DNA from: an uncultured Prevotellaceae bacterium
GTDB lineage: Bacteria; Bacteroidota; Bacteroidia; Bacteroidales; UBA932
Assembly (NCBI GenBank): GCA_900314395.1
Contig: OMVB01000090.1
Span: forward strand, 1-49,303
Direction: 5' to 3'
Length of the DNA: 49,303 nt
The position numbers were made by a program, and so were the translations under genes. A model generated the notes under the pieces. It worked only from the letters and a program-made list of their open reading frames with translations, did no database searches and was not told where the DNA came from. Each line of letters opens with the position of its first letter. Positions within the stretch are counted from its first letter, which is position 1. Of the stretch, positions 1 through 49,303 are shown in pieces.

Positions 1-154
1 CAGCCGGGGTCGGAGCCGGAGCGGCGGCAGGCTGGTTTTCAAGCTCTACCTCGTAATCTGTACCATTAACATTTACCTTGGCGATCTTGTTCTCAATATC
101 GCCGATGGTAACGTTGTATTCCTTACCGGAAATTTTGAATTTATAAGTTGACAT
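1..154 (-). CDS. mmdC: Biotin carrier subunit of methylmalonyl-CoA decarboxylase, partial
   Basis: This is the N-terminal part of a biotin carrier protein; its 3' end lies beyond the left edge. The visible 51 residues begin MSTYKFKISGKEYNV, continue through a short beta-rich segment with NVNGTDYEVELE, and enter an Ala/Pro-rich linker (QPAAAPAPTPA). That order is typical of the gamma subunit of Na+-translocating decarboxylases, where a C-terminal biotinyl domain (not visible here) follows the linker. The gene starts 10 bases after the oadG-like gene and two genes after the carboxyltransferase, so it should carry CO2 on biotin between the carboxyltransferase and the membrane beta subunit. The product could serve a related biotin decarboxylase such as oxaloacetate decarboxylase, but the neighbours favour methylmalonyl-CoA. 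Confidence 0.85.
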   Translation of the reverse strand, partial: MSTYKFKISGKEYNVTIGDIENKIAKVNVNGTDYEVELENQPAAAPAPTPA

Positions 155-164
155 AATATAAGAT

Positions 165-1088
165 TTATCTGGGTAACTGTCTGAAGTTCAACTGTTTATT
201 CCTCCATGAAGAGCCCTTTGAGGCCTCTTTGTCAAAGGTGACAATAAAGCTTTCCTGGTCATGGACGGACTGGCTCAGATGCAGGTGCAGTGCCATGGCA
301 ATGACCGCGTAGTCAGAGCCGCCACGCTCCATTTCAAGGGCCAGTGCGATAGCCAGGGCCACGCCCTCGTCTTCGGGCGCTTTACCGGCCTTCTTGGCAG
401 GAGCTTTCTCCTTCTTGGGCTGCTTGCTCTTGTCCTTGAAGAGTGAAGTGAACAGGAACCAGAGAATAGCAAGGGAGATGAATACCACAGAAACGGAAAC
501 AACCGTAAGGATGAATCCGTGAGGGTCCTTTTCTGCCATAACCTGGGCCTTGGTCTTGCTGTCTATACTGTCGTTGATGATACCGGGAGAAGGCACGCAA
601 GGCTCCTGGGCCGTCGCGTGGCGAATCATCTTGGCATCCACCGGGAACTTGGCCACGGACATCCCGTCCGGGAGGTCTGCCGGTACAACCAGTGAATCAA
701 TAATGGTACGGCCGTCATTGCTTACCAGATAGAGCGTACTCCCCTTCTGCACCTTGAAATCTACATAGAAAGTGCCCTGGGAGCCTTTCCCGCTTGCATA
801 AAACAGCATTACCTGGCGGGGCAGGACCTGAGAGCGGCTGTCGCTCTTGGGAATCAGGCTCTTGGTAAGATTGGTTTTGTCATCGGTCAGATAACATCCG
901 CCGATAGTAACCGTACCTTGCGATGTATTGAAAACCTCTATCCAGCCGTTCCTTGCTCCGTATCCGTCTACGATACCGGTACTGTCAGGTACGGCAAGCG
1001 CCTCTGAGATTATAAGGTCAGAGACATTCTGCGCCCTCAGTACAAGCCCGGCGGCAAGAAGAGTCAATGTTACAAGTACTCTTTTCAT
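165..1088 (-). CDS. OadG-family decarboxylase subunit with N-terminal lamin-tail domain
   Basis: 307 residues. The ATG at 1088 is preferred over an upstream TTG in the same frame because it gives a clean signal peptide (MKRVLVTLTLLAAGLVLRA). A lamin-tail-like domain follows at about residues 25-125 (ISEALAVPD, WIEVFNTSQGTVTIGGCYLTDD). One membrane helix lies near residues 190-212 (FILTVVSVSVVFISLAILWF), followed by a Lys/Pro-rich segment and an acidic/amphipathic C-terminus, as in OadG small subunits. The family anchors the Na+-pumping decarboxylase complex at the inner membrane. The periplasmic lamin-tail part is an addition relative to the short proteobacterial OadG and, to my knowledge, recurs in Bacteroidales. 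It lies between mmdA and the biotin carrier gene, with gaps of about 10 bases, so co-transcription is likely. Confidence 0.82.
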   Translation of the reverse strand: MKRVLVTLTLLAAGLVLRAQNVSDLIISEALAVPDSTGIVDGYGARNGWIEVFNTSQGTVTIGGCYLTDDKTNLTKSLIPKSDSRSQVLPRQVMLFYASGKGSQGTFYVDFKVQKGSTLYLVSNDGRTIIDSLVVPADLPDGMSVAKFPVDAKMIRHATAQEPCVPSPGIINDSIDSKTKAQVMAEKDPHGFILTVVSVSVVFISLAILWFLFTSLFKDKSKQPKKEKAPAKKAGKAPEDEGVALAIALALEMERGGSDYAVIAMALHLHLSQSVHDQESFIVTFDKEASKGSSWRNKQLNFRQLPR

Positions 1089-1099
1089 CAGCAAAAGCT

Positions 1100-2662
1100 T
1101 TAAAGAGGAAGGTTGTCGTGCTTCTTGGCCGGAACATTCTGCCTCTTGCCGGCAAGCTGCTCCAGTGCCCGGATAACACGGAATCGGGTGTTACGAGGCT
1201 CAATGATATCGTCTATATAACCCTTTTCCGCAGCACGGTAAGGATTGTTGAACAGTTCCTCGTATTCGTCCTTCTTGGCTGCGCGGATGGCCGCTTTCTC
1301 CTGGGGATCCTCAACGCTCTTCAAATCCTTTGCATAAAGGATGTTGACGGCACCGTCGGCACCCATAACGGCGATCTGGGCTGAAGGCCATGCGTAGTTG
1401 ATGTCGCCGCGGAGCTGTTTGCAGCTCATCACGATATGCGCACCGCCGTAAGATTTGCGAAGGGTTACGGTAACCTTGGGCACCGTAGCCTCTCCGTAGG
1501 CATAAAGCAGTTTTGCACCGTTGGTGATGATTGCGCCGTACTCCTGCTGGGTTCCGGGAAGGAAGCCGGGAACATCCACCAGTGTAACCAGGGGGATGTT
1601 GAAGGCGTCGCAGAAACGTACGAAGCGGCTGGCCTTGCGGGAAGCGTTGATGTCAAGCACACCCGCAAGCATCTGAGGCTGGTTTGCCACAATACCCACA
1701 CTGCGGCCGTTCATGTGCGCAAAACCTACGATGATATTCTTTGCGAAGCTCTTGTGAACCTCAAAGAACTTGCCGTCATCCACGATTGCACCAATCACCT
1801 TGTACATATCGTAAGCCTTGTTGGGATTATCAGGGATAATCTCGTTCAGGCTGTCTTCTACGCGGGAAACAGGGTCATTGGTGGGAACAACTGGAGCTTC
1901 CTCCAGGTTGTTCTGGGGGATATAGGAAAGCAGTTCCTTGATAGTGGCAATAGCCTCGTCCTCGTTTGCAGAGGCGAAGTGAGCCACACCGCTCTTGGTG
2001 GCATGCACGCTTGCACCGCCAAGGTTCTCCTGGTCTACATCCTCTCCGGTAACGCTCTTTACGACCGCCGGACCGGTAAGGAACATATAAGAAGTATCCT
2101 TGACCATGAGGGTGAAGTCTGTCAGGGCCGGGGAATAAACGGCACCGCCGGCGCAAGGGCCGAAGATACCGGAAATCTGAGGAACCACTCCGGATGCCAG
2201 GATATTACGCTCGAAGATTTCTCCGAAGCCTGCCAGTGAGTCGATACCTTCCTGGATACGCGCACCGCCGGAATCATTGATGCCGATGCAGGGGGCGCCG
2301 TTGCGAACCGCCATGTCCATGACTTTGCAGATCTTCTCCGACATTGTCTTGGAGAGAGAACCGCCGGACACGGTAAAATCCTGTGCAAACACATACACGG
2401 GCCTTCCTCCGATGGTGCCGCAGCCTGTTACGACTCCGTCTCCGTCAAAGTGCTGCTTCTCCATACCGAAGTTCGTGCAGCGATGCTGAACGAACATGTC
2501 GAATTCCTCGAAGCTGCCCTCGTCCAGGAGCTTGGCTATCCTTTCGCGGGCCGTGTATTTGCCTTTCTGGTGCTGCGCCTCTATTCTTTTTTCACCGCCG
2601 CCAAGTTTGGCGTTGGCCCGGCGCTCTACCAGTTTCTTTATGTTGTCCTGTTGAATTGACAT
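1100..2662 (-). CDS. mmdA: Methylmalonyl-CoA decarboxylase alpha (carboxyltransferase) subunit
   Basis: 520 residues, the usual length of the acyl-CoA carboxyltransferase family (MmdA/PccB). The N-terminal half has the typical [21 protein letters not shown] segment and the glycine-rich CoA-binding stretch [20 protein letters not shown]. The C-terminal half has [20 protein letters not shown], a [13 protein letters not shown] loop and the [10 protein letters not shown] motif. The enzyme moves the carboxyl group from (S)-methylmalonyl-CoA to biotin, giving propionyl-CoA; with the membrane beta subunit this pumps Na+. It is followed by the OadG-like and biotin carrier genes, which favours a decarboxylase over propionyl-CoA carboxylase, whose alpha chain is not seen here. 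It starts 11 bases after yebC. Confidence 0.9.
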
Positions 2663-2673
2663 ATCAAATCCGT

Positions 2674-3432
2674 TTATTCTTCTGCGGGCTTCATTGTGGT
2701 GTAGACGTTGGTAACGTCCTCATCGTCCTCAAGCAGGCCGGTGAGCTTGTCAAGGGTGGCACGCTGCTCGGGGGTAACGTCCTTGAGGTCTACGTTAGGG
2801 ATACGCTCGAAGCCTCCGGAAATGAGCTCATAGCCGTTTTCCTCTATGTACTTCTGGATTGCACCGTATGCGGTGTAGTCTCCGTAGATGCAGATTTCAA
2901 CGGTAACATTCCCATCCTCGTCCTCAATCTCCTGTTTGAATACTTCTTCTGCACCGAAGTCGATGAGCTCAAGCTCAAGTGCCTCTACGTCAATAGGTTT
3001 TGCGGGATCTTCCTTGATGCGGAAAACGCACTTGTGGTCGAACATGAATGCCACGCTGCCGCTGGTACCCAGGGAACCGCCGCACTTGGTGAAGTAAGAA
3101 CGTACATTGGCAACGGTACGGGTGTTGTTGTCTGTTGCAGACTCTACAAGATATGCAATGCCGTGAGGGCCGTATCCTTCGTAAACAATCTCCTTGAAAT
3201 CTCCAAGGGTCTTGTCGGTGGCCTTCTTTATAGCGCGCTCAATGTTCTCTTTAGGCATCTGCTCTGAACGGGCCTCTGCCAGAAGGGCGCGCAGACGGGG
3301 GTTGCCTGTTACGTCAGGTCCACCGTTCTTTACGGCGATGGTGATTTCTTTTCCGAGTTTGGTGAATACGCGGGCCATGTGACCCCATCTTTTCAACTTT
3401 CTTTCCTTGCGGAACTCAAAAGCTCTTCCCAT
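2674..3432 (-). CDS. yebC: YebC/PmpR-family regulator
   Basis: 252 residues, typical for the family. The N-terminus has [21 protein letters not shown] followed by [19 protein letters not shown], and the hallmark [13 protein letters not shown] and [13 protein letters not shown] segments follow. C-terminal domains contain the conserved GSVAFMF strand. Members are cytosolic proteins described either as DNA-binding transcription regulators or as translation factors that help ribosomes through difficult peptide stretches; the sequence alone cannot say which applies here. It sits between the TPR protein gene (17-base gap) and mmdA (11-base gap) on the same strand, so it is probably co-transcribed with both. 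Confidence 0.93.
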
Positions 3433-3449
3433 AGTAGTAGTCTGTTTTA

Positions 3450-4133
3450 TTATTTTGCGGACTCGATTCTGCTGATATATTTGTCGATGCTCATACCCTG
3501 AACGGTTGCAGGATACTGGTCTTTGATTTCCTTGTAGAAAGCAAGGGCCTTGTCTGACTGGCCAAGGGCCTCTGCCATTTCACCGGCTTTCTGGAGATAC
3601 TCTGCTGCAAAAGCGTTGTCTGATTTGCGTGCGGCCTTCTCATAAAGCTCAAGAGCCTTCTGGAAGTCCTCAAGGCCTTCGTAAGCCTTTGCCTGTGCGA
3701 AGATTGCCCTTGTTGCAAGGATATCGTCACTGCCGTTATACTTCTGAAGATAGTCGATAGCGTTCTGCCAGTTGCCAAGCTGAAGCTCGCAAACACCTGC
3801 ATAGAAATAAACGGCCTCTCCTGCTGCTGAACCATACTCTGAAACAAGCTGCTCGAAGCCGAGGAAGTTGCCGTCTCCCTTGAGTGCAAGCTCATACTCT
3901 CCGTTACGGAATACCTCTTCTGCGGCGAAGGTCTGTGCCTGTGCCTCTTTAATCTTAGGCTGGCGGACGAAGTTATTGTAAGCGAGAATGCCGATGCCAA
4001 CTAAAAGGATGGCGCAGAGGCAGCCCCAAATGGTTTTTTTGTTGTCGTTGAAGAACTTTTCAACTTTTGATACTCTTTCTTCCACTTTCTCCTGCTGGAG
4101 TTTTTCCTGGTTTTTTAATTCTTTGTTTGCCAT
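3450..4133 (-). CDS. Membrane-anchored tetratricopeptide repeat protein
   Basis: 227 residues from the ATG at 4133 (MANKELKNQEKLQQEK). An upstream in-frame extension was rejected because it would run through the promoter and leader. The N-terminus is charged and helical (about residues 1-35), followed by one transmembrane helix (TIWGCLCAILLVGIGILAY, about 36-54). The rest is periplasmic and made of TPR-like helix pairs, such as AIDYLQKYNG, DFQKALELYEKAARKSD and GQSDKALAFYKEIKDQYP. The architecture resembles YfgM-type proteins, which assist envelope protein folding, but the exact function is not known. It is the first gene after the promoter at 4197-4227 and leads into yebC and the decarboxylase genes. 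Confidence 0.78.
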   Translation of the reverse strand: MANKELKNQEKLQQEKVEERVSKVEKFFNDNKKTIWGCLCAILLVGIGILAYNNFVRQPKIKEAQAQTFAAEEVFRNGEYELALKGDGNFLGFEQLVSEYGSAAGEAVYFYAGVCELQLGNWQNAIDYLQKYNGSDDILATRAIFAQAKAYEGLEDFQKALELYEKAARKSDNAFAAEYLQKAGEMAEALGQSDKALAFYKEIKDQYPATVQGMSIDKYISRIESAK

Positions 4134-4196
4134 AATATTTGTTTGTTTTTTATTATTCAATCCGTCCCATACGCGCGTAATGCGCAAAATGGGATG

Positions 4197-4227
4197 CAAA
4201 AATACAAAAAAATATAATATGGTGCAA
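4197..4227 (-). promoter_or_regulatory. Bacteroidota-type promoter for the TPR-yebC-mmd genes
   Basis: On the minus strand, TTG at 4227-4225 is followed after exactly 20 bases by TATTTTTG (4204-4197), matching the Bacteroidota -33/-7 consensus TTG-N19-21-TAnnTTTG. It lies about 64 bases upstream of the TPR gene start. Confidence 0.6.
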
Positions 4228-4267
4228 TTTGATTAGGCGATTAGTTCGTTTTAAGAAGAATATTTGA

Positions 4268-4275
4268 TAAATTTG
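4268..4275 (+). promoter_or_regulatory. Possible -7 element for recF
   Basis: TAAATTTG matches TAnnTTTG 23 bases before the recF GTG. No clear TTG is seen at the -33 spacing, so this is a weak call. Confidence 0.35.
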
Positions 4276-4298
4276 CAAGGACAAAAAACGGTTTAGCT

Positions 4299-5402
4299 GT
4301 GCAGTATTTGAGCAAAATAATCGTCAACGACTTCAGGAACATCGCCCTGGCAGAGCTGGAATTCTCTCCCAACGTCAACTGCATATCAGGCAACAACGGG
4401 GAGGGAAAGACCAATCTGCTGGATGCCGTATACTACCTTTCAATGACCAAAAGCGCCTTTTCCTCATCAGAAAAGCATAACTTCAGGTTCGGTACGGAAA
4501 CATTCTCTTTGTCAGGAACTTACGTAATGAATGACGGAATGGTTTCACGCTTCGCCGCAAAGGTGGATTCAGGCGGAGAAAAGAAGTTCCGCCGGGACGA
4601 CAAAACCTATGGCAGGATATCGGAACACATCGGCGTCCTGCCAGTCGTGATGGTATCTCCAGCAGACACCCAGCTTGTCAGCGAATCAGGAGAAGAAAGA
4701 CGCCGTTTCTCCAACGCCGTACTGTCCCAGGTAGACGTTGCCTACCTGGCGGACATCCAGCAGTACAACCGCCTGCTGGTCCAGAGAAACCGCCTGCTCA
4801 AGGAGCAGTCCCCGGACCTGGGTCTGCTGTCCGTACTGTCAGAGAGGATGTCCCTTTACGCCAACGCCGTCTACCTCCGGCGCCAAAAGTTTGCAGAAGG
4901 CTTAAGACCCTTGCTTTCAAAGTATTACGAGCTTATTTCCGGGGGCAAGGAAGAGGTTGGCCTCACCTACGTTTCAGACCTTGACAAGGCTCCCCTTGCA
5001 GACATACTTGAAAGCCACCGCGAGCGGGACCTTGCAGTAGGCTACACCACCGCCGGCATCCAGCGGGACGACTTCCTGTTCACCCTTGGCGGCTACCCTA
5101 TCCGCGCCTGCGGTTCGCAGGGCCAGCAGAAATCCTTCCTTGTAGCGCTTAAGTTCGCCCAGTACGAGCTGATGCGCCAGGAATACGGATTCGCCCCCAT
5201 ACTGCTTCTGGACGATGTTTTTGACAAGCTTGACCCCGGACGCATAGCCAACCTCCTGGGCCTTGTGGCAGGCAACGACTTCGGTCAGATTTTCATAACC
5301 GACAGCAACAAGGTGCGCATGCAGTCGATAGTGGACAGGATAACAGAGGACAGGACATACTACGAGGCCGTAGGCGGCCGGTTTGAAAGAGCGGAGGCAT
5401 AG
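4299..5402 (+). CDS. recF: DNA replication and repair protein RecF
   Basis: 367 residues, the normal RecF length. It has the SMC-like ABC ATPase layout: Walker A in SGNNGEGKTNLLDAVYYL near residues 30-47, the signature region ACGSQGQQKSFLVALKFAQYE near 270-290, and Walker B ILLLDDVFDKLDP near 305. RecF loads RecA at single-strand gaps with RecO and RecR. The start is a GTG at 4299, giving MQYLSKIIVNDFRN, which fits the family's usual N-terminus; a TTG three codons downstream is the alternative. It is followed after 2 bases by a DUF721 gene, a pairing common near recF and dnaN. Confidence 0.95.
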   Translation: MQYLSKIIVNDFRNIALAELEFSPNVNCISGNNGEGKTNLLDAVYYLSMTKSAFSSSEKHNFRFGTETFSLSGTYVMNDGMVSRFAAKVDSGGEKKFRRDDKTYGRISEHIGVLPVVMVSPADTQLVSESGEERRRFSNAVLSQVDVAYLADIQQYNRLLVQRNRLLKEQSPDLGLLSVLSERMSLYANAVYLRRQKFAEGLRPLLSKYYELISGGKEEVGLTYVSDLDKAPLADILESHRERDLAVGYTTAGIQRDDFLFTLGGYPIRACGSQGQQKSFLVALKFAQYELMRQEYGFAPILLLDDVFDKLDPGRIANLLGLVAGNDFGQIFITDSNKVRMQSIVDRITEDRTYYEAVGGRFERAEA

Positions 5403-5404
5403 CT

Positions 5405-5719
5405 ATGGCAGAAAAGGGGCCCACCAGGTTGGCAAGGAAAGAAGCGGTCGGGATGGACCAGCTTATAGAAGAGTACATCCGGGAGATGAAACTCTCTGCC
5501 GGCCTTGGACGCTTAAGGGTTTTCGCCGCCTGGGACCAGGTTAGCGGAGCAGCTTCCTGCACATTGGCCAAATATTTGAAAAACAATATTTTATATTGCA
5601 ACATTTCATCTTCCGCTTTGCGTCAGCAATTATACTACCGGAAGGCAGAAATTTTGCATGGAATGAACGAACTTTTGAAGGAGGACAACATCTCCGTGAA
5701 AGACATTGTACTGAAGTGA
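5405..5719 (+). CDS. DUF721 (DciA-like) protein
   Basis: 104 residues. The pattern is that of DUF721: an N-terminal helix with IEEYIREMKLSAGLG, then VFAAWDQVSGAASCTLAKYL, a short strand (NILYCNISSSALRQQL) and LYYRKAEILHGMNE. Distant relatives such as DciA help load the replicative helicase, but that role is not shown for short Bacteroidota members. The gene begins 2 bases after recF and its stop overlaps the pdxB start by one base, so the three are probably translated from one message. Confidence 0.8.
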   Translation: MAEKGPTRLARKEAVGMDQLIEEYIREMKLSAGLGRLRVFAAWDQVSGAASCTLAKYLKNNILYCNISSSALRQQLYYRKAEILHGMNELLKEDNISVKDIVLK

Positions 5720-6765
5720 TGAAGAGCAAGATTATTATCGATTCCGCCATCCCCTTCATAGAGGGTCTATTTGAGCCCTACGCCGATGTCCTGTATCTGC
5801 CATCGGACAGGATAACAAGGGATGTCGTCGCCGATGCAGACGTGCTTGTCACCCGCACCCGCACAAAATGCAATAAAGAACTGCTGGAAGGCTCATCGGT
5901 AAAGATGATAGCCTCCGCCACCATCGGAACGGACCATATTGACGTACCGTGGTGCGACAAAAAAGGGATAATCGTCCGCAATGCACCAGGCTGCAATGCA
6001 GGAGGCGTGATGGAATACGTATTCTGCGCCCTGTACGGCGTAGCGTCAAGGAGAAGGATCAACCTCAGCGGCAAGACCATCGGCGTAATAGGTGTAGGAA
6101 ACGTAGGTAAAAGGGTTGTAGGAATGTCCCGCGCACTGGGCTTCAAAACCCTGCTTTGCGACCCTCCAAGGGCCGCCGAGGAAGGAGACTTCGACTTCAC
6201 TCCCCTGGACGAGCTTCTGGAAAAATCGGACATTATAACAATGCATGTCCCGCTGGACAAAACAACCCGGAACATGGTGGACAAAAAGTTCTTCAAAAAG
6301 ATTAAGAAAGGCGCCATCTTCATCAACGCCTCCAGAGGCGAAGTAGTTGACGAGCAGGCACTTATAGAAGCAATCCCCAACCTTGGACCGGTCATCATAG
6401 ATACCTGGCAGCATGAGCCGGACATCAACAAGGAACTGATGGAGATGGTGGACATCGCAACGCCCCACATAGCGGGTTATTCTTATCAGGGAAAGATGAA
6501 TGCAACCGCCGCCGTAGTGCGCGCAGTGGCCAGGTTCCTGAAGATTTACGCGCTGTACGAGTTCTTCCCCGCCGACGACCGCCCGGAGAGCACCGCCGTC
6601 AAATTGGAACTCGCCGGCCTCAGCCAGGGAGAAATAGCCTCGGTTTTGTCATATAATTATCCTATATTTACGGACGATTTCCTCTTCCGCCTGGAACCGG
6701 ACAATTTTGAGAAGTTCCGCGAAGAGTACAACTACCGCAGGGAAATATACGTAGACTATAAATAA
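5719..6765 (+). CDS. pdxB: 4-phosphoerythronate dehydrogenase
   Basis: 348 residues from the ATG at 5719, whose A is the last base of the upstream TGA. The start is supported by the family-like opening MKSKIIIDSAIPFIEG. It is a D-isomer-specific 2-hydroxyacid dehydrogenase: NAD-binding motif GVIGVGNVGKRV near residue 120, Arg in NASRGEVVDEQAL, Glu in WQHEPDIN, and His in IATPHIAGYSYQGK. The YSYQGK stretch and the C-terminal PdxB dimerisation region distinguish it from SerA. It oxidises 4-phospho-D-erythronate in the DXP-dependent pyridoxal phosphate route. E. coli PdxB is about 30 residues longer. Confidence 0.88.
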   Translation: MKSKIIIDSAIPFIEGLFEPYADVLYLPSDRITRDVVADADVLVTRTRTKCNKELLEGSSVKMIASATIGTDHIDVPWCDKKGIIVRNAPGCNAGGVMEYVFCALYGVASRRRINLSGKTIGVIGVGNVGKRVVGMSRALGFKTLLCDPPRAAEEGDFDFTPLDELLEKSDIITMHVPLDKTTRNMVDKKFFKKIKKGAIFINASRGEVVDEQALIEAIPNLGPVIIDTWQHEPDINKELMEMVDIATPHIAGYSYQGKMNATAAVVRAVARFLKIYALYEFFPADDRPESTAVKLELAGLSQGEIASVLSYNYPIFTDDFLFRLEPDNFEKFREEYNYRREIYVDYK

Positions 6766-6783
6766 CAGTTAAAACACGATAAC

Positions 6784-8247
6784 ATGCTAACACAGAAGGA
6801 TTTACAGCAAATAGAACGCTTCAGGAAGGGCTTCCCCTGGATGAAGATCGTCGGCGCAGCCACCCCGGAAAGAGGAATCACCGTCCTCTCAAAGAAAGAG
6901 GAAGATGAAGCCATAGCCTATGCAGATTCCGCCAAAGTCGCAGGCAAATGCAAGTTTGTCCCGGCCTCCGGCGCAGCCTCCCGTATGTTCAAGGACATTT
7001 TCTCCGGTCTGGATAAATTGGAAAAAGGAGAATCGCTCCCTGCCGATGCCCCTGTGTACAAACTTGCGGCAAACATAGAGAAATTCGCCTTCTACGATGA
7101 AAAGGTATTTGGTAAACCTGCCGATGGTGACGGTTACGCCCGCAAGGTGGCGGCAGCGCTGCTTCTTGACGAAGGTCTTGGCTACGGCGCCAAGCCTAAG
7201 GGAGTACTTGACTTCCACCGTTACCCGGAAGAAGTCCGCACCTCCTTTGCAGAGCATCTTGTAGAGGCCCAGGACTATATGCGCAACGATGACGGCTCCG
7301 TAACTCTCTGTGTTACAATATCTCCGGAGCACAGGCCGCTCTTTGAGGCTGCCTTTGCAAAGGTAAAGGACGAATATGAAAAGAGGTACGGAGTACGCTA
7401 CGACGTAGAGTTCACATACCAGGACAAGGCTACCGACACCATCGCCGTGGATATGGACAACAAGCCGTTCCTTACTAACGACGGAAAAATTCTTTATCGT
7501 CCTGCCGGCCACGGAGCCCTCATTTATAATCTGGGCAAAGTAAAATCGGAACTGGTATCAATAAAGAACATCGACAACGTATCCAAGGAGCGCATGCTGC
7601 CGCTTACCGCAAGATACAAGAAGATTCTTATGGGAAAGGCTCTCCAGCTCAGGGATACCATTTTCGGGATGCTCAGGGAGTTCGACGCTGTCAGCAACCC
7701 CCTCTCCCCGGAAGCCCGCGCGCTCTGCGACCGCGTAGAGGCCTTCCTTGACAGGGAACTTTGCATCCAGCTGCCGCTTTGCACCAATCCCATGGAAAGG
7801 TTCAACCTTATCCGCAGCAAACTGGACCGTCCCATCCGCGTATGCGGCATGGTAAAGAACGAGGGCGAGCCCGGCGGAGGCCCCTTCGTAATTGCCGGGA
7901 AGGATGGCTCCACCAACCTGCAAATACTTGAGAGTGTGCAGATTAACAAGGAAGACCCCCAGTACAGCTTCATTATGTCACAGGTTACCCACTTCAACCC
8001 CGTAGACCTTGTATGCTGCCTTAACCGCTACAACGGAGAGAAGTTCGACCTTTTGAAGTACGTAGACGAGGATGCAGGCTTCATAAGCTCAAAGAGCTTC
8101 CAGGGCCGCGAGCTCAAGGCTCTTGAGCTGCCGGGCCTCTGGAACGGCGCCATGAGCGACTGGAACACCATCTTCGTAGAGGTACCCCTGGAGACTTTCA
8201 ATCCCGTAAAGGTGGTTCTGGATTTGCTTCGTCCGGCACACCAGTAA
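6784..8247 (+). CDS. DUF4301 family protein
   Basis: 487 residues. I recognise the DUF4301 family by the opening MLTQKDLQQIERFRKGFPW, the KFVPASGAASRMFKDIF segment near residues 55-75, RPAGHGALIYNLG in the middle and RVCGMVKNEGEPGGGPF later. The ASGAASRMFK and GHGALI loops look like nucleotide-sugar pyrophosphorylase motifs, so a sugar-nucleotide or nucleotidyl-transfer role is possible; this is inference, and the family function is not known to me. It starts 18 bases after pdxB on the same strand and is followed by a convergent AraC-type gene only 3 bases away. Confidence 0.78.
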   Translation: MLTQKDLQQIERFRKGFPWMKIVGAATPERGITVLSKKEEDEAIAYADSAKVAGKCKFVPASGAASRMFKDIFSGLDKLEKGESLPADAPVYKLAANIEKFAFYDEKVFGKPADGDGYARKVAAALLLDEGLGYGAKPKGVLDFHRYPEEVRTSFAEHLVEAQDYMRNDDGSVTLCVTISPEHRPLFEAAFAKVKDEYEKRYGVRYDVEFTYQDKATDTIAVDMDNKPFLTNDGKILYRPAGHGALIYNLGKVKSELVSIKNIDNVSKERMLPLTARYKKILMGKALQLRDTIFGMLREFDAVSNPLSPEARALCDRVEAFLDRELCIQLPLCTNPMERFNLIRSKLDRPIRVCGMVKNEGEPGGGPFVIAGKDGSTNLQILESVQINKEDPQYSFIMSQVTHFNPVDLVCCLNRYNGEKFDLLKYVDEDAGFISSKSFQGRELKALELPGLWNGAMSDWNTIFVEVPLETFNPVKVVLDLLRPAHQ

Positions 8248-8250
8248 GCC

Positions 8251-8703
8251 TTAGGAAGACCGGCTTTTCCTCCATTGATTGGGCGTGCAACCTGTTGCAC
8301 GCCTGAATTGTCTGTGAAAGTTTGAAAGGTCGTCAAAACCCAGTTCATGGGCAATGCTAAGGACGGTCCTGTCCGGCTCGCTGAGCATCTTTTCACAAGC
8401 TTCCTCCATGCGGACATCCATCCGCCACTGCCGGAAACAGGTATTAAGCTCATTCTTGAAATAAAGCCTCAGATACCGCTCAGGGATAGACACTTTCTCT
8501 GACAGTTCCTGCAAACTGAAGTCCCGCTTCCTGAAACTGCGTGTCCTGACGCACTGTTCCAGTTTTTGGGCAATCTCTTCCGGGGGCATAAAGAAACGCC
8601 GGCTGTTACGGCCGTCCGCCGGAATGACATCTGACCGGATAAAACCTAAAGAAAGAAGAAGGAGGTTGTCCGGAAGACCGGAACCCAACATGAATTTTAC
8701 CAT
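8251..8703 (-). CDS. Small AraC-type helix-turn-helix regulator
   Basis: 150 residues from the ATG at 8703; an in-frame TTG three codons upstream was not used. Residues about 50-147 form an AraC/XylS DNA-binding domain with both helix-turn-helix units: FSLQELSEKVSIPERYLRLYFK and VLSIAHELGFDDLSNFHRQF, ending in the family motif FRRATGCTPNQWRK. The first 50 residues are too short for a sugar-binding or receiver domain, so it is nearly a bare DNA-binding protein. It is divergent from lysA across 67 bases, which makes lysA or itself a plausible target, although nothing in the sequence proves this. Confidence 0.82.
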   Translation of the reverse strand: MVKFMLGSGLPDNLLLLSLGFIRSDVIPADGRNSRRFFMPPEEIAQKLEQCVRTRSFRKRDFSLQELSEKVSIPERYLRLYFKNELNTCFRQWRMDVRMEEACEKMLSEPDRTVLSIAHELGFDDLSNFHRQFRRATGCTPNQWRKSRSS

Positions 8704-8729
8704 AACACACAAATCTTTAACTATACTTA

Positions 8730-8761
8730 CAAAAATAGCAAATTTTAACTAAATTTGCCAA
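8730..8761 (-). promoter_or_regulatory. Promoter for the AraC-type gene
   Basis: Minus strand TTG (8761-8759), a 21-base spacer, then TATTTTTG (8737-8730) matches the Bacteroidota consensus and lies about 27 bases before the ATG. It overlaps a possible lysA -7 element (TAAATTTG, 8750-8757, plus strand) that lacks a clear TTG. Confidence 0.5.
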
Positions 8762-8770
8762 AATTTTGCG

Positions 8771-9934
8771 ATGAGAGATTTATCTGCTTACAAAAATGCA
8801 TTCTGCACACTGGAAACTCCGTTCTATTTTTACGACACGGAGTTGCTTTCGCGTACCATAGAGGAGGTCCTCAGAGCCTCCGGAAAGTACGGGATTGACG
8901 TGCATTATGCAGTTAAGGCTAATGTGGAAGAGCGCCTCCTGCGGATGATTTCATCTGCGGGCCTTGGCGCCGATGCTGTCAGCGGAAACGAGGTTTCCAG
9001 GGCCGTGGAATGCGGTTTTCCAAAGAACAAAGTAGTATTTGCCGGAGTCGGCAAAACAGACAGGGAAATCCGCGCCGCCCTTGGAATCGAAGCCTTCAAC
9101 GTTGAGTCGCTTCAGGAGCTTGAGGTTATCGATTCGATAGCCGCTGCCGCTGGCATTACCGCCGATGTCTCATTGCGCATCAACCCGGGTGTGGACGCCC
9201 ATACGCATAAGTTCATCACCACCGGCCTTGAGGCCAACAAGTTCGGACTTGTCCCGGAGGAATTCCAGCCCGCAGCCGACGCCTTCAAGCGTTTGCGGAA
9301 CGTAAGGTTCACCGGCCTGCACTTTCATGTAGGCTCGCAAATAACTGATATTCAGGAGGTTTTCAGCCAGGAATGCGCACGGGCCAACGAAATCGCCGGC
9401 TTCTTCGAGTCCCAGGGACTGGAGATTGAGCATATTGACCTGGGAGGCGGACTTGGTGTGGATTACCTTACCCCGGATCGCAATCCCGTACCAGACTTCG
9501 AGCTCTGGTTCAGGACAATCGCACAGAATATGCCCCGCCGCCCCGGGATGCGGCTTCTGGCAGAGCCGGGCCGCTCCATCGTAGCCCAGTGCGGCAGCCT
9601 TGTCACCAAGGTGCTATATGTAAAGGAGCGCAAGGCGAAAACCTTCGTGGTGGTAGATGCCGGAATGAACAATCTCGTGCGTCCGGCGCTGTACGGCGCA
9701 TACCACAGGATAGACCACCTGGCCGGAAGTGCACCCGCCCGAAAATACGACATCGTAGGCCCCGTATGCGAGTCCAGCGATGTCTGGGGCACCGACCGTG
9801 AGCTGCCCGCCTGCACCCGCGGAGACCTTCTGGCCATCCGCAGCGCCGGCGCCTACGGCAGCGTCATGAGCAGTACATACAACCTAAGAGACAAGGCCCC
9901 CGCCTTCTTCTCTGAAGACTTTTTAGATATTTAG
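8771..9934 (+). CDS. lysA: Diaminopimelate decarboxylase
   Basis: 387 residues. It is a fold-III PLP decarboxylase: the PLP lysine is K49 in HYAVKAN, followed by GLHFHVGSQI, the phosphate-binding glycine loop DLGGGLGVDY, LLAEPGRSIV, and the second-subunit motif GPVCESSD near residue 335. The VCESSD motif and length match meso-diaminopimelate decarboxylase, which makes lysine in the last step of the DAP pathway. It is a little shorter than the E. coli enzyme (420), with a compact N-terminus. A strong hairpin follows before ffh, so it is probably monocistronic. Confidence 0.9.
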   Translation: MRDLSAYKNAFCTLETPFYFYDTELLSRTIEEVLRASGKYGIDVHYAVKANVEERLLRMISSAGLGADAVSGNEVSRAVECGFPKNKVVFAGVGKTDREIRAALGIEAFNVESLQELEVIDSIAAAAGITADVSLRINPGVDAHTHKFITTGLEANKFGLVPEEFQPAADAFKRLRNVRFTGLHFHVGSQITDIQEVFSQECARANEIAGFFESQGLEIEHIDLGGGLGVDYLTPDRNPVPDFELWFRTIAQNMPRRPGMRLLAEPGRSIVAQCGSLVTKVLYVKERKAKTFVVVDAGMNNLVRPALYGAYHRIDHLAGSAPARKYDIVGPVCESSDVWGTDRELPACTRGDLLAIRSAGAYGSVMSSTYNLRDKAPAFFSEDFLDI

Positions 9935-9936
9935 AC

Positions 9937-10000
9937 AAAAAACAGTCTGTCCAAAGACCAAATAATATTGGTCCATGGCCTTTGAACAGACTGTTTTTTT
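9937..10000 (+). terminator. Long hairpin terminator after lysA
   Basis: A perfect 14-base stem (AAAAAACAGTCTGT at 9937-9950 with ACAGACTGTTTTTT at 9986-9999) encloses a second hairpin (GACCAA...TTGGTC). The outer arm ends in a run of T, as in an intrinsic terminator. The inner stem makes it unusually large. Confidence 0.75.
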
Positions 10001-10025
10001 ACAGCTTAATTAAAGAATAAGAACT

Positions 10026-11348
10026 ATGTTTGAGAATCTAAGCGACAGACTGGAAAGGTCATTCAAGATACTGAAAGGTGAAGGCAAAATCACCGAAATC
10101 AACATCTCTGAAACCGTCAAAGACATCCGCCGCGCCCTACTTGACGCCGACGTAAGCTACCACGTAGCCAAAGACTTCTGCGACCGCGTAAAAGCCAAGG
10201 CAATCGGTGAAAACGTAATCACCGCCGTCAAGCCGCAGCAGCTCATGGTCAAAATCGTCCGTGACGAGCTGGCAGAGTTCATGGGCAGTTCCTCCTACGA
10301 CATCAACCTTAAAGGAAGCCCCGCAGTAGTACTGGTAGCCGGTCTTAACGGTTCCGGTAAAACCACCTTCTCCGGCAAACTTGCCCTTCACGTAAAGAGC
10401 AAAAAAGGAATGAAGGTGCTCCTTGCCGCCTGCGATACCTTCCGTCCCGCCGCCATCGAACAGTTGAAGGTCCTGGGAGAACAGGTACAGGTTCCCGTTT
10501 ACACAGAAGAAGGCGTCAAGGATCCCATCGGCATCGCCAAGAATGCAGTGAAATATGCAAAGGACAACGGCTTCTCCGTTGTTATCGTGGATACCGCCGG
10601 CCGCCTTGCAGTGGACGAGGAACTGATGAATGAGATATCGGCCCTTCACAAGGCCCTGGATCCGCAGGAAACACTGTTCGTAGTAGACGCGATGACCGGC
10701 CAGGATGCAGTAGAGACCGCAAAAGCCTTCAATGACAGGCTGGATTTTGACGGAGTTGTCCTTACCAAGATGGACGGTGACACCCGCGGCGGTGCTGCTC
10801 TCTCAATCAAGGCCGTTGTAGGCAAACCTATCAAGTTCGTTTCTTCAGGAGAGAAGATGGAGGCGCTGGATATCTTCCACCCGGACCGCGTCGCAGACCG
10901 AATCCTGGGCATGGGAGATGTCGTTACCCTGGTAGAGAAAGCTCAGGAACAGTTCGACGAAAAGCAGGCGCGTGAGCTGAAGAAAAAGCTTGCCAAGGAT
11001 AAATTCACGTTCATGGACTTTTACGAGCAGATACAGCAGGTCAAGAAAATGGGTAACATCAAGGATCTTGCGTCCATGATTCCCGGTGTCGGCAAGGCTA
11101 TCAAGGATGTTGACATCGACAACGATTCTTTCAAAGGTGTAGAGGCTATTATTATGTCGATGACGCCTTATGAGCGTGAGCATCCGGAGGTTATAAACGG
11201 CAGCAGGCGCAAGCGTATTGCCGATGGTTCCGGTACTTCCATCCCGGAGGTCAACCGGCTGCTGAAGCAGTTTGAGGGGACTCGCAAGATGATGAAGACG
11301 GCGATGACCGGCAATCTGATGCAGCGCATGAAAGGATTCCGCCACTAA
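10026..11348 (+). CDS. ffh: Signal recognition particle protein Ffh
   Basis: 440 residues. N domain at about 1-90, then the SRP GTPase: G1 in GLNGSGKTTFSGKLA near residue 108, DTFRPAA, DTAGRLAVDEELM (G3) near 187, and TKMDGDTRGGAAL (G4) near 247. The C-terminal M domain ends with a methionine-rich stretch (FEGTRKMMKTAMTGNLMQRM), which binds signal peptides and 4.5S RNA. Ffh delivers nascent membrane proteins to FtsY. It is followed after 12 bases by the S46 peptidase gene. The 5' part prefers C-ending codons and the last third T/G-ending codons. Confidence 0.96.
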   Translation: MFENLSDRLERSFKILKGEGKITEINISETVKDIRRALLDADVSYHVAKDFCDRVKAKAIGENVITAVKPQQLMVKIVRDELAEFMGSSSYDINLKGSPAVVLVAGLNGSGKTTFSGKLALHVKSKKGMKVLLAACDTFRPAAIEQLKVLGEQVQVPVYTEEGVKDPIGIAKNAVKYAKDNGFSVVIVDTAGRLAVDEELMNEISALHKALDPQETLFVVDAMTGQDAVETAKAFNDRLDFDGVVLTKMDGDTRGGAALSIKAVVGKPIKFVSSGEKMEALDIFHPDRVADRILGMGDVVTLVEKAQEQFDEKQARELKKKLAKDKFTFMDFYEQIQQVKKMGNIKDLASMIPGVGKAIKDVDIDNDSFKGVEAIIMSMTPYEREHPEVINGSRRKRIADGSGTSIPEVNRLLKQFEGTRKMMKTAMTGNLMQRMKGFRH

Positions 11349-11360
11349 ACAAAACGCTAT

Positions 11361-13442
11361 ATGAAAACTCTCAGGTTTATCAGCATTCTTGCAGCGGTTG
11401 CACTTCTGGCTGCCATTCAACCCGCCAGAGCCGACGAAGGCATGTGGCTCCCTGCTCTTATATCCCAGCGGATAGGCGACATGCAAGCCAAAGGCTTCAA
11501 ACTCACCGCGGAAGACATCTACAGCGTTAACCAGGCCTCACTTAAAGACGCCGTCGTACTCTTCGGCCGCGGCTGCACTGGGGAACTGGTTTCGGGTGAC
11601 GGACTTATTTTTACAAACCACCACTGCGGATACGGCTACATCCAGAAGCACAGCAGCGTAGAGCACGACTACCTGAAGGATGGTTTCTGGGCCCTGAGCC
11701 GCGCAGAGGAACTTCCCAATCCCGGCCTTACAGTAAGTTTCCTTGAGTATATGCAAGATGTTACAGCACAGGTACTTGAGGGTTACAGCGAGGGCATGTC
11801 AGAGGAGCAGAGGGCGCAGATTGTCCGCCAGAATTCCAAGAAGCTCATTGACGCTGCGGTGGCGCCCGGGAAGGGCCTTACCGCCAGTGTGGAGGCGCTT
11901 TTCTACGGAAACCAGTACTTCCTCTTCGTGTTCCGCGTGTACAGTGACGTCCGCCTTGTAGGCGCACCCCCGTCCAGCATCGGCAAATTTGGCGGAGAGA
12001 CAGACAACTGGATGTGGCCGCGCCATACCGGAGATTTCTCTATCTTCCGCATTTACGCCGATGCCAACAATGCCCCGGCCGCTTATTCACCGGACAACAA
12101 GCCCTATCAGCCCAAGAAATTCTTCAAAGTTTCACGCGCAGGGGTCAAAGAAGGTGATTTCACCTTTGTGTACGGCTGCCCGGGCAGCACCCGCGAATAC
12201 ATTTATTCAGAAGACGTCCGCTACACTGCAGAAGTATCTGACCCTCATAAGATTGCGCTCAGGACCACCCGCCTGGAAAAGATGAAGAAGTATATGAGCC
12301 AGAGCCAGGCCGTACGTATCCAGTACTCCGCAAAATACGCTTCCGTTGCAAATGCCTGGAAAAAATGGCAGGGAGAGGCAAAGGGCATAAACAAGATGAA
12401 GACTGTTGCCACCAAGAAGGCATACGAGGCCCGCTTCAGGCAGTGGGCTTCCGGCACCCGCTACGAAGGTTTGCTTGACAGGATAGAGGCTCTTATTGCA
12501 CAGCGCAACCCCTATTACTTCGCTTACGAGTATTATAACGAGACCGTACGCACAATAGAGCTTGTCCAGATGGCGTCTGCATTCAAGGCCGCTTTCCCCA
12601 GCCTGGATGTTATAAAGAGCCGTGCAGAAGACTTTTTCAAAGACTACTACCGCCCTATAGACGAGGAAATCTTCACCGCCATGATGACTGCCTTCGGCGC
12701 CAATATCGACCAGAGCCTCCAGCCGCAGTTCTACAAAGACCAGATTGCCAAGTACGGCTCCGTAGAAGCCTGGAAAGACGCCGTTTTCGCTGGCAGCGTT
12801 TTCACCAGCAAGGAGAAGATTCTTGCCCTTAAGGCAGAAGACCTTGAGACTCTTAAGACAGATCCGGCGTGGGAGATCAGCGAGGCCTTCCGCAACTGGT
12901 ACAATGAGACAGTTTTCCCGGTGCTATCTTCTACGAACAGGGCCATCAGCCTGGCTTACCGCGATTATATGCAGGGCCAGATGGATTTTGAGAAGGATAA
13001 GGACTTCTACCCCGATGCCAACCTGACGCTTCGCGTGGCCTATGGATACGTTGCAGGCTACTCCCCTGCCGACGGCATTGATTACCGCCCTGTATCAACC
13101 CTTAAGGGTATTATTGAGAAGGACAATCCGGATATCTTCGATTACAACATTCCGCAGGTGCTCCGCGACATTTACGCCCAGGGCGGCCACGAGGCCCAGC
13201 CCGTCTGCTTCCTTGCCACCAACCACACTACAGGCGGCAATTCCGGAAGCCCTGTTCTAAATGCCGACGGCAACCTGATTGGTATCAACTTCGACCGCGT
13301 TTGGGAGGGCACGATGAGCGATATCGCCTTTGACCCTGAGTTCTGCCGAAACATTTCCCTTGACGTGCGCTACCTTCTCTTTATCGTAGACAAGGTTGGC
13401 CACGCCTCCTACCTCTTCGACGAAATGGTCTTCGCAGACTAA
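11361..13442 (+). CDS. S46 family dipeptidyl peptidase, DPP11-like (Asp/Glu-specific)
   Basis: 693 residues with a signal peptide (MKTLRFISILAAVALLAAIQ, cleavage likely near residue 24). The chymotrypsin-like triad of family S46 is visible: His88 in FTNHHCGYGYI, Asp225 in PRHTGDFSIFR, and Ser628 in GGNSGSPVLN. Arg646, 18 residues after the serine in INFDRVWEGTMSD, is at the position that in Porphyromonas DPP11 (Arg673) binds acidic P1 side chains; DPP7 has Gly there. This points to removal of dipeptides ending in Asp or Glu from the N-terminus of oligopeptides in the periplasm. Such enzymes feed amino-acid fermentation. A bidirectional hairpin follows the stop codon. Confidence 0.88.
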   Translation: MKTLRFISILAAVALLAAIQPARADEGMWLPALISQRIGDMQAKGFKLTAEDIYSVNQASLKDAVVLFGRGCTGELVSGDGLIFTNHHCGYGYIQKHSSVEHDYLKDGFWALSRAEELPNPGLTVSFLEYMQDVTAQVLEGYSEGMSEEQRAQIVRQNSKKLIDAAVAPGKGLTASVEALFYGNQYFLFVFRVYSDVRLVGAPPSSIGKFGGETDNWMWPRHTGDFSIFRIYADANNAPAAYSPDNKPYQPKKFFKVSRAGVKEGDFTFVYGCPGSTREYIYSEDVRYTAEVSDPHKIALRTTRLEKMKKYMSQSQAVRIQYSAKYASVANAWKKWQGEAKGINKMKTVATKKAYEARFRQWASGTRYEGLLDRIEALIAQRNPYYFAYEYYNETVRTIELVQMASAFKAAFPSLDVIKSRAEDFFKDYYRPIDEEIFTAMMTAFGANIDQSLQPQFYKDQIAKYGSVEAWKDAVFAGSVFTSKEKILALKAEDLETLKTDPAWEISEAFRNWYNETVFPVLSSTNRAISLAYRDYMQGQMDFEKDKDFYPDANLTLRVAYGYVAGYSPADGIDYRPVSTLKGIIEKDNPDIFDYNIPQVLRDIYAQGGHEAQPVCFLATNHTTGGNSGSPVLNADGNLIGINFDRVWEGTMSDIAFDPEFCRNISLDVRYLLFIVDKVGHASYLFDEMVFAD

Positions 13443-13468
13443 AAAAAGCGGCTTCGGCCGCTTTTTTT
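13442..13468. terminator. Bidirectional terminator between the S46 peptidase gene and folD
   Basis: AAAAAAGCGGC, a TTCG loop, then GCCGCTTTTTT form a symmetrical stem with A and T tracts on both sides. It lies between convergent genes and overlaps the stop codons of both, so it can stop transcription from either side. Confidence 0.88.
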
Positions 13469-14315
13469 ATTGCCTGCAGAGGAAGCAGTGAATAGTGTTT
13501 TTCATTAGCATGGCGATGGTCATGGGGCCTACGCCGCCGGGAACGGGAGTTATCCAGCCGGCAACAGGCTCTGCGGATGCGAAGTCTACGTCGCCACAGA
13601 GTTTACCCTCTGCGTTGCGGTTCATTCCAACGTCGATAACCACGGCGCCGGGCTTAATCATTGAGCCGTCCACCAGGCCTGCCTTGCCAACTGCAAGGAT
13701 AAGGACATCGGCCGTGCGGCAAACTGCACCAAGGTCTGCTGTGCGTGAGTGGGCGATGGTAACGGTTGCGTGACGGTCCAGGAGCAATTTTGCAACGGGC
13801 TTGCCGACGATGTTGCTGCGGCCGACCACAACTGCGTTTTTGCCTTTGAGTTCATAGCCGATGCTGTCTATCAGTCGCATGATTCCGGCTGGTGTGCAGG
13901 GTACGATGCAGTCTTTTCCAAGCCATAGGCCTGCAACGTTTCCAGGATGGAAACCGTCTACATCCTTCTCACGGGATATAGTGTCAATGACTTTTTCTTC
14001 GTCGATGTGTTTGGGAAGCGGCAGCTGTACCAGAATTCCGTCGACAAGAGGGTCATTGTTAAGGTCTACAATCTGCTTCAGAAGGGCTTCCTCAGAGATG
14101 TCTGCAGGGAGTTCGATGAGTTTGGACTCCATTCCGGTGTAAGCGGCGGCTTTCACTTTATTACGGACATAGACCTGGCTGGCGGGGTTTTCTCCGACGA
14201 TGATTACAACCAGGCAGGGTTTACGGCCGTATTTTGCTTCCAGCTCAGGAACCTGGGCTTTGACCTCGTCTTTTACTACAACGCTAAGTGCTTTTCCATC
14301 AATTATTTGTCCCAT
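13467..14315 (-). CDS. folD: Bifunctional methylenetetrahydrofolate dehydrogenase/cyclohydrolase
   Basis: 282 residues, the normal FolD length. Visible motifs: the catalytic Lys in [13 protein letters not shown] near residue 54, [24 protein letters not shown], the NADP-binding loop [13 protein letters not shown], and [15 protein letters not shown] near the end. The enzyme converts 5,10-methylene-THF to 10-formyl-THF, the formyl donor for PurN and PurH encoded just upstream. It is the last gene of the purine cluster, 11 bases after purD, and ends at a terminator. Confidence 0.95.
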
Positions 14316-14326
14316 ATTTCTTAAAA

Positions 14327-15637
14327 TTATTCAAATGCAACATGTGCTATATCGTTTCTGTAAAATAGGTTGTCGCAGTCGATTTTGGCGATTTCGCGGT
14401 AAACCTGATCGCGGGCTGTTGCTAAATCCGTACCACGGGCCACGACCATCAGCACTCGGCCTCCACTAGTAACAATGGAGCCATTGCACCATTCGCTCCG
14501 ATTATAAGGGTCCATGTCGCTCAGGTGCAATGGACTCCCTTGTTTAATGGATGTACCCATATGGTAGACTTGGCAGTTGATGCTGTCAAGGCCACGGATT
14601 TCAAAACCTTTTTTGTATGAACCGGGATAGCCGTTTGATGCCAGTACAACACCCAAAGTAACATCTGAAGACCACTTGGGAGTTTTAATGGCAGAACCTG
14701 TGGCGATACCATAGAAGATGTCAAAGATATCACTCTCCAGAAGCGGCAGGACAACCTCTGTCTCAGGGTCTCCGAAGCGGGCGTTGAACTCAATAACCTT
14801 GATGCCGTCCGGAGTCTTCATAAGACCGCCGTAAAGCACGCCGGAAAGCGGCAGACCCTCTGAGACCATTGCCGATGCCGCTTTTTTCATGATATTCTCC
14901 AGGGCAAACACCTTGTCCTCTTCTGTAATGAACGGCAGGCCGGTATAGGCGCCCATACCGCCGGTATTCGGGCCCTTGTCGCCATCGAAGGCGCGCTTGT
15001 GGTCTTGCGAGAGCGGCATCGGGTAAACATCGGCTCCGTTAACAAAGCAAAGGAATGAGAATTCAGGTCCCTGCAGGAAGTCTTCCACCACTACCCTGCC
15101 CAGTCCAAAAGACTTGTCCAGCAGCATGCTGCGAAGCGCAGAATCGGCCTCTTTCAGGTTTGCTGCAATGACAACACCTTTGCCGGCGGCAAGGCCGTCG
15201 TACTTGAGAACGGCCGGGAACGGACGTCCGGAGACGTAGGCCAGGGCCTCCTCGTAATCAGAAAAAGCCTTGTAGGATGCCGTAGGAATGCCGTATTTAG
15301 CCATAAGCTTCTTGGCAAATTCCTTGGAACTCTCAATAGCCGTAGCCGCAGCCGTATGGCCGAAGATAGCCAGGCCGTGCGCACGGAAGGCATCCACGAT
15401 ACCAGCCGACAGCGCAGCCTCCGGGCCAACCACCGTGAGATCTACCTTGTGGGAATAAGCGAACTCCAGCAGGCCGTTAACATCAGTATCCTTCAGAGGC
15501 ACATTGAAAGCCTGCTCACCAATTCCGGCATTCCCCGGCGCGCAATAAATCTTGCTCACCTGCGAAGACCTGCTGAGCGCATCCACAATCGCATGCTCCC
15601 GGCCGCCACCACCAATCACAAGTACTGTTTTGCCCAT
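14327..15637 (-). CDS. purD: Phosphoribosylamine-glycine ligase (GARS)
   Basis: 436 residues. N-terminal [20 protein letters not shown], the ATP-grasp region with [15 protein letters not shown] near residue 145, the EEFSF-like [33 protein letters not shown], and [17 protein letters not shown] near 290 are all diagnostic of PurD. It joins phosphoribosylamine and glycine with ATP, directly downstream of PurF in the pathway. It starts 3 bases after purH, within the operon. Confidence 0.95.
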
Positions 15638-15640
15638 CTT

Positions 15641-17170
15641 TTAATGTTTGAAGTGACGTACACCGGTGAACAACATTGTAATACCAAGCTCGTTGGCCTT
15701 CTTGATGGCATCCTCGTCGCGGATGCTGCCGCCAGGCTGAACGATGGTGGTAACGCCGTACTGTGCAGCAAGGGCTACAGTATCGTCAAACGGCAGGAAA
15801 CCGTCGGAAGCCAGAACCAAATCAGAAGTAAACCCCGCATTCTTTGCCTCCTCAAGGGCGATAAGAGCCGAACCAACGCGGTTGGTCTGCCCGGCACCAA
15901 TGCCGATGGTATGATTGTCGCGGACAACAGCTATCGCATTGGATTTCACGTGCTTGACAATCTTCCAGCCAAAGTTGGCATCGGCAAGCTGGGCAGCCGT
16001 AGGCTTAACCACGGTAACACACATACCGGGAACAACCTCCTCTACCTGAGTATCAAGCTGCTGTGCAAGCAGGCCGCCGTTCACGCTGATATACTGGGAG
16101 ATAGGCGCAGAAGAAGGAGTCATATCCACCTGCATGACGCGAAGATTCTTCTTGGTGGCAAGAATCTCCAAAGCCTCCGGAGTATAAGAAGGCGCAATCA
16201 CAATCTCCAGGAAAATAGGCTTCATGCCACGGGCGACATCGGCGGTAAGCTCACGGTTAACACCAACAATTCCACCGTAAATACTAACCTTGTCGGCCTC
16301 GTAAGCAGCCTGCCAGGCCTCCTCTATAGTCTTGCCAACAGCCGCGCCGCAAGGATTCATATGCTTAAGCGCAACGCAGAAAGGCTCCTTGAAGTCACGG
16401 AGCACGTTAAGAGCCGCATTGGCATCCTGTATATTATTGTAAGACAGTTCTTTACCCTGAATCTGCTTAGCAAAGGCAAGCGAATAAGAAGCAGGCTCCC
16501 GGGCAGCATAGAACTTGGCGCTCTGGTGGGGATTCTCTCCATAGCGAAGTCCCTGCTTAATGTCATACTCAAGGAACAACTTCTCCGGAAGACCGGCCTG
16601 TGCACGCATATAAGTAGCAATGCAAGCGTCGTACTCTGCCGTATGCGTATAAGCCTTTGCAGAGAGCTTGAGACGGGTTTCGTCAGAAGTAGAACCGTTT
16701 GCGCGAAGCTCTTCCAGGACAGTTCCATAATCGGCCGGATCGCAGACAATTGTCACATCCTTCCAGTTCTTGGCCGCACTGCGAACCATAGAAGGCCCGC
16801 CGATATCGATATTCTCAATAGCATCTTCCAGCGTCACACCCTCCTTGGCGATGGTCTGACGGAAAGGATAGAGGTTTACGCACACCAGCTCGATAGTCTG
16901 GATGCCGTTCTCCTTGAGGGTTTCCATGTGGGCGGGAACGTCCCTGCGGGCAAGAATACCGCCGTGCACCTTGGGATGAAGGGTCTTTACGCGGCCGTCG
17001 CAAATCTCCGGGAAGCCGGTTACTTCACTAATGCCGATGGTTTTAACTCCCTTGCTCTCAAGCAGTTTCTGGGTTCCACCTGTAGCAATGATTTCCCATC
17101 CGAGGTCTACGAGTCCCTGAACAAACTCAACAAGACCCGTTTTGTCACTTACACTGAATAAAGCTCTCAT
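15641..17170 (-). CDS. purH: Bifunctional AICAR transformylase/IMP cyclohydrolase
   Basis: 509 residues. The N-terminal MGS-like IMP cyclohydrolase domain starts MRALFSVSDKTGLVEF and has IATGGTQKLL and DGRVKTLHPKVHGG. The C-terminal transformylase domain has LRYGENPHQSAKFY, the catalytic Lys-His pair in ALKHMNPCG and SDGFLPFDDTV near residue 435. It carries out the last two steps to IMP, using 10-formyl-THF supplied through FolD. Its ATG overlaps the purN stop codon by one base. A 601-codon open frame on the opposite strand is only a shadow of this gene. Confidence 0.96.
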   Translation of the reverse strand: MRALFSVSDKTGLVEFVQGLVDLGWEIIATGGTQKLLESKGVKTIGISEVTGFPEICDGRVKTLHPKVHGGILARRDVPAHMETLKENGIQTIELVCVNLYPFRQTIAKEGVTLEDAIENIDIGGPSMVRSAAKNWKDVTIVCDPADYGTVLEELRANGSTSDETRLKLSAKAYTHTAEYDACIATYMRAQAGLPEKLFLEYDIKQGLRYGENPHQSAKFYAAREPASYSLAFAKQIQGKELSYNNIQDANAALNVLRDFKEPFCVALKHMNPCGAAVGKTIEEAWQAAYEADKVSIYGGIVGVNRELTADVARGMKPIFLEIVIAPSYTPEALEILATKKNLRVMQVDMTPSSAPISQYISVNGGLLAQQLDTQVEEVVPGMCVTVVKPTAAQLADANFGWKIVKHVKSNAIAVVRDNHTIGIGAGQTNRVGSALIALEEAKNAGFTSDLVLASDGFLPFDDTVALAAQYGVTTIVQPGGSIRDEDAIKKANELGITMLFTGVRHFKH

Positions 17171-17730
17171 TATTTTATAAGTTTTTTAATTGTTTCTATA
17201 TAAAGCCGATGCTCGATTTTCTGTCCGATCCGATGCACCTCTGCCGGGTCGCTGCCTTCGTAGGGGAAGGCTTCCTGAGCGATGATCCTGCCCCCATCCA
17301 GTTCAGAATTCACCCAATGGATGGTAATTCCATATACCTTGACGCCATAAGCGACTGCATCTTCTACTGCATGAGCGCCTTTGAACGATGGCAGTAGTGA
17401 CGGATGAATATTGATTATTTTGCCTTCATATGAGCCCAGAAGGACATCGCCTACTATCCTCATGTACCCGGCAAGGCAAACCAAGTCAATCCTCTCTGTA
17501 TCAAGAACTTGGACTATCTCTTTTTCATACTCTGCCTTTGAAGCATACTCCTTTGGATTAAACACGAAAGTCTTAACCCCGTACCGCTCCGCCTTCTCAA
17601 TCACGGCAGCCCCCGGCCTGTCGCAAACCATTACAGCCACCCTCGCCTTCAATACACCATCCGCACACGCCTTCGCTATCGCCTCAAAGTTCGTCCCCGT
17701 CCCACTCGCAAATACCGCTAACTGTTTCAT
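17170..17730 (-). CDS. purN: Phosphoribosylglycinamide formyltransferase (GAR transformylase)
   Basis: 186 residues. The opening MKQLAVFASGTGTNFEAI is the phosphoribosyl-binding loop; the formyl-folate catalytic region is INIHPSLLPSFKGAHA (Asn and His of the N-H-D triad), with the Asp in SELDGGRIIAQE. It transfers formyl from 10-formyl-THF to GAR. It overlaps purM by 4 bases at its start and purH by 1 base at its end, so translational coupling is likely. Confidence 0.95.
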   Translation of the reverse strand: MKQLAVFASGTGTNFEAIAKACADGVLKARVAVMVCDRPGAAVIEKAERYGVKTFVFNPKEYASKAEYEKEIVQVLDTERIDLVCLAGYMRIVGDVLLGSYEGKIINIHPSLLPSFKGAHAVEDAVAYGVKVYGITIHWVNSELDGGRIIAQEAFPYEGSDPAEVHRIGQKIEHRLYIETIKKLIK

Positions 17731-18758
17731 TTTAGAATTATGTTAACACCTTCTGTATCAGTTACTTTGCCAATAACGGAAGCCCTTTCTCCAGCGGCCT
17801 CAAGGATAGAAATAACCTTGGAAGCATCGGCAGCATCAACAACCGCAATCATTCCAATACCCATATTGAAAATATTGAACATCTCACGGTGCGGCACATT
17901 ACCCCACTTCTCCAGCATCCTGAAAACAGGCAGAATCTCCCAGGAGCCCTCTGTAATCTCAAGGCCCTGGCCAGGCTGCAGGACACGCGGAATATTCTCG
18001 TCAAAACCGCCGCCGGTAATATGGCAGATACCGTGAACATCGCACTCACGAATCACAGAAAGCATCTGCTTTACGTAGATCTTAGTAGGAGTCAGGAGCA
18101 CCTCTCCAAGAGTGCGCCCGCCAAACTCCGGGATAACATCGGAATATGAAAGGCCCGCATCGGCAACAATCTTACGCACAAGGCTGAAGCCATTGGAATG
18201 CACTCCGCTGGAAGCCACGCCAACCAGGACATCGCCAATCTTAACTTTGCTTCCGTCAATCAGTTTAGACTTCTCAACTACACCGGTAGTGTAACCCGCA
18301 ATATCATATTCGCCATCGGCGTACATACCCGGCATCTCAGCGGTCTCGCCGCCAACAAGGGCACATCCGGCCTGGCGGCAGCCCTCTGCAACACCTGCCA
18401 CGATAGCCTCCACCTTGGCAGGAACATTGTGTCCAAGAGCTACATAATCCAGAAAAATCAGAGGCTCAGCGCCCTGCGCAAGAACATCGTTCACACACAT
18501 CGCAACCGCATCAATGCCGATGGTATCATGTTTATCCATCGCAAAAGCAATCTTAAGCTTGGTGCCCACACCGTCGGTACCGCTCACCAGGACCGGTTCC
18601 CTGACACCCAGGGCCGAAAGGTCGAACATACCTCCAAATGAGCCGATGTTTCCCATGCTGCCAAGCCTTGAAGTGGATGCAACATGCTGCTTGATTCTGC
18701 GTACAACCTCGTAACCTGCCTCCAGGTTAACGCCTGCATTTTCGTAAGTCTTAGCCAT
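17727..18758 (-). CDS. purM: Phosphoribosylformylglycinamidine cyclo-ligase (AIR synthetase)
   Basis: 343 residues. Typical PurM motifs are LVSGTDGVGTKLKIA near residue 55, DAVAMCVNDVLAQGAEP, GGETAEMPGMY near 137, ASSGVHSNGFSLVRKI, and HITGGGFDENIPRVL near 245. It closes the imidazole ring of AIR with ATP. It begins 5 bases after purF and ends in a 4-base overlap with purN. Confidence 0.96.
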   Translation of the reverse strand: MAKTYENAGVNLEAGYEVVRRIKQHVASTSRLGSMGNIGSFGGMFDLSALGVREPVLVSGTDGVGTKLKIAFAMDKHDTIGIDAVAMCVNDVLAQGAEPLIFLDYVALGHNVPAKVEAIVAGVAEGCRQAGCALVGGETAEMPGMYADGEYDIAGYTTGVVEKSKLIDGSKVKIGDVLVGVASSGVHSNGFSLVRKIVADAGLSYSDVIPEFGGRTLGEVLLTPTKIYVKQMLSVIRECDVHGICHITGGGFDENIPRVLQPGQGLEITEGSWEILPVFRMLEKWGNVPHREMFNIFNMGIGMIAVVDAADASKVISILEAAGERASVIGKVTDTEGVNIILK

Positions 18759-18763
18759 ATAGT

Positions 18764-20125
18764 TTAGTCGTTATTTTCAATTTCACTTTCATAAAGTAGG
18801 GTGGGATACTCGCCCGTGAAACAGGCCTGGCAGGGATCAGCGCAGCCAAAGCAGGAATCGCGGGTAGATTCAGGGCTAAGATAGCCCAGCGAATCCGCTC
18901 CGATGGCGGCGCAGGCTTCCTCCAGCGTTCGGTTGCTGCACAGGAGTTCCTCCGGGGTGGAAGTATCCACGCCGTAATGGCAGGTGTACTTCATCATAGG
19001 GCTGGCGATTCTCACATGAACCTCCGTTGCACCGGCCTCGCGGAGCAGCTTCACAATCTTGAGGGAAGTGGTTCCGCGGACGATGGAATCATCCACCAGC
19101 ACTATCCTTTTGCCGTTAACGATGCTGCGGACAGGAGAAAGTTTCATCTTTACTCCAAGTTCCCTCATAGACTGTACCGGCTGGATGAAGGTACGGCCAA
19201 CATATTTGTGCTTGACGAGTCCCATCTCATAAGGGATGCCGCTCTCTGCGCTGTAACCCATGGCGGCGCTAAGGCTGCTCTCCGGCACACCTACAACGAT
19301 ATCGGCCTCTACAGGGCACTCACGGTAAAGACGGCGGCCGGCCTCCATACGGTAGGCGTGAACGTTGCAGCCGTCAATGTCGCTGTCCGGGCGGGCGAAG
19401 TAAATGTACTCCATCGCGCACATGCGATGACGGTTGAAACGGGAATACAGCGTACCACGGATGCCTTTTTCATCCATGCAGACAATTTCCCCCGGCTTGA
19501 CGTCGCGGACGAACGAGGCGCCCATGATTTCAAACGCGCAGGACTCGCTGCTCACTACATATCCGTCTCCGAGTTTTCCGATGCAGAGGGGCTTGATGCC
19601 GTATTTGTCCCTGCATGCGTAAATGCGGTTCTTGGTCATGATGATGAAGGTAAATCCGCCTTCCATCATGTTCAGTGCCTTGACCATCATCTGGATTCGG
19701 TCTACCTTGCCCGTTTTCTTGATAAGGTGCGCAAGAAGCTCGCTGTCGGTATCGGTCTGGAAAATGATACCGTTCTTTTCCAGGAATTCCGCAATCTGGC
19801 GGGAGTTTATCACGTTGCCCTCCCCGGCAATGGCGAAGTCTCCGGAATAATGGCGGAAAAACAGCGGGTCAACGTTGTCCAGACCCGATTTTGACACATT
19901 TGAATACTTTACGGAGCCGATTCCAAGGCTGCCCTTTAGCTTGCCCACCTGGCCGTTGGTGAAGATTTCGTTCAGCAGGCCCAGGCCGCGGTAACGGTAG
20001 GCCTCCCCCTTTTCATCGAAGGTGGCGATTCCGCCGCCTTCCTGGCCACGGTGCTGGAGGTTGTGCAGGCCGTAGTAAATGTACGTGGACGCGTCTTTTA
20101 CGCCGTAAACACCAAGAAGTCCCAT
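18764..20125 (-). CDS. purF: PurF-type PRPP amidotransferase with a degenerate glutaminase site
   Basis: 453 residues. It aligns well with the B. subtilis type: YYGLHNLQHRGQEGGGI (residues 17-33), the phosphoribosyltransferase loop LVDDSIVRGTTS, and Fe-S-type cysteines in RHRMCAMEYIYF, KYTCHYGVD and the C-terminal CxxC. The glutaminase nucleophile is missing: the family's CGVFG N-terminus corresponds to MGLLG, so the initiator Met stands at the Cys position. Other changes are Lys73 for the conserved Arg (SVKYS instead of HVRYA), and Glu102 for the oxyanion Asn (AGEGN instead of HNGN). Asp127 remains. There is no propeptide and no upstream in-frame Cys before a stop. I infer ammonia-dependent PRPP amidation; a glutamine-using PurF elsewhere in the genome is possible. 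Confidence 0.88.
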   Translation of the reverse strand: MGLLGVYGVKDASTYIYYGLHNLQHRGQEGGGIATFDEKGEAYRYRGLGLLNEIFTNGQVGKLKGSLGIGSVKYSNVSKSGLDNVDPLFFRHYSGDFAIAGEGNVINSRQIAEFLEKNGIIFQTDTDSELLAHLIKKTGKVDRIQMMVKALNMMEGGFTFIIMTKNRIYACRDKYGIKPLCIGKLGDGYVVSSESCAFEIMGASFVRDVKPGEIVCMDEKGIRGTLYSRFNRHRMCAMEYIYFARPDSDIDGCNVHAYRMEAGRRLYRECPVEADIVVGVPESSLSAAMGYSAESGIPYEMGLVKHKYVGRTFIQPVQSMRELGVKMKLSPVRSIVNGKRIVLVDDSIVRGTTSLKIVKLLREAGATEVHVRIASPMMKYTCHYGVDTSTPEELLCSNRTLEEACAAIGADSLGYLSPESTRDSCFGCADPCQACFTGEYPTLLYESEIENND

Positions 20126-20126
20126 A

Positions 20127-20849
20127 TTACTTTTCTTCCAATTGTTTCAGTCTTTCATAAACAGTCCTGTAAGAGGCCACAACGTCGCTAAGGTCGTAGC
20201 GGAAGCGGTCTTTGTCAAGTTTCTCCCCTGTTGCTTCATCCCACATGCGGCAGGTGTCGGGGCTGATCTCGTCGGAGATGATAATGGCTCCGTTATCCGA
20301 TGCGCGCCCGAACTCCAGTTTCATGTCTATGAGCTCGATTCCGGCTTTGTGAAGCAGCGAAGTGAGTATTTTATTGGCTTTGAGAGCCTGTTTGTGCATG
20401 TATTTTAGCTCGTCGTAGCTGGCCAGGCCAAGTGCGGCGGCATGGTCTTCGTTGATGAAGGGATCGTCCAGATCATCGTTGTTATAGCGGAGCTCGACGA
20501 TGGTATTATTGCCGCGGAAGCCTTCTTCTACGCCGATCCTCTGCGCCAGCGAACCGGCCAACCTGTTGTGGACGATTATCTCCAGGGGGATGATTTCTAT
20601 CTTGCGGCAGAGCTGCTCACGGTCGCCGGTTACCTCTACGAAGTGGGTCTCCACTCCGTTTTTATTGAGGTTGTCCAGCAGGATTGCCGATATCTGGTTG
20701 TCGAGCGTGCCTTTTCCTACGAAGCGGGCCCGCTTGATGTTGTTGTAAGCGACGGTCACATCCTTGTAGCGGAAGATGACCTTATCGGGGTCGTCGGTGG
20801 CGAATACTTGTTTTTCGTTTCCGTCGAATATTATTTCTCCCTTAATCAT
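20127..20849 (-). CDS. purC: SAICAR synthetase paralogue 1 (E. coli type)
   Basis: 240 residues, collinear with E. coli PurC. It shows IIPLEIIVHNRLAGSLAQRIG near residues 85-105, DDLDDPFINEDH near 127, ELIDMKLEFGR near 180 and the C-terminal ISPDTCRMWD and DKDRFR. The family signature normally has Arg where this protein has His (IVHNR rather than VVRNR). The enzyme joins aspartate to CAIR. The gene is 2 bases downstream of purL and one base upstream of purF. A second, different PurC is encoded at the head of the operon, so one of the two may have a special role. Confidence 0.88.
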   Translation of the reverse strand: MIKGEIIFDGNEKQVFATDDPDKVIFRYKDVTVAYNNIKRARFVGKGTLDNQISAILLDNLNKNGVETHFVEVTGDREQLCRKIEIIPLEIIVHNRLAGSLAQRIGVEEGFRGNNTIVELRYNNDDLDDPFINEDHAAALGLASYDELKYMHKQALKANKILTSLLHKAGIELIDMKLEFGRASDNGAIIISDEISPDTCRMWDEATGEKLDKDRFRYDLSDVVASYRTVYERLKQLEEK

Positions 20850-20851
20850 TT

Positions 20852-23800
20852 TTATACTTTTTTAAAATATTTTACGGCATTGTCAAAAATAGATTGCTGA
20901 CGGTTGCCGGAAATGTTTTTGAAAAGATTGGGCTCGAAGCGCTCACTGTGTCCCATTTTGCCAAGAATGTGACCGTCGGGGCTTAGGATACCCTCTATAT
21001 CGTAGTGGGAACCGTTAGGGTTGTCGGTGTAGCGGAAGGCAACCTGACCGTTCGCAAAGAGCTCGCGGGCCAGGGCTTCACTTACAACAAACTTGCCCTC
21101 ACCGTGGCTGAAAGCAATCTGATGCTTCTCTCCTTTCTTGAAACTGCTCAGCCAAGGGGAAGCGACAGATGCAACCTCCGTTTCTGCAATGAGCGAGATA
21201 TGACGGTTGATGTCGTTCCTGAAAAGCGTAGGCGAACTCCCGTTCACGCTGCCGCATTTTCCGTATGGCAGGAGTCCGCTCTTAACAAGGGCCTGGAAGC
21301 CGTTGCAAATACCCAGGATAAGGCCTCCACGTGCCTGGAGGGCAGATATTGCTTCGCTAATCTTTGCATTGCCGATAACATTTGCGATGAACTTGCCGCT
21401 GCCGTCCGGCTCGTCTCCGGAGGAGAAGCCGCCGCAGAAGGCAAGGATGTGAGAGTCGCCGATGGCCTTAGCCAGGGCGTCGATGGACTCAAGGACAGCC
21501 TCCGGGGTAAGGTTGCGGAAAATAAAGGGCTTGACGGTTGCTCCGGCCTTGCGGAAGGCCTTTGCAGTATCGTAGTCGCAGTTGCTGCCGGGGAAAACGG
21601 GCAGGCATACAACAGGATGCTCAACAGGCTCCCCTTTGTACTTCATATTATCGTCATTGACGGCTTTACCGGAAACCCCCGGCGCAGGCTCATTAAAGAG
21701 AGGCTTTACCTTGGCAGGATAAAGCTTCGCATAACGGCCTTCATATGCAGCCTCAAGGGCCTTCATGTCCAGTTTTTCCCCGTTGATGCAAGCGGCATCG
21801 GGCGTAACTGTACCAAGTTTTACGGCTGCCGGATAATCCAGCTCGCAGGCAGACTCAACAACCAGTGAGCCGTAGCCAAGACTGAACAAAGCATCCTCCG
21901 GGACGGTCACGTCAAAGCCAAGGCCATTACCCATCGACATCTTTACCAAAGCCTCTGCCACACCGCCGTAAGAAAGCGACCAGGCAGATACCACACTACC
22001 CTTTCCAATCTGGCCGTGCAGCCAGTTCCAATTGGCCGCAAGAGCCTCTGTATCAGGCATGTAGTCCTCCTTGGGAGCAGTGCGTACAAGGTAAATACTG
22101 TTTCCCGCTTTCTTGAATTCAGGTGAAATAACACTCCGGGCATCAACGGTAGTAATACCGAATGCTACAAGGGTCGGGGGCACGTGAATATGCTCAAAAG
22201 TACCGCTCATCGAGTCCTTGCCGCCGATGGAAGGAAGCCCCAGGGCCACCTGCATCTTAAGGGCGCCAAGGAGGGCGGCAAGCGGCTTGCCCCATGTATG
22301 GGCGTCGGATGTCATCCTCTCAAAATACTCCTGGTAGGAAAACCGCATCCGCGACCAGTCTCCGCCACAGCCCACGATCTTGGCGCAGGCCTCAACAACT
22401 GCGTAAGCAGCTGAGTGATAAGGGCTCCAGAGCGCAAGATCCGGATTGTAACCGAAGGCCATGGCACTGGCGGCATCTGTGTATCCGGCAACCGGGAACT
22501 TCTGGACAGACACCTGGGCCTCCGTTTTCTGGCGGCTTCCGCCGTAAGGCATAAGTACCGTAGAACGGCCGATGGTGCTGTCAAACATCTCTACAAGTCC
22601 CTTCTGTGAGGCAACGTTGGCAGAGCCCATGACGGACTCCATGCGCGCCTGCAGGCTGGCACCTTCCGGCTTGCGGACGAAGGGTGAACTGTCCTCTACC
22701 GCGCCGATGCAAGCTTTGGCGTAATGCTTTGCGCCCGCGCTGTCTATGAAGCTGCGGGCAAGGTCGCACACCAGTTTGCCATTCATATACATACGCATAC
22801 GCCCGCTCGCGGTGACATCGGCAACATGTGTAACCTCAATGTTGTCTGCGGAGCAGAGGGCTTTGAAGGCCGGCTCATCGGCGGCCTCAACGACAACGGC
22901 CATACGCTCCTGGGACTCGCTGATTGCCAGTTCCGTGGCGTTCAGGCCGGAATACTTGACGGGTACACGGTCCAGGTAAATGTCCAGGCCGTCCGCAAGC
23001 TCGCCGATGGCGACGCTCACGCCGCCGGCGCCGAAGTCATTGGACTTCTTTATAAGCCTTGTCACCTCCGGGCGGCGGAAAAGCCTCTGGAGCTGGCGTT
23101 CCTCCGGGGCATTTCCCTTCTGTACCTCGCTGCCGCAAGTCTCAAGGGAAGCCTCCGTATGCTCCTTGGAAGAGCCTGTAGCCCCGCCAATGCCGTCACG
23201 GCCGGTGCGGCCGCCAAGCAGCAGGATAACGTCTCCGGGAGCCGGGCTTTCACGGCGCACGTCGGCTGCCTTTACGGCACCCACGACCGCGCCAATTTCC
23301 ATTCTCTTGGCCGTGTAACCGGCTGAGTATATTTCTCTTACATGTGTAGTCGCAAGGCCTATCTGGTTGCCGTAGCTGGAATAGCCGGCGGCGGCTTTGC
23401 GGCTGATGCTCCTCTGGGGAAGCTTGCCGGGGATGGTATCGGCAACGGAAGCCAGGATATCTCCGGCGCCGGTAACGCGCATCGCCTGATAAACATATGC
23501 ACGCCCGGAAAGAGGGTCCCTGATAGCTCCGCCAAGGCAGGTGGCGGCACCGCCGAAGGGCTCTATCTCCGTGGGATGGTTATGAGTCTCGTTCTTGAAC
23601 TGGAGGAGCCACTTCTGGGGCTCTCCGTCTACGTCGATGTCTACGAATATGCTGCAAGCGTTGTTTTCCTCGCTCTGCTCAAGGTCGTCCAGTTTTCCGT
23701 GTGCCCTGAGCCATCTTGCGCCGATGGTGGCCAGTTCCATGAGGCAGAGGGGCTTTCCGGTGCGGCCCAGCTCTGCGCGCATTTCCTTCAGGAGCTCCAG

Positions 23801-24538
23801 GGAGGACTCAATCTCCCCCTTCATAAACGACTGGTCTACAGTTATTTCCTCAAGCTCAGAAGTGAAAGTGGTATGGCGGCAATGGTCACTCCAGTAAGTG
23901 TCCAGGATGCGGAGCTCCGTCTCTGACGGTTCGCGGCCCTCCGCCTTGAAGTAGCGGACTACCTCGCGGAGATCGTCCGTATTCATGGCCAGTCCATGGC
24001 TCTTGCAGAAGCCGCCGAATGCGGCCTCCGGCATGGAAGTGAAACCGGAAAGGTCCTCAAGGGGCTTGACGTCGGCGGTGCCGCCGGGGCTCAGGACGGA
24101 CAGGTCCTTGGCCCTGCATTCCACCGGGTTGATGAAATAGTGCCTGATGCGCTCCAGGATGGCATCGGAAACATCGTCCCCGAATACAAGGAGACGGGAG
24201 CTCTTTATAACGACATCGGCCGACGGGTCAATAAGGTGCACGCAGTCCAGGGCGGAAGAAGCCCTCTGGTCAAACTGGCCGGGGATGAACTCTACGGCAA
24301 TGTACTTTTTGCCGGCAAGGTCCAGGCTGTCGGTCACGGTGTCGGTCACGACCTCACCGAAGACACGGTACCTGCACGCCTCAACCAGGGCATCGGAAAA
24401 GCCGAAGAGGTCGTACACATTGATGAGTCTCAGGGAACCAAGGTTCAGGGAGAGGTTCTCGTTGAACTCTGCCAGCAGGCTGGCGGCTTCTACGCGGAAC
24501 CTTTCCTTCTTTTCTACGAACAATCGCTTGCTGCTCAT
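20852..24538 (-). CDS. purL: Phosphoribosylformylglycinamidine synthase, large single-chain form
   Basis: 1228 residues, the long PurL form in which synthetase and glutaminase are fused. An N-terminal PurS-like segment is followed by two AIRS-like halves (DTYWSDHCRHTTF near residue 215, NETHNHPTEIEPFGGAATC near 315, GGRTGRDGIGGATGSS near 445). The C-terminal class I glutaminase starts near residue 985 with VVCLPVFPGSNCDYDTA. Its triad is intact: Cys1078 in LGICNGFQ, His1197 and Glu1199 in GKMGHSER. It converts FGAR and glutamine to FGAM. This contrasts with PurF and CarA in this window, whose glutaminase sites look lost. The gene follows purE after a 50-base gap containing a hairpin. Confidence 0.96.
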   Translation of the reverse strand: MSSKRLFVEKKERFRVEAASLLAEFNENLSLNLGSLRLINVYDLFGFSDALVEACRYRVFGEVVTDTVTDSLDLAGKKYIAVEFIPGQFDQRASSALDCVHLIDPSADVVIKSSRLLVFGDDVSDAILERIRHYFINPVECRAKDLSVLSPGGTADVKPLEDLSGFTSMPEAAFGGFCKSHGLAMNTDDLREVVRYFKAEGREPSETELRILDTYWSDHCRHTTFTSELEEITVDQSFMKGEIESSLELLKEMRAELGRTGKPLCLMELATIGARWLRAHGKLDDLEQSEENNACSIFVDIDVDGEPQKWLLQFKNETHNHPTEIEPFGGAATCLGGAIRDPLSGRAYVYQAMRVTGAGDILASVADTIPGKLPQRSISRKAAAGYSSYGNQIGLATTHVREIYSAGYTAKRMEIGAVVGAVKAADVRRESPAPGDVILLLGGRTGRDGIGGATGSSKEHTEASLETCGSEVQKGNAPEERQLQRLFRRPEVTRLIKKSNDFGAGGVSVAIGELADGLDIYLDRVPVKYSGLNATELAISESQERMAVVVEAADEPAFKALCSADNIEVTHVADVTASGRMRMYMNGKLVCDLARSFIDSAGAKHYAKACIGAVEDSSPFVRKPEGASLQARMESVMGSANVASQKGLVEMFDSTIGRSTVLMPYGGSRQKTEAQVSVQKFPVAGYTDAASAMAFGYNPDLALWSPYHSAAYAVVEACAKIVGCGGDWSRMRFSYQEYFERMTSDAHTWGKPLAALLGALKMQVALGLPSIGGKDSMSGTFEHIHVPPTLVAFGITTVDARSVISPEFKKAGNSIYLVRTAPKEDYMPDTEALAANWNWLHGQIGKGSVVSAWSLSYGGVAEALVKMSMGNGLGFDVTVPEDALFSLGYGSLVVESACELDYPAAVKLGTVTPDAACINGEKLDMKALEAAYEGRYAKLYPAKVKPLFNEPAPGVSGKAVNDDNMKYKGEPVEHPVVCLPVFPGSNCDYDTAKAFRKAGATVKPFIFRNLTPEAVLESIDALAKAIGDSHILAFCGGFSSGDEPDGSGKFIANVIGNAKISEAISALQARGGLILGICNGFQALVKSGLLPYGKCGSVNGSSPTLFRNDINRHISLIAETEVASVASPWLSSFKKGEKHQIAFSHGEGKFVVSEALARELFANGQVAFRYTDNPNGSHYDIEGILSPDGHILGKMGHSERFEPNLFKNISGNRQQSIFDNAVKYFKKV

Positions 24539-24554
24539 AAAAATTAATTAAGAA

Positions 24555-24582
24555 GCCCACCGGCGCTTACCGCGGGGTGGGC
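24555..24582 (-). other. Intercistronic hairpin between purE and purL
   Basis: GCCCACC (24555-24561) pairs with GGTGGGC (24576-24582), with a possible inner GCG/CGC pairing. On the minus strand it is followed by a T-rich but interrupted tract, so it may act as a partial terminator, an mRNA-stability element, or nothing. Confidence 0.4.
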
Positions 24583-24588
24583 ATTATG

Positions 24589-25056
24589 TTATATAACCGT
24601 ATTCAAGACTTTGTCGCTCTGCTGCTGGCGGAATTCCTTCAGGCGCGCAGCGAGGGTCTCATCCTTAAGGGCCAGTATCTGGACCGCATAGAGAGCGGCA
24701 TTTTTGGCACCGTCGATGGCCATGGTGGCGACAGGGATTCCGGAAGGCATCTGAACGATGGACAGGAGTGAGTCCAGGCCGTTCAAGGCTTTGCTCTTTA
24801 CAGGGATGCCTATCACCGGGAGCGTGGTGAGGGCGGCAATCACACCCGGCAGATGCGCTGCGCCGCCGGCTCCGGCGATGATTATCTCACAGCCTTTGGA
24901 GGGGGCTGCGGCAACATACTCTGCAAGGGGACCGGGGTTGCGGTGGGCGCTGAGCACCTTTTTTTCGTACTCAATACCGAAGTCCTCCAGTGTAGTGCAG
25001 GCTGCGGACATTACGTCCCAGTCGCTGGCACTGCCCATGATTACGGCAACCTTCAT
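24589..25056 (-). CDS. purE: N5-carboxyaminoimidazole ribonucleotide mutase
   Basis: 155 residues. The protein opens [16 protein letters not shown], with the catalytic SAHRNP loop ([14 protein letters not shown]) near residue 40, [19 protein letters not shown] near 60-80, and [19 protein letters not shown] near 100. These are features of bacterial class I PurE, which works on N5-CAIR made by PurK. No purK occurs in this window. It is the second gene of the purine cluster, 3 bases after purC2. Confidence 0.93.
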
Positions 25057-25059
25057 GGC

Positions 25060-25740
25060 TTAAGCAAAGAAGAGTTTGGAAAGTGTCATAGGGTCGATGT
25101 ACTTGCCATCCTTGTAAACGCGCATGTTTCCGGAGGCAATTTCATCTATCAGCATCACGCTGCCGTCGGCTGCATAACCGAACTCGAACTTGATGTCATA
25201 GAGAACCAGGCCCTTGGCCTTGAGGTCGTCGGCTACAACCTGGGTGATCTTCTTGGTCATTTCCTTGATGGCGTCGTACTGCTCTGCGGTCATGATACCC
25301 AGGACGATGAGGCCGTCTTTTGTAACGAGAGGATCTCCCTTGGCGTCGTTCTTGAAGGTTGTCTCTACGTAAGCGGGCAGGTCTGCTCCTTCTTCAATGT
25401 ACTCTCCGTAGCGGCGGTAGAAGCTGCCGACAGCCTTGTGGCGGCAGATTACCTCGAGTCCCTTTCCGAATACCTTTGCGGGAAGGACCTCCATGGTAGT
25501 GTCTGCGAGGTTTGCACTTACATAATGAGTCTTGATGCCGGCAGCATTAAGTTTCTCAAAGAAGTAAATGGACATGCGAAGATTAACGTCGCCTACGCCC
25601 TCGATTGTGAGGCCTACAGAGTTCTCACCGGGATCGAACACGCCGTCCTTGCCAGTGCAGTCGTCTTTGAATTTGAGGAGATAATGCCCGTTGTCGAGTG
25701 CGAAGACATCCTTGGTCTTGCCAGTGTAAACACGTTTCAT
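25060..25740 (-). CDS. SAICAR synthetase paralogue 2 (short type)
   Basis: 226 residues from the ATG at 25740 ([15 protein letters not shown]); the upstream in-frame extension lies in the leader. It belongs to the SAICAR synthetase fold: YTGKTKDV phosphate-binding start, [21 protein letters not shown] near residue 100 with the signature Arg and Gly-Ser intact, [10 protein letters not shown] near 185, and [15 protein letters not shown]. It differs clearly from the PurC encoded further down the operon and resembles a compact PurC group I associate with Firmicutes. It is the first gene behind the purine promoter. Likely function: SAICAR synthesis or a close variant of it. Confidence 0.83.
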
Positions 25741-25780
25741 ATTAAAAGAATTAAGAGTGAATTCCAGTAACAACGGGTTA

Positions 25781-25811
25781 CAAAGTTAGGTCAGCAAATT
25801 GAACCTTGCAA
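25781..25811 (-). promoter_or_regulatory. Promoter of the purine operon
   Basis: Minus strand TTG (25811-25809), a 20-base spacer and TAACTTTG (25788-25781) match the Bacteroidota consensus. The element lies 41 bases upstream of purC2. I see no obvious purine riboswitch in the short leader. Confidence 0.65.
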
Positions 25812-25880
25812 GCAGTTTTCAAAAAAAATTTTAACTTAATCGTTTCAATAAAAATTCTTTAAAAATTTTGTAAAATTTAT

Positions 25881-25912
25881 TTGGAAGTTTGGCAATTTCC
25901 GCTGTACCTTTG
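25881..25912 (+). promoter_or_regulatory. Promoter of the pyrimidine operon leader
   Basis: TTG (25881-25883), a 21-base spacer and TACCTTTG (25905-25912) match the Bacteroidota consensus. The expected start of transcription is about 25918, leaving a leader of about 185 bases before pyrC. It faces away from the purine promoter about 70 bases to the left. Confidence 0.65.
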
Positions 25913-25918
25913 TACGAA

Positions 25919-26056
25919 ATGCGAGATAAAATGAAGCAAGCAAAAATGGGATTTTTTGGTTCAACTGACCTTAAAGCTTCCACTGTCATTCTGAGCGTAA
26001 GCGAAGAATCTCAGTTCGGGAGACTTCCCCTTTCTTCATCCTCGTTTTTAATATAA
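25919..26056 (+). CDS. Possible leader peptide upstream of pyrC
   Basis: A 45-codon frame begins with ATG at 25919, and in-frame ATGs also occur at 25931 and 25946. It ends with TAA at 26056, only 5 bases before the terminator stem in front of pyrC. The first ATG coincides with the predicted transcription start, so 25931 or 25946 is a likelier initiation point if it is translated. Its middle (TVILSVSEESQ) is encoded by a stretch resembling an interspersed Bacteroidota repeat, so the frame could be fortuitous. The geometry recalls the pyrBI leader of enterobacteria, also about 44 codons. Confidence 0.3.
   Translation: MRDKMKQAKMGFFGSTDLKASTVILSVSEESQFGRLPLSSSSFLI
25981..26014 (+). repeat. Dispersed-type repeat in the pyr leader
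   Basis: The stretch beginning CACTGTCATTCTGAGCG and ending GAAGAATCTCAG resembles a short intergenic repeat that I associate with gut Bacteroidota genomes. Only this copy of its type is in the window, so its status as a repeat rests on outside knowledge. Confidence 0.35.
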
Positions 26057-26061
26057 TTGCC

Positions 26062-26089
26062 GGCAGCCCTTCGGGGTTGTCTTTTTTTT
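26062..26089 (+). terminator. Intrinsic terminator 15 bases upstream of pyrC (possible attenuator)
   Basis: GGCAGCCC, a TTCG loop and GGGTTGTC form an 8-base stem with two G-T pairs, followed by eight T residues. It lies between the pyr promoter and the pyrC ATG, so transcription of the operon must read through it. Confidence 0.75.
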
Positions 26090-26103
26090 ATAATATACCG
26101 CCG

Positions 26104-27153
26104 ATGTTAGAATGTCTATCTTTTGCCGATGTCCACGTACACTTTCGTGAGCCCGGCTTCACCGCCAAGGAGACCATTCTTACGGGTACGCGCGCCGCTG
26201 CGCGCGGGGGATATACGATTGTATGTCCGATGCCTAATCTTTCCCCGGTTCCGGACAGCCCGGAGACCCTTGCCCTGGAGCAGGCGGCGATTGACAGGGA
26301 CGCTGTTGTAAGGGTTCTCCCCTACTGCTCCATTACGATGGGCCGAAAGGGGCTTGAGCTGGTGGACTTCGCCGCGCTCAAGGGCCGCTGCGTCGCCTTC
26401 TCTGACGACGGCTCCGGCGTCCAGAAGGAAGGCGTGATGCTGGCCGCCATGCAGGCAGCCGCGCGGGAGGACGTGATTATTGCCGCGCACTGCGAGGACG
26501 ACAGCCTGCCAGGTACGGACCCGCGCAGCGAGTGGGGCCAGATAGAGAGGGACCTGCGGCTTTGCGAGCAGACGGGCTGCCATTACCATGTCTGCCATAT
26601 TTCCACCAAGGAAAGCGTGCATCTTATCCGCGAGGCTAAGGCCCGCGGGGTGAATGTCACCTGCGAGACCGCGCCGCATTACCTGACACTCTGCGACCGC
26701 GACGTCCTGGACGACGGCCGCTTCCGCATGAATCCGCCGCTGCGCACTGCGGCAGACAGGGAGGCCCTGATCGAGGGCCTGAAGGACGGCACCATCGACG
26801 TGATTGCAACGGATCATGCTCCGCATACGGCAGAGGAGAAGAGCCGCGGCTTCGCCGGCAGCGCGATGGGCATTGTCGGCCTTGAGACAGCCTTTCCTGT
26901 CCTGTACACGCGCCTTGTGCGCGGTGGCAGGATAAGCCTTGAAAGGCTTGTGGATGCCATGACAAGCGCCCCTCGCCGCATCTTCCGCCTTCCCGACACC
27001 CCGCAGGACAAGGTCCTCATCGACCTTGACACCCCCTTCACCATCGACAGCGCCACCTTCGCCTCCAAAGGCCACTCCACTCCCTTCGACCACTGGCCTG
27101 TCTATGGTCGAATCGTAAAGACGATATTAAATGGTACAGTAATATATGAGTAA
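26104..27153 (+). CDS. pyrC: Dihydroorotase, short form
   Basis: 349 residues from the ATG at 26104; an in-frame TTG at 26077 was rejected because it lies inside the terminator stem. It is an amidohydrolase with metal-ligand motifs ADVHVHFREPGFTAKET (from residue 9), AAHCED, CHISTKES, and TDHAPH near 240, plus the substrate loop MNPPLRT. It ends with KGHSTPFDHWPVYGRI and a short strand. Class I dihydroorotases usually have about 50 more residues before the HVH motif, forming part of a beta-sandwich; here only about 11 precede it. It closes carbamoyl aspartate to dihydroorotate. Confidence 0.9.
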   Translation: MLECLSFADVHVHFREPGFTAKETILTGTRAAARGGYTIVCPMPNLSPVPDSPETLALEQAAIDRDAVVRVLPYCSITMGRKGLELVDFAALKGRCVAFSDDGSGVQKEGVMLAAMQAAAREDVIIAAHCEDDSLPGTDPRSEWGQIERDLRLCEQTGCHYHVCHISTKESVHLIREAKARGVNVTCETAPHYLTLCDRDVLDDGRFRMNPPLRTAADREALIEGLKDGTIDVIATDHAPHTAEEKSRGFAGSAMGIVGLETAFPVLYTRLVRGGRISLERLVDAMTSAPRRIFRLPDTPQDKVLIDLDTPFTIDSATFASKGHSTPFDHWPVYGRIVKTILNGTVIYE

Positions 27154-27204
27154 CCAGTATGTTAACCCTGTTGAAAATAATTTGAAGAACAAATAAGATT
27201 AGAT

Positions 27205-28287
27205 ATGAAACGGCCTGAAAGAAAACTAGTACTTGAAAGCGGAGAAGAATTCACAGGCATAGGCTTCGGCTCAACAGAACCAAAAGTCTGCGAAATCATC
27301 TTCAACACAAGCGTCGTCGGCTACCAGGAAATAATCTCCGACCCCTGCTACGCCGGCAAATTCATCGTCATGACCTATCCCCTAATCGGCAACTACGGCC
27401 TCACAAGCGAAGACTACGAATCACGCGGGCCCGCAATCGGCGGCCTCATCGTCCGTGAATGCTGCGACACCCCCAGCAACTTCCGCTACACCAAAACCCT
27501 GGAAGAAGAACTGGAAGAACACGGCATTCCCTGCCTCAGCGGCGTAGACACCCGCCTCCTGACCAAAATCATCCGCAAAGGAACCAAGCCGATGGGCGCA
27601 ATCGTAGACGCCGCAATGCCCAAGGAAGAAGCCCTTGAGCTCATTGCAGCCACACCCCGCCCCAAGGACCTGGTCCGCACCGTAAGCTGCAAGAAAAGAT
27701 GGGTCACCCGCACCTCAAACCACCGCTTCCACGTAGTGGCCGCAGACTGCGGAATCAAGTACAGCGTCATACACGCCCTCAATGAAAGAGGCTGCAACGT
27801 GACAATCGTGCCGTTCAACACACCTGCAAAAGACATACTCGCCTATGGCGCGGACGGAATCCTCCTCTCCGACGGCCCCGGCGCCGCAACGGAAGTACCG
27901 GAAATCCCCGCTCTCTTCGCAGCAATAAAAGGCAAAGTTCCCGTACTGGGACTTGGACTGGGAATGGAAGCCATCGGACTTGAATACGGAGCAAAACTGT
28001 CCGACATGGGCTGCGGCGTGCACGGAGACCATCCCGTAAAAGAGCTTGCATCGGGACGTATAAACATAGCCGTACTGGGGCAGAGCCACTGCTTCAAGGA
28101 CATCGAAGGCACCGCCCTCAAGCCAACCCACACAGCGGTCCCCGAAGGCTATGTACTGGGCTTTGAAAACACACAGGACAAGGTGCTGGGCATACAGTTC
28201 CACCCGGAATCCGGCCCCGGCCCCTACGACAACATCTCACTCTTCGACAAGTTCATTAAAATGATGGAGGACAACAGAAATGCCTAG
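27205..28287 (+). CDS. carA: Carbamoyl phosphate synthetase small subunit lacking the catalytic cysteine
   Basis: 360 residues. The N-terminal CarA domain is normal (LVLESGEEFTGIGFGS, FNTSVVGYQEIISDPCYAGK, GNYGLTSEDYESRGP). The class I glutaminase domain begins near residue 178. Where the family has GICLGHQ, this protein has GLGLGME (residues 249-255): the Cys is Gly251 (codon GGA at 27955), the His is Met254 and the Gln is Glu255. His333 and Glu335 (QFHPES) remain, while the SQNHG stretch is changed to GQSHC. Glutamine hydrolysis should therefore be impossible, and the subunit is probably structural, with ammonia as the nitrogen source, as in vertebrate CPS1 where the Cys is Ser. It overlaps carB by 8 bases. 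Confidence 0.92.
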   Translation: MKRPERKLVLESGEEFTGIGFGSTEPKVCEIIFNTSVVGYQEIISDPCYAGKFIVMTYPLIGNYGLTSEDYESRGPAIGGLIVRECCDTPSNFRYTKTLEEELEEHGIPCLSGVDTRLLTKIIRKGTKPMGAIVDAAMPKEEALELIAATPRPKDLVRTVSCKKRWVTRTSNHRFHVVAADCGIKYSVIHALNERGCNVTIVPFNTPAKDILAYGADGILLSDGPGAATEVPEIPALFAAIKGKVPVLGLGLGMEAIGLEYGAKLSDMGCGVHGDHPVKELASGRINIAVLGQSHCFKDIEGTALKPTHTAVPEGYVLGFENTQDKVLGIQFHPESGPGPYDNISLFDKFIKMMEDNRNA

Positions 28288-31200
28288 AAGAACTGACATC
28301 AAGAAAGTAATGGTAATAGGCTCCGGTCCTATAGTGATCGGACAGGCTGCGGAATTCGACTACGCCGGCACACAGGCCTGCCTGGCGCTCAAGGAAGAAG
28401 GCTACGAGGTTATCCTTGTCAACTCCAACCCCGCCACCATCATGACCGATACCCATATAGCCGACAAAGTCTATATGGAACCCCTTAAACTTGACTATAT
28501 AGCCAAGATAATCCGCTACGAGCGCCCGGACGCCCTTGTCCCCGGACTCGGCGGCCAGACCGGATTGAACCTGGCCGTTCAGCTTGCCAAGAAAGGCATC
28601 CTGGAGGAATGCGGAGTAGAGATCCTGGGCACCGACTTCACCGACATAGAAAAGGCCGAAGACCGCGAACTGTTCAAGGAACTCTGCCTCTCTATTGACG
28701 AGCCTGTCATCCCCTCAGAAATCTGCTACAGCGTAGAAGAAGGCGTTGCAGCCGCAGAGAAAATAGGCTATCCTGTAATCCTGCGCCCCGCCTTTACCCT
28801 GGGCGGCACTGGCGGCGGCTTCGCCTACAACGAGGAAGAACTCCGCGACATGATGCGTAACGCGCTCTTCCTCTCCCCTGTCCATGAGGTGCTGGTAGAA
28901 AAGAGCATCAAGGGCTACAAAGAAATTGAGTTCGAGGTGATGCGCGACCATAACGACACCGCCATCTCCATCTGCTCCATGGAAAACGTAGACCCTGTAG
29001 GCGTCCACACGGGCGATTCAATGGTAGTGGCACCAGCACAGACACTTACCGACAAAGAGTTCGAGATGCTGCGCACCAGCGCGCTCAAACTGATACGCGC
29101 CCTGCACATAGAAGGCGGCTGCAACGTACAGTTTGCACTTGACCCCCTGTCCTTCAAATACTACATCATAGAGGTTAATCCCCGAGTATCCCGTTCATCG
29201 GCGCTGGCATCCAAGGCCAGCGGCTTCCCTATCGCCCGCGTAACAGCAAAAATAGCCGTAGGACTCACCCTGGACGAGATTATGATAGCCGGGGCTCCCG
29301 CCTGCTGCGAGCCCGCAATTGACTACGTAGTCACAAAGGTAGCCCGCTTCCCCTTCGACAAATTCAGCGAAGCATCCAACGAGCTGGGCACCCAGATGAA
29401 GGCCACCGGAGAGGTGATGAGCATCGGCAGGACACTGGAGGAAAGCATCCTTAAGGCCATGCGTTCGCTGGAGGCCGGCTGCTGCCACCTGCACAAGAAA
29501 AAGTTCGACGACTGGACGGAGCAGCAGCTCCTGGACTACATCAGCAAGCCCACGGACGACCGCTACCATGCGATTGCCCAGCTGCTGCGCCTGAGGATAG
29601 ACCTTTCCCGAATCTACGACCGTACGAAGATAGACATGCTCTTCCTGGAGAAGATTTACAACATCGTCAGGATGGAGCGCCTTGTGAAGGCTACTCCCGG
29701 AGACATCGGCATTCTGGCGGAGGCCAAGCGCATGGGCTTCGGAGACAAGTTCATAGGGCAGCTCTGGGGCAAGTCAGAGGCCGATATCATCCGGCTCCGC
29801 TTTGCAAACAACATCGTCCCGGTATACAAGATGATAGATTCCTGCGCCGGAGAGCGCCAGACCTATGTCCCGTACTTCTACTCCACCTACGAGCAGGAGA
29901 ACGAGTCCCTGCCCAGCGTCCGCAAGAAGATTCTGGTACTGGGCAGCGGGCCTATCCGCATCGGACAGGGTGTGGAGTTCGATTATTCCACCGTCCATGC
30001 AATCTGGGCCATCAGGGAGGCCGGCTATGAGGCAATAATCATCAACAACAACCCGGAGACGGTATCCACGGACTACACAATCTCCGACAAACTGTATTTT
30101 GAACCGCTCACGACGGAGGACGTAATGAATGTGATCCGCCTGGAGCAGCCGGAGGGCGTTATCGTCACTCTTGGCGGACAGACGGCCATCAACCTGGCCG
30201 GACCGCTGGAGGAGTTCAATGTTCCGCTGATAGGCACGGGCCTTCAGGCTATCGACAACGCCGAGGACCGCAAGCTCTTCGAGGCTATCATGCGCCGCAC
30301 CGGAATCCGCCAGCCTAAGGCTCACGCTGTCACAAGCGTTGAGGAAGGCCTGAAGGCCGCACATGACATCGGTTACCCTGTCCTGGTGCGTCCGAGCTTC
30401 GTTCTTGGCGGCCGTGCGATGATGATTGTGGGTAACGACGACACTTTGAAGCATTATCTGCATAACGCGGTGGAAATCAATGAGAATTCCCCGGTGCTGG
30501 TGGACAAGTACATCCAGGGCAAGGAGACTGAGGTTGATGCCATCTGCGACGGTACCGATGTCTTCATCCCGGCCATCATGGAACATGTGGAGAGGACCGG
30601 CATCCACAGTGGCGACAGCATCAGCGTTTATCCGTCATTCAGCCTTAGCGACAAGGTTAAGAAGGAGATTATTGCCGATACTGTCAAGCTTGGCAAGGAG
30701 ATTGGCATCATCGGACTGTTTAATATCCAGTTCATTGTGGACAGCAATGAGGATGTTTATGTGATTGAGGTGAATCCACGTTCTTCCAGGACGGTGCCGT
30801 TTATTTCCAAGTCTACTGGTATTCCGATGGCGAAGATTGCAACGCGCGTCATGCTGGGCCATTCGCTTAAGGAGCAGGGCATTACAGAGGTTTATTTCCC
30901 TGAGCGCAAGCGTCATTATGTGAAGACTCCGGCTTTCTCCTTTGGCAAGATTAAGGGTATTGACACGTATCTTTCTCCGGAGATGAAGTCTACGGGCGAG
31001 GCTATCGGTTACGATAATTCCCTGACCAGGGCTTTGTATAAGTCCCTGCAGGCGTCCGGAATGGATGTAAAGCCTTATGGTACAATTCTTTGCACTATTG
31101 CCAACAAGGATAAGGCAGAGGCCTTGCCGCTGATCCGCCGGTTCTACAACCTGGGCTTCAACATTGAGGCGACCAAGGGTACTGCGGCGTTCCTGAAGGA

Positions 31201-31468
31201 GAACGGGATCCGCACGAAGAGCCTGCGGAAGTTGTCCGAAGGTAGCGATGAGATTTGCCAGGCGCTGCGGAAGGGGCATGTTTCGTATGTTATCAATACG
31301 ATTGATTTGAACCAGAAGAGCAGTCATCTTGACGGGTATGAGATCAGGCGGACGGCTGTGGAGAATAATGTGACGATTTTCACGGCTCTTGAGACGGTTC
31401 GTGTTCTTCTTGATGTTCTTGAGGAGATTACGCTTGGTATTTCCACTATTGACGAAGAATATAAATAA
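28280..31468 (+). CDS. carB: Carbamoyl phosphate synthetase large subunit
   Basis: 1062 residues, the usual length. There are two homologous ATP-grasp halves: the first starts KKVMVIGSGPIVIGQAAEFDY and has RPAFTLGGTGGGFAYN; the second starts near residue 548 with KILVLGSGPIRIGQGVEFDY and has RPSFVLGGRAMMIV. A C-terminal MGS-like allosteric domain follows, with TKGTAAFLKENGIRT near residue 970. It makes carbamoyl phosphate from bicarbonate, ATP and ammonia. Its start overlaps the carA end. Codon choice shifts from C-ending in the first two thirds to T/G-ending in the last third. Confidence 0.96.
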   Translation: MPRRTDIKKVMVIGSGPIVIGQAAEFDYAGTQACLALKEEGYEVILVNSNPATIMTDTHIADKVYMEPLKLDYIAKIIRYERPDALVPGLGGQTGLNLAVQLAKKGILEECGVEILGTDFTDIEKAEDRELFKELCLSIDEPVIPSEICYSVEEGVAAAEKIGYPVILRPAFTLGGTGGGFAYNEEELRDMMRNALFLSPVHEVLVEKSIKGYKEIEFEVMRDHNDTAISICSMENVDPVGVHTGDSMVVAPAQTLTDKEFEMLRTSALKLIRALHIEGGCNVQFALDPLSFKYYIIEVNPRVSRSSALASKASGFPIARVTAKIAVGLTLDEIMIAGAPACCEPAIDYVVTKVARFPFDKFSEASNELGTQMKATGEVMSIGRTLEESILKAMRSLEAGCCHLHKKKFDDWTEQQLLDYISKPTDDRYHAIAQLLRLRIDLSRIYDRTKIDMLFLEKIYNIVRMERLVKATPGDIGILAEAKRMGFGDKFIGQLWGKSEADIIRLRFANNIVPVYKMIDSCAGERQTYVPYFYSTYEQENESLPSVRKKILVLGSGPIRIGQGVEFDYSTVHAIWAIREAGYEAIIINNNPETVSTDYTISDKLYFEPLTTEDVMNVIRLEQPEGVIVTLGGQTAINLAGPLEEFNVPLIGTGLQAIDNAEDRKLFEAIMRRTGIRQPKAHAVTSVEEGLKAAHDIGYPVLVRPSFVLGGRAMMIVGNDDTLKHYLHNAVEINENSPVLVDKYIQGKETEVDAICDGTDVFIPAIMEHVERTGIHSGDSISVYPSFSLSDKVKKEIIADTVKLGKEIGIIGLFNIQFIVDSNEDVYVIEVNPRSSRTVPFISKSTGIPMAKIATRVMLGHSLKEQGITEVYFPERKRHYVKTPAFSFGKIKGIDTYLSPEMKSTGEAIGYDNSLTRALYKSLQASGMDVKPYGTILCTIANKDKAEALPLIRRFYNLGFNIEATKGTAAFLKENGIRTKSLRKLSEGSDEICQALRKGHVSYVINTIDLNQKSSHLDGYEIRRTAVENNVTIFTALETVRVLLDVLEEITLGISTIDEEYK

Positions 31469-31482
31469 TTACTGAAAGTATG

Positions 31483-31502
31483 GGACAAACTGTCATTTGT
31501 CC
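31483..31502 (+). other. Small hairpin between carB and pyrK
   Basis: GGACAAA (31483-31489) pairs with TTTGTCC (31496-31502) across a 6-base loop in the 49-base carB-pyrK gap. There is no T tract, so it is not a classical terminator; it may be an mRNA-processing or stability element. Confidence 0.35.
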
Positions 31503-31517
31503 TAACAACATATCAAT

Positions 31518-32243
31518 ATGTTTAAGCAACAGTATAAAATAGTTGAGAATGAGCCTGTTGCGGCGGACACCTACAGGTTGCGCCTTTGCGGAGGCAGCCC
31601 TGACGGGGAATTTGTGAACCTTGAGATTCCGGGGTTTTACCTCCGTAGGCCGATATCGATTTGCGATGTGCAGGAAGGCAAACTGACGCTGTACTATAAG
31701 ACGGTGGGTGCAGGGACGAAGGCTTTGTCAACGCTGCCGGCAGGCAGCCACGTCAGTGTGCTGACGGGGCTGGGCCGGGGCTTTGACGCCGACGCCTGCA
31801 AGGGCGAGGCGCTTCTTGTAGCCGGCGGCCTGGGCGCGGCGCCGCTGTACCTGACGGCCAAGAAGCTTAAGGCTCAGGGCAAGAAAGTATCGGCAATCCT
31901 GGGATTCAACAAAGCCGACGAGATTGTACTGGAGAAGGAATTCCGCTCTCTCTGCGACGACGTCGCCATTGCAACGATGGACGGCAGTGCGGGCATCAAA
32001 GGCCTTGTGACAGATGCACTTATGGCCATGAATCCCCATTTTGAATATTTCTATACCTGCGGTCCGATGGTGATGATGCGCGCGGTTTGCCAGGCGCTGC
32101 CGGGCCCCGGGCAGGCCAGCCTGGAAGAGAGGATGGGTTGCGGCGCAGGATTCTGCTACTGTTGCAGCATAAAGACCAAAAGCGGCATAAAGCGGGTATG
32201 CAAAGACGGCCCGGTATTCGATAAGGAGGACATAATATGGTAA
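31518..32243 (+). CDS. pyrK: Dihydroorotate dehydrogenase electron-transfer subunit
   Basis: 241 residues. It is a ferredoxin-reductase-like protein: FAD motif YLRRPISICDV near residue 42, glycine-rich VAGGLGAAPLYLTAKKL near 107, FYTCGPMVMM near 176, and a C-terminal 2Fe-2S cluster set in ERMGCGAGFCYCCSIKT with a further Cys in KRVCKDGPVF. It links PyrD to NAD+, making the type 1B enzyme. It overlaps pyrD by 7 bases. Confidence 0.93.
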   Translation: MFKQQYKIVENEPVAADTYRLRLCGGSPDGEFVNLEIPGFYLRRPISICDVQEGKLTLYYKTVGAGTKALSTLPAGSHVSVLTGLGRGFDADACKGEALLVAGGLGAAPLYLTAKKLKAQGKKVSAILGFNKADEIVLEKEFRSLCDDVAIATMDGSAGIKGLVTDALMAMNPHFEYFYTCGPMVMMRAVCQALPGPGQASLEERMGCGAGFCYCCSIKTKSGIKRVCKDGPVFDKEDIIW

Positions 32244-33148
32244 GTAACCTCTCTGTAAACCTCTGCGGGATAAGCCTTAAGAACCCCGTTATTCCCGCCA
32301 GCGGGACTTTTGGGTTCGGCCTGGAACTGGCCGGGACCTTTGACCTGAACGTCCTTGGCGGTATTTCCCTCAAAGGAACTACACAGGAGCCCCGCTACGG
32401 CAACCCTACGCCCCGCGTGGCAGAATGTACCGCGGGAATGATTAATTCCGTGGGGCTTCAGAACCCGGGAATCAAGGCCCTTGTGAACGACAAGGTGCCC
32501 TGCCTGAGGGATGTCTACGACGGCTGCATCATAGCCAATATCAGCGGCTTTTCGCTTGAAGAATACCGCAACTGCTGCGCGCTGTCGGACAAATGCGAAG
32601 GCATCGACATTATAGAGGTGAACGTTTCCTGCCCCAACGTCCACGGTGGCGGCCTGGCCTTCGGGACCAGTGCCAAGGCGGCGGCCGATGTCACAAGGGC
32701 GGTGCGTGAGGTGTGCAGGAAGCCTGTTTTCATAAAGCTGAGCCCAAACGTTACTGATATCGTGGAGATTGCCCGTGCGTGCGAAGACGCCGGCGCTGAC
32801 GGCCTCACTCTGGTAAACACTTTCCTTGGAATGAGGATAGACACGGTGCGGCGCAAACCTGTCCTGGCCAACACTATGGGCGGCTTTTCAGGAAAGGCTA
32901 TCTTCCCTATCGCGCTGCGGATGGTTTACCAGGTGGCGCACGCATGCAAGATTCCGGTAATTGGCTGCGGCGGAGTAAGCACCGCGGGCGATGTAATAGA
33001 AATGATGATGGCCGGCGCTACGGCCGTACAGGTGGGCGCAGAAAACCTGCGCAATCCCCTGGCCTGCCCGGAGATTGCAGCCGCGCTTCCTTCTACTATG
33101 CAACAACTTGGTATTCAGAATCTTACAGATATAATAGGGATTGTATGA
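32237..33148 (+). CDS. pyrD: Dihydroorotate dehydrogenase, catalytic subunit (class 1B)
   Basis: 303 residues. Class 1 features include LKNPVIPASGTFGFGLE near residue 15, SVGLQNPG-like NSVGLQNPGI, the catalytic-cysteine segment VNVSCPNVHGGG near 130, FIKLSPNVTDI near 160, and VIGCGGVSTAGDVIEMMMAGA near 240. It oxidises dihydroorotate, passing electrons through FMN to PyrK. The start overlaps pyrK and the end overlaps pyrF in an ATGA. Confidence 0.95.
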   Translation: MVSNLSVNLCGISLKNPVIPASGTFGFGLELAGTFDLNVLGGISLKGTTQEPRYGNPTPRVAECTAGMINSVGLQNPGIKALVNDKVPCLRDVYDGCIIANISGFSLEEYRNCCALSDKCEGIDIIEVNVSCPNVHGGGLAFGTSAKAAADVTRAVREVCRKPVFIKLSPNVTDIVEIARACEDAGADGLTLVNTFLGMRIDTVRRKPVLANTMGGFSGKAIFPIALRMVYQVAHACKIPVIGCGGVSTAGDVIEMMMAGATAVQVGAENLRNPLACPEIAAALPSTMQQLGIQNLTDIIGIV

Positions 33149-33846
33149 AAAGAGATGTAATCATAGCCTGCGACTTTAGCGGCAAAGAGGCGGTAATGGA
33201 CTTTCTGGGAAGGTTTCCGGAAGACTGCAAACCTTTCGTTAAAATAGGCATGGAGCTGTTCTATGCCGCGGGCCCGGACATTGTCATGGAGCTGAAGGCA
33301 AAAGGTTACAGGATTTTCCTGGACCTTAAGCTTCACGACATCCCTAACACTGTAAAAAAAGCCATGAGCGTAATATCGTCGATCGGTGCAGACATGGTCA
33401 ATGTTCATGCCGGCGGCGGCATCGCCATGATGAAGGCGGCGGTGGAAGGGCTGACGCGCCCGGACGGCAGCAGGCCGCTGATTATCGCCGTGACGCAGCT
33501 TACATCTACGTCGGAGGAGATGCTTCACGGGGAGCTTCTGATTGGGCCTGGCATGGAGGAGACTATCGTCAAGTATGCCCTGAATGCCAAGGAGGCGGGG
33601 CTGGACGGAGTTGTCTGCTCGCCGCGGGAGGCAGCTCTTGTCAAGGCCGCGTGTGGCAGCGGTTTTATTACCGTTACTCCGGGTATCCGTTTTGCCGATG
33701 CTGCCAAGGATGACCAGGTGCGTATTACGACTCCGGCCGATGCGCGGCGTCTTGGGTCGGATTACATTGTCGTCGGCAGGCCGATTACCGCCGCCCCGGA
33801 CCCTGTCGCCTCCTACAATCGCTGTCTTAACGAATTTGCAGATTAA
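33145..33846 (+). CDS. pyrF: Orotidine 5'-phosphate decarboxylase
   Basis: 233 residues from the ATG at 33145, which overlaps the pyrD stop by 4 bases; a longer upstream frame is only an extension into pyrD. The motif IFLDLKLHDIPNTVKKA near residue 57 holds the catalytic Lys-Asp network. FITVTPGIRFADAAKDDQ near 170 and DYIVVGRPITAAPDP near the end are the phosphate-binding regions. This compact form is the B. subtilis type; many Bacteroidota carry a longer one of about 270 residues. It makes UMP. Confidence 0.94.
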   Translation: MKRDVIIACDFSGKEAVMDFLGRFPEDCKPFVKIGMELFYAAGPDIVMELKAKGYRIFLDLKLHDIPNTVKKAMSVISSIGADMVNVHAGGGIAMMKAAVEGLTRPDGSRPLIIAVTQLTSTSEEMLHGELLIGPGMEETIVKYALNAKEAGLDGVVCSPREAALVKAACGSGFITVTPGIRFADAAKDDQVRITTPADARRLGSDYIVVGRPITAAPDPVASYNRCLNEFAD

Positions 33847-33856
33847 ATTTAATAAA

Positions 33857-33979
33857 TATATGTCATGTCTGTTCCAATAACCCATGCCACCCTCGGCAAT
33901 GTAAGAGGGGGGACCATGAGCGCCAGCGAATGGTGGGGTCGAACGAAGTGAGACGGTTTTGGAATAGACATGACATATA
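33857..33979 (+). repeat. Imperfect inverted-repeat element between pyrF and pyrE
   Basis: The left arm (33857-33882, starting TATATGTCATGTCTGTTCC) and the right arm (33955-33979, starting GGTTTTGGAATAGACATG) are reverse complements over about 25 bases with one substitution and one extra base. About 70 bases lie between them, including GGACCATGAGCGCC and GTCGAACGAAGTGAGAC, which can fold further. It fills most of the 148-base gap in the otherwise tightly packed pyr operon. It could be a miniature mobile element or a regulatory hairpin. Confidence 0.6.
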
Positions 33980-33994
33980 TAAAACTTCAAGTAT

Positions 33995-34603
33995 ATGGAA
34001 AAAGTAATAGCACACGAACTGCTGAGAATAGGGGCGGTGTTCCTTAGGCCGGAAGAGCCTTTTACCTGGGCCAGCGGCATCAAAAGTCCCATTTACTGCG
34101 ACAACCGGCTGACGCTCTCAAGCCCCGCTACAAGGGACATTATAGAAGCCTCCCTGGCAGAAACCGTAAAGAAGTATCATCCTGACTGTCAGATGCTTAT
34201 GGGTACTTCTACCGCAGGAATCGCCCACGCGGCGATAACCGCGACGCTGCTGAACCTGCCCATGGGCTACGTCCGCGGCGAGGCCAAGACCCACGGCCGC
34301 ACCAACAGGATAGAAGGCCGCATGGAACCCGGCACAAAGGTGGTCGTAATCGAAGACCTCATCTCTACCGGAGGCAGCGCAATCGAAGTCGTAGAGGCCC
34401 TGCGCGAAGCCGGCGCGGAGGTCCTCGGCATCGTCAGCATCTTCACATACGGCATTAAGAAAGGCCTTGACAGGATAGCCGCCGCAGGCACCGTCAACCA
34501 CTCGCTCAGCAACCTGGACGCCCTGGTGGAAGTCGCCGCACAGGAAGGCTACATCGGCCCGCAATGGAAAGAAAAAATAATAGAATTCAGAGATAGTTTA
34601 TGA
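33995..34603 (+). CDS. pyrE: Orotate phosphoribosyltransferase
   Basis: 202 residues. It has FTWASGIKSPIYCDNRL near residue 23, YVRGEAKTHGRTNRIEG near 93, and the PRPP loop VVVIEDLISTGGSAIEV near 118. It couples orotate with PRPP to give OMP. Its stop codon overlaps the pyrB start (ATGA). It is separated from pyrF by the inverted-repeat element. Confidence 0.95.
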   Translation: MEKVIAHELLRIGAVFLRPEEPFTWASGIKSPIYCDNRLTLSSPATRDIIEASLAETVKKYHPDCQMLMGTSTAGIAHAAITATLLNLPMGYVRGEAKTHGRTNRIEGRMEPGTKVVVIEDLISTGGSAIEVVEALREAGAEVLGIVSIFTYGIKKGLDRIAAAGTVNHSLSNLDALVEVAAQEGYIGPQWKEKIIEFRDSL

Positions 34604-35697
34604 AACACCTCATCGACCCCATGGACCTCTCCAAACAGGAGACCGACCAAATCATCGCCCTTGCCCAGGATATCATCGGCAACAGGGAAAAGTATCAGGA
34701 CATAATGGCCCATAAAAAGCTGGCCACACTGTTCTATGAGCCCAGCACCCGCACAAGGCTCAGCTTCACGGCAGCAATGATGGAACTGGGCGGCAACGTC
34801 CTGGGCTTCTCGGATGCAAAAAACAGCTCCGTAAGCAAGGGAGAGACCGTTCAGGACACCGTCCGCGTGGTAGGTTGCTTCGCCGATATCATCGCCATGC
34901 GCCATCATATCGAAGGTGCGCAGCAGTATGCCTCCGAGGTCTGCAAAGTGCCCATTATCAACGCCGGAGACGGCTCCCACAGCCATCCCACCCAGACGCT
35001 CACTGACCTCCTGACCATCACCCGCGAACTGGGACACATCGACGGCATCACCATCGGCTTCTGCGGAGACCTCAAATTCGGCCGCACGGTGCATTCCCTT
35101 ATCAAGGCCCTGTCCCGCTACAAGGACATAAACGTCATTCTGATTGCACCCGACGAACTCAAGCTTCCGGACTACATCAAACAGGACGTGTGCGACCGCC
35201 TGGGCATCAAGTACCGCGAGGTCCGCACCATGGAAGAGGTGATGCCGGAGCTGGACGTTCTTTACATGACCCGCGTTCAGCAGGAGCGCTTCCTGGACAT
35301 GGACGAGTTCGACCGCGTTAAGGACAGTTTCGTTCTGGATGCCAAGAAGATGGCCCTTGCCAAGCCCAAGATGGCGGTGCTCCATCCACTGCCCCGTGTA
35401 AACGAGATCCTCACAGAGGTGGACGACGACCCCAGGGCCGCTTACTTCCGCCAGGTGGAGAATGGCAAATTCGTGCGTATGGCCCTCATTACCAAGTTGT
35501 TGGAATGGAAGGACGATCCTTCCCATGCCAATGCCGATGCTGCCCCGGCGATAGACCCCTCCGTCACAGGGGAACTGGCCGGCCTGCGCTGCACCAATCC
35601 CAAGTGTATATGCAATAACGAGCACGCTCCCAACCGCTTTGTCCGCACTGCCTCCGGAACCCTCCGGTGCAAATACTGCGACTCCAAAATCAAATAG
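34600..35697 (+). CDS. pyrB: Aspartate carbamoyltransferase fused to a PyrI-type zinc domain
   Basis: 365 residues. About 310 residues form the catalytic chain, with the carbamoyl phosphate motif YEPSTRTRLSFTAAM near residue 47, SSVSKGETVQDTVR near 77, NAGDGSHSHPTQTL near 122, and LHPLPRVNEI near 265. The last about 40 residues carry four cysteines spaced C-x4-C...C-x2-C (CTNPKC and CKYC), matching the zinc-binding part of the PyrI regulatory chain. The allosteric nucleotide-binding domain of PyrI is absent. Similar fusions are known, for instance in Thermotoga. The fused zinc domain probably stabilises a hexamer contact. It is the last gene of the pyr operon. Confidence 0.92.
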   Translation: MKHLIDPMDLSKQETDQIIALAQDIIGNREKYQDIMAHKKLATLFYEPSTRTRLSFTAAMMELGGNVLGFSDAKNSSVSKGETVQDTVRVVGCFADIIAMRHHIEGAQQYASEVCKVPIINAGDGSHSHPTQTLTDLLTITRELGHIDGITIGFCGDLKFGRTVHSLIKALSRYKDINVILIAPDELKLPDYIKQDVCDRLGIKYREVRTMEEVMPELDVLYMTRVQQERFLDMDEFDRVKDSFVLDAKKMALAKPKMAVLHPLPRVNEILTEVDDDPRAAYFRQVENGKFVRMALITKLLEWKDDPSHANADAAPAIDPSVTGELAGLRCTNPKCICNNEHAPNRFVRTASGTLRCKYCDSKIK

Positions 35698-35732
35698 GGA
35701 GTACAGAAAGCGGATAATTATAAAATAATTAT

Positions 35733-35740
35733 TATCTTTG
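35733..35740 (+). promoter_or_regulatory. Likely -7 element for the polysaccharide export genes
   Basis: TATCTTTG matches TAnnTTTG 33 bases before the SLBB gene. The region upstream is A/T-rich without a clear TTG. Confidence 0.45.
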
Positions 35741-35772
35741 CGTGTTTAATTGCATAAAACCGCACTAATAAT

Positions 35773-38538
35773 ATGAAAAAATTTCTAATGACGCTGTTGT
35801 GCAGTATGCTGCTTGTCGCTGCATACGCGCAGTCTTTTAACATCATGAATATTGTCCGCACAGAGCTTGCAAAGCGCGGCCTTGAGGAAACCGAGGTACG
35901 CACCAGGCTTCTGGAGAACGGCATCGATGTGGATTCCATCAAACCGTCGGAATACGCAAACTACCGCACTCAGGTCATGGGAATCCTGGACCAGATGCAG
36001 GCAGAAAAGAACGGCACGGCACAGGCAGACACAACAGGTAACAGCAGGGAGCTTCTTAACAGGAACTACAGGGAAATCGGCTATAACCAGACCGCAGTGA
36101 ATCCCCCGCTCCCCCCGCAGCAGGGTAATAACACCACAGTAGAACTGTTCGACAGGAACGGTCAACCCATCCAGATTTACGACAAGAACGGCAAACTGAT
36201 TCCTTCAGATTCACTCAGCTATTATCTTGACAACGCCCCCTGGAACAAGGAAATTGTGGATTCCAATGCAATCTACGGCCATTCAATCCTCAAGGGCAAG
36301 GCTCTTGATATCTTCAAGGGTACTGACGGAGCACAGGCCCCTGATTCTTATGTCCTTGGCGACGGTGACGAGGTCCACATCTCCATCTTCGGTTCTTCCC
36401 AGACAGAGATTCACCAGCGCATCGGCCTGGACGGTTCAATCCAGCCCACCGGTTCTTCCAAGATATTCCTCAAGGGTTTGACGCTGGCACAGGCCCGCGA
36501 AGCCATCAGGAACAAGCTGTCACAGCATTTCTCATTCAACAAGGACCAGATTGCAGTGACAATCAATACAGCCCGCACCGTAAGCGTAAGCATCTACGGA
36601 GAGGTTAAGAAGCAGGGCGGATACAGCCTGAGCGCACTTAACACCGCATTCAACGCCATGGCGGCAGCAGGCGGTCCTTCAGACCTCGGTTCCGTTCGTA
36701 ACATCCAGCTCTCACGCGCAGGAAAGACCCTCCGCCTGGACCTTTACGAGTACATGATGAACCCCGGAAAGACCGTTTATGACCTTCAGAACGGCGATAT
36801 TTTCTTCGTTCCTATCGCACAGAAAGTTGTCAAGGTAGAGGGCGCAGTCAACCGTCCCATGCGTTATGAGATGGTAGAAGGCGAAGACCTGCAGAAGCTT
36901 ATCACCCTTGCAGGCGGCCTCAAGCCCGATGCTTACATGCGTTTTGTTCAGGTAGAGCGCTACGCAGACGGTGAAAAGCAGTTCCTTGAGTACGACCTTA
37001 ACCAGGTTATGAGCGGAGCAAAGAGGGTTGATCTTGTTCCCGGAGACATCGTACGCGTGAAGGCTTCCACCCAGCCGATGGAGAACTTTGTAGCCATCGA
37101 CGGTGAAGTTTACTTCGGCGGCAACTACGACCTCTATCGCAACAGCAGCCTCAAGACTTTGATTGAGAACGCAAAACCCAAATACAGCGCACGCACGGAC
37201 TTCGTATTCGTAGAGCGGTTCAAACCGGATGAAACATCGGAGGTTATCACTGTTCCCTTCCCCGGGACCAATGGCAACGCAGACTATCGTCTCCAGAAGA
37301 GGGACAAGGTTACCGTGCTTGCACAGACTTCCTACAGGGATCTTGATACCATCCGCGTAAACGGCCAGGTTCGCGCTCCCTTTGAGAAAGTGTTCGGGCT
37401 TCACGACAAAATGACTGTTGCACAGGCTATTGAGTATGCAGGCGGCGTAAAGACCAACGGTTATCCTATCGCATACATCTTCCGAAAGGATGTTTCCAAC
37501 CCGGAGAAGATGCAGTACAAGAGGGTTTCCCTCAAGACCGACGGCAACATGTTCCTGCAGCCCGGCGACCAGCTGAATGTTTACGACAACAGCACCTATA
37601 CAGAGATTGGACAGGTCAGCATCAGCGGCGCGGTTAACGAGCCTTTCAAGACCGGCTACGACCCGTCACTGAACCTGCACGACCTTATTGAAATGGCCGG
37701 CGGCCTCTCAGTCTCCGCAGACCGCAGCCGCGTAGAGGTATTCCGCGTGGTATTCGAAGGTACAAGCAAGACAGAGCTTAAACTGCTGTCCCTGTCTGTA
37801 GACTCCAACTTCAATCCTACTACCAGTTTCCAGATTCAGCCTTACGACCAGATTGTTATCCGCCAGATTCCTGACTTCACTCTTGGCCGCACGGTAGAAA
37901 TCAACGGCCGTGTCAAGTATCCCGGCGTTTACGTCCTTTCTGACCACAAGACCCACCTTTCAGAGATTATCGAAAAGGCCGGCGGTCTTCTTGACGACAA
38001 CAGCCCTTACGCCATCCTCACTCGTAACTACAACAACAGGGGCGCTATCGGCGTAAATGTCAAGGATGTGATGAAGAACAAGCGCAAAGAGAAAATCGAC
38101 CCTATCCTCATGGAGAACGACGTAATCAACATTGTCCGTCAGGAGAACACCGTTACTATCTATGAGACCGGAACCCGTATGTCCCAGTACACCCCGGAAG
38201 AGTTCCAGATGAGCAAGAAGACCATCGTATTCCAGGGTCGTCACAGCGCAGGCTGGTACATCAAGCATTATGCAGGCGGTTTCCACAAGTTGGCAGACAA
38301 GAACAGCGTTACCGTAACAATGCCCAACTACCAGACCAGGAGTACAAGCAAGTTCCTCTTCTTCAGGAATTATCCTACCGTAGAGCCGGGCAGCGTCATC
38401 ACCCTGAGCTACGATGACAAGAAGGTAGAGCAGATAGACAAACCCAAGGAGAAGTTCGACTGGGAAAACTTTGCTACCAAGACACTGTCTACGGTTACCT
38501 CAGTTGTATCTATCATCCTGCTCCTCAACAGACTGTAA
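35773..38538 (+). CDS. Polysaccharide export protein with multiple SLBB domains
   Basis: 921 residues with a signal peptide (MKKFLMTLLCSMLLVAAYAQ). After a low-complexity stretch to about residue 150, a polysaccharide export (Wza-like) domain appears with SYVLGDGDEVHISIFGSSQ near 195 and DGSIQPTG. Several SLBB repeats follow, each with a signature such as SVSIYGEVKKQGGYSL, VKVEGAVNRPMRYEM, IRVNGQVRAPFEKV, VSISGAVNEPFKTGY and VEINGRVKYPGVYVL. A hydrophobic helix lies at the extreme C-terminus. It should form the outer-membrane or periplasmic export channel. It lies 3 bases upstream of a Wzz-like gene. Confidence 0.9.
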   Translation: MKKFLMTLLCSMLLVAAYAQSFNIMNIVRTELAKRGLEETEVRTRLLENGIDVDSIKPSEYANYRTQVMGILDQMQAEKNGTAQADTTGNSRELLNRNYREIGYNQTAVNPPLPPQQGNNTTVELFDRNGQPIQIYDKNGKLIPSDSLSYYLDNAPWNKEIVDSNAIYGHSILKGKALDIFKGTDGAQAPDSYVLGDGDEVHISIFGSSQTEIHQRIGLDGSIQPTGSSKIFLKGLTLAQAREAIRNKLSQHFSFNKDQIAVTINTARTVSVSIYGEVKKQGGYSLSALNTAFNAMAAAGGPSDLGSVRNIQLSRAGKTLRLDLYEYMMNPGKTVYDLQNGDIFFVPIAQKVVKVEGAVNRPMRYEMVEGEDLQKLITLAGGLKPDAYMRFVQVERYADGEKQFLEYDLNQVMSGAKRVDLVPGDIVRVKASTQPMENFVAIDGEVYFGGNYDLYRNSSLKTLIENAKPKYSARTDFVFVERFKPDETSEVITVPFPGTNGNADYRLQKRDKVTVLAQTSYRDLDTIRVNGQVRAPFEKVFGLHDKMTVAQAIEYAGGVKTNGYPIAYIFRKDVSNPEKMQYKRVSLKTDGNMFLQPGDQLNVYDNSTYTEIGQVSISGAVNEPFKTGYDPSLNLHDLIEMAGGLSVSADRSRVEVFRVVFEGTSKTELKLLSLSVDSNFNPTTSFQIQPYDQIVIRQIPDFTLGRTVEINGRVKYPGVYVLSDHKTHLSEIIEKAGGLLDDNSPYAILTRNYNNRGAIGVNVKDVMKNKRKEKIDPILMENDVINIVRQENTVTIYETGTRMSQYTPEEFQMSKKTIVFQGRHSAGWYIKHYAGGFHKLADKNSVTVTMPNYQTRSTSKFLFFRNYPTVEPGSVITLSYDDKKVEQIDKPKEKFDWENFATKTLSTVTSVVSIILLLNRL

Positions 38539-38541
38539 GCC

Positions 38542-39666
38542 ATGGAAGAGAATCTTGAAAACATCAACCAGGAAGAGCAGGGCATAGATTTCCTTGCCCT
38601 TGCCAAGAAAATCTGGGACGGACGAAAGACTGTTCTCAAGTGTCTGGCTGTCTTCTTTGTGCTGGGTCTTATCTCTGCTTTCACAATGAAGCGTGTGTAC
38701 ACGGTGAACAGTGTAATGGTTCCACAGATTGCTTCCAAGTCAAGCTCGTCGCTCAGCAGCCTGGCTTCCCTTGCAGGATTTGACCTTGGTACTTCCAACA
38801 TGTCCGGGTCGGAGCTTTCTCCGCTGGTTTACCCGCAGGTAGTAAACAGCATACCTTTCCGTCTGGAGCTGATGTACACTCCCCTTCATTTTGAGAAGGC
38901 GGACACCGCGGTGAACATGATTACTTACGCCAAGGAATACAACAAGCCCAGTGTTTTCTCTTACATTAAGAAGTACACTATCGGCCTTCCTGGTGTTATA
39001 ATAGGGTTGTTTAAAAAGAAAGAACCTGTTACGGAGTCTCCTTTGAGGAATCTTACCAAGACCGATAACGGCAGGCCTCTGGTCCTTAGCAAAGACGAGG
39101 AAAAAATGCTTCCTGTCATTGCGGCCAGCGTAAACCTTAGCGTAGATAAGAAGGAAGGTCTTATCAACCTCTCCGTTACAGGCTCAGAGCCGCTGCAGAC
39201 CGCAGAGCTTGCCCTCAAGGCACAGCAGCTTCTCCAGAAGGAAGTAACCCGCTTCCGTACCCAGAAGGCCCAGGAACAGCTGGATTACGTTCAAGCCCGC
39301 TATGACGAGATTAAGGCAGAAACTGAGCGTTACCAGACGGCCCTTGCATCCGTCACAGACCGCTCCCAGGGAATGCTTACGACGCGTTCCCGCATAGAGA
39401 AGGACCGTCTCCAGACCAAGTTTACCATTTCCAGCTCTATCTATCAGGAAATGGCCAAACAGCTTGAGCAGGCTAAGATGCAGGTTAAGAAGGACACTCC
39501 GAACTTTACCATCATCCAGCCAGTAACCGTTCCTACCAAGCCTTCCAACAGCCGCGCCAAGAGCCTCTTCGGATGGATTTTCTTCGGCCTTGTAGTAGGT
39601 TGCGGTATTGTCCTCGCCAAGGACTATCTTCCTAAATTCAAAGAAAAATTCAACTCCGCCGAATAA
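38542..39666 (+). CDS. Wzz-type chain-length determinant / polysaccharide co-polymerase
   Basis: 374 residues. A cytoplasmic N-terminus (EENLENINQEEQGIDF) precedes a first membrane helix at about 33-52 (LKCLAVFFVLGLISAF). The periplasmic part has a coiled-coil region near residues 220-310 (RTQKAQEQLDYVQARYDEIK). The second helix is near 345-363 (SLFGWIFFGLVVGCGIVLA), preceded by the Pro-rich QPVTVPTKPSNSRAK typical of the Wzz family. It lacks a C-terminal tyrosine kinase domain. It likely sets polymer length and couples to the export channel encoded just upstream. A strong terminator follows. Confidence 0.88.
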   Translation: MEENLENINQEEQGIDFLALAKKIWDGRKTVLKCLAVFFVLGLISAFTMKRVYTVNSVMVPQIASKSSSSLSSLASLAGFDLGTSNMSGSELSPLVYPQVVNSIPFRLELMYTPLHFEKADTAVNMITYAKEYNKPSVFSYIKKYTIGLPGVIIGLFKKKEPVTESPLRNLTKTDNGRPLVLSKDEEKMLPVIAASVNLSVDKKEGLINLSVTGSEPLQTAELALKAQQLLQKEVTRFRTQKAQEQLDYVQARYDEIKAETERYQTALASVTDRSQGMLTTRSRIEKDRLQTKFTISSSIYQEMAKQLEQAKMQVKKDTPNFTIIQPVTVPTKPSNSRAKSLFGWIFFGLVVGCGIVLAKDYLPKFKEKFNSAE

Positions 39667-39684
39667 CCGGAATCTTGATTATTT

Positions 39685-39718
39685 GAACGGCCAACAGGGC
39701 ACCCTGTTGGCCGTTTTT
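39685..39718 (+). terminator. Intrinsic terminator after the Wzz-like gene
   Basis: AACGGCCAACAGGG and CCCTGTTGGCCGTT form a 14-base perfect stem with a 2-base centre, followed by T residues. It begins 20 bases after the stop codon and ends the pyr/polysaccharide side. Confidence 0.88.
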
Positions 39719-39732
39719 CAACTTCAAAAGGC

Positions 39733-39800
39733 GGAACAATAAAACCTTGTCCTCCGTCAATTAATAAGTGTCTATTCATCCGGACAAGGTATATTGTTCC
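39733..39800. repeat. Palindromic element with about 20-base arms
   Basis: GGAACAATAAAACCTTGTCC (39733-39752) is an almost perfect reverse complement of GGACAAGGTATATTGTTCC (39782-39800), around a 29-base centre. It is part of a repeat-filled gap (39719-40001) with no gene. Confidence 0.5.
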
Positions 39801-39808
39801 TAAGAAAG

Positions 39809-39843
39809 AGATTTCTCGACTCGCTGTGCTCGCTCGAAATGAC
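39809..39843. repeat. Short dispersed repeat, copy 1
   Basis: The 35-base stretch AGATTTCTCGACTCGCTGTG... ending CGAAATGAC matches a second copy at 39990-40024 with only a few changes. A partial copy (CGCTCGAAATGACTGGG) follows. Confidence 0.6.
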
Positions 39844-39871
39844 AGGAAGGGCCGCTCGAAATGACTGGGAG

Positions 39872-39946
39872 AGAGCAAAATAATTTGTACCCGAAGGCCA
39901 TGGACCAATATATTTTGGCCTTTGGGTACAAATATATTTTGCGATG
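39872..39946. repeat. About 75-base palindromic repeat, copy A
   Basis: It begins AGAGCAAAATAATTTGTACC and ends CAAATATATTTTGCGATG. The two ends are inverted repeats of each other (CAAAATAATTTG and CAAATATATTTTG), and GTACCCGAAGGCC pairs with GGCCTTTGGGTAC. Copy B is at 45152-45227. The shared outer arms with a diverged centre suggest a folded, mobile or amplified intergenic element. Confidence 0.65.
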
Positions 39947-39989
39947 TTTCGGAGCGAATGGTACAAATAGAATTTCCGTTCTAGGAAGG

Positions 39990-40024
39990 AGATTTCTCCA
40001 CTCACTGCGTTCGGTCGAAATGAC
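39990..40024. repeat. Short dispersed repeat, copy 2, entering the HAD gene
   Basis: AGATTTCTCCACTCACTGCG... ending CGAAATGAC is the second copy of the 39809-39843 repeat. Its sequence supplies the stop codon and last residues (CHFDRTQ) of the HAD-family protein on the minus strand. Confidence 0.6.
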
Positions 40025-40706
40025 AAAGGAGGTCGGAAATGGAAGAAAGGCGGAGCAGATGCGGATGATCATATTCCTCCGTCCTCTCATGCTCCCAAAT
40101 AACCTTAGACGGCACATAAACACCCCAGCCACCCAGTTCAAGCACCGGAGCAATATCCGACTTAAAAGAATTCCCCACCATTGCTAAAGACGCAGGGCCA
40201 ACAGCCTCGGTCTCACACAAATCAAAATACTCCTTACGGGACTTATTGGAAGTAATAACAATCCTGTCAAAATACTTAGCCAAACCGCTACGCTCCAGCT
40301 TATGCTCCTGATCCAGAAGATCGCCCTTGGTTAGAAGAACAAGCCGGTACCGGCCCATAGCCCGGACAGCCTCCAGAGTATCTTTAACACCAGGCAGCGG
40401 AGTAGCAGGATTCCGCAGAATCTCCCGCCCGGCAGCAATAATCTCCCCCACCATCGGGCCCGTAAGAGCCTCCCCGGCAATGGCAACCGACGTCTCCAAT
40501 ACGGAGATCAGGTACGGCTTGGCGCCGTAACCCAAATCTTCCATATTGGCAGCCTCGGTCTCATAAAGTTTCGCCGACAACTCCTCCAGGGAGCCATAAT
40601 CCCTCATTACATCGGCCCACTTACGCTCAGCCTCACGAAACAGGGACTCATTCTCCCACAGAGTGTCATCGGCATCAAATGCCAGGACTTTAATATCCTC
40701 CAGCAT
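40002..40706 (-). CDS. HAD superfamily hydrolase
   Basis: 234 residues. Motif I is AFDADDTLWENE with the nucleophile Asp11 and Asp13; motif II is VLLTKGD near residue 125; the Lys is in TSNKSRKEYF; and motifs III/IV are in MVGNSFKSDIAP near 195. A helical cap lies between motifs I and II, as in subfamily I (YjjG or phosphoglycolate phosphatase-like). The likely role is hydrolysis of a small phosphate ester; the substrate is unknown. The last few residues come from a dispersed repeat, so the C-terminus may have been extended or replaced. It follows the M13 peptidase gene after 10 bases. Confidence 0.83.
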   Translation of the reverse strand: MLEDIKVLAFDADDTLWENESLFREAERKWADVMRDYGSLEELSAKLYETEAANMEDLGYGAKPYLISVLETSVAIAGEALTGPMVGEIIAAGREILRNPATPLPGVKDTLEAVRAMGRYRLVLLTKGDLLDQEHKLERSGLAKYFDRIVITSNKSRKEYFDLCETEAVGPASLAMVGNSFKSDIAPVLELGGWGVYVPSKVIWEHERTEEYDHPHLLRLSSISDLLCHFDRTQ

Positions 40707-40716
40707 CGGTCAGAAA

Positions 40717-42726
40717 TTACCAAATATGAACCCTCTCCTGCTCGGGGCGGAACATAGGATCACCCTCCTTGATGTCGAAGGCATCAAAGAAAGACTGGAA
40801 GTTGCGAAGTGAAACATTCACACGGTTAACCGCCAGGGAATGAGGATCAAGATTGGTAAGGCGCGCCTTCTCCTGATCGGTGATATTCTGTGCCCAGATA
40901 GCACCGTAGCTAAGGTAGAAACGCTGTGCAGGGGTGAAACCGTCAATAAGACCGGTCTCCTTGCCGGCGATGGCATTCTCCATTGCAGTGTAAGCAATTG
41001 AAAGACCGCCATGGTCGCCGATGTTCTCTCCGAGGGTGTATCTGCCGTTGGCATGAACGCCGGGCAGAACCTCAACCTCGTCGAACTGGGCGGCAAGCTT
41101 GTCACCAAGAGCGTCGAACTTGGCCTTATCCTCTGCCGTCCACCAGTTTACCATGTTACCGTTGGCATCGAACATAGAGCCCTGATCATCGAAACCGTGG
41201 GACATCTCATGGCCGATAACAACACCGATACCGCCGTAGTTCACAGGGTCATCGGCATCAGGGTCAAAGAAAGGCTTCTGCAAAATAGCTGCGGGGAAGC
41301 AAATCTCGTTGGTGGTAGGATTGTAGTAAGCGTTGACAGTCTGGGGAGTCATGCCCCACTCGGTCTTGTCGGTAGGCTTGCCCAGTTTGCTCAGGTTGTC
41401 TGCAACGTACCATGCGCTGGCATTGCGAAGATTCTCATAATAGGTGTTCTCCGGATTGATTTCCAGGGTGCTGTAGTCTTTCCATTTGTCCGGATAACCA
41501 ATCTTGACAGTGAAGGAAGCGAGCTTCTCGTGTGCGCGTACCTTAGTAGAATCGCTCATCCAGTCAAGGCCGTCGATGTGCTGGCCAAGGGCAGTGCGGA
41601 GGTTCTCTACAAGGGTAACCATCTTCTTCTTGGAAGACTCAGGGAAGTAACGGCTTACGTACATCTCGCCTACAGCTTCTCCCAGAAGGCCGTTAGGCAC
41701 TGCCATGGCGCGTTTCCAGCGGGGCTGCTGCTCCTGTGCGCCGCCCATCTGGTGGGAGAAGAACTCCCAGCTTGCGGTATAGAAGTCGTCGCTGAGGGCG
41801 CTGGTCTGGCCTGCGATGAAGCGGCAGAGCAGATAGGTCTTGAGGTCCTCCAGGGAGGTCTTGTTCATATATTCTGAGAGATTCTCAAAGTATGAAGGCT
41901 GCTCTACGATAACTTTTTCCTGAGGGACGATGCCGGCGGCTTCGCAAACTTTGTCGAAGTTAAGGCCGGGATAAGCCTTGAAGATATCCTCTGAGGACAT
42001 GGGGTTGTAGATTGCCTCCATGTTGCGGTTCTGCTCGCGGCTCCATGAAATCTGCGCCAGGTACTTTTCTACGGCGATGTCAGTGTCTGCAAGAGCCTCG
42101 GCGTTCTCTATACCGGAGAGGTTCAGGACCTTTACCAGGAAGTTGCGGTAGCCGTCAAGGAGTTCCTTGTTGGAGTCCAGCAGGTAATAGTCGCGGTCTC
42201 CCATTCCAAGGCCGCCCTGGCCAAGATAAAGGACTTGCATGTCGCTGTTGGTGAGGTCTGCCTCTACGCCTGCGCCAAAGAATCCGCCCTCGCCGAAGCG
42301 ATTCATTTCACCAAGGAGTTTAGCGAGGTCTTCCTTTGAGCCAACTGCCTGAATCTGAGCGATATAAGGCTTGATAGGAGTTGCGCCAAGCTCGTTGCGG
42401 GTAGTTGAGTCAAGGGCCATTTTGTAAAGGTCGGAGATTTTCTGCTCTACGGTTCCCTTCTTGGTTTCCATGGTGGTCATGTCCTGGAAGAGGGCGTTCA
42501 GGTTCTCGCGGGTGCGCTCTGCGATAGCATCGAAACTTCCGAAGCGTGAGAATTCCGGCTTAAGAGGGTTCTTTACCTGCCAGCCGCCGGTGGCGTACTG
42601 GTAGAAGTCAACCTTGGGGCTGGTAGTAGTGTCAAGGTCTGTCAAATCCAAGGCCTGGTTGTGGCTCTTGGGTCCACTGGCTGCCATTGCAAGAAGTGAG
42701 ATCATAAATACTGCGTACTTTTTCAT
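40717..42726 (-). CDS. pepO: M13 family metallopeptidase (PepO/neprilysin-like)
   Basis: 669 residues with an N-terminal signal sequence (MKKYAVFMISLLAMAA). The N-terminal M13 region has DFYQYATGGW near residue 41. The catalytic domain has the NAYYNPTTNEICFPAAIL motif near 464, the zinc site VIGHEMSHGFDDQG (HExxH) near 508, and the third ligand region GENIGDHGGL near 567, ending in RVHIW. It cleaves short peptides in the periplasm. Homologues often have a lipobox Cys after the signal; here the corresponding region reads AASGPKSH without Cys. It starts 66 bases from the 3' end of the tRNA-Lys(CUU) gene. Confidence 0.93.
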   Translation of the reverse strand: MKKYAVFMISLLAMAASGPKSHNQALDLTDLDTTTSPKVDFYQYATGGWQVKNPLKPEFSRFGSFDAIAERTRENLNALFQDMTTMETKKGTVEQKISDLYKMALDSTTRNELGATPIKPYIAQIQAVGSKEDLAKLLGEMNRFGEGGFFGAGVEADLTNSDMQVLYLGQGGLGMGDRDYYLLDSNKELLDGYRNFLVKVLNLSGIENAEALADTDIAVEKYLAQISWSREQNRNMEAIYNPMSSEDIFKAYPGLNFDKVCEAAGIVPQEKVIVEQPSYFENLSEYMNKTSLEDLKTYLLCRFIAGQTSALSDDFYTASWEFFSHQMGGAQEQQPRWKRAMAVPNGLLGEAVGEMYVSRYFPESSKKKMVTLVENLRTALGQHIDGLDWMSDSTKVRAHEKLASFTVKIGYPDKWKDYSTLEINPENTYYENLRNASAWYVADNLSKLGKPTDKTEWGMTPQTVNAYYNPTTNEICFPAAILQKPFFDPDADDPVNYGGIGVVIGHEMSHGFDDQGSMFDANGNMVNWWTAEDKAKFDALGDKLAAQFDEVEVLPGVHANGRYTLGENIGDHGGLSIAYTAMENAIAGKETGLIDGFTPAQRFYLSYGAIWAQNITDQEKARLTNLDPHSLAVNRVNVSLRNFQSFFDAFDIKEGDPMFRPEQERVHIW

Positions 42727-42758
42727 ATAATTAATTGTTTGAGTATTCGTCTTCTAAC

Positions 42759-42789
42759 AAAAAAGTCCAAGCTTCACACTTGGACTTTT
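42759..42789 (-). terminator. Terminator after the tRNA-Lys genes
   Basis: Read on the minus strand, AAAAGTCCAAG, a short loop and CTTGGACTTTTTT form an 11-base stem followed by T residues, just downstream of tRNA-Lys(CUU). Confidence 0.82.
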
Positions 42790-42792
42790 GAG

Positions 42793-42865
42793 TGCTCCCT
42801 CAGGGGCTCGAACCCTGGACCCCAACATTAAGAGTGTCGTGCTCTACCAACTGAGCTAAGGAAGC
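42793..42865 (-). tRNA. tRNA-Lys (anticodon CTT)
   Basis: Read on the minus strand the 73 bases fold as a cloverleaf: acceptor GCTTCCT/AGGGAGC, D arm GCTC...GAGC, anticodon stem CGACA/TGTTG with loop CTCTTAA (anticodon CTT), and T arm CAGGG-TTCGAGC-CCCTG. The discriminator base is A and CCA is not encoded. Confidence 0.95.
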
Positions 42866-42876
42866 AGTATTTCTCG

Positions 42877-42949
42877 TGACCCGTTCGGGGCTCGAACCCG
42901 AGACCCCCACATTAAAAGTGTGATGCTCTACCGACTGAGCTAACGAGTC
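42877..42949 (-). tRNA. tRNA-Lys (anticodon TTT)
   Basis: Read on the minus strand: acceptor GACTCGT/ACGGGTC, anticodon stem TCACA/TGTGG with loop CTTTTAA (anticodon TTT), and T arm TCGGG-TTCGAGC-CCCGA. CCA is not encoded. It is the first of two tRNA-Lys genes, 11 bases from the next, so both lysine codons are served from one transcript. Confidence 0.95.
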
Positions 42950-42980
42950 TTTCCACTTCCGTTATTTTCAAACGGGACTG

Positions 42981-43011
42981 CAAAGATATATAGTCTTTCT
43001 GAAACCTCCAA
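42981..43011 (-). promoter_or_regulatory. Promoter of the tRNA-Lys pair
   Basis: Minus strand TTG (43011-43009), a 20-base spacer and TATCTTTG (42988-42981) match the Bacteroidota consensus and lie 31 bases before the first tRNA. Confidence 0.68.
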
Positions 43012-43079
43012 ACTATTTTTTAAAAATTTTCAAAAAAATTGAAGATACTTTGTCGATGACATCGCAAAATCTATTTTTC

Positions 43080-44126
43080 TTAGAATTTGGACATTTCCTT
43101 GATGGCCTGGTCTTCTGAGAGCTGGCAGATCAGCAGGCGGCCGTTTTTAAGGGCGACGATGCTGTCGCGAAGGCCCTGGAGGACAATCTGTCCGCCGGCA
43201 GGGACATGCACAATGCAGTTTTTGCAATCGAACAGACGTGCGTCACCGACAACACAGTTACCATCGGCATCGGGTATAATATGTTCCTTAACGGCCACCC
43301 AGGTGCCAAGGTCGCTCCACTGCGGCTCGCACGCAATTACATATATATCAGGCGATTTCTCCATGACAGCGTAGTCTATGGATATCTTTTCGCACTCGCA
43401 GAAATGCTCCCTGAGCGCTGCGTCTTCCTGTGGGGTGAAAAGGAAGGGCTCGATCTTGTCCATGACGCCGGTGATCTGCGGCGCGTATTTTTGCAGCTGG
43501 GCATTGATTGTGGCCACATTCCAGACGAAAATACCGGCGTTCCAGAAGAAGTTTCCGGCGGCCAGATAACTTTTAGCAGTCTCCAGGTCCGGTTTTTCAC
43601 GGAATTCAGAGACCTTAACAACTTGCTCCTGCTCCAGCGACTCTGCGCAAATATAGCCGTACCCGGTTTCGGGCCTTGTGGGTTTTATGCCGATGGTGAC
43701 GATTTTCCCGCTGCCGTTCACTGCCTCAAGAGCTTTGCCGATTACGGACGTAAACAGTTTGGTATCGACCACCAGGGCATCGGAGGGTGTAACGACGACA
43801 TTTGCCGACGGTGCAACTTTTGCAACCTTGCGGCAAGCGTATGCGATACAAGGGGCGGTGTTGCGGCCTTCCGGCTCTGCAAGTATATGACTTTCAGGTA
43901 TTTGCGGAAGCTGCTCGCGAACCTGCTGAACATATCGGGCACCGGTCACAACCCAAAAATTCTCCATCGGCGCAACAGGAAGGAACCTGTCAACGGTCAT
44001 CTGGATAAGAGAACGGCCGCTGCCGGTGACATCGATAAACTGTTTAGGACATTCCGGCGTGCTGACGGGCCATAGACGGCTGCCGATGCCTCCGGCCATG
44101 ATAACTATGTGGTTGTTGTTTGCCAT
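43080..44126 (-). CDS. manC: Mannose-1-phosphate guanylyltransferase
   Basis: 348 residues from the ATG at 44126 (MANNNHIVIMAGG); the longer frame would overlap folE. It has the nucleotidyltransferase signature IMAGGIGSRLWPVSTPECPKQF near residues 8-29, VTPSDALV near 110, the sugar-binding EFREKPD near 170, and GNFFWNAGIFVW near 190. There is no C-terminal phosphomannose isomerase domain. It makes GDP-mannose, used for glycans such as the polymer exported by the SLBB/Wzz pair, although that link is not shown. It starts one base after folE. Confidence 0.92.
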   Translation of the reverse strand: MANNNHIVIMAGGIGSRLWPVSTPECPKQFIDVTGSGRSLIQMTVDRFLPVAPMENFWVVTGARYVQQVREQLPQIPESHILAEPEGRNTAPCIAYACRKVAKVAPSANVVVTPSDALVVDTKLFTSVIGKALEAVNGSGKIVTIGIKPTRPETGYGYICAESLEQEQVVKVSEFREKPDLETAKSYLAAGNFFWNAGIFVWNVATINAQLQKYAPQITGVMDKIEPFLFTPQEDAALREHFCECEKISIDYAVMEKSPDIYVIACEPQWSDLGTWVAVKEHIIPDADGNCVVGDARLFDCKNCIVHVPAGGQIVLQGLRDSIVALKNGRLLICQLSEDQAIKEMSKF

Positions 44127-44127
44127 A

Positions 44128-44718
44128 TTATTTGCCGATGAGTTTAAGGAATTCGCTTCTGGTCCTGAGAGACTGGAGGAAGGCGCCGGAGAAGGCCGAT
44201 GTTGTGGTGGTTGCGTTTGTCTTTTCCACTCCACGGACCATCATGCAGGTGTGCATGGCCTCGATAACAACGGCAACGCCCAGGGGATGAAGGGCTTTCT
44301 GGATGGCGTCACGGATTTCTATGGTGAGCCTTTCCTGCACCTGGAGCCTTCGGGCGTATGTTTCCACTACGCGGGCGACTTTGCTAAGGCCAGTGATTTT
44401 ACCTTTTGGAATATAGGCGATGTGAGCCTTGCCGATGAACGGGAGCATGTGATGCTCGCACATGGAGAACAGTTCGATGTCCTTGACGAGCACCATCTGC
44501 TGGTATTCCTCGTCAAAAAGGGCGGACTGGATAATCTCCACGCCGTTCTGGCTGTAACCCTTTGTCAGGAACTGAAGGGATTTGGCAACCCTTTCCGGGG
44601 TTTTAAGAAGTCCCTCGCGCTCCGGGTTTTCTCCAAGGAGGGCAAGTATTTCCTTGACGTGACCGACGATTTCCGCGGTCACTTTTTCATCGTACAAATC
44701 TTCTCTGATATATGCCAT
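44128..44718 (-). CDS. folE: GTP cyclohydrolase I
   Basis: 196 residues from the ATG at 44718 ([12 protein letters not shown]). An upstream in-frame extension through the promoter was rejected. The zinc and catalytic motifs are [19 protein letters not shown] near residue 75-93 and [11 protein letters not shown] near 145-155, with [10 protein letters not shown] between them. It makes dihydroneopterin triphosphate from GTP, the first step of folate synthesis. It is the promoter-proximal gene of a folE-manC pair. Confidence 0.94.
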
Positions 44719-44777
44719 AAAAATGCGTCTGGCATGCCTCTGTTGGCATGGAATAAATATTGTTAATAATTGGCTTG

Positions 44778-44785
44778 CAAATGTA
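44778..44785 (-). promoter_or_regulatory. Likely -7 element for folE-manC
   Basis: Minus strand TACATTTG matches TAnnTTTG about 60 bases before the folE ATG; no clear TTG is present at -33. The leader contains a short CATGCC/GGCATG stem. Confidence 0.42.
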
Positions 44786-44808
44786 GGTATTTTTTTAGAA
44801 AAATTATC

Positions 44809-44816
44809 TATATTTG
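44809..44816 (+). promoter_or_regulatory. Likely -7 element for the DUF2795 gene
   Basis: TATATTTG matches TAnnTTTG 24 bases before the ATG at 44840, divergent from the folE element; no TTG is seen at -33. Confidence 0.42.
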
Positions 44817-44839
44817 CCGCCAATAAAGAAGCTACAACT

Positions 44840-45061
44840 ATGTATTGGACACTTGAACTGGCCAGCAGCCTGGACGATGCTCCATGGCCGGCAACAAAAG
44901 AGGAACTGATTGACTACGCCAACCGCTCCGGCGCCCCCGAAGAAGTAATAGAGAATCTTCAGGAGCTGGACGAGGAAAACGAGGTATACGAAAGCATCGA
45001 GGACATCTGGCCCGACTACCCCACCAAAGAAGACTTCTTCTGGAACGAGGAGGAGTATTGA
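44840..45061 (+). CDS. DUF2795 domain protein
   Basis: 73 residues from the ATG at 44840; a longer upstream frame crosses the promoter. The sequence is highly acidic: it starts [20 protein letters not shown], continues [20 protein letters not shown], and ends with [21 protein letters not shown] recognise a small conserved Bacteroidota protein of the DUF2795 type, whose function is unknown to me. It has its own short promoter region and no close same-strand neighbour. Confidence 0.83.
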
Positions 45062-45151
45062 TTTGACAGTCAATTCATTAATTATTCTACTCATACTGGT
45101 TTCTATATGCTTTGTCCATTCGGTTTACCCAACACTGAGCTTTTCCGTAAA

Positions 45152-45227
45152 CAGAGCAAAATAATTTGCACCCGAGCGACATAGACCCTTATAAACGGAG
45201 CGAGCGGTGCAAATATATTTTGCGATG
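45152..45227. repeat. About 76-base palindromic repeat, copy B
   Basis: It starts AGAGCAAAATAATTTGCACC and ends CAAATATATTTTGCGATG, matching copy A (39872-39946) at both ends with a different centre (AACGGAGCGAGCGGTGC). It occupies the 236-base gap after the DUF2795 gene, which holds no gene that I can see. Confidence 0.65.
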
Positions 45228-45297
45228 ACTTTGGCTTGTGAGGTATAGATTTTGCGGGAGAGGGGCGCAAAGATGAAGTTCAGAGAAAGGTTCTGCT

Positions 45298-46590
45298 CTA
45301 TTTGAGGCGCAGGAAGCTGTAGCCGAAACGCTGGCAGGCAGCACGCTCAAGAGCCTCGCGATCGTCAGGATGCGCGATGGAAATGAGCGCCTTGGCGCGC
45401 TGGGCAAGGCTCAGGTTCCGCAGGTAAACGATACCATATTCCGTAGCAACATACTGAGTCTGGAAACGCGTAGTAACCACGCCGGCACCAGGGGCGAGAT
45501 TGGCGACAATCTTGCCCTTTCCTTTTGCCGTCCGCGACGGCAGGGCGATGAACGTGCGCCCGCCCTCCGACAGTGAGCAGCCATACATGAAATCATGCTG
45601 CCCGCCCACACTGGAGAAAATAGTTTCCCCAATGGAATCGGCACAGATCTGCCCCGTCAAATCCACCTCAATCGCAGAATTAATGGCGCACGCACGCGGA
45701 TTCTGGGCAATCAGGAAAGGATTGTTCGTATATGCAACATCGTAAAACTCCATCGAATGATTATGGTCGATGAACTCATACATCTCCTTGGAGCCGATGG
45801 CCAGGGCGGCGACACTCACGCCCGGATGCACCTTCTTGAGCGAATTGTCGATGACACCCTCTTTCATGAGCCGGATAACCCCGTCCGTCATGGCCTCTGT
45901 ATGCAGGCCCAGGTGCTGATGATGCTTGATGCCGTTCAAAACGGCGTTTGGGATGCCTCCGACGCCAATCTGGAGGCAGGCCCCGTCCGGAATCCGGGAG
46001 GCGACATTGGCGCCGATTGCAGCCTCTATGGGCGTAGGTTCCCCGAAGGTCATGGCATACGGGGCAACGTCGCAGAGCACAGCGGCGGAAATCTTGCTCT
46101 CATGAATGAGGCAATCGCCGTACAAATACGGAATATTGGGGCTGACAAGGGCGATGACATCGCGGGCCACCTCCGCTGCGGAAACAGCGATATCGGCAGA
46201 TATACCAAAACTGCAGTTACCGTTTTCGTCCGGGAGGGAGCAGGTTATGAACGCCACATCCACGGGGAACTCTCCTCTGCGGAACAGGCCAGGAACCTCC
46301 CCAAGGAAGGCGGGAGTCATGGAACCGTAGCCGTCGGCAACGTGCTTTCGCTGGTCTGCGGAAAGGAATATACTGTTTACGAGGAATGAATCCTTATATT
46401 CCGGCTTGCAGAAGGGGGCCGGGTCTTTATGTACATTGAAACCGGAGGTAATGGTTACGTCGCGAAGCTCTGCGTGACGGCGGGCAAGGGCCTCCTGCAG
46501 GATAACCGGCACAGACGCGCCTCCCTGGCAGCACACGGTATCGCCGCTTCGTACAAGTTTTACAGCCTCATCGGCACTTACATATTTCAT
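45298..46590 (-). CDS. Acetyl-CoA hydrolase/CoA-transferase family protein
   Basis: 430 residues. It belongs to the Cat1/4-hydroxybutyrate CoA-transferase family: CQGGASVPVILQEALARR near residue 21, IGVGGIPNAVLNGI near 208, the probable catalytic Glu232 in GLHTEAMTDGVIR, EVDLTGQICADSIG near 310, and GGQHDFMYG near 333. Such enzymes move CoA between acetate and an acyl-CoA such as butyryl-, succinyl- or 4-hydroxybutyryl-CoA during fermentation; the exact acyl group cannot be read from the sequence. It lies 19 bases after the aminotransferase gene on the same strand. Confidence 0.88.
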   Translation of the reverse strand: MKYVSADEAVKLVRSGDTVCCQGGASVPVILQEALARRHAELRDVTITSGFNVHKDPAPFCKPEYKDSFLVNSIFLSADQRKHVADGYGSMTPAFLGEVPGLFRRGEFPVDVAFITCSLPDENGNCSFGISADIAVSAAEVARDVIALVSPNIPYLYGDCLIHESKISAAVLCDVAPYAMTFGEPTPIEAAIGANVASRIPDGACLQIGVGGIPNAVLNGIKHHQHLGLHTEAMTDGVIRLMKEGVIDNSLKKVHPGVSVAALAIGSKEMYEFIDHNHSMEFYDVAYTNNPFLIAQNPRACAINSAIEVDLTGQICADSIGETIFSSVGGQHDFMYGCSLSEGGRTFIALPSRTAKGKGKIVANLAPGAGVVTTRFQTQYVATEYGIVYLRNLSLAQRAKALISIAHPDDREALERAACQRFGYSFLRLK

Positions 46591-46609
46591 TTTACTCTTT
46601 GTTTAGAAA

Positions 46610-47911
46610 TTATAATGACTCAAACAGGGCCAAGCGGCGGTCCAGGGTCTCAAAGTCGGACTCCTTCACAAGGCGGGAGACGCAAACGCGGATGCCTTTC
46701 TGCCCTGAGCCGGTGGAGTTAAGGCCGATGGCTGTTATTCCGCAGCGCAGCAGCCGCTCCAGTAACTCCTTGTTATCCATGTCTTTATAACCGGCAGTAT
46801 AGAAGAAACCGTCGGAGATTGTCTGGTCAATATCTTTGTCATAAACCAGGTGGAAGCCGTGGCGCTCAAGTATCTCCCGGGACCTCTGGGACCACTCTGC
46901 GTACCTGCGAACCTGCCCCACGAAGTCGTACTGCCCATCTACGGCCGCCTTGAGCATGGCCGCAAGGGCGTACTGTGCAGAATGGGAAGTGCCGGAAGAA
47001 GCGCAGTACAGGTAGTTCAGTATGAAATTGTCCCCGAAGGTTCCCATTCCGTAGCGCTTGCGAAGTGCCGGATACTCCCGCTTGAAAAGCTTGTCTGAAA
47101 TGCAGGCCAGGGCCACCCGCTCACCGGCGTAACTGAAAATCTTGGAGGCGGAAAGCATTATGACATAATTGTCCGTGTACCGCGCCACAGTAGACTGGAA
47201 AGGCGGCTGGAAGGGCACGGAAAGGTCCTTCCTGAAGTCCATGCACAGGTATGCCATATCCTCCAGCACAATGACATCGTACTTTGTGGCGCACTCGCCT
47301 ATTATCTGAAGCTCCTCCTCCGTAAGGCAAATCCAGGCCGGATTGTTGGGATTGGAATATAGGATTGCGGCGATGTTGCCCTTGGACATAAAAGACTCCA
47401 GCTTTTCCCTGAGCTTTCCTGACCGATATTCGTATATGTCGAATATCTCATTCTTGATGCCAAGCACATCCGGCTGGCGACCGTGGGCGGAAAATCCCGG
47501 GCAGATATAAAGAATGGTATCCTTCTTCGGGTCCAATTGCGAACACTCCAGCACCAGGTTGAACGATGCCTGCATTGAGCCAACAGTGGGCACAATTCCC
47601 TTTGGGGCTATATCTACATCGATGAAAGCTTTTACAAACTCCGATGCGTTCTCTTTTAGCACGGGCAGGCCGCTGATAATCGGGTAGACCGACGCAATGC
47701 CGTCGTCCAGAGCCTTTTTCTGGGCATCAATACCTATCTGGCAGGCGCTGATTCCGGGCACTCCCTGCTCAAGATGGATGAAAGATTCTCCGGTGATCCT
47801 TTCCAGTTCCATGCCCACTACCACATTCTGGCGGATGGACGCGCGCGAAACATCGGCGATATCCGCCTCGCGCAACACACGTGAGATGGTCTCTTTAGAA
47901 ATTGGAAGCAT
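46610..47911 (-). CDS. PLP-dependent aminotransferase, class I/II
   Basis: 433 residues. Fold type I aminotransferase motifs are visible: YSNPNNPAW (Asn of the PLP pocket) near residue 185, LEDMAY with Asp218, the PLP lysine K257 in LSASKIFSYAGER, and the carboxylate-binding Arg in KGIRVCVSRL near 410. The N-terminus has an extra helical stretch (ETISRVLREADIADVSRASIRQNVVVGMELE). The amino donor is unknown. It lies between rmuC (26-base gap) and the CoA-transferase gene, so a role in amino-acid fermentation is possible but unproven. Confidence 0.85.
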   Translation of the reverse strand: MLPISKETISRVLREADIADVSRASIRQNVVVGMELERITGESFIHLEQGVPGISACQIGIDAQKKALDDGIASVYPIISGLPVLKENASEFVKAFIDVDIAPKGIVPTVGSMQASFNLVLECSQLDPKKDTILYICPGFSAHGRQPDVLGIKNEIFDIYEYRSGKLREKLESFMSKGNIAAILYSNPNNPAWICLTEEELQIIGECATKYDVIVLEDMAYLCMDFRKDLSVPFQPPFQSTVARYTDNYVIMLSASKIFSYAGERVALACISDKLFKREYPALRKRYGMGTFGDNFILNYLYCASSGTSHSAQYALAAMLKAAVDGQYDFVGQVRRYAEWSQRSREILERHGFHLVYDKDIDQTISDGFFYTAGYKDMDNKELLERLLRCGITAIGLNSTGSGQKGIRVCVSRLVKESDFETLDRRLALFESL

Positions 47912-47937
47912 AAACAGTTGGTTATTAGTTGGTTGTG

Positions 47938-49176
47938 TTATAATTCTATAGGCTCGTCCGACTCATCCACAGGCGGCAGTTCGCGGGATGTAGGCCGCAC
48001 TCCCAGGCGGCTTACATCATGCGCCGCCTTAAGGATGCTCTGCCCGTCGGTCAGTCTCTTGGTGTTATTCCTGTAAACCCTGACGGCTGTCTCCAGCGCG
48101 CCTCCAAGTTTGGAGTTTTCCTCGCAGAAAAGCGCCACACGGTCTACCATTCGCGTAGCCGCGCTGACAATCTCCGACATGTTCTCCAGCTGGGCCTTCT
48201 GCACCCAGGCGGAACGGATAAGCCGCACGAATGGCAGCAGGGTTTCCTCTGTGGTTATGAGGACGTTCTGGCGGAAAGCCTCTGCAAATATATCCGGATT
48301 CTCCTGCTTGGCAAGCTGGTAAGCCCCGTAATTGGGGATGAACATAATCACGAAATCCAGAGTCTTCCGGCCCTCCAGATACTTCTGGTACTCCTTGGAG
48401 GTAAGCTCTTTTACATGCGACTGCACTGACTCCAGGTTGCGGCGCGACGCCTCTGCGCGGGAAGCGTCGTCATCGGCCTCAAAATAGTCCGCCAGCGCTG
48501 TCAGGGACACTTTTGAATCCACAATGACATCGGTCTCATCCGGGAAATGCAGCACGAAATCCGGGCGCATGCGCTTCTCCGTTTCTTCATTGCGGACGAT
48601 GTTGCCCTTCTTGTCCCGGATATAGAACTCCGTGTCATAGTCGATGCCCTTGGTGAGCCCTTCCGCCCGAAGAATATTCTCCAGCACCGTCTCCCCGAAG
48701 ATGCCCTGCATCTTGTTTTTGCCCTTGAGGGCGTTAGTGAGGTCCGATGCCGATGTCCCTATGCGCTCCGCCTGCTCCTTGATACTCTTTACCGTTTCCT
48801 CAAATTTGGATTTTATTGCCGATGAGTCCTCTGAGTGGGACTTTTTCTGGGCCTCGAAAGCAGCCTTCATCTGCTTGATTTCAAGGTCCAGTCCGCCGGT
48901 TATGTTTTTCATGGTCTCCGCGGCCTCTTTCTTGAGGGATTCCTCGCGGGCCTTGAGCAGTTTTTCATTGTCCAGGGCCAGCTGTGTCTTGGTAGCCTCT
49001 ATTGCCTTGGCATTGGCCTCTTTAAGGTCCTTCAAAGTCTTGGAGTAAACCTGCTCCTCCTTCTCCCGAAGGGCTTTAAGGACATCGATCCTTGCCTTCA
49101 TCGAAAAATATGTGACAAGCACTCCGGCGACCGCCGCCAGAACTGCAATTATTATCCCAAGCCAAAACTCAATCAT
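47938..49176 (-). CDS. rmuC: DNA recombination protein RmuC
   Basis: 412 residues. A membrane helix at residues 3-25 (EFWLGIIIAVLAAVAGVLVTYF) precedes a long coiled coil to about residue 140. The RmuC domain follows, with the marker segments NKMQGIFGETVLENILRAEG near 155, RPDFVLHFPDETDVIVDSKV near 205 and DFVIMFIPNYGAYQLA near 275. The VDSKVS part resembles a PD-(D/E)XK nuclease core. RmuC limits inversion-type rearrangements in E. coli. It is the first gene of a three-gene set on this strand. Confidence 0.94.
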   Translation of the reverse strand: MIEFWLGIIIAVLAAVAGVLVTYFSMKARIDVLKALREKEEQVYSKTLKDLKEANAKAIEATKTQLALDNEKLLKAREESLKKEAAETMKNITGGLDLEIKQMKAAFEAQKKSHSEDSSAIKSKFEETVKSIKEQAERIGTSASDLTNALKGKNKMQGIFGETVLENILRAEGLTKGIDYDTEFYIRDKKGNIVRNEETEKRMRPDFVLHFPDETDVIVDSKVSLTALADYFEADDDASRAEASRRNLESVQSHVKELTSKEYQKYLEGRKTLDFVIMFIPNYGAYQLAKQENPDIFAEAFRQNVLITTEETLLPFVRLIRSAWVQKAQLENMSEIVSAATRMVDRVALFCEENSKLGGALETAVRVYRNNTKRLTDGQSILKAAHDVSRLGVRPTSRELPPVDESDEPIEL

Positions 49177-49200
49177 ACTAAAAATTTATTTTTCAGAAGA

Positions 49201-49208
49201 CAAATATA
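49201..49208 (-). promoter_or_regulatory. Likely -7 element for rmuC
   Basis: Minus strand TATATTTG matches TAnnTTTG 25 bases upstream of the rmuC ATG; no TTG is evident at -33. Confidence 0.42.
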
Positions 49209-49274
49209 GTTAAAATTTTGGTGTTTTTAAATCGATTATATGACATATTTTAACGTTTTCAGTAAGAATTTGAA

Positions 49275-49303
49275 AAACATGCCCCCTGCTTGCTTCAGGG
49301 GCA
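49275..49303 (-). terminator. Terminator of a gene beyond the right edge
   Basis: On the minus strand TGCCCCTG...CAGGGGGCA is followed by TGTTTTTC, an intrinsic terminator. It would end a minus-strand transcript coming from outside the window. Confidence 0.6.

Follow-up and report, generated by a model that had tools for sequence, protein, structure and literature searches.

Loss of the glutaminase nucleophile from PurF and CarA in a mainly ruminal clade of Bacteroidales, with a probable supply of free ammonia to both enzymes

Results

The window analysed here is a stretch of 49,303 nucleotides from an uncultured Prevotellaceae bacterium. It carries a purine operon and a divergent pyrimidine operon, both with counterparts in relatives. 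Family models were applied to purF, purL and the two purC genes of the former, its remaining gene names being a reading of the sequences; in the latter, only carA and carB were checked against such models. An Rfam search of the window returned no riboswitch, the only matches at gathering score being two tRNAs. The features discussed below are these:

13467..25773, minus strand: purine operon purC2-purE-purL-purC1-purF-purM-purN-purH-purD-folD (open reading frames; similar order in relatives)
18764..20125, minus strand: PurF (amidophosphoribosyltransferase) without glutaminase nucleophile; PRPP loop VLVDDSIVRGTT intact
19820..19822, minus strand: Glu102 of PurF, replacing oxyanion-hole Asn101 (alignment to 1ao0)
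19907..19909, minus strand: Lys73 of PurF, replacing glutamine-binding Arg73 (83 Cys-less rows: K 77, M 3, C 2, Q 1)
20123..20125, minus strand: PurF start codon ATG where catalytic Cys1 belongs (MGLLGV against CGVFGI); Met in 83/83 distinct Cys-less rows
20852..24538, minus strand: PurL with intact glutaminase Cys (ICNGFQ), the internal control (TIGR01857, 1647 bits)
26077..35697, plus strand: divergent pyrimidine operon pyrC-carA-carB-pyrK-pyrD-pyrF-pyrE-pyrB (open reading frames; seen in relatives)
27205..28287, plus strand: CarA (carbamoyl-phosphate synthase small subunit) without glutaminase nucleophile (NF009475, 333 bits)
27955..27957, plus strand: Gly251 of CarA, replacing catalytic Cys269 (Gly in 20/20 linked CarA)
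27967..27969, plus strand: Glu255 of CarA, replacing glutamine-binding Gln273 (alignment to E. coli CarA)
28280..31468, plus strand: CarB, the synthase subunit (NF003671, 1488 bits), overlapping CarA by 8 bases

The window PurF is a full-length match to its family (TIGR01134, 452.4 bits against a cut-off of 350, positions 2-432 of 432), and its AF2 model (pLDDT 84.7) compares with Bacillus subtilis PurF (1ao0) at a TM score of 0.91 over 452 columns. In the alignment to the latter protein, CGVFGIWG becomes MGLLGVYG, GHVRY becomes GSVKY and HNGN becomes GEGN. Three of the five glutaminase positions examined are altered: where an Ntn glutaminase has its N-terminal catalytic Cys, Arg73 and Asn101, the window protein has Met, Lys and Glu. 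The place of Asn101 is taken by Glu in 54 and by Asp in 29 of the 83 Cys-less rows and is Asn in all 40 Cys-bearing rows. Judged from these residues, the protein is a PurF homologue but no glutamine-hydrolysing amidotransferase. A misassigned start hiding the Cys was ruled out, since the ATG itself fills the Cys place, invariably so among the Cys-less rows, and an upstream start therefore cannot supply one. Related genomes also encode PurF-like proteins of an M(G/S)GxFG type, all 12 of those read lacking the N-terminal Cys and carrying DDSIVRGTQ; with TIGR01134 scores of 165-204 bits (n = 12), against 434-465 for the Cys-less PurF, they form a different family.

The window CarA scores 310.1 bits with TIGR01368, the model of the glutamine-hydrolysing small subunit, above its cut-off of 307.35, and its AF2 model (pLDDT 89.2) gives a TM score of 0.91 with E. 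coli CarA (1cs0_B). GICLGHQ of the E. coli protein reads GLGLGME in the window, the His and Glu of HPE being kept, so that two of the four glutaminase positions examined are altered and the Cys269-His353-Glu355 triad with Gln273 becomes Gly, His, Glu and Glu. Of the 26 Cys-less CarA rows, 22 have both the Gly and the Glu, and these 22 make up a single clade. The loop aligned to the Gly293 tunnel loop of E. coli CarA is one residue shorter in all 26 CarA rows of the pyr-operon lineage; since Cys-bearing rows are among these 26, the shortening is not linked to the loss of the Cys.

Both losses are fixed in the clade. The Cys place of PurF is Met in 80 of 80 related loci, which likewise share with the window the PRPP-binding loop DDSIVRGTT, and the Cys place of CarA is Gly in all 20 CarA found at those loci. 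The 80 loci are the best 80 of 430 by similarity to the window PurF, so they speak to conservation within the clade and give no frequency. The conservation of the losses across species rules out a sequencing or binning error. PurL serves as the control, its Cys being kept in 78 of 79 rows from related loci (the remaining row has a gap). As the first-pass annotation had proposed, then, PurF and CarA have both lost their nucleophile through unrelated chemistry. Its further expectation that the losses go together was not borne out as stated: among the 55 genomes of the genus that were searched, 13 have a Cys-less PurF, 8 a Cys-less CarA and 3 both (a fourth, G023, has a contig that stops short of purF), which rules out strict coupling. 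Ruminant stomach chambers are named in 24 of the 80 locus titles, and 31 more carry RUG names. We regard the clade as one of mostly rumen Bacteroidales whose Cys-less PurF and CarA are probably fed by free ammonia.

The two domains of each enzyme are under unequal constraint. For the Cys-less PurF, dN/dS is 0.059 in the PRTase domain and 0.173 in the glutaminase domain (83 rows, 1605 pairs); for the Cys-less CarA it is 0.113 in the N domain and 0.215 in the glutaminase domain (26 rows, 120 pairs). The ratio of glutaminase to other domain is 2.9 for PurF and 1.9 for CarA in Cys-less rows, against 1.5 and 1.1 in Cys-bearing rows. The glutaminase domain is thus relaxed relative to the rest of the protein beyond what is seen in Cys-bearing homologues, and this relaxation shows only in the between-domain ratio, absolute values being lower in Cys-less than in Cys-bearing rows in every domain and many pairs lying near saturation. 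Protein distances, computed with the Cys-less CarA rows L078, L079, L080 and L081 left out of the 'lost' group, concur. (Rows with fewer than 250 aligned residues were excluded from the alignments behind these comparisons.) The pattern implies that the Cys-less proteins are not decaying pseudogenes and that the glutamine half is the relaxed half.

Profile searches of the window's genome, which is 98.7% complete, found no second PurF or CarA, and the intact copies that might have done the main work are in this sense missing. TIGR01134 has a single match; TIGR01368 has one at E <= 1e-30 and two weaker ones at 0.001, one of them GuaA. PF13522 occurs at one place at E <= 0.01, the window PurF, and PF00117 in PyrG, GuaA, the window CarA and a peptidase-like protein. 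PyrG and GuaA keep LGICxGxQ; together with PurL they rule out a general loss of glutaminases, as the first-pass annotation had argued from PurL. The same sites in PurL, GuaA and PyrG contradict the suggestion that glutamine control had been removed from nucleotide synthesis, which as a whole retains them. The survey of amidotransferases was otherwise one of absences, GlmS, AsnB and GltB not being found in this 98.7%-complete genome by the profile searches; neither was AmtB, and these absences, like that of intact copies, count in favour of the ammonia proposal. Searches for asparagine synthetase, whether AsnA or AsnB, likewise gave no match in it, and a reduced or auxotrophic genome fits this last absence as well as an ammonia specialist does.

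Many relatives carry a second, glutamine-using set. The genomes compared were those of 50 of the 80 loci, hand-picked with long loci favoured, plus G000; some whole-genome searches took in 23 others besides these 51. A Cys-bearing PurF, CarA or both were found elsewhere in the genome in 37 of the 51 (PurF in 29, CarA in 34; G103 was scored as having the PurF, a long one split across two contig ends). Both enzymes occur only as Cys-less forms in 8 of the 51, the window's genome included. No Cys-bearing PurF was found in 22 of the 51 genomes with a pur locus, again including the window's, absences that rest on metagenome-assembled genomes (MAGs), in at least two of which (G106, G134) a contig end truncates the glutamine cluster. 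In these 22 the Cys-less PurF must serve, provided that purines are made. Where neighbourhoods were read (19 of the 29 genomes with a Cys-bearing PurF, and 3 further ones), this PurF mostly adjoins pyrG and in part glnN, carAB, gltBD, amtB and asnB; the accompanying CarA is a fused CarAB or another Cys-bearing CarA. AsnB was counted in 12 genomes, against 14 with any match, the weak PF00733 matches in G096 and G113 being excluded. AmtB is present in 13 of the 29 genomes with a Cys-bearing PurF and in none of the 22 without it (Fisher 2e-4, uncorrected for kinship). In an independent-pairs test of the Cys-bearing PurF, median p was 0.125 with Cys-bearing CarA, 0.5 with AmtB and 1 with GltB; with few independent pairs, none of these associations reached significance when phylogeny was taken into account.

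Discussion

The window PurF and CarA are likely to be working, ammonia-dependent versions of their families, a reading that rests on their residues, conservation and pattern of constraint. In the NH4+-rich contents of the gut, free NH3 would enter the old ammonia path: the PRTase domain of PurF would make phosphoribosylamine from PRPP and NH3, and CarA-CarB would make carbamoyl phosphate from bicarbonate, NH3 and ATP, the glutaminase domains being retained as a shell with a structural but no catalytic role. The CPS of E. coli is a poor user of ammonia, and CarAB would accordingly require some adaptation. In the clade at large, the picture seems to be that of an ammonia set, made up of the Cys-less enzymes in the two biosynthetic operons, alongside an optional glutamine set probably meant for scarce ammonia, rather than one of simple parallel loss; the window's genome would have lost the second set or never had it. 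The original proposal of parallel loss as an adaptation to ammonia is thus partly supported: the losses, the relaxation of the glutaminase domains, the rumen titles and the lack of intact copies in the window's genome speak in its favour; the loose coupling of the losses and the optional glutamine set of so many relatives speak against it.

One could imagine the Cys-less proteins to be regulatory or structural pseudo-enzymes, catalysis falling to intact copies that the assembly missed. MAGs are incomplete, and Cys-bearing PurF and CarA are common among relatives, but the PRPP loop is conserved and the PRTase domain is the most constrained part of PurF; the 22 genomes in which no Cys-bearing PurF was found include the window's, and there pyrG lies on an 11 kb contig without the purF, carAB and glnN neighbours that it has in the close relative G092 (L219 against L220). 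We consider this explanation unlikely. Glutamine might still be used if another glutaminase supplied PurF or CarAB with ammonia in trans. Two-subunit forms are on record in other families, for instance the Thermus NAD synthetase described in part of PMC3376133, and glutaminase domains are kept in PurL, GuaA and PyrG; among the PF00117 and PF13522 domains of the window's genome, however, only the peptidase-like protein is left over, and the old domains, being still attached, would be expected to hamper docking, which makes such a supply very improbable.

Neutral erosion alone is a rather unlikely account, though it shares the use of NH3 with the preferred reading and does not exclude it: the glutaminase, dispensable in an ammonia-rich gut, would decay without any functional specialisation. 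The relaxation of the glutaminase domain agrees with this, as does a graded erosion across the pyr-operon CarA lineage, in which one locus (L099) keeps the triad with Glu at Gln273, another (L083) has His replaced by Tyr, and in two more Cys and His have become Ser and Cys (L080) or Gly and Asn (L079). A separate Cys-less CarA lineage (L078 and L081) and a CarA with Cys in which HPE reads LPQ (L098) point the same way. Against it stand the full-length domains with dN/dS well below 1 and the acidic residue at the Asn101 place of PurF in every Cys-less row; the Gly and Glu pair of CarA weighs little here, since it marks a single clade and the Glu also occurs in the Cys-bearing L099.

Going beyond working ammonia-dependent enzymes, we tentatively entertain a switch between nitrogen sources. 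The ammonia set of the pur and pyr operons would alternate with a glutamine set grouped with pyrG, glnN and in part gltBD, amtB and asnB, and several lineages, the window's included, may have dropped the latter and become obligate users of ammonia at both entries. The acidic residues might then form a convergent ammonium port, Glu or Asp for Asn101 in PurF and Glu for Gln273 in CarA binding ammonium and feeding the old tunnel.

In the general description of bacteria, glutamine supplies nitrogen to both nucleotide pathways and thereby acts as a gauge of nitrogen. If our reading is true, a clade in which free ammonia supplies the two pathways instead would allow the purpose of the glutaminase half to be tested in nature, its growth would be tied directly to gut ammonia, and family names such as 'glutamine-hydrolyzing' would be misleading for the Cys-less genes.

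Cys-less PurF paralogs and an ammonia-only CPS I are already known. The first-pass annotation knew of no description of the combination; we found none for bacteria among the open-access papers listed by our searches, and the PurF part has a precedent in the portion of PMC3261824 drawn on here. According to that portion, E. coli PurF still uses ammonia when Cys1 is changed to Ala or Ser, and Crenarchaeota have a Cys-less PurF' near purine genes, beside a Cys-bearing PurF, for which the authors propose, as a hypothesis, an ammonia-dependent enzyme. The clade's Cys-less PurF resembles PurF' in the loss of the Cys, in its linkage to purine genes and, in 29 of the 51 genomes, in being accompanied by a Cys-bearing PurF. 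PurF' is archaeal, with one protein of each kind per genome, whereas a Cys-bearing PurF was not found in 22 of our 51 genomes; the same portion gives PurF' no CarA counterpart, and the Bacteroidales clade has a Cys-less CarA too. NAD synthetase offers another parallel, some lineages having a form of the enzyme that uses glutamine and others one that uses ammonia, but the ammonia form lacks the glutaminase domain, as far as the part of PMC3376133 cited goes, and the window enzymes keep theirs without the nucleophile. In Prevotella ruminicola 23, a cluster of amtB, glnK, asnB, glnN-2 and gltBD responds to ammonium, in a direction given inconsistently in the excerpt used (PMC5552732); unlike that cluster as it appears there, part of the clade adds a Cys-bearing PurF, PyrG and a fused CarAB. 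Human CPS1, in the section of PMC4655335 cited, has Ser294 in place of the Cys, uses ammonia only and keeps its inactive domain. The window CarA likewise retains a class I glutaminase domain with the catalytic Cys replaced; unlike CPS1, it belongs to a two-subunit bacterial CarAB in a pyrimidine operon, combines the change of Cys to Gly with that of Gln273 to Glu, and stands nearer in sequence to CarA of E. coli (34-35%) than it does to CPS1 (30%). The enzymes of this clade, if our reading is true, would give both CPS I and PurF' a counterpart in bacteria.

Results

In the window, the open reading frames place two divergent operons with the following features:
18764 to 20125, minus strand: PurF
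20127 to 20849, minus strand: PurC (SAICAR synthetase, PF01259; 231.7 bits)
25060 to 25773, minus strand: second PurC (SAICAR synthetase, PF01259; 141.5 bits)
about 25.8 to 26.1 kb: divergence of the purine operon (minus strand) and the pyrimidine operon (plus strand)
27205 to 28287, plus strand: CarA

The second of the two PurC genes in this one purine operon adjoins purE in several relatives too.

Profile searches match PurF to TIGR01134 over its whole length and CarA to both TIGR01368 and NF009475; for each protein, the fold prediction spans the full chain and agrees with the solved enzyme. Alignments to B. subtilis PurF and E. coli CarA bear out the first-pass annotation that both enzymes have lost the glutaminase nucleophile. 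In PurF, the N-terminal CGVFGI reads MGLLGV, the start codon itself occupying the place of the Cys, while GHVRY reads GSVKY and HNGN reads GEGN; in CarA, GICLGHQ reads GLGLGME. The numbering and roles of Cys1, Arg73 and Asn101 in PurF, and of Cys269, Gln273, His353 and Glu355 in E. coli CarA, are assumed here. PurL, from the same operon as PurF, was rightly called intact, with ICNGFQ kept.

Among the 80 loci most similar to window PurF (best 80 of 430, all distinct; titles Bacteroidales or Bacteroidia save one Prevotellaceae), the PurF Cys place is Met throughout, the Cys269 place is Gly in all 20 CarA, and 78 of the 79 PurL rows have Cys, with a gap in the remaining row. Rumen, reticulum, omasum or abomasum is named in 24 of the 80 titles; 31 more carry RUG names, presumably rumen genomes, and 25 neither. 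The loci fetched by then yielded 124 distinct PurF rows (83 Cys-less, 40 with C/R/N/G/D, one fragment); the Cys-less rows have Glu (54) or Asp (29) at Asn101 and, in 77 of 83, Lys at Arg73. Cys is missing from 26 of 103 distinct CarA rows: 22 have Gly with Glu at Gln273, three have Gly otherwise and one has Ser. A CarA tree built by a quick method requires three changes of Cys state, and supported branches force two. Loci of the pyr-operon CarA lineage include an intact triad with Glu at Gln273 (L099), Cys kept with His changed to Tyr (L083), and Ser/Cys (L080) or Gly/Asn (L079) at Cys269/His353; CarA of loci L078 (genome G019) and L081 (G022), in a lineage apart, also lacks Cys. In another lineage, L098 (G040) has Cys, with HPE changed to LPQ. 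The loop aligned with E. coli CarA Gly293 is one residue shorter in all 26 rows of the pyr-operon lineage, Cys-bearing ones included.

In Cys-less PurF (83 rows, 1605 pairs), the glutaminase domain has a dN/dS of 0.173 against 0.059 for the PRTase; in Cys PurF (40 rows, 64 pairs) the corresponding values are 0.390 and 0.260; the N and glutaminase domains gave 0.113 and 0.215 in Cys-less CarA (26 rows, 120 pairs), and 0.230 and 0.259 in Cys CarA (77 rows, 246 pairs). Every domain has the lower value in Cys-less rows; only the between-domain ratio was used, because saturation is close in many pairs and paralogs are mixed among the Cys rows. Protein distances agree with these ratios: at matched divergence, glutaminase/other was 3.3, 2.3 and 1.6 in Cys-less versus 2.0, 1.5 and 1.3 in Cys PurF, and 2.5, 1.8 and 1.3 versus 1.1, 1.0 and 0.94 in CarA.

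The window's own genome, G000 (2.30 Mb, 187 contigs, 98.69% complete, 4.24% contaminated), was searched for other amidotransferases and for intact copies of the two enzymes. Window PurF is the sole PF13522 match, and PF00117 finds PyrG, GuaA, window CarA and a peptidase-like protein, so neither search gave an intact PurF or CarA elsewhere. The nucleophile elbow is intact in PyrG and GuaA, whose genes have no other tested glutamine-set genes alongside. Genome searches gave no match for GltB, asparagine synthetase B, AsnA or AmtB, the ammonium transporter that the annotation suggested looking for, and two matches for glutamine synthetase. GlmS was not detectable with PF13522 or TIGR01134, where it would be expected because many relatives show 600-650 aa frames with a matching N-terminal domain (the name GlmS is our own assignment). 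Two NagB-type genes were found; running in reverse with ammonia, NagB could supply glucosamine 6-phosphate. Both lie close together on contig C135 (7925-10408; open frames of 648 and 265 aa).

Fifty genomes of the 80 loci, hand-chosen with long loci favored, were added to G000; all 51 have Cys-less PurF by selection. Cys PurF, its Cys confirmed by reading every copy, is additionally present in 29: 20 have the usual length, eight a long type, and one a long type divided between contigs. CarA has Cys in 34 genomes and lacks it in 23, 15 having both kinds; in nine no CarA reaches the cut-off, G117 among them having a fragment. In 14 genomes neither Cys PurF nor Cys CarA was found: in eight (G000, G091, G095, G096, G097, G130, G138, G139) CarA is Cys-less, and in six it is missing. 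Co-occurrence of Cys PurF with Cys CarA is seen in 26 genomes; 3 and 8 have one alone, and 14 have neither (Fisher 9e-5). AmtB accompanies Cys PurF in 13 of the 29 genomes that have it and is found in 0 of the 22 that do not (Fisher 2e-4); among these 22, a contig end cuts the glutamine cluster in G106 and G134 at least. Allowing for the tree of PurF, PurM, PurH and PurL, these associations are trends (median p 0.125 for Cys CarA, 0.5 for AmtB). The two losses had been expected to co-occur across genomes. In a wider genus sample (55 genomes, completeness 70% or more), Cys-less PurF was seen in 13, Cys-less CarA in 8 and both in just 3 (G000, G003, G032), which speaks against strict coupling. 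Part of the clade has a pyrC-pyrK interval without carAB (L114, L119, L120, L123, L134, L136, L140, L150, L152 and others); of such genomes that were searched, most have GltB together with a Cys CarA at another site, and AmtB is present in many.

In the relatives, neighborhoods show the Cys copies adjoining other makers or users of glutamine:
L084 and L105: purF-dapL-gltD-gltB-glnN-asnB-amtB-pyrG-carAB
L266 and L267: glnN-gltB-gltD-pyrG-long purF-amtB-asnB
L085: guaB-guaA-carAB-pyrG-purF
L220: purF-glnN-pyrG-carAB

At least one such gene lies in the fetched stretch of 21 of the 22 loci with Cys-type PurF, the exception (L236) being a 6.8 kb contig; the partners are pyrG (16), glnN (9), carAB (8), gltB (6), amtB (4) and asnB (4). 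Locus L265 (G094) is another gathering of glutamine users: a single stretch there carries guaB, a guaA-like gene, pyrG, carA and carB, together with a purA-like frame and a Cys purF.

Discussion

The simplest account would be that free ammonia feeds PurF and CarA of the pur and pyr operons, with a separate glutamine set retained where ammonia becomes scarce. The Cys-less enzymes may represent adaptation or erosion, and either reading presupposes use of ammonia.

Precedents exist for each enzyme. E. coli PurF with Cys1 changed is stated to retain ammonia use, and the PurF' of Crenarchaeota was likewise proposed in 2011 to use ammonia (PMC3261824); for CPS, CPS1 provides a natural form that takes ammonia only (PMC4655335). 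Another PurF-like family lacking the Cys (L289-L300, from 12 genomes of the same genus or the same order) begins M(G/S)GxFG, without Cys in 12 of 12 read, and keeps DDSIVRGTQ intact. Given PurF' and this family, the PurF half belongs to a known kind. As far as our searches of the open-access literature show, what is new is the CarA loss in the neighboring operon, the genomes where PurF and CarA alike were found solely in Cys-less form, and the clustered glutamine set of their relatives.
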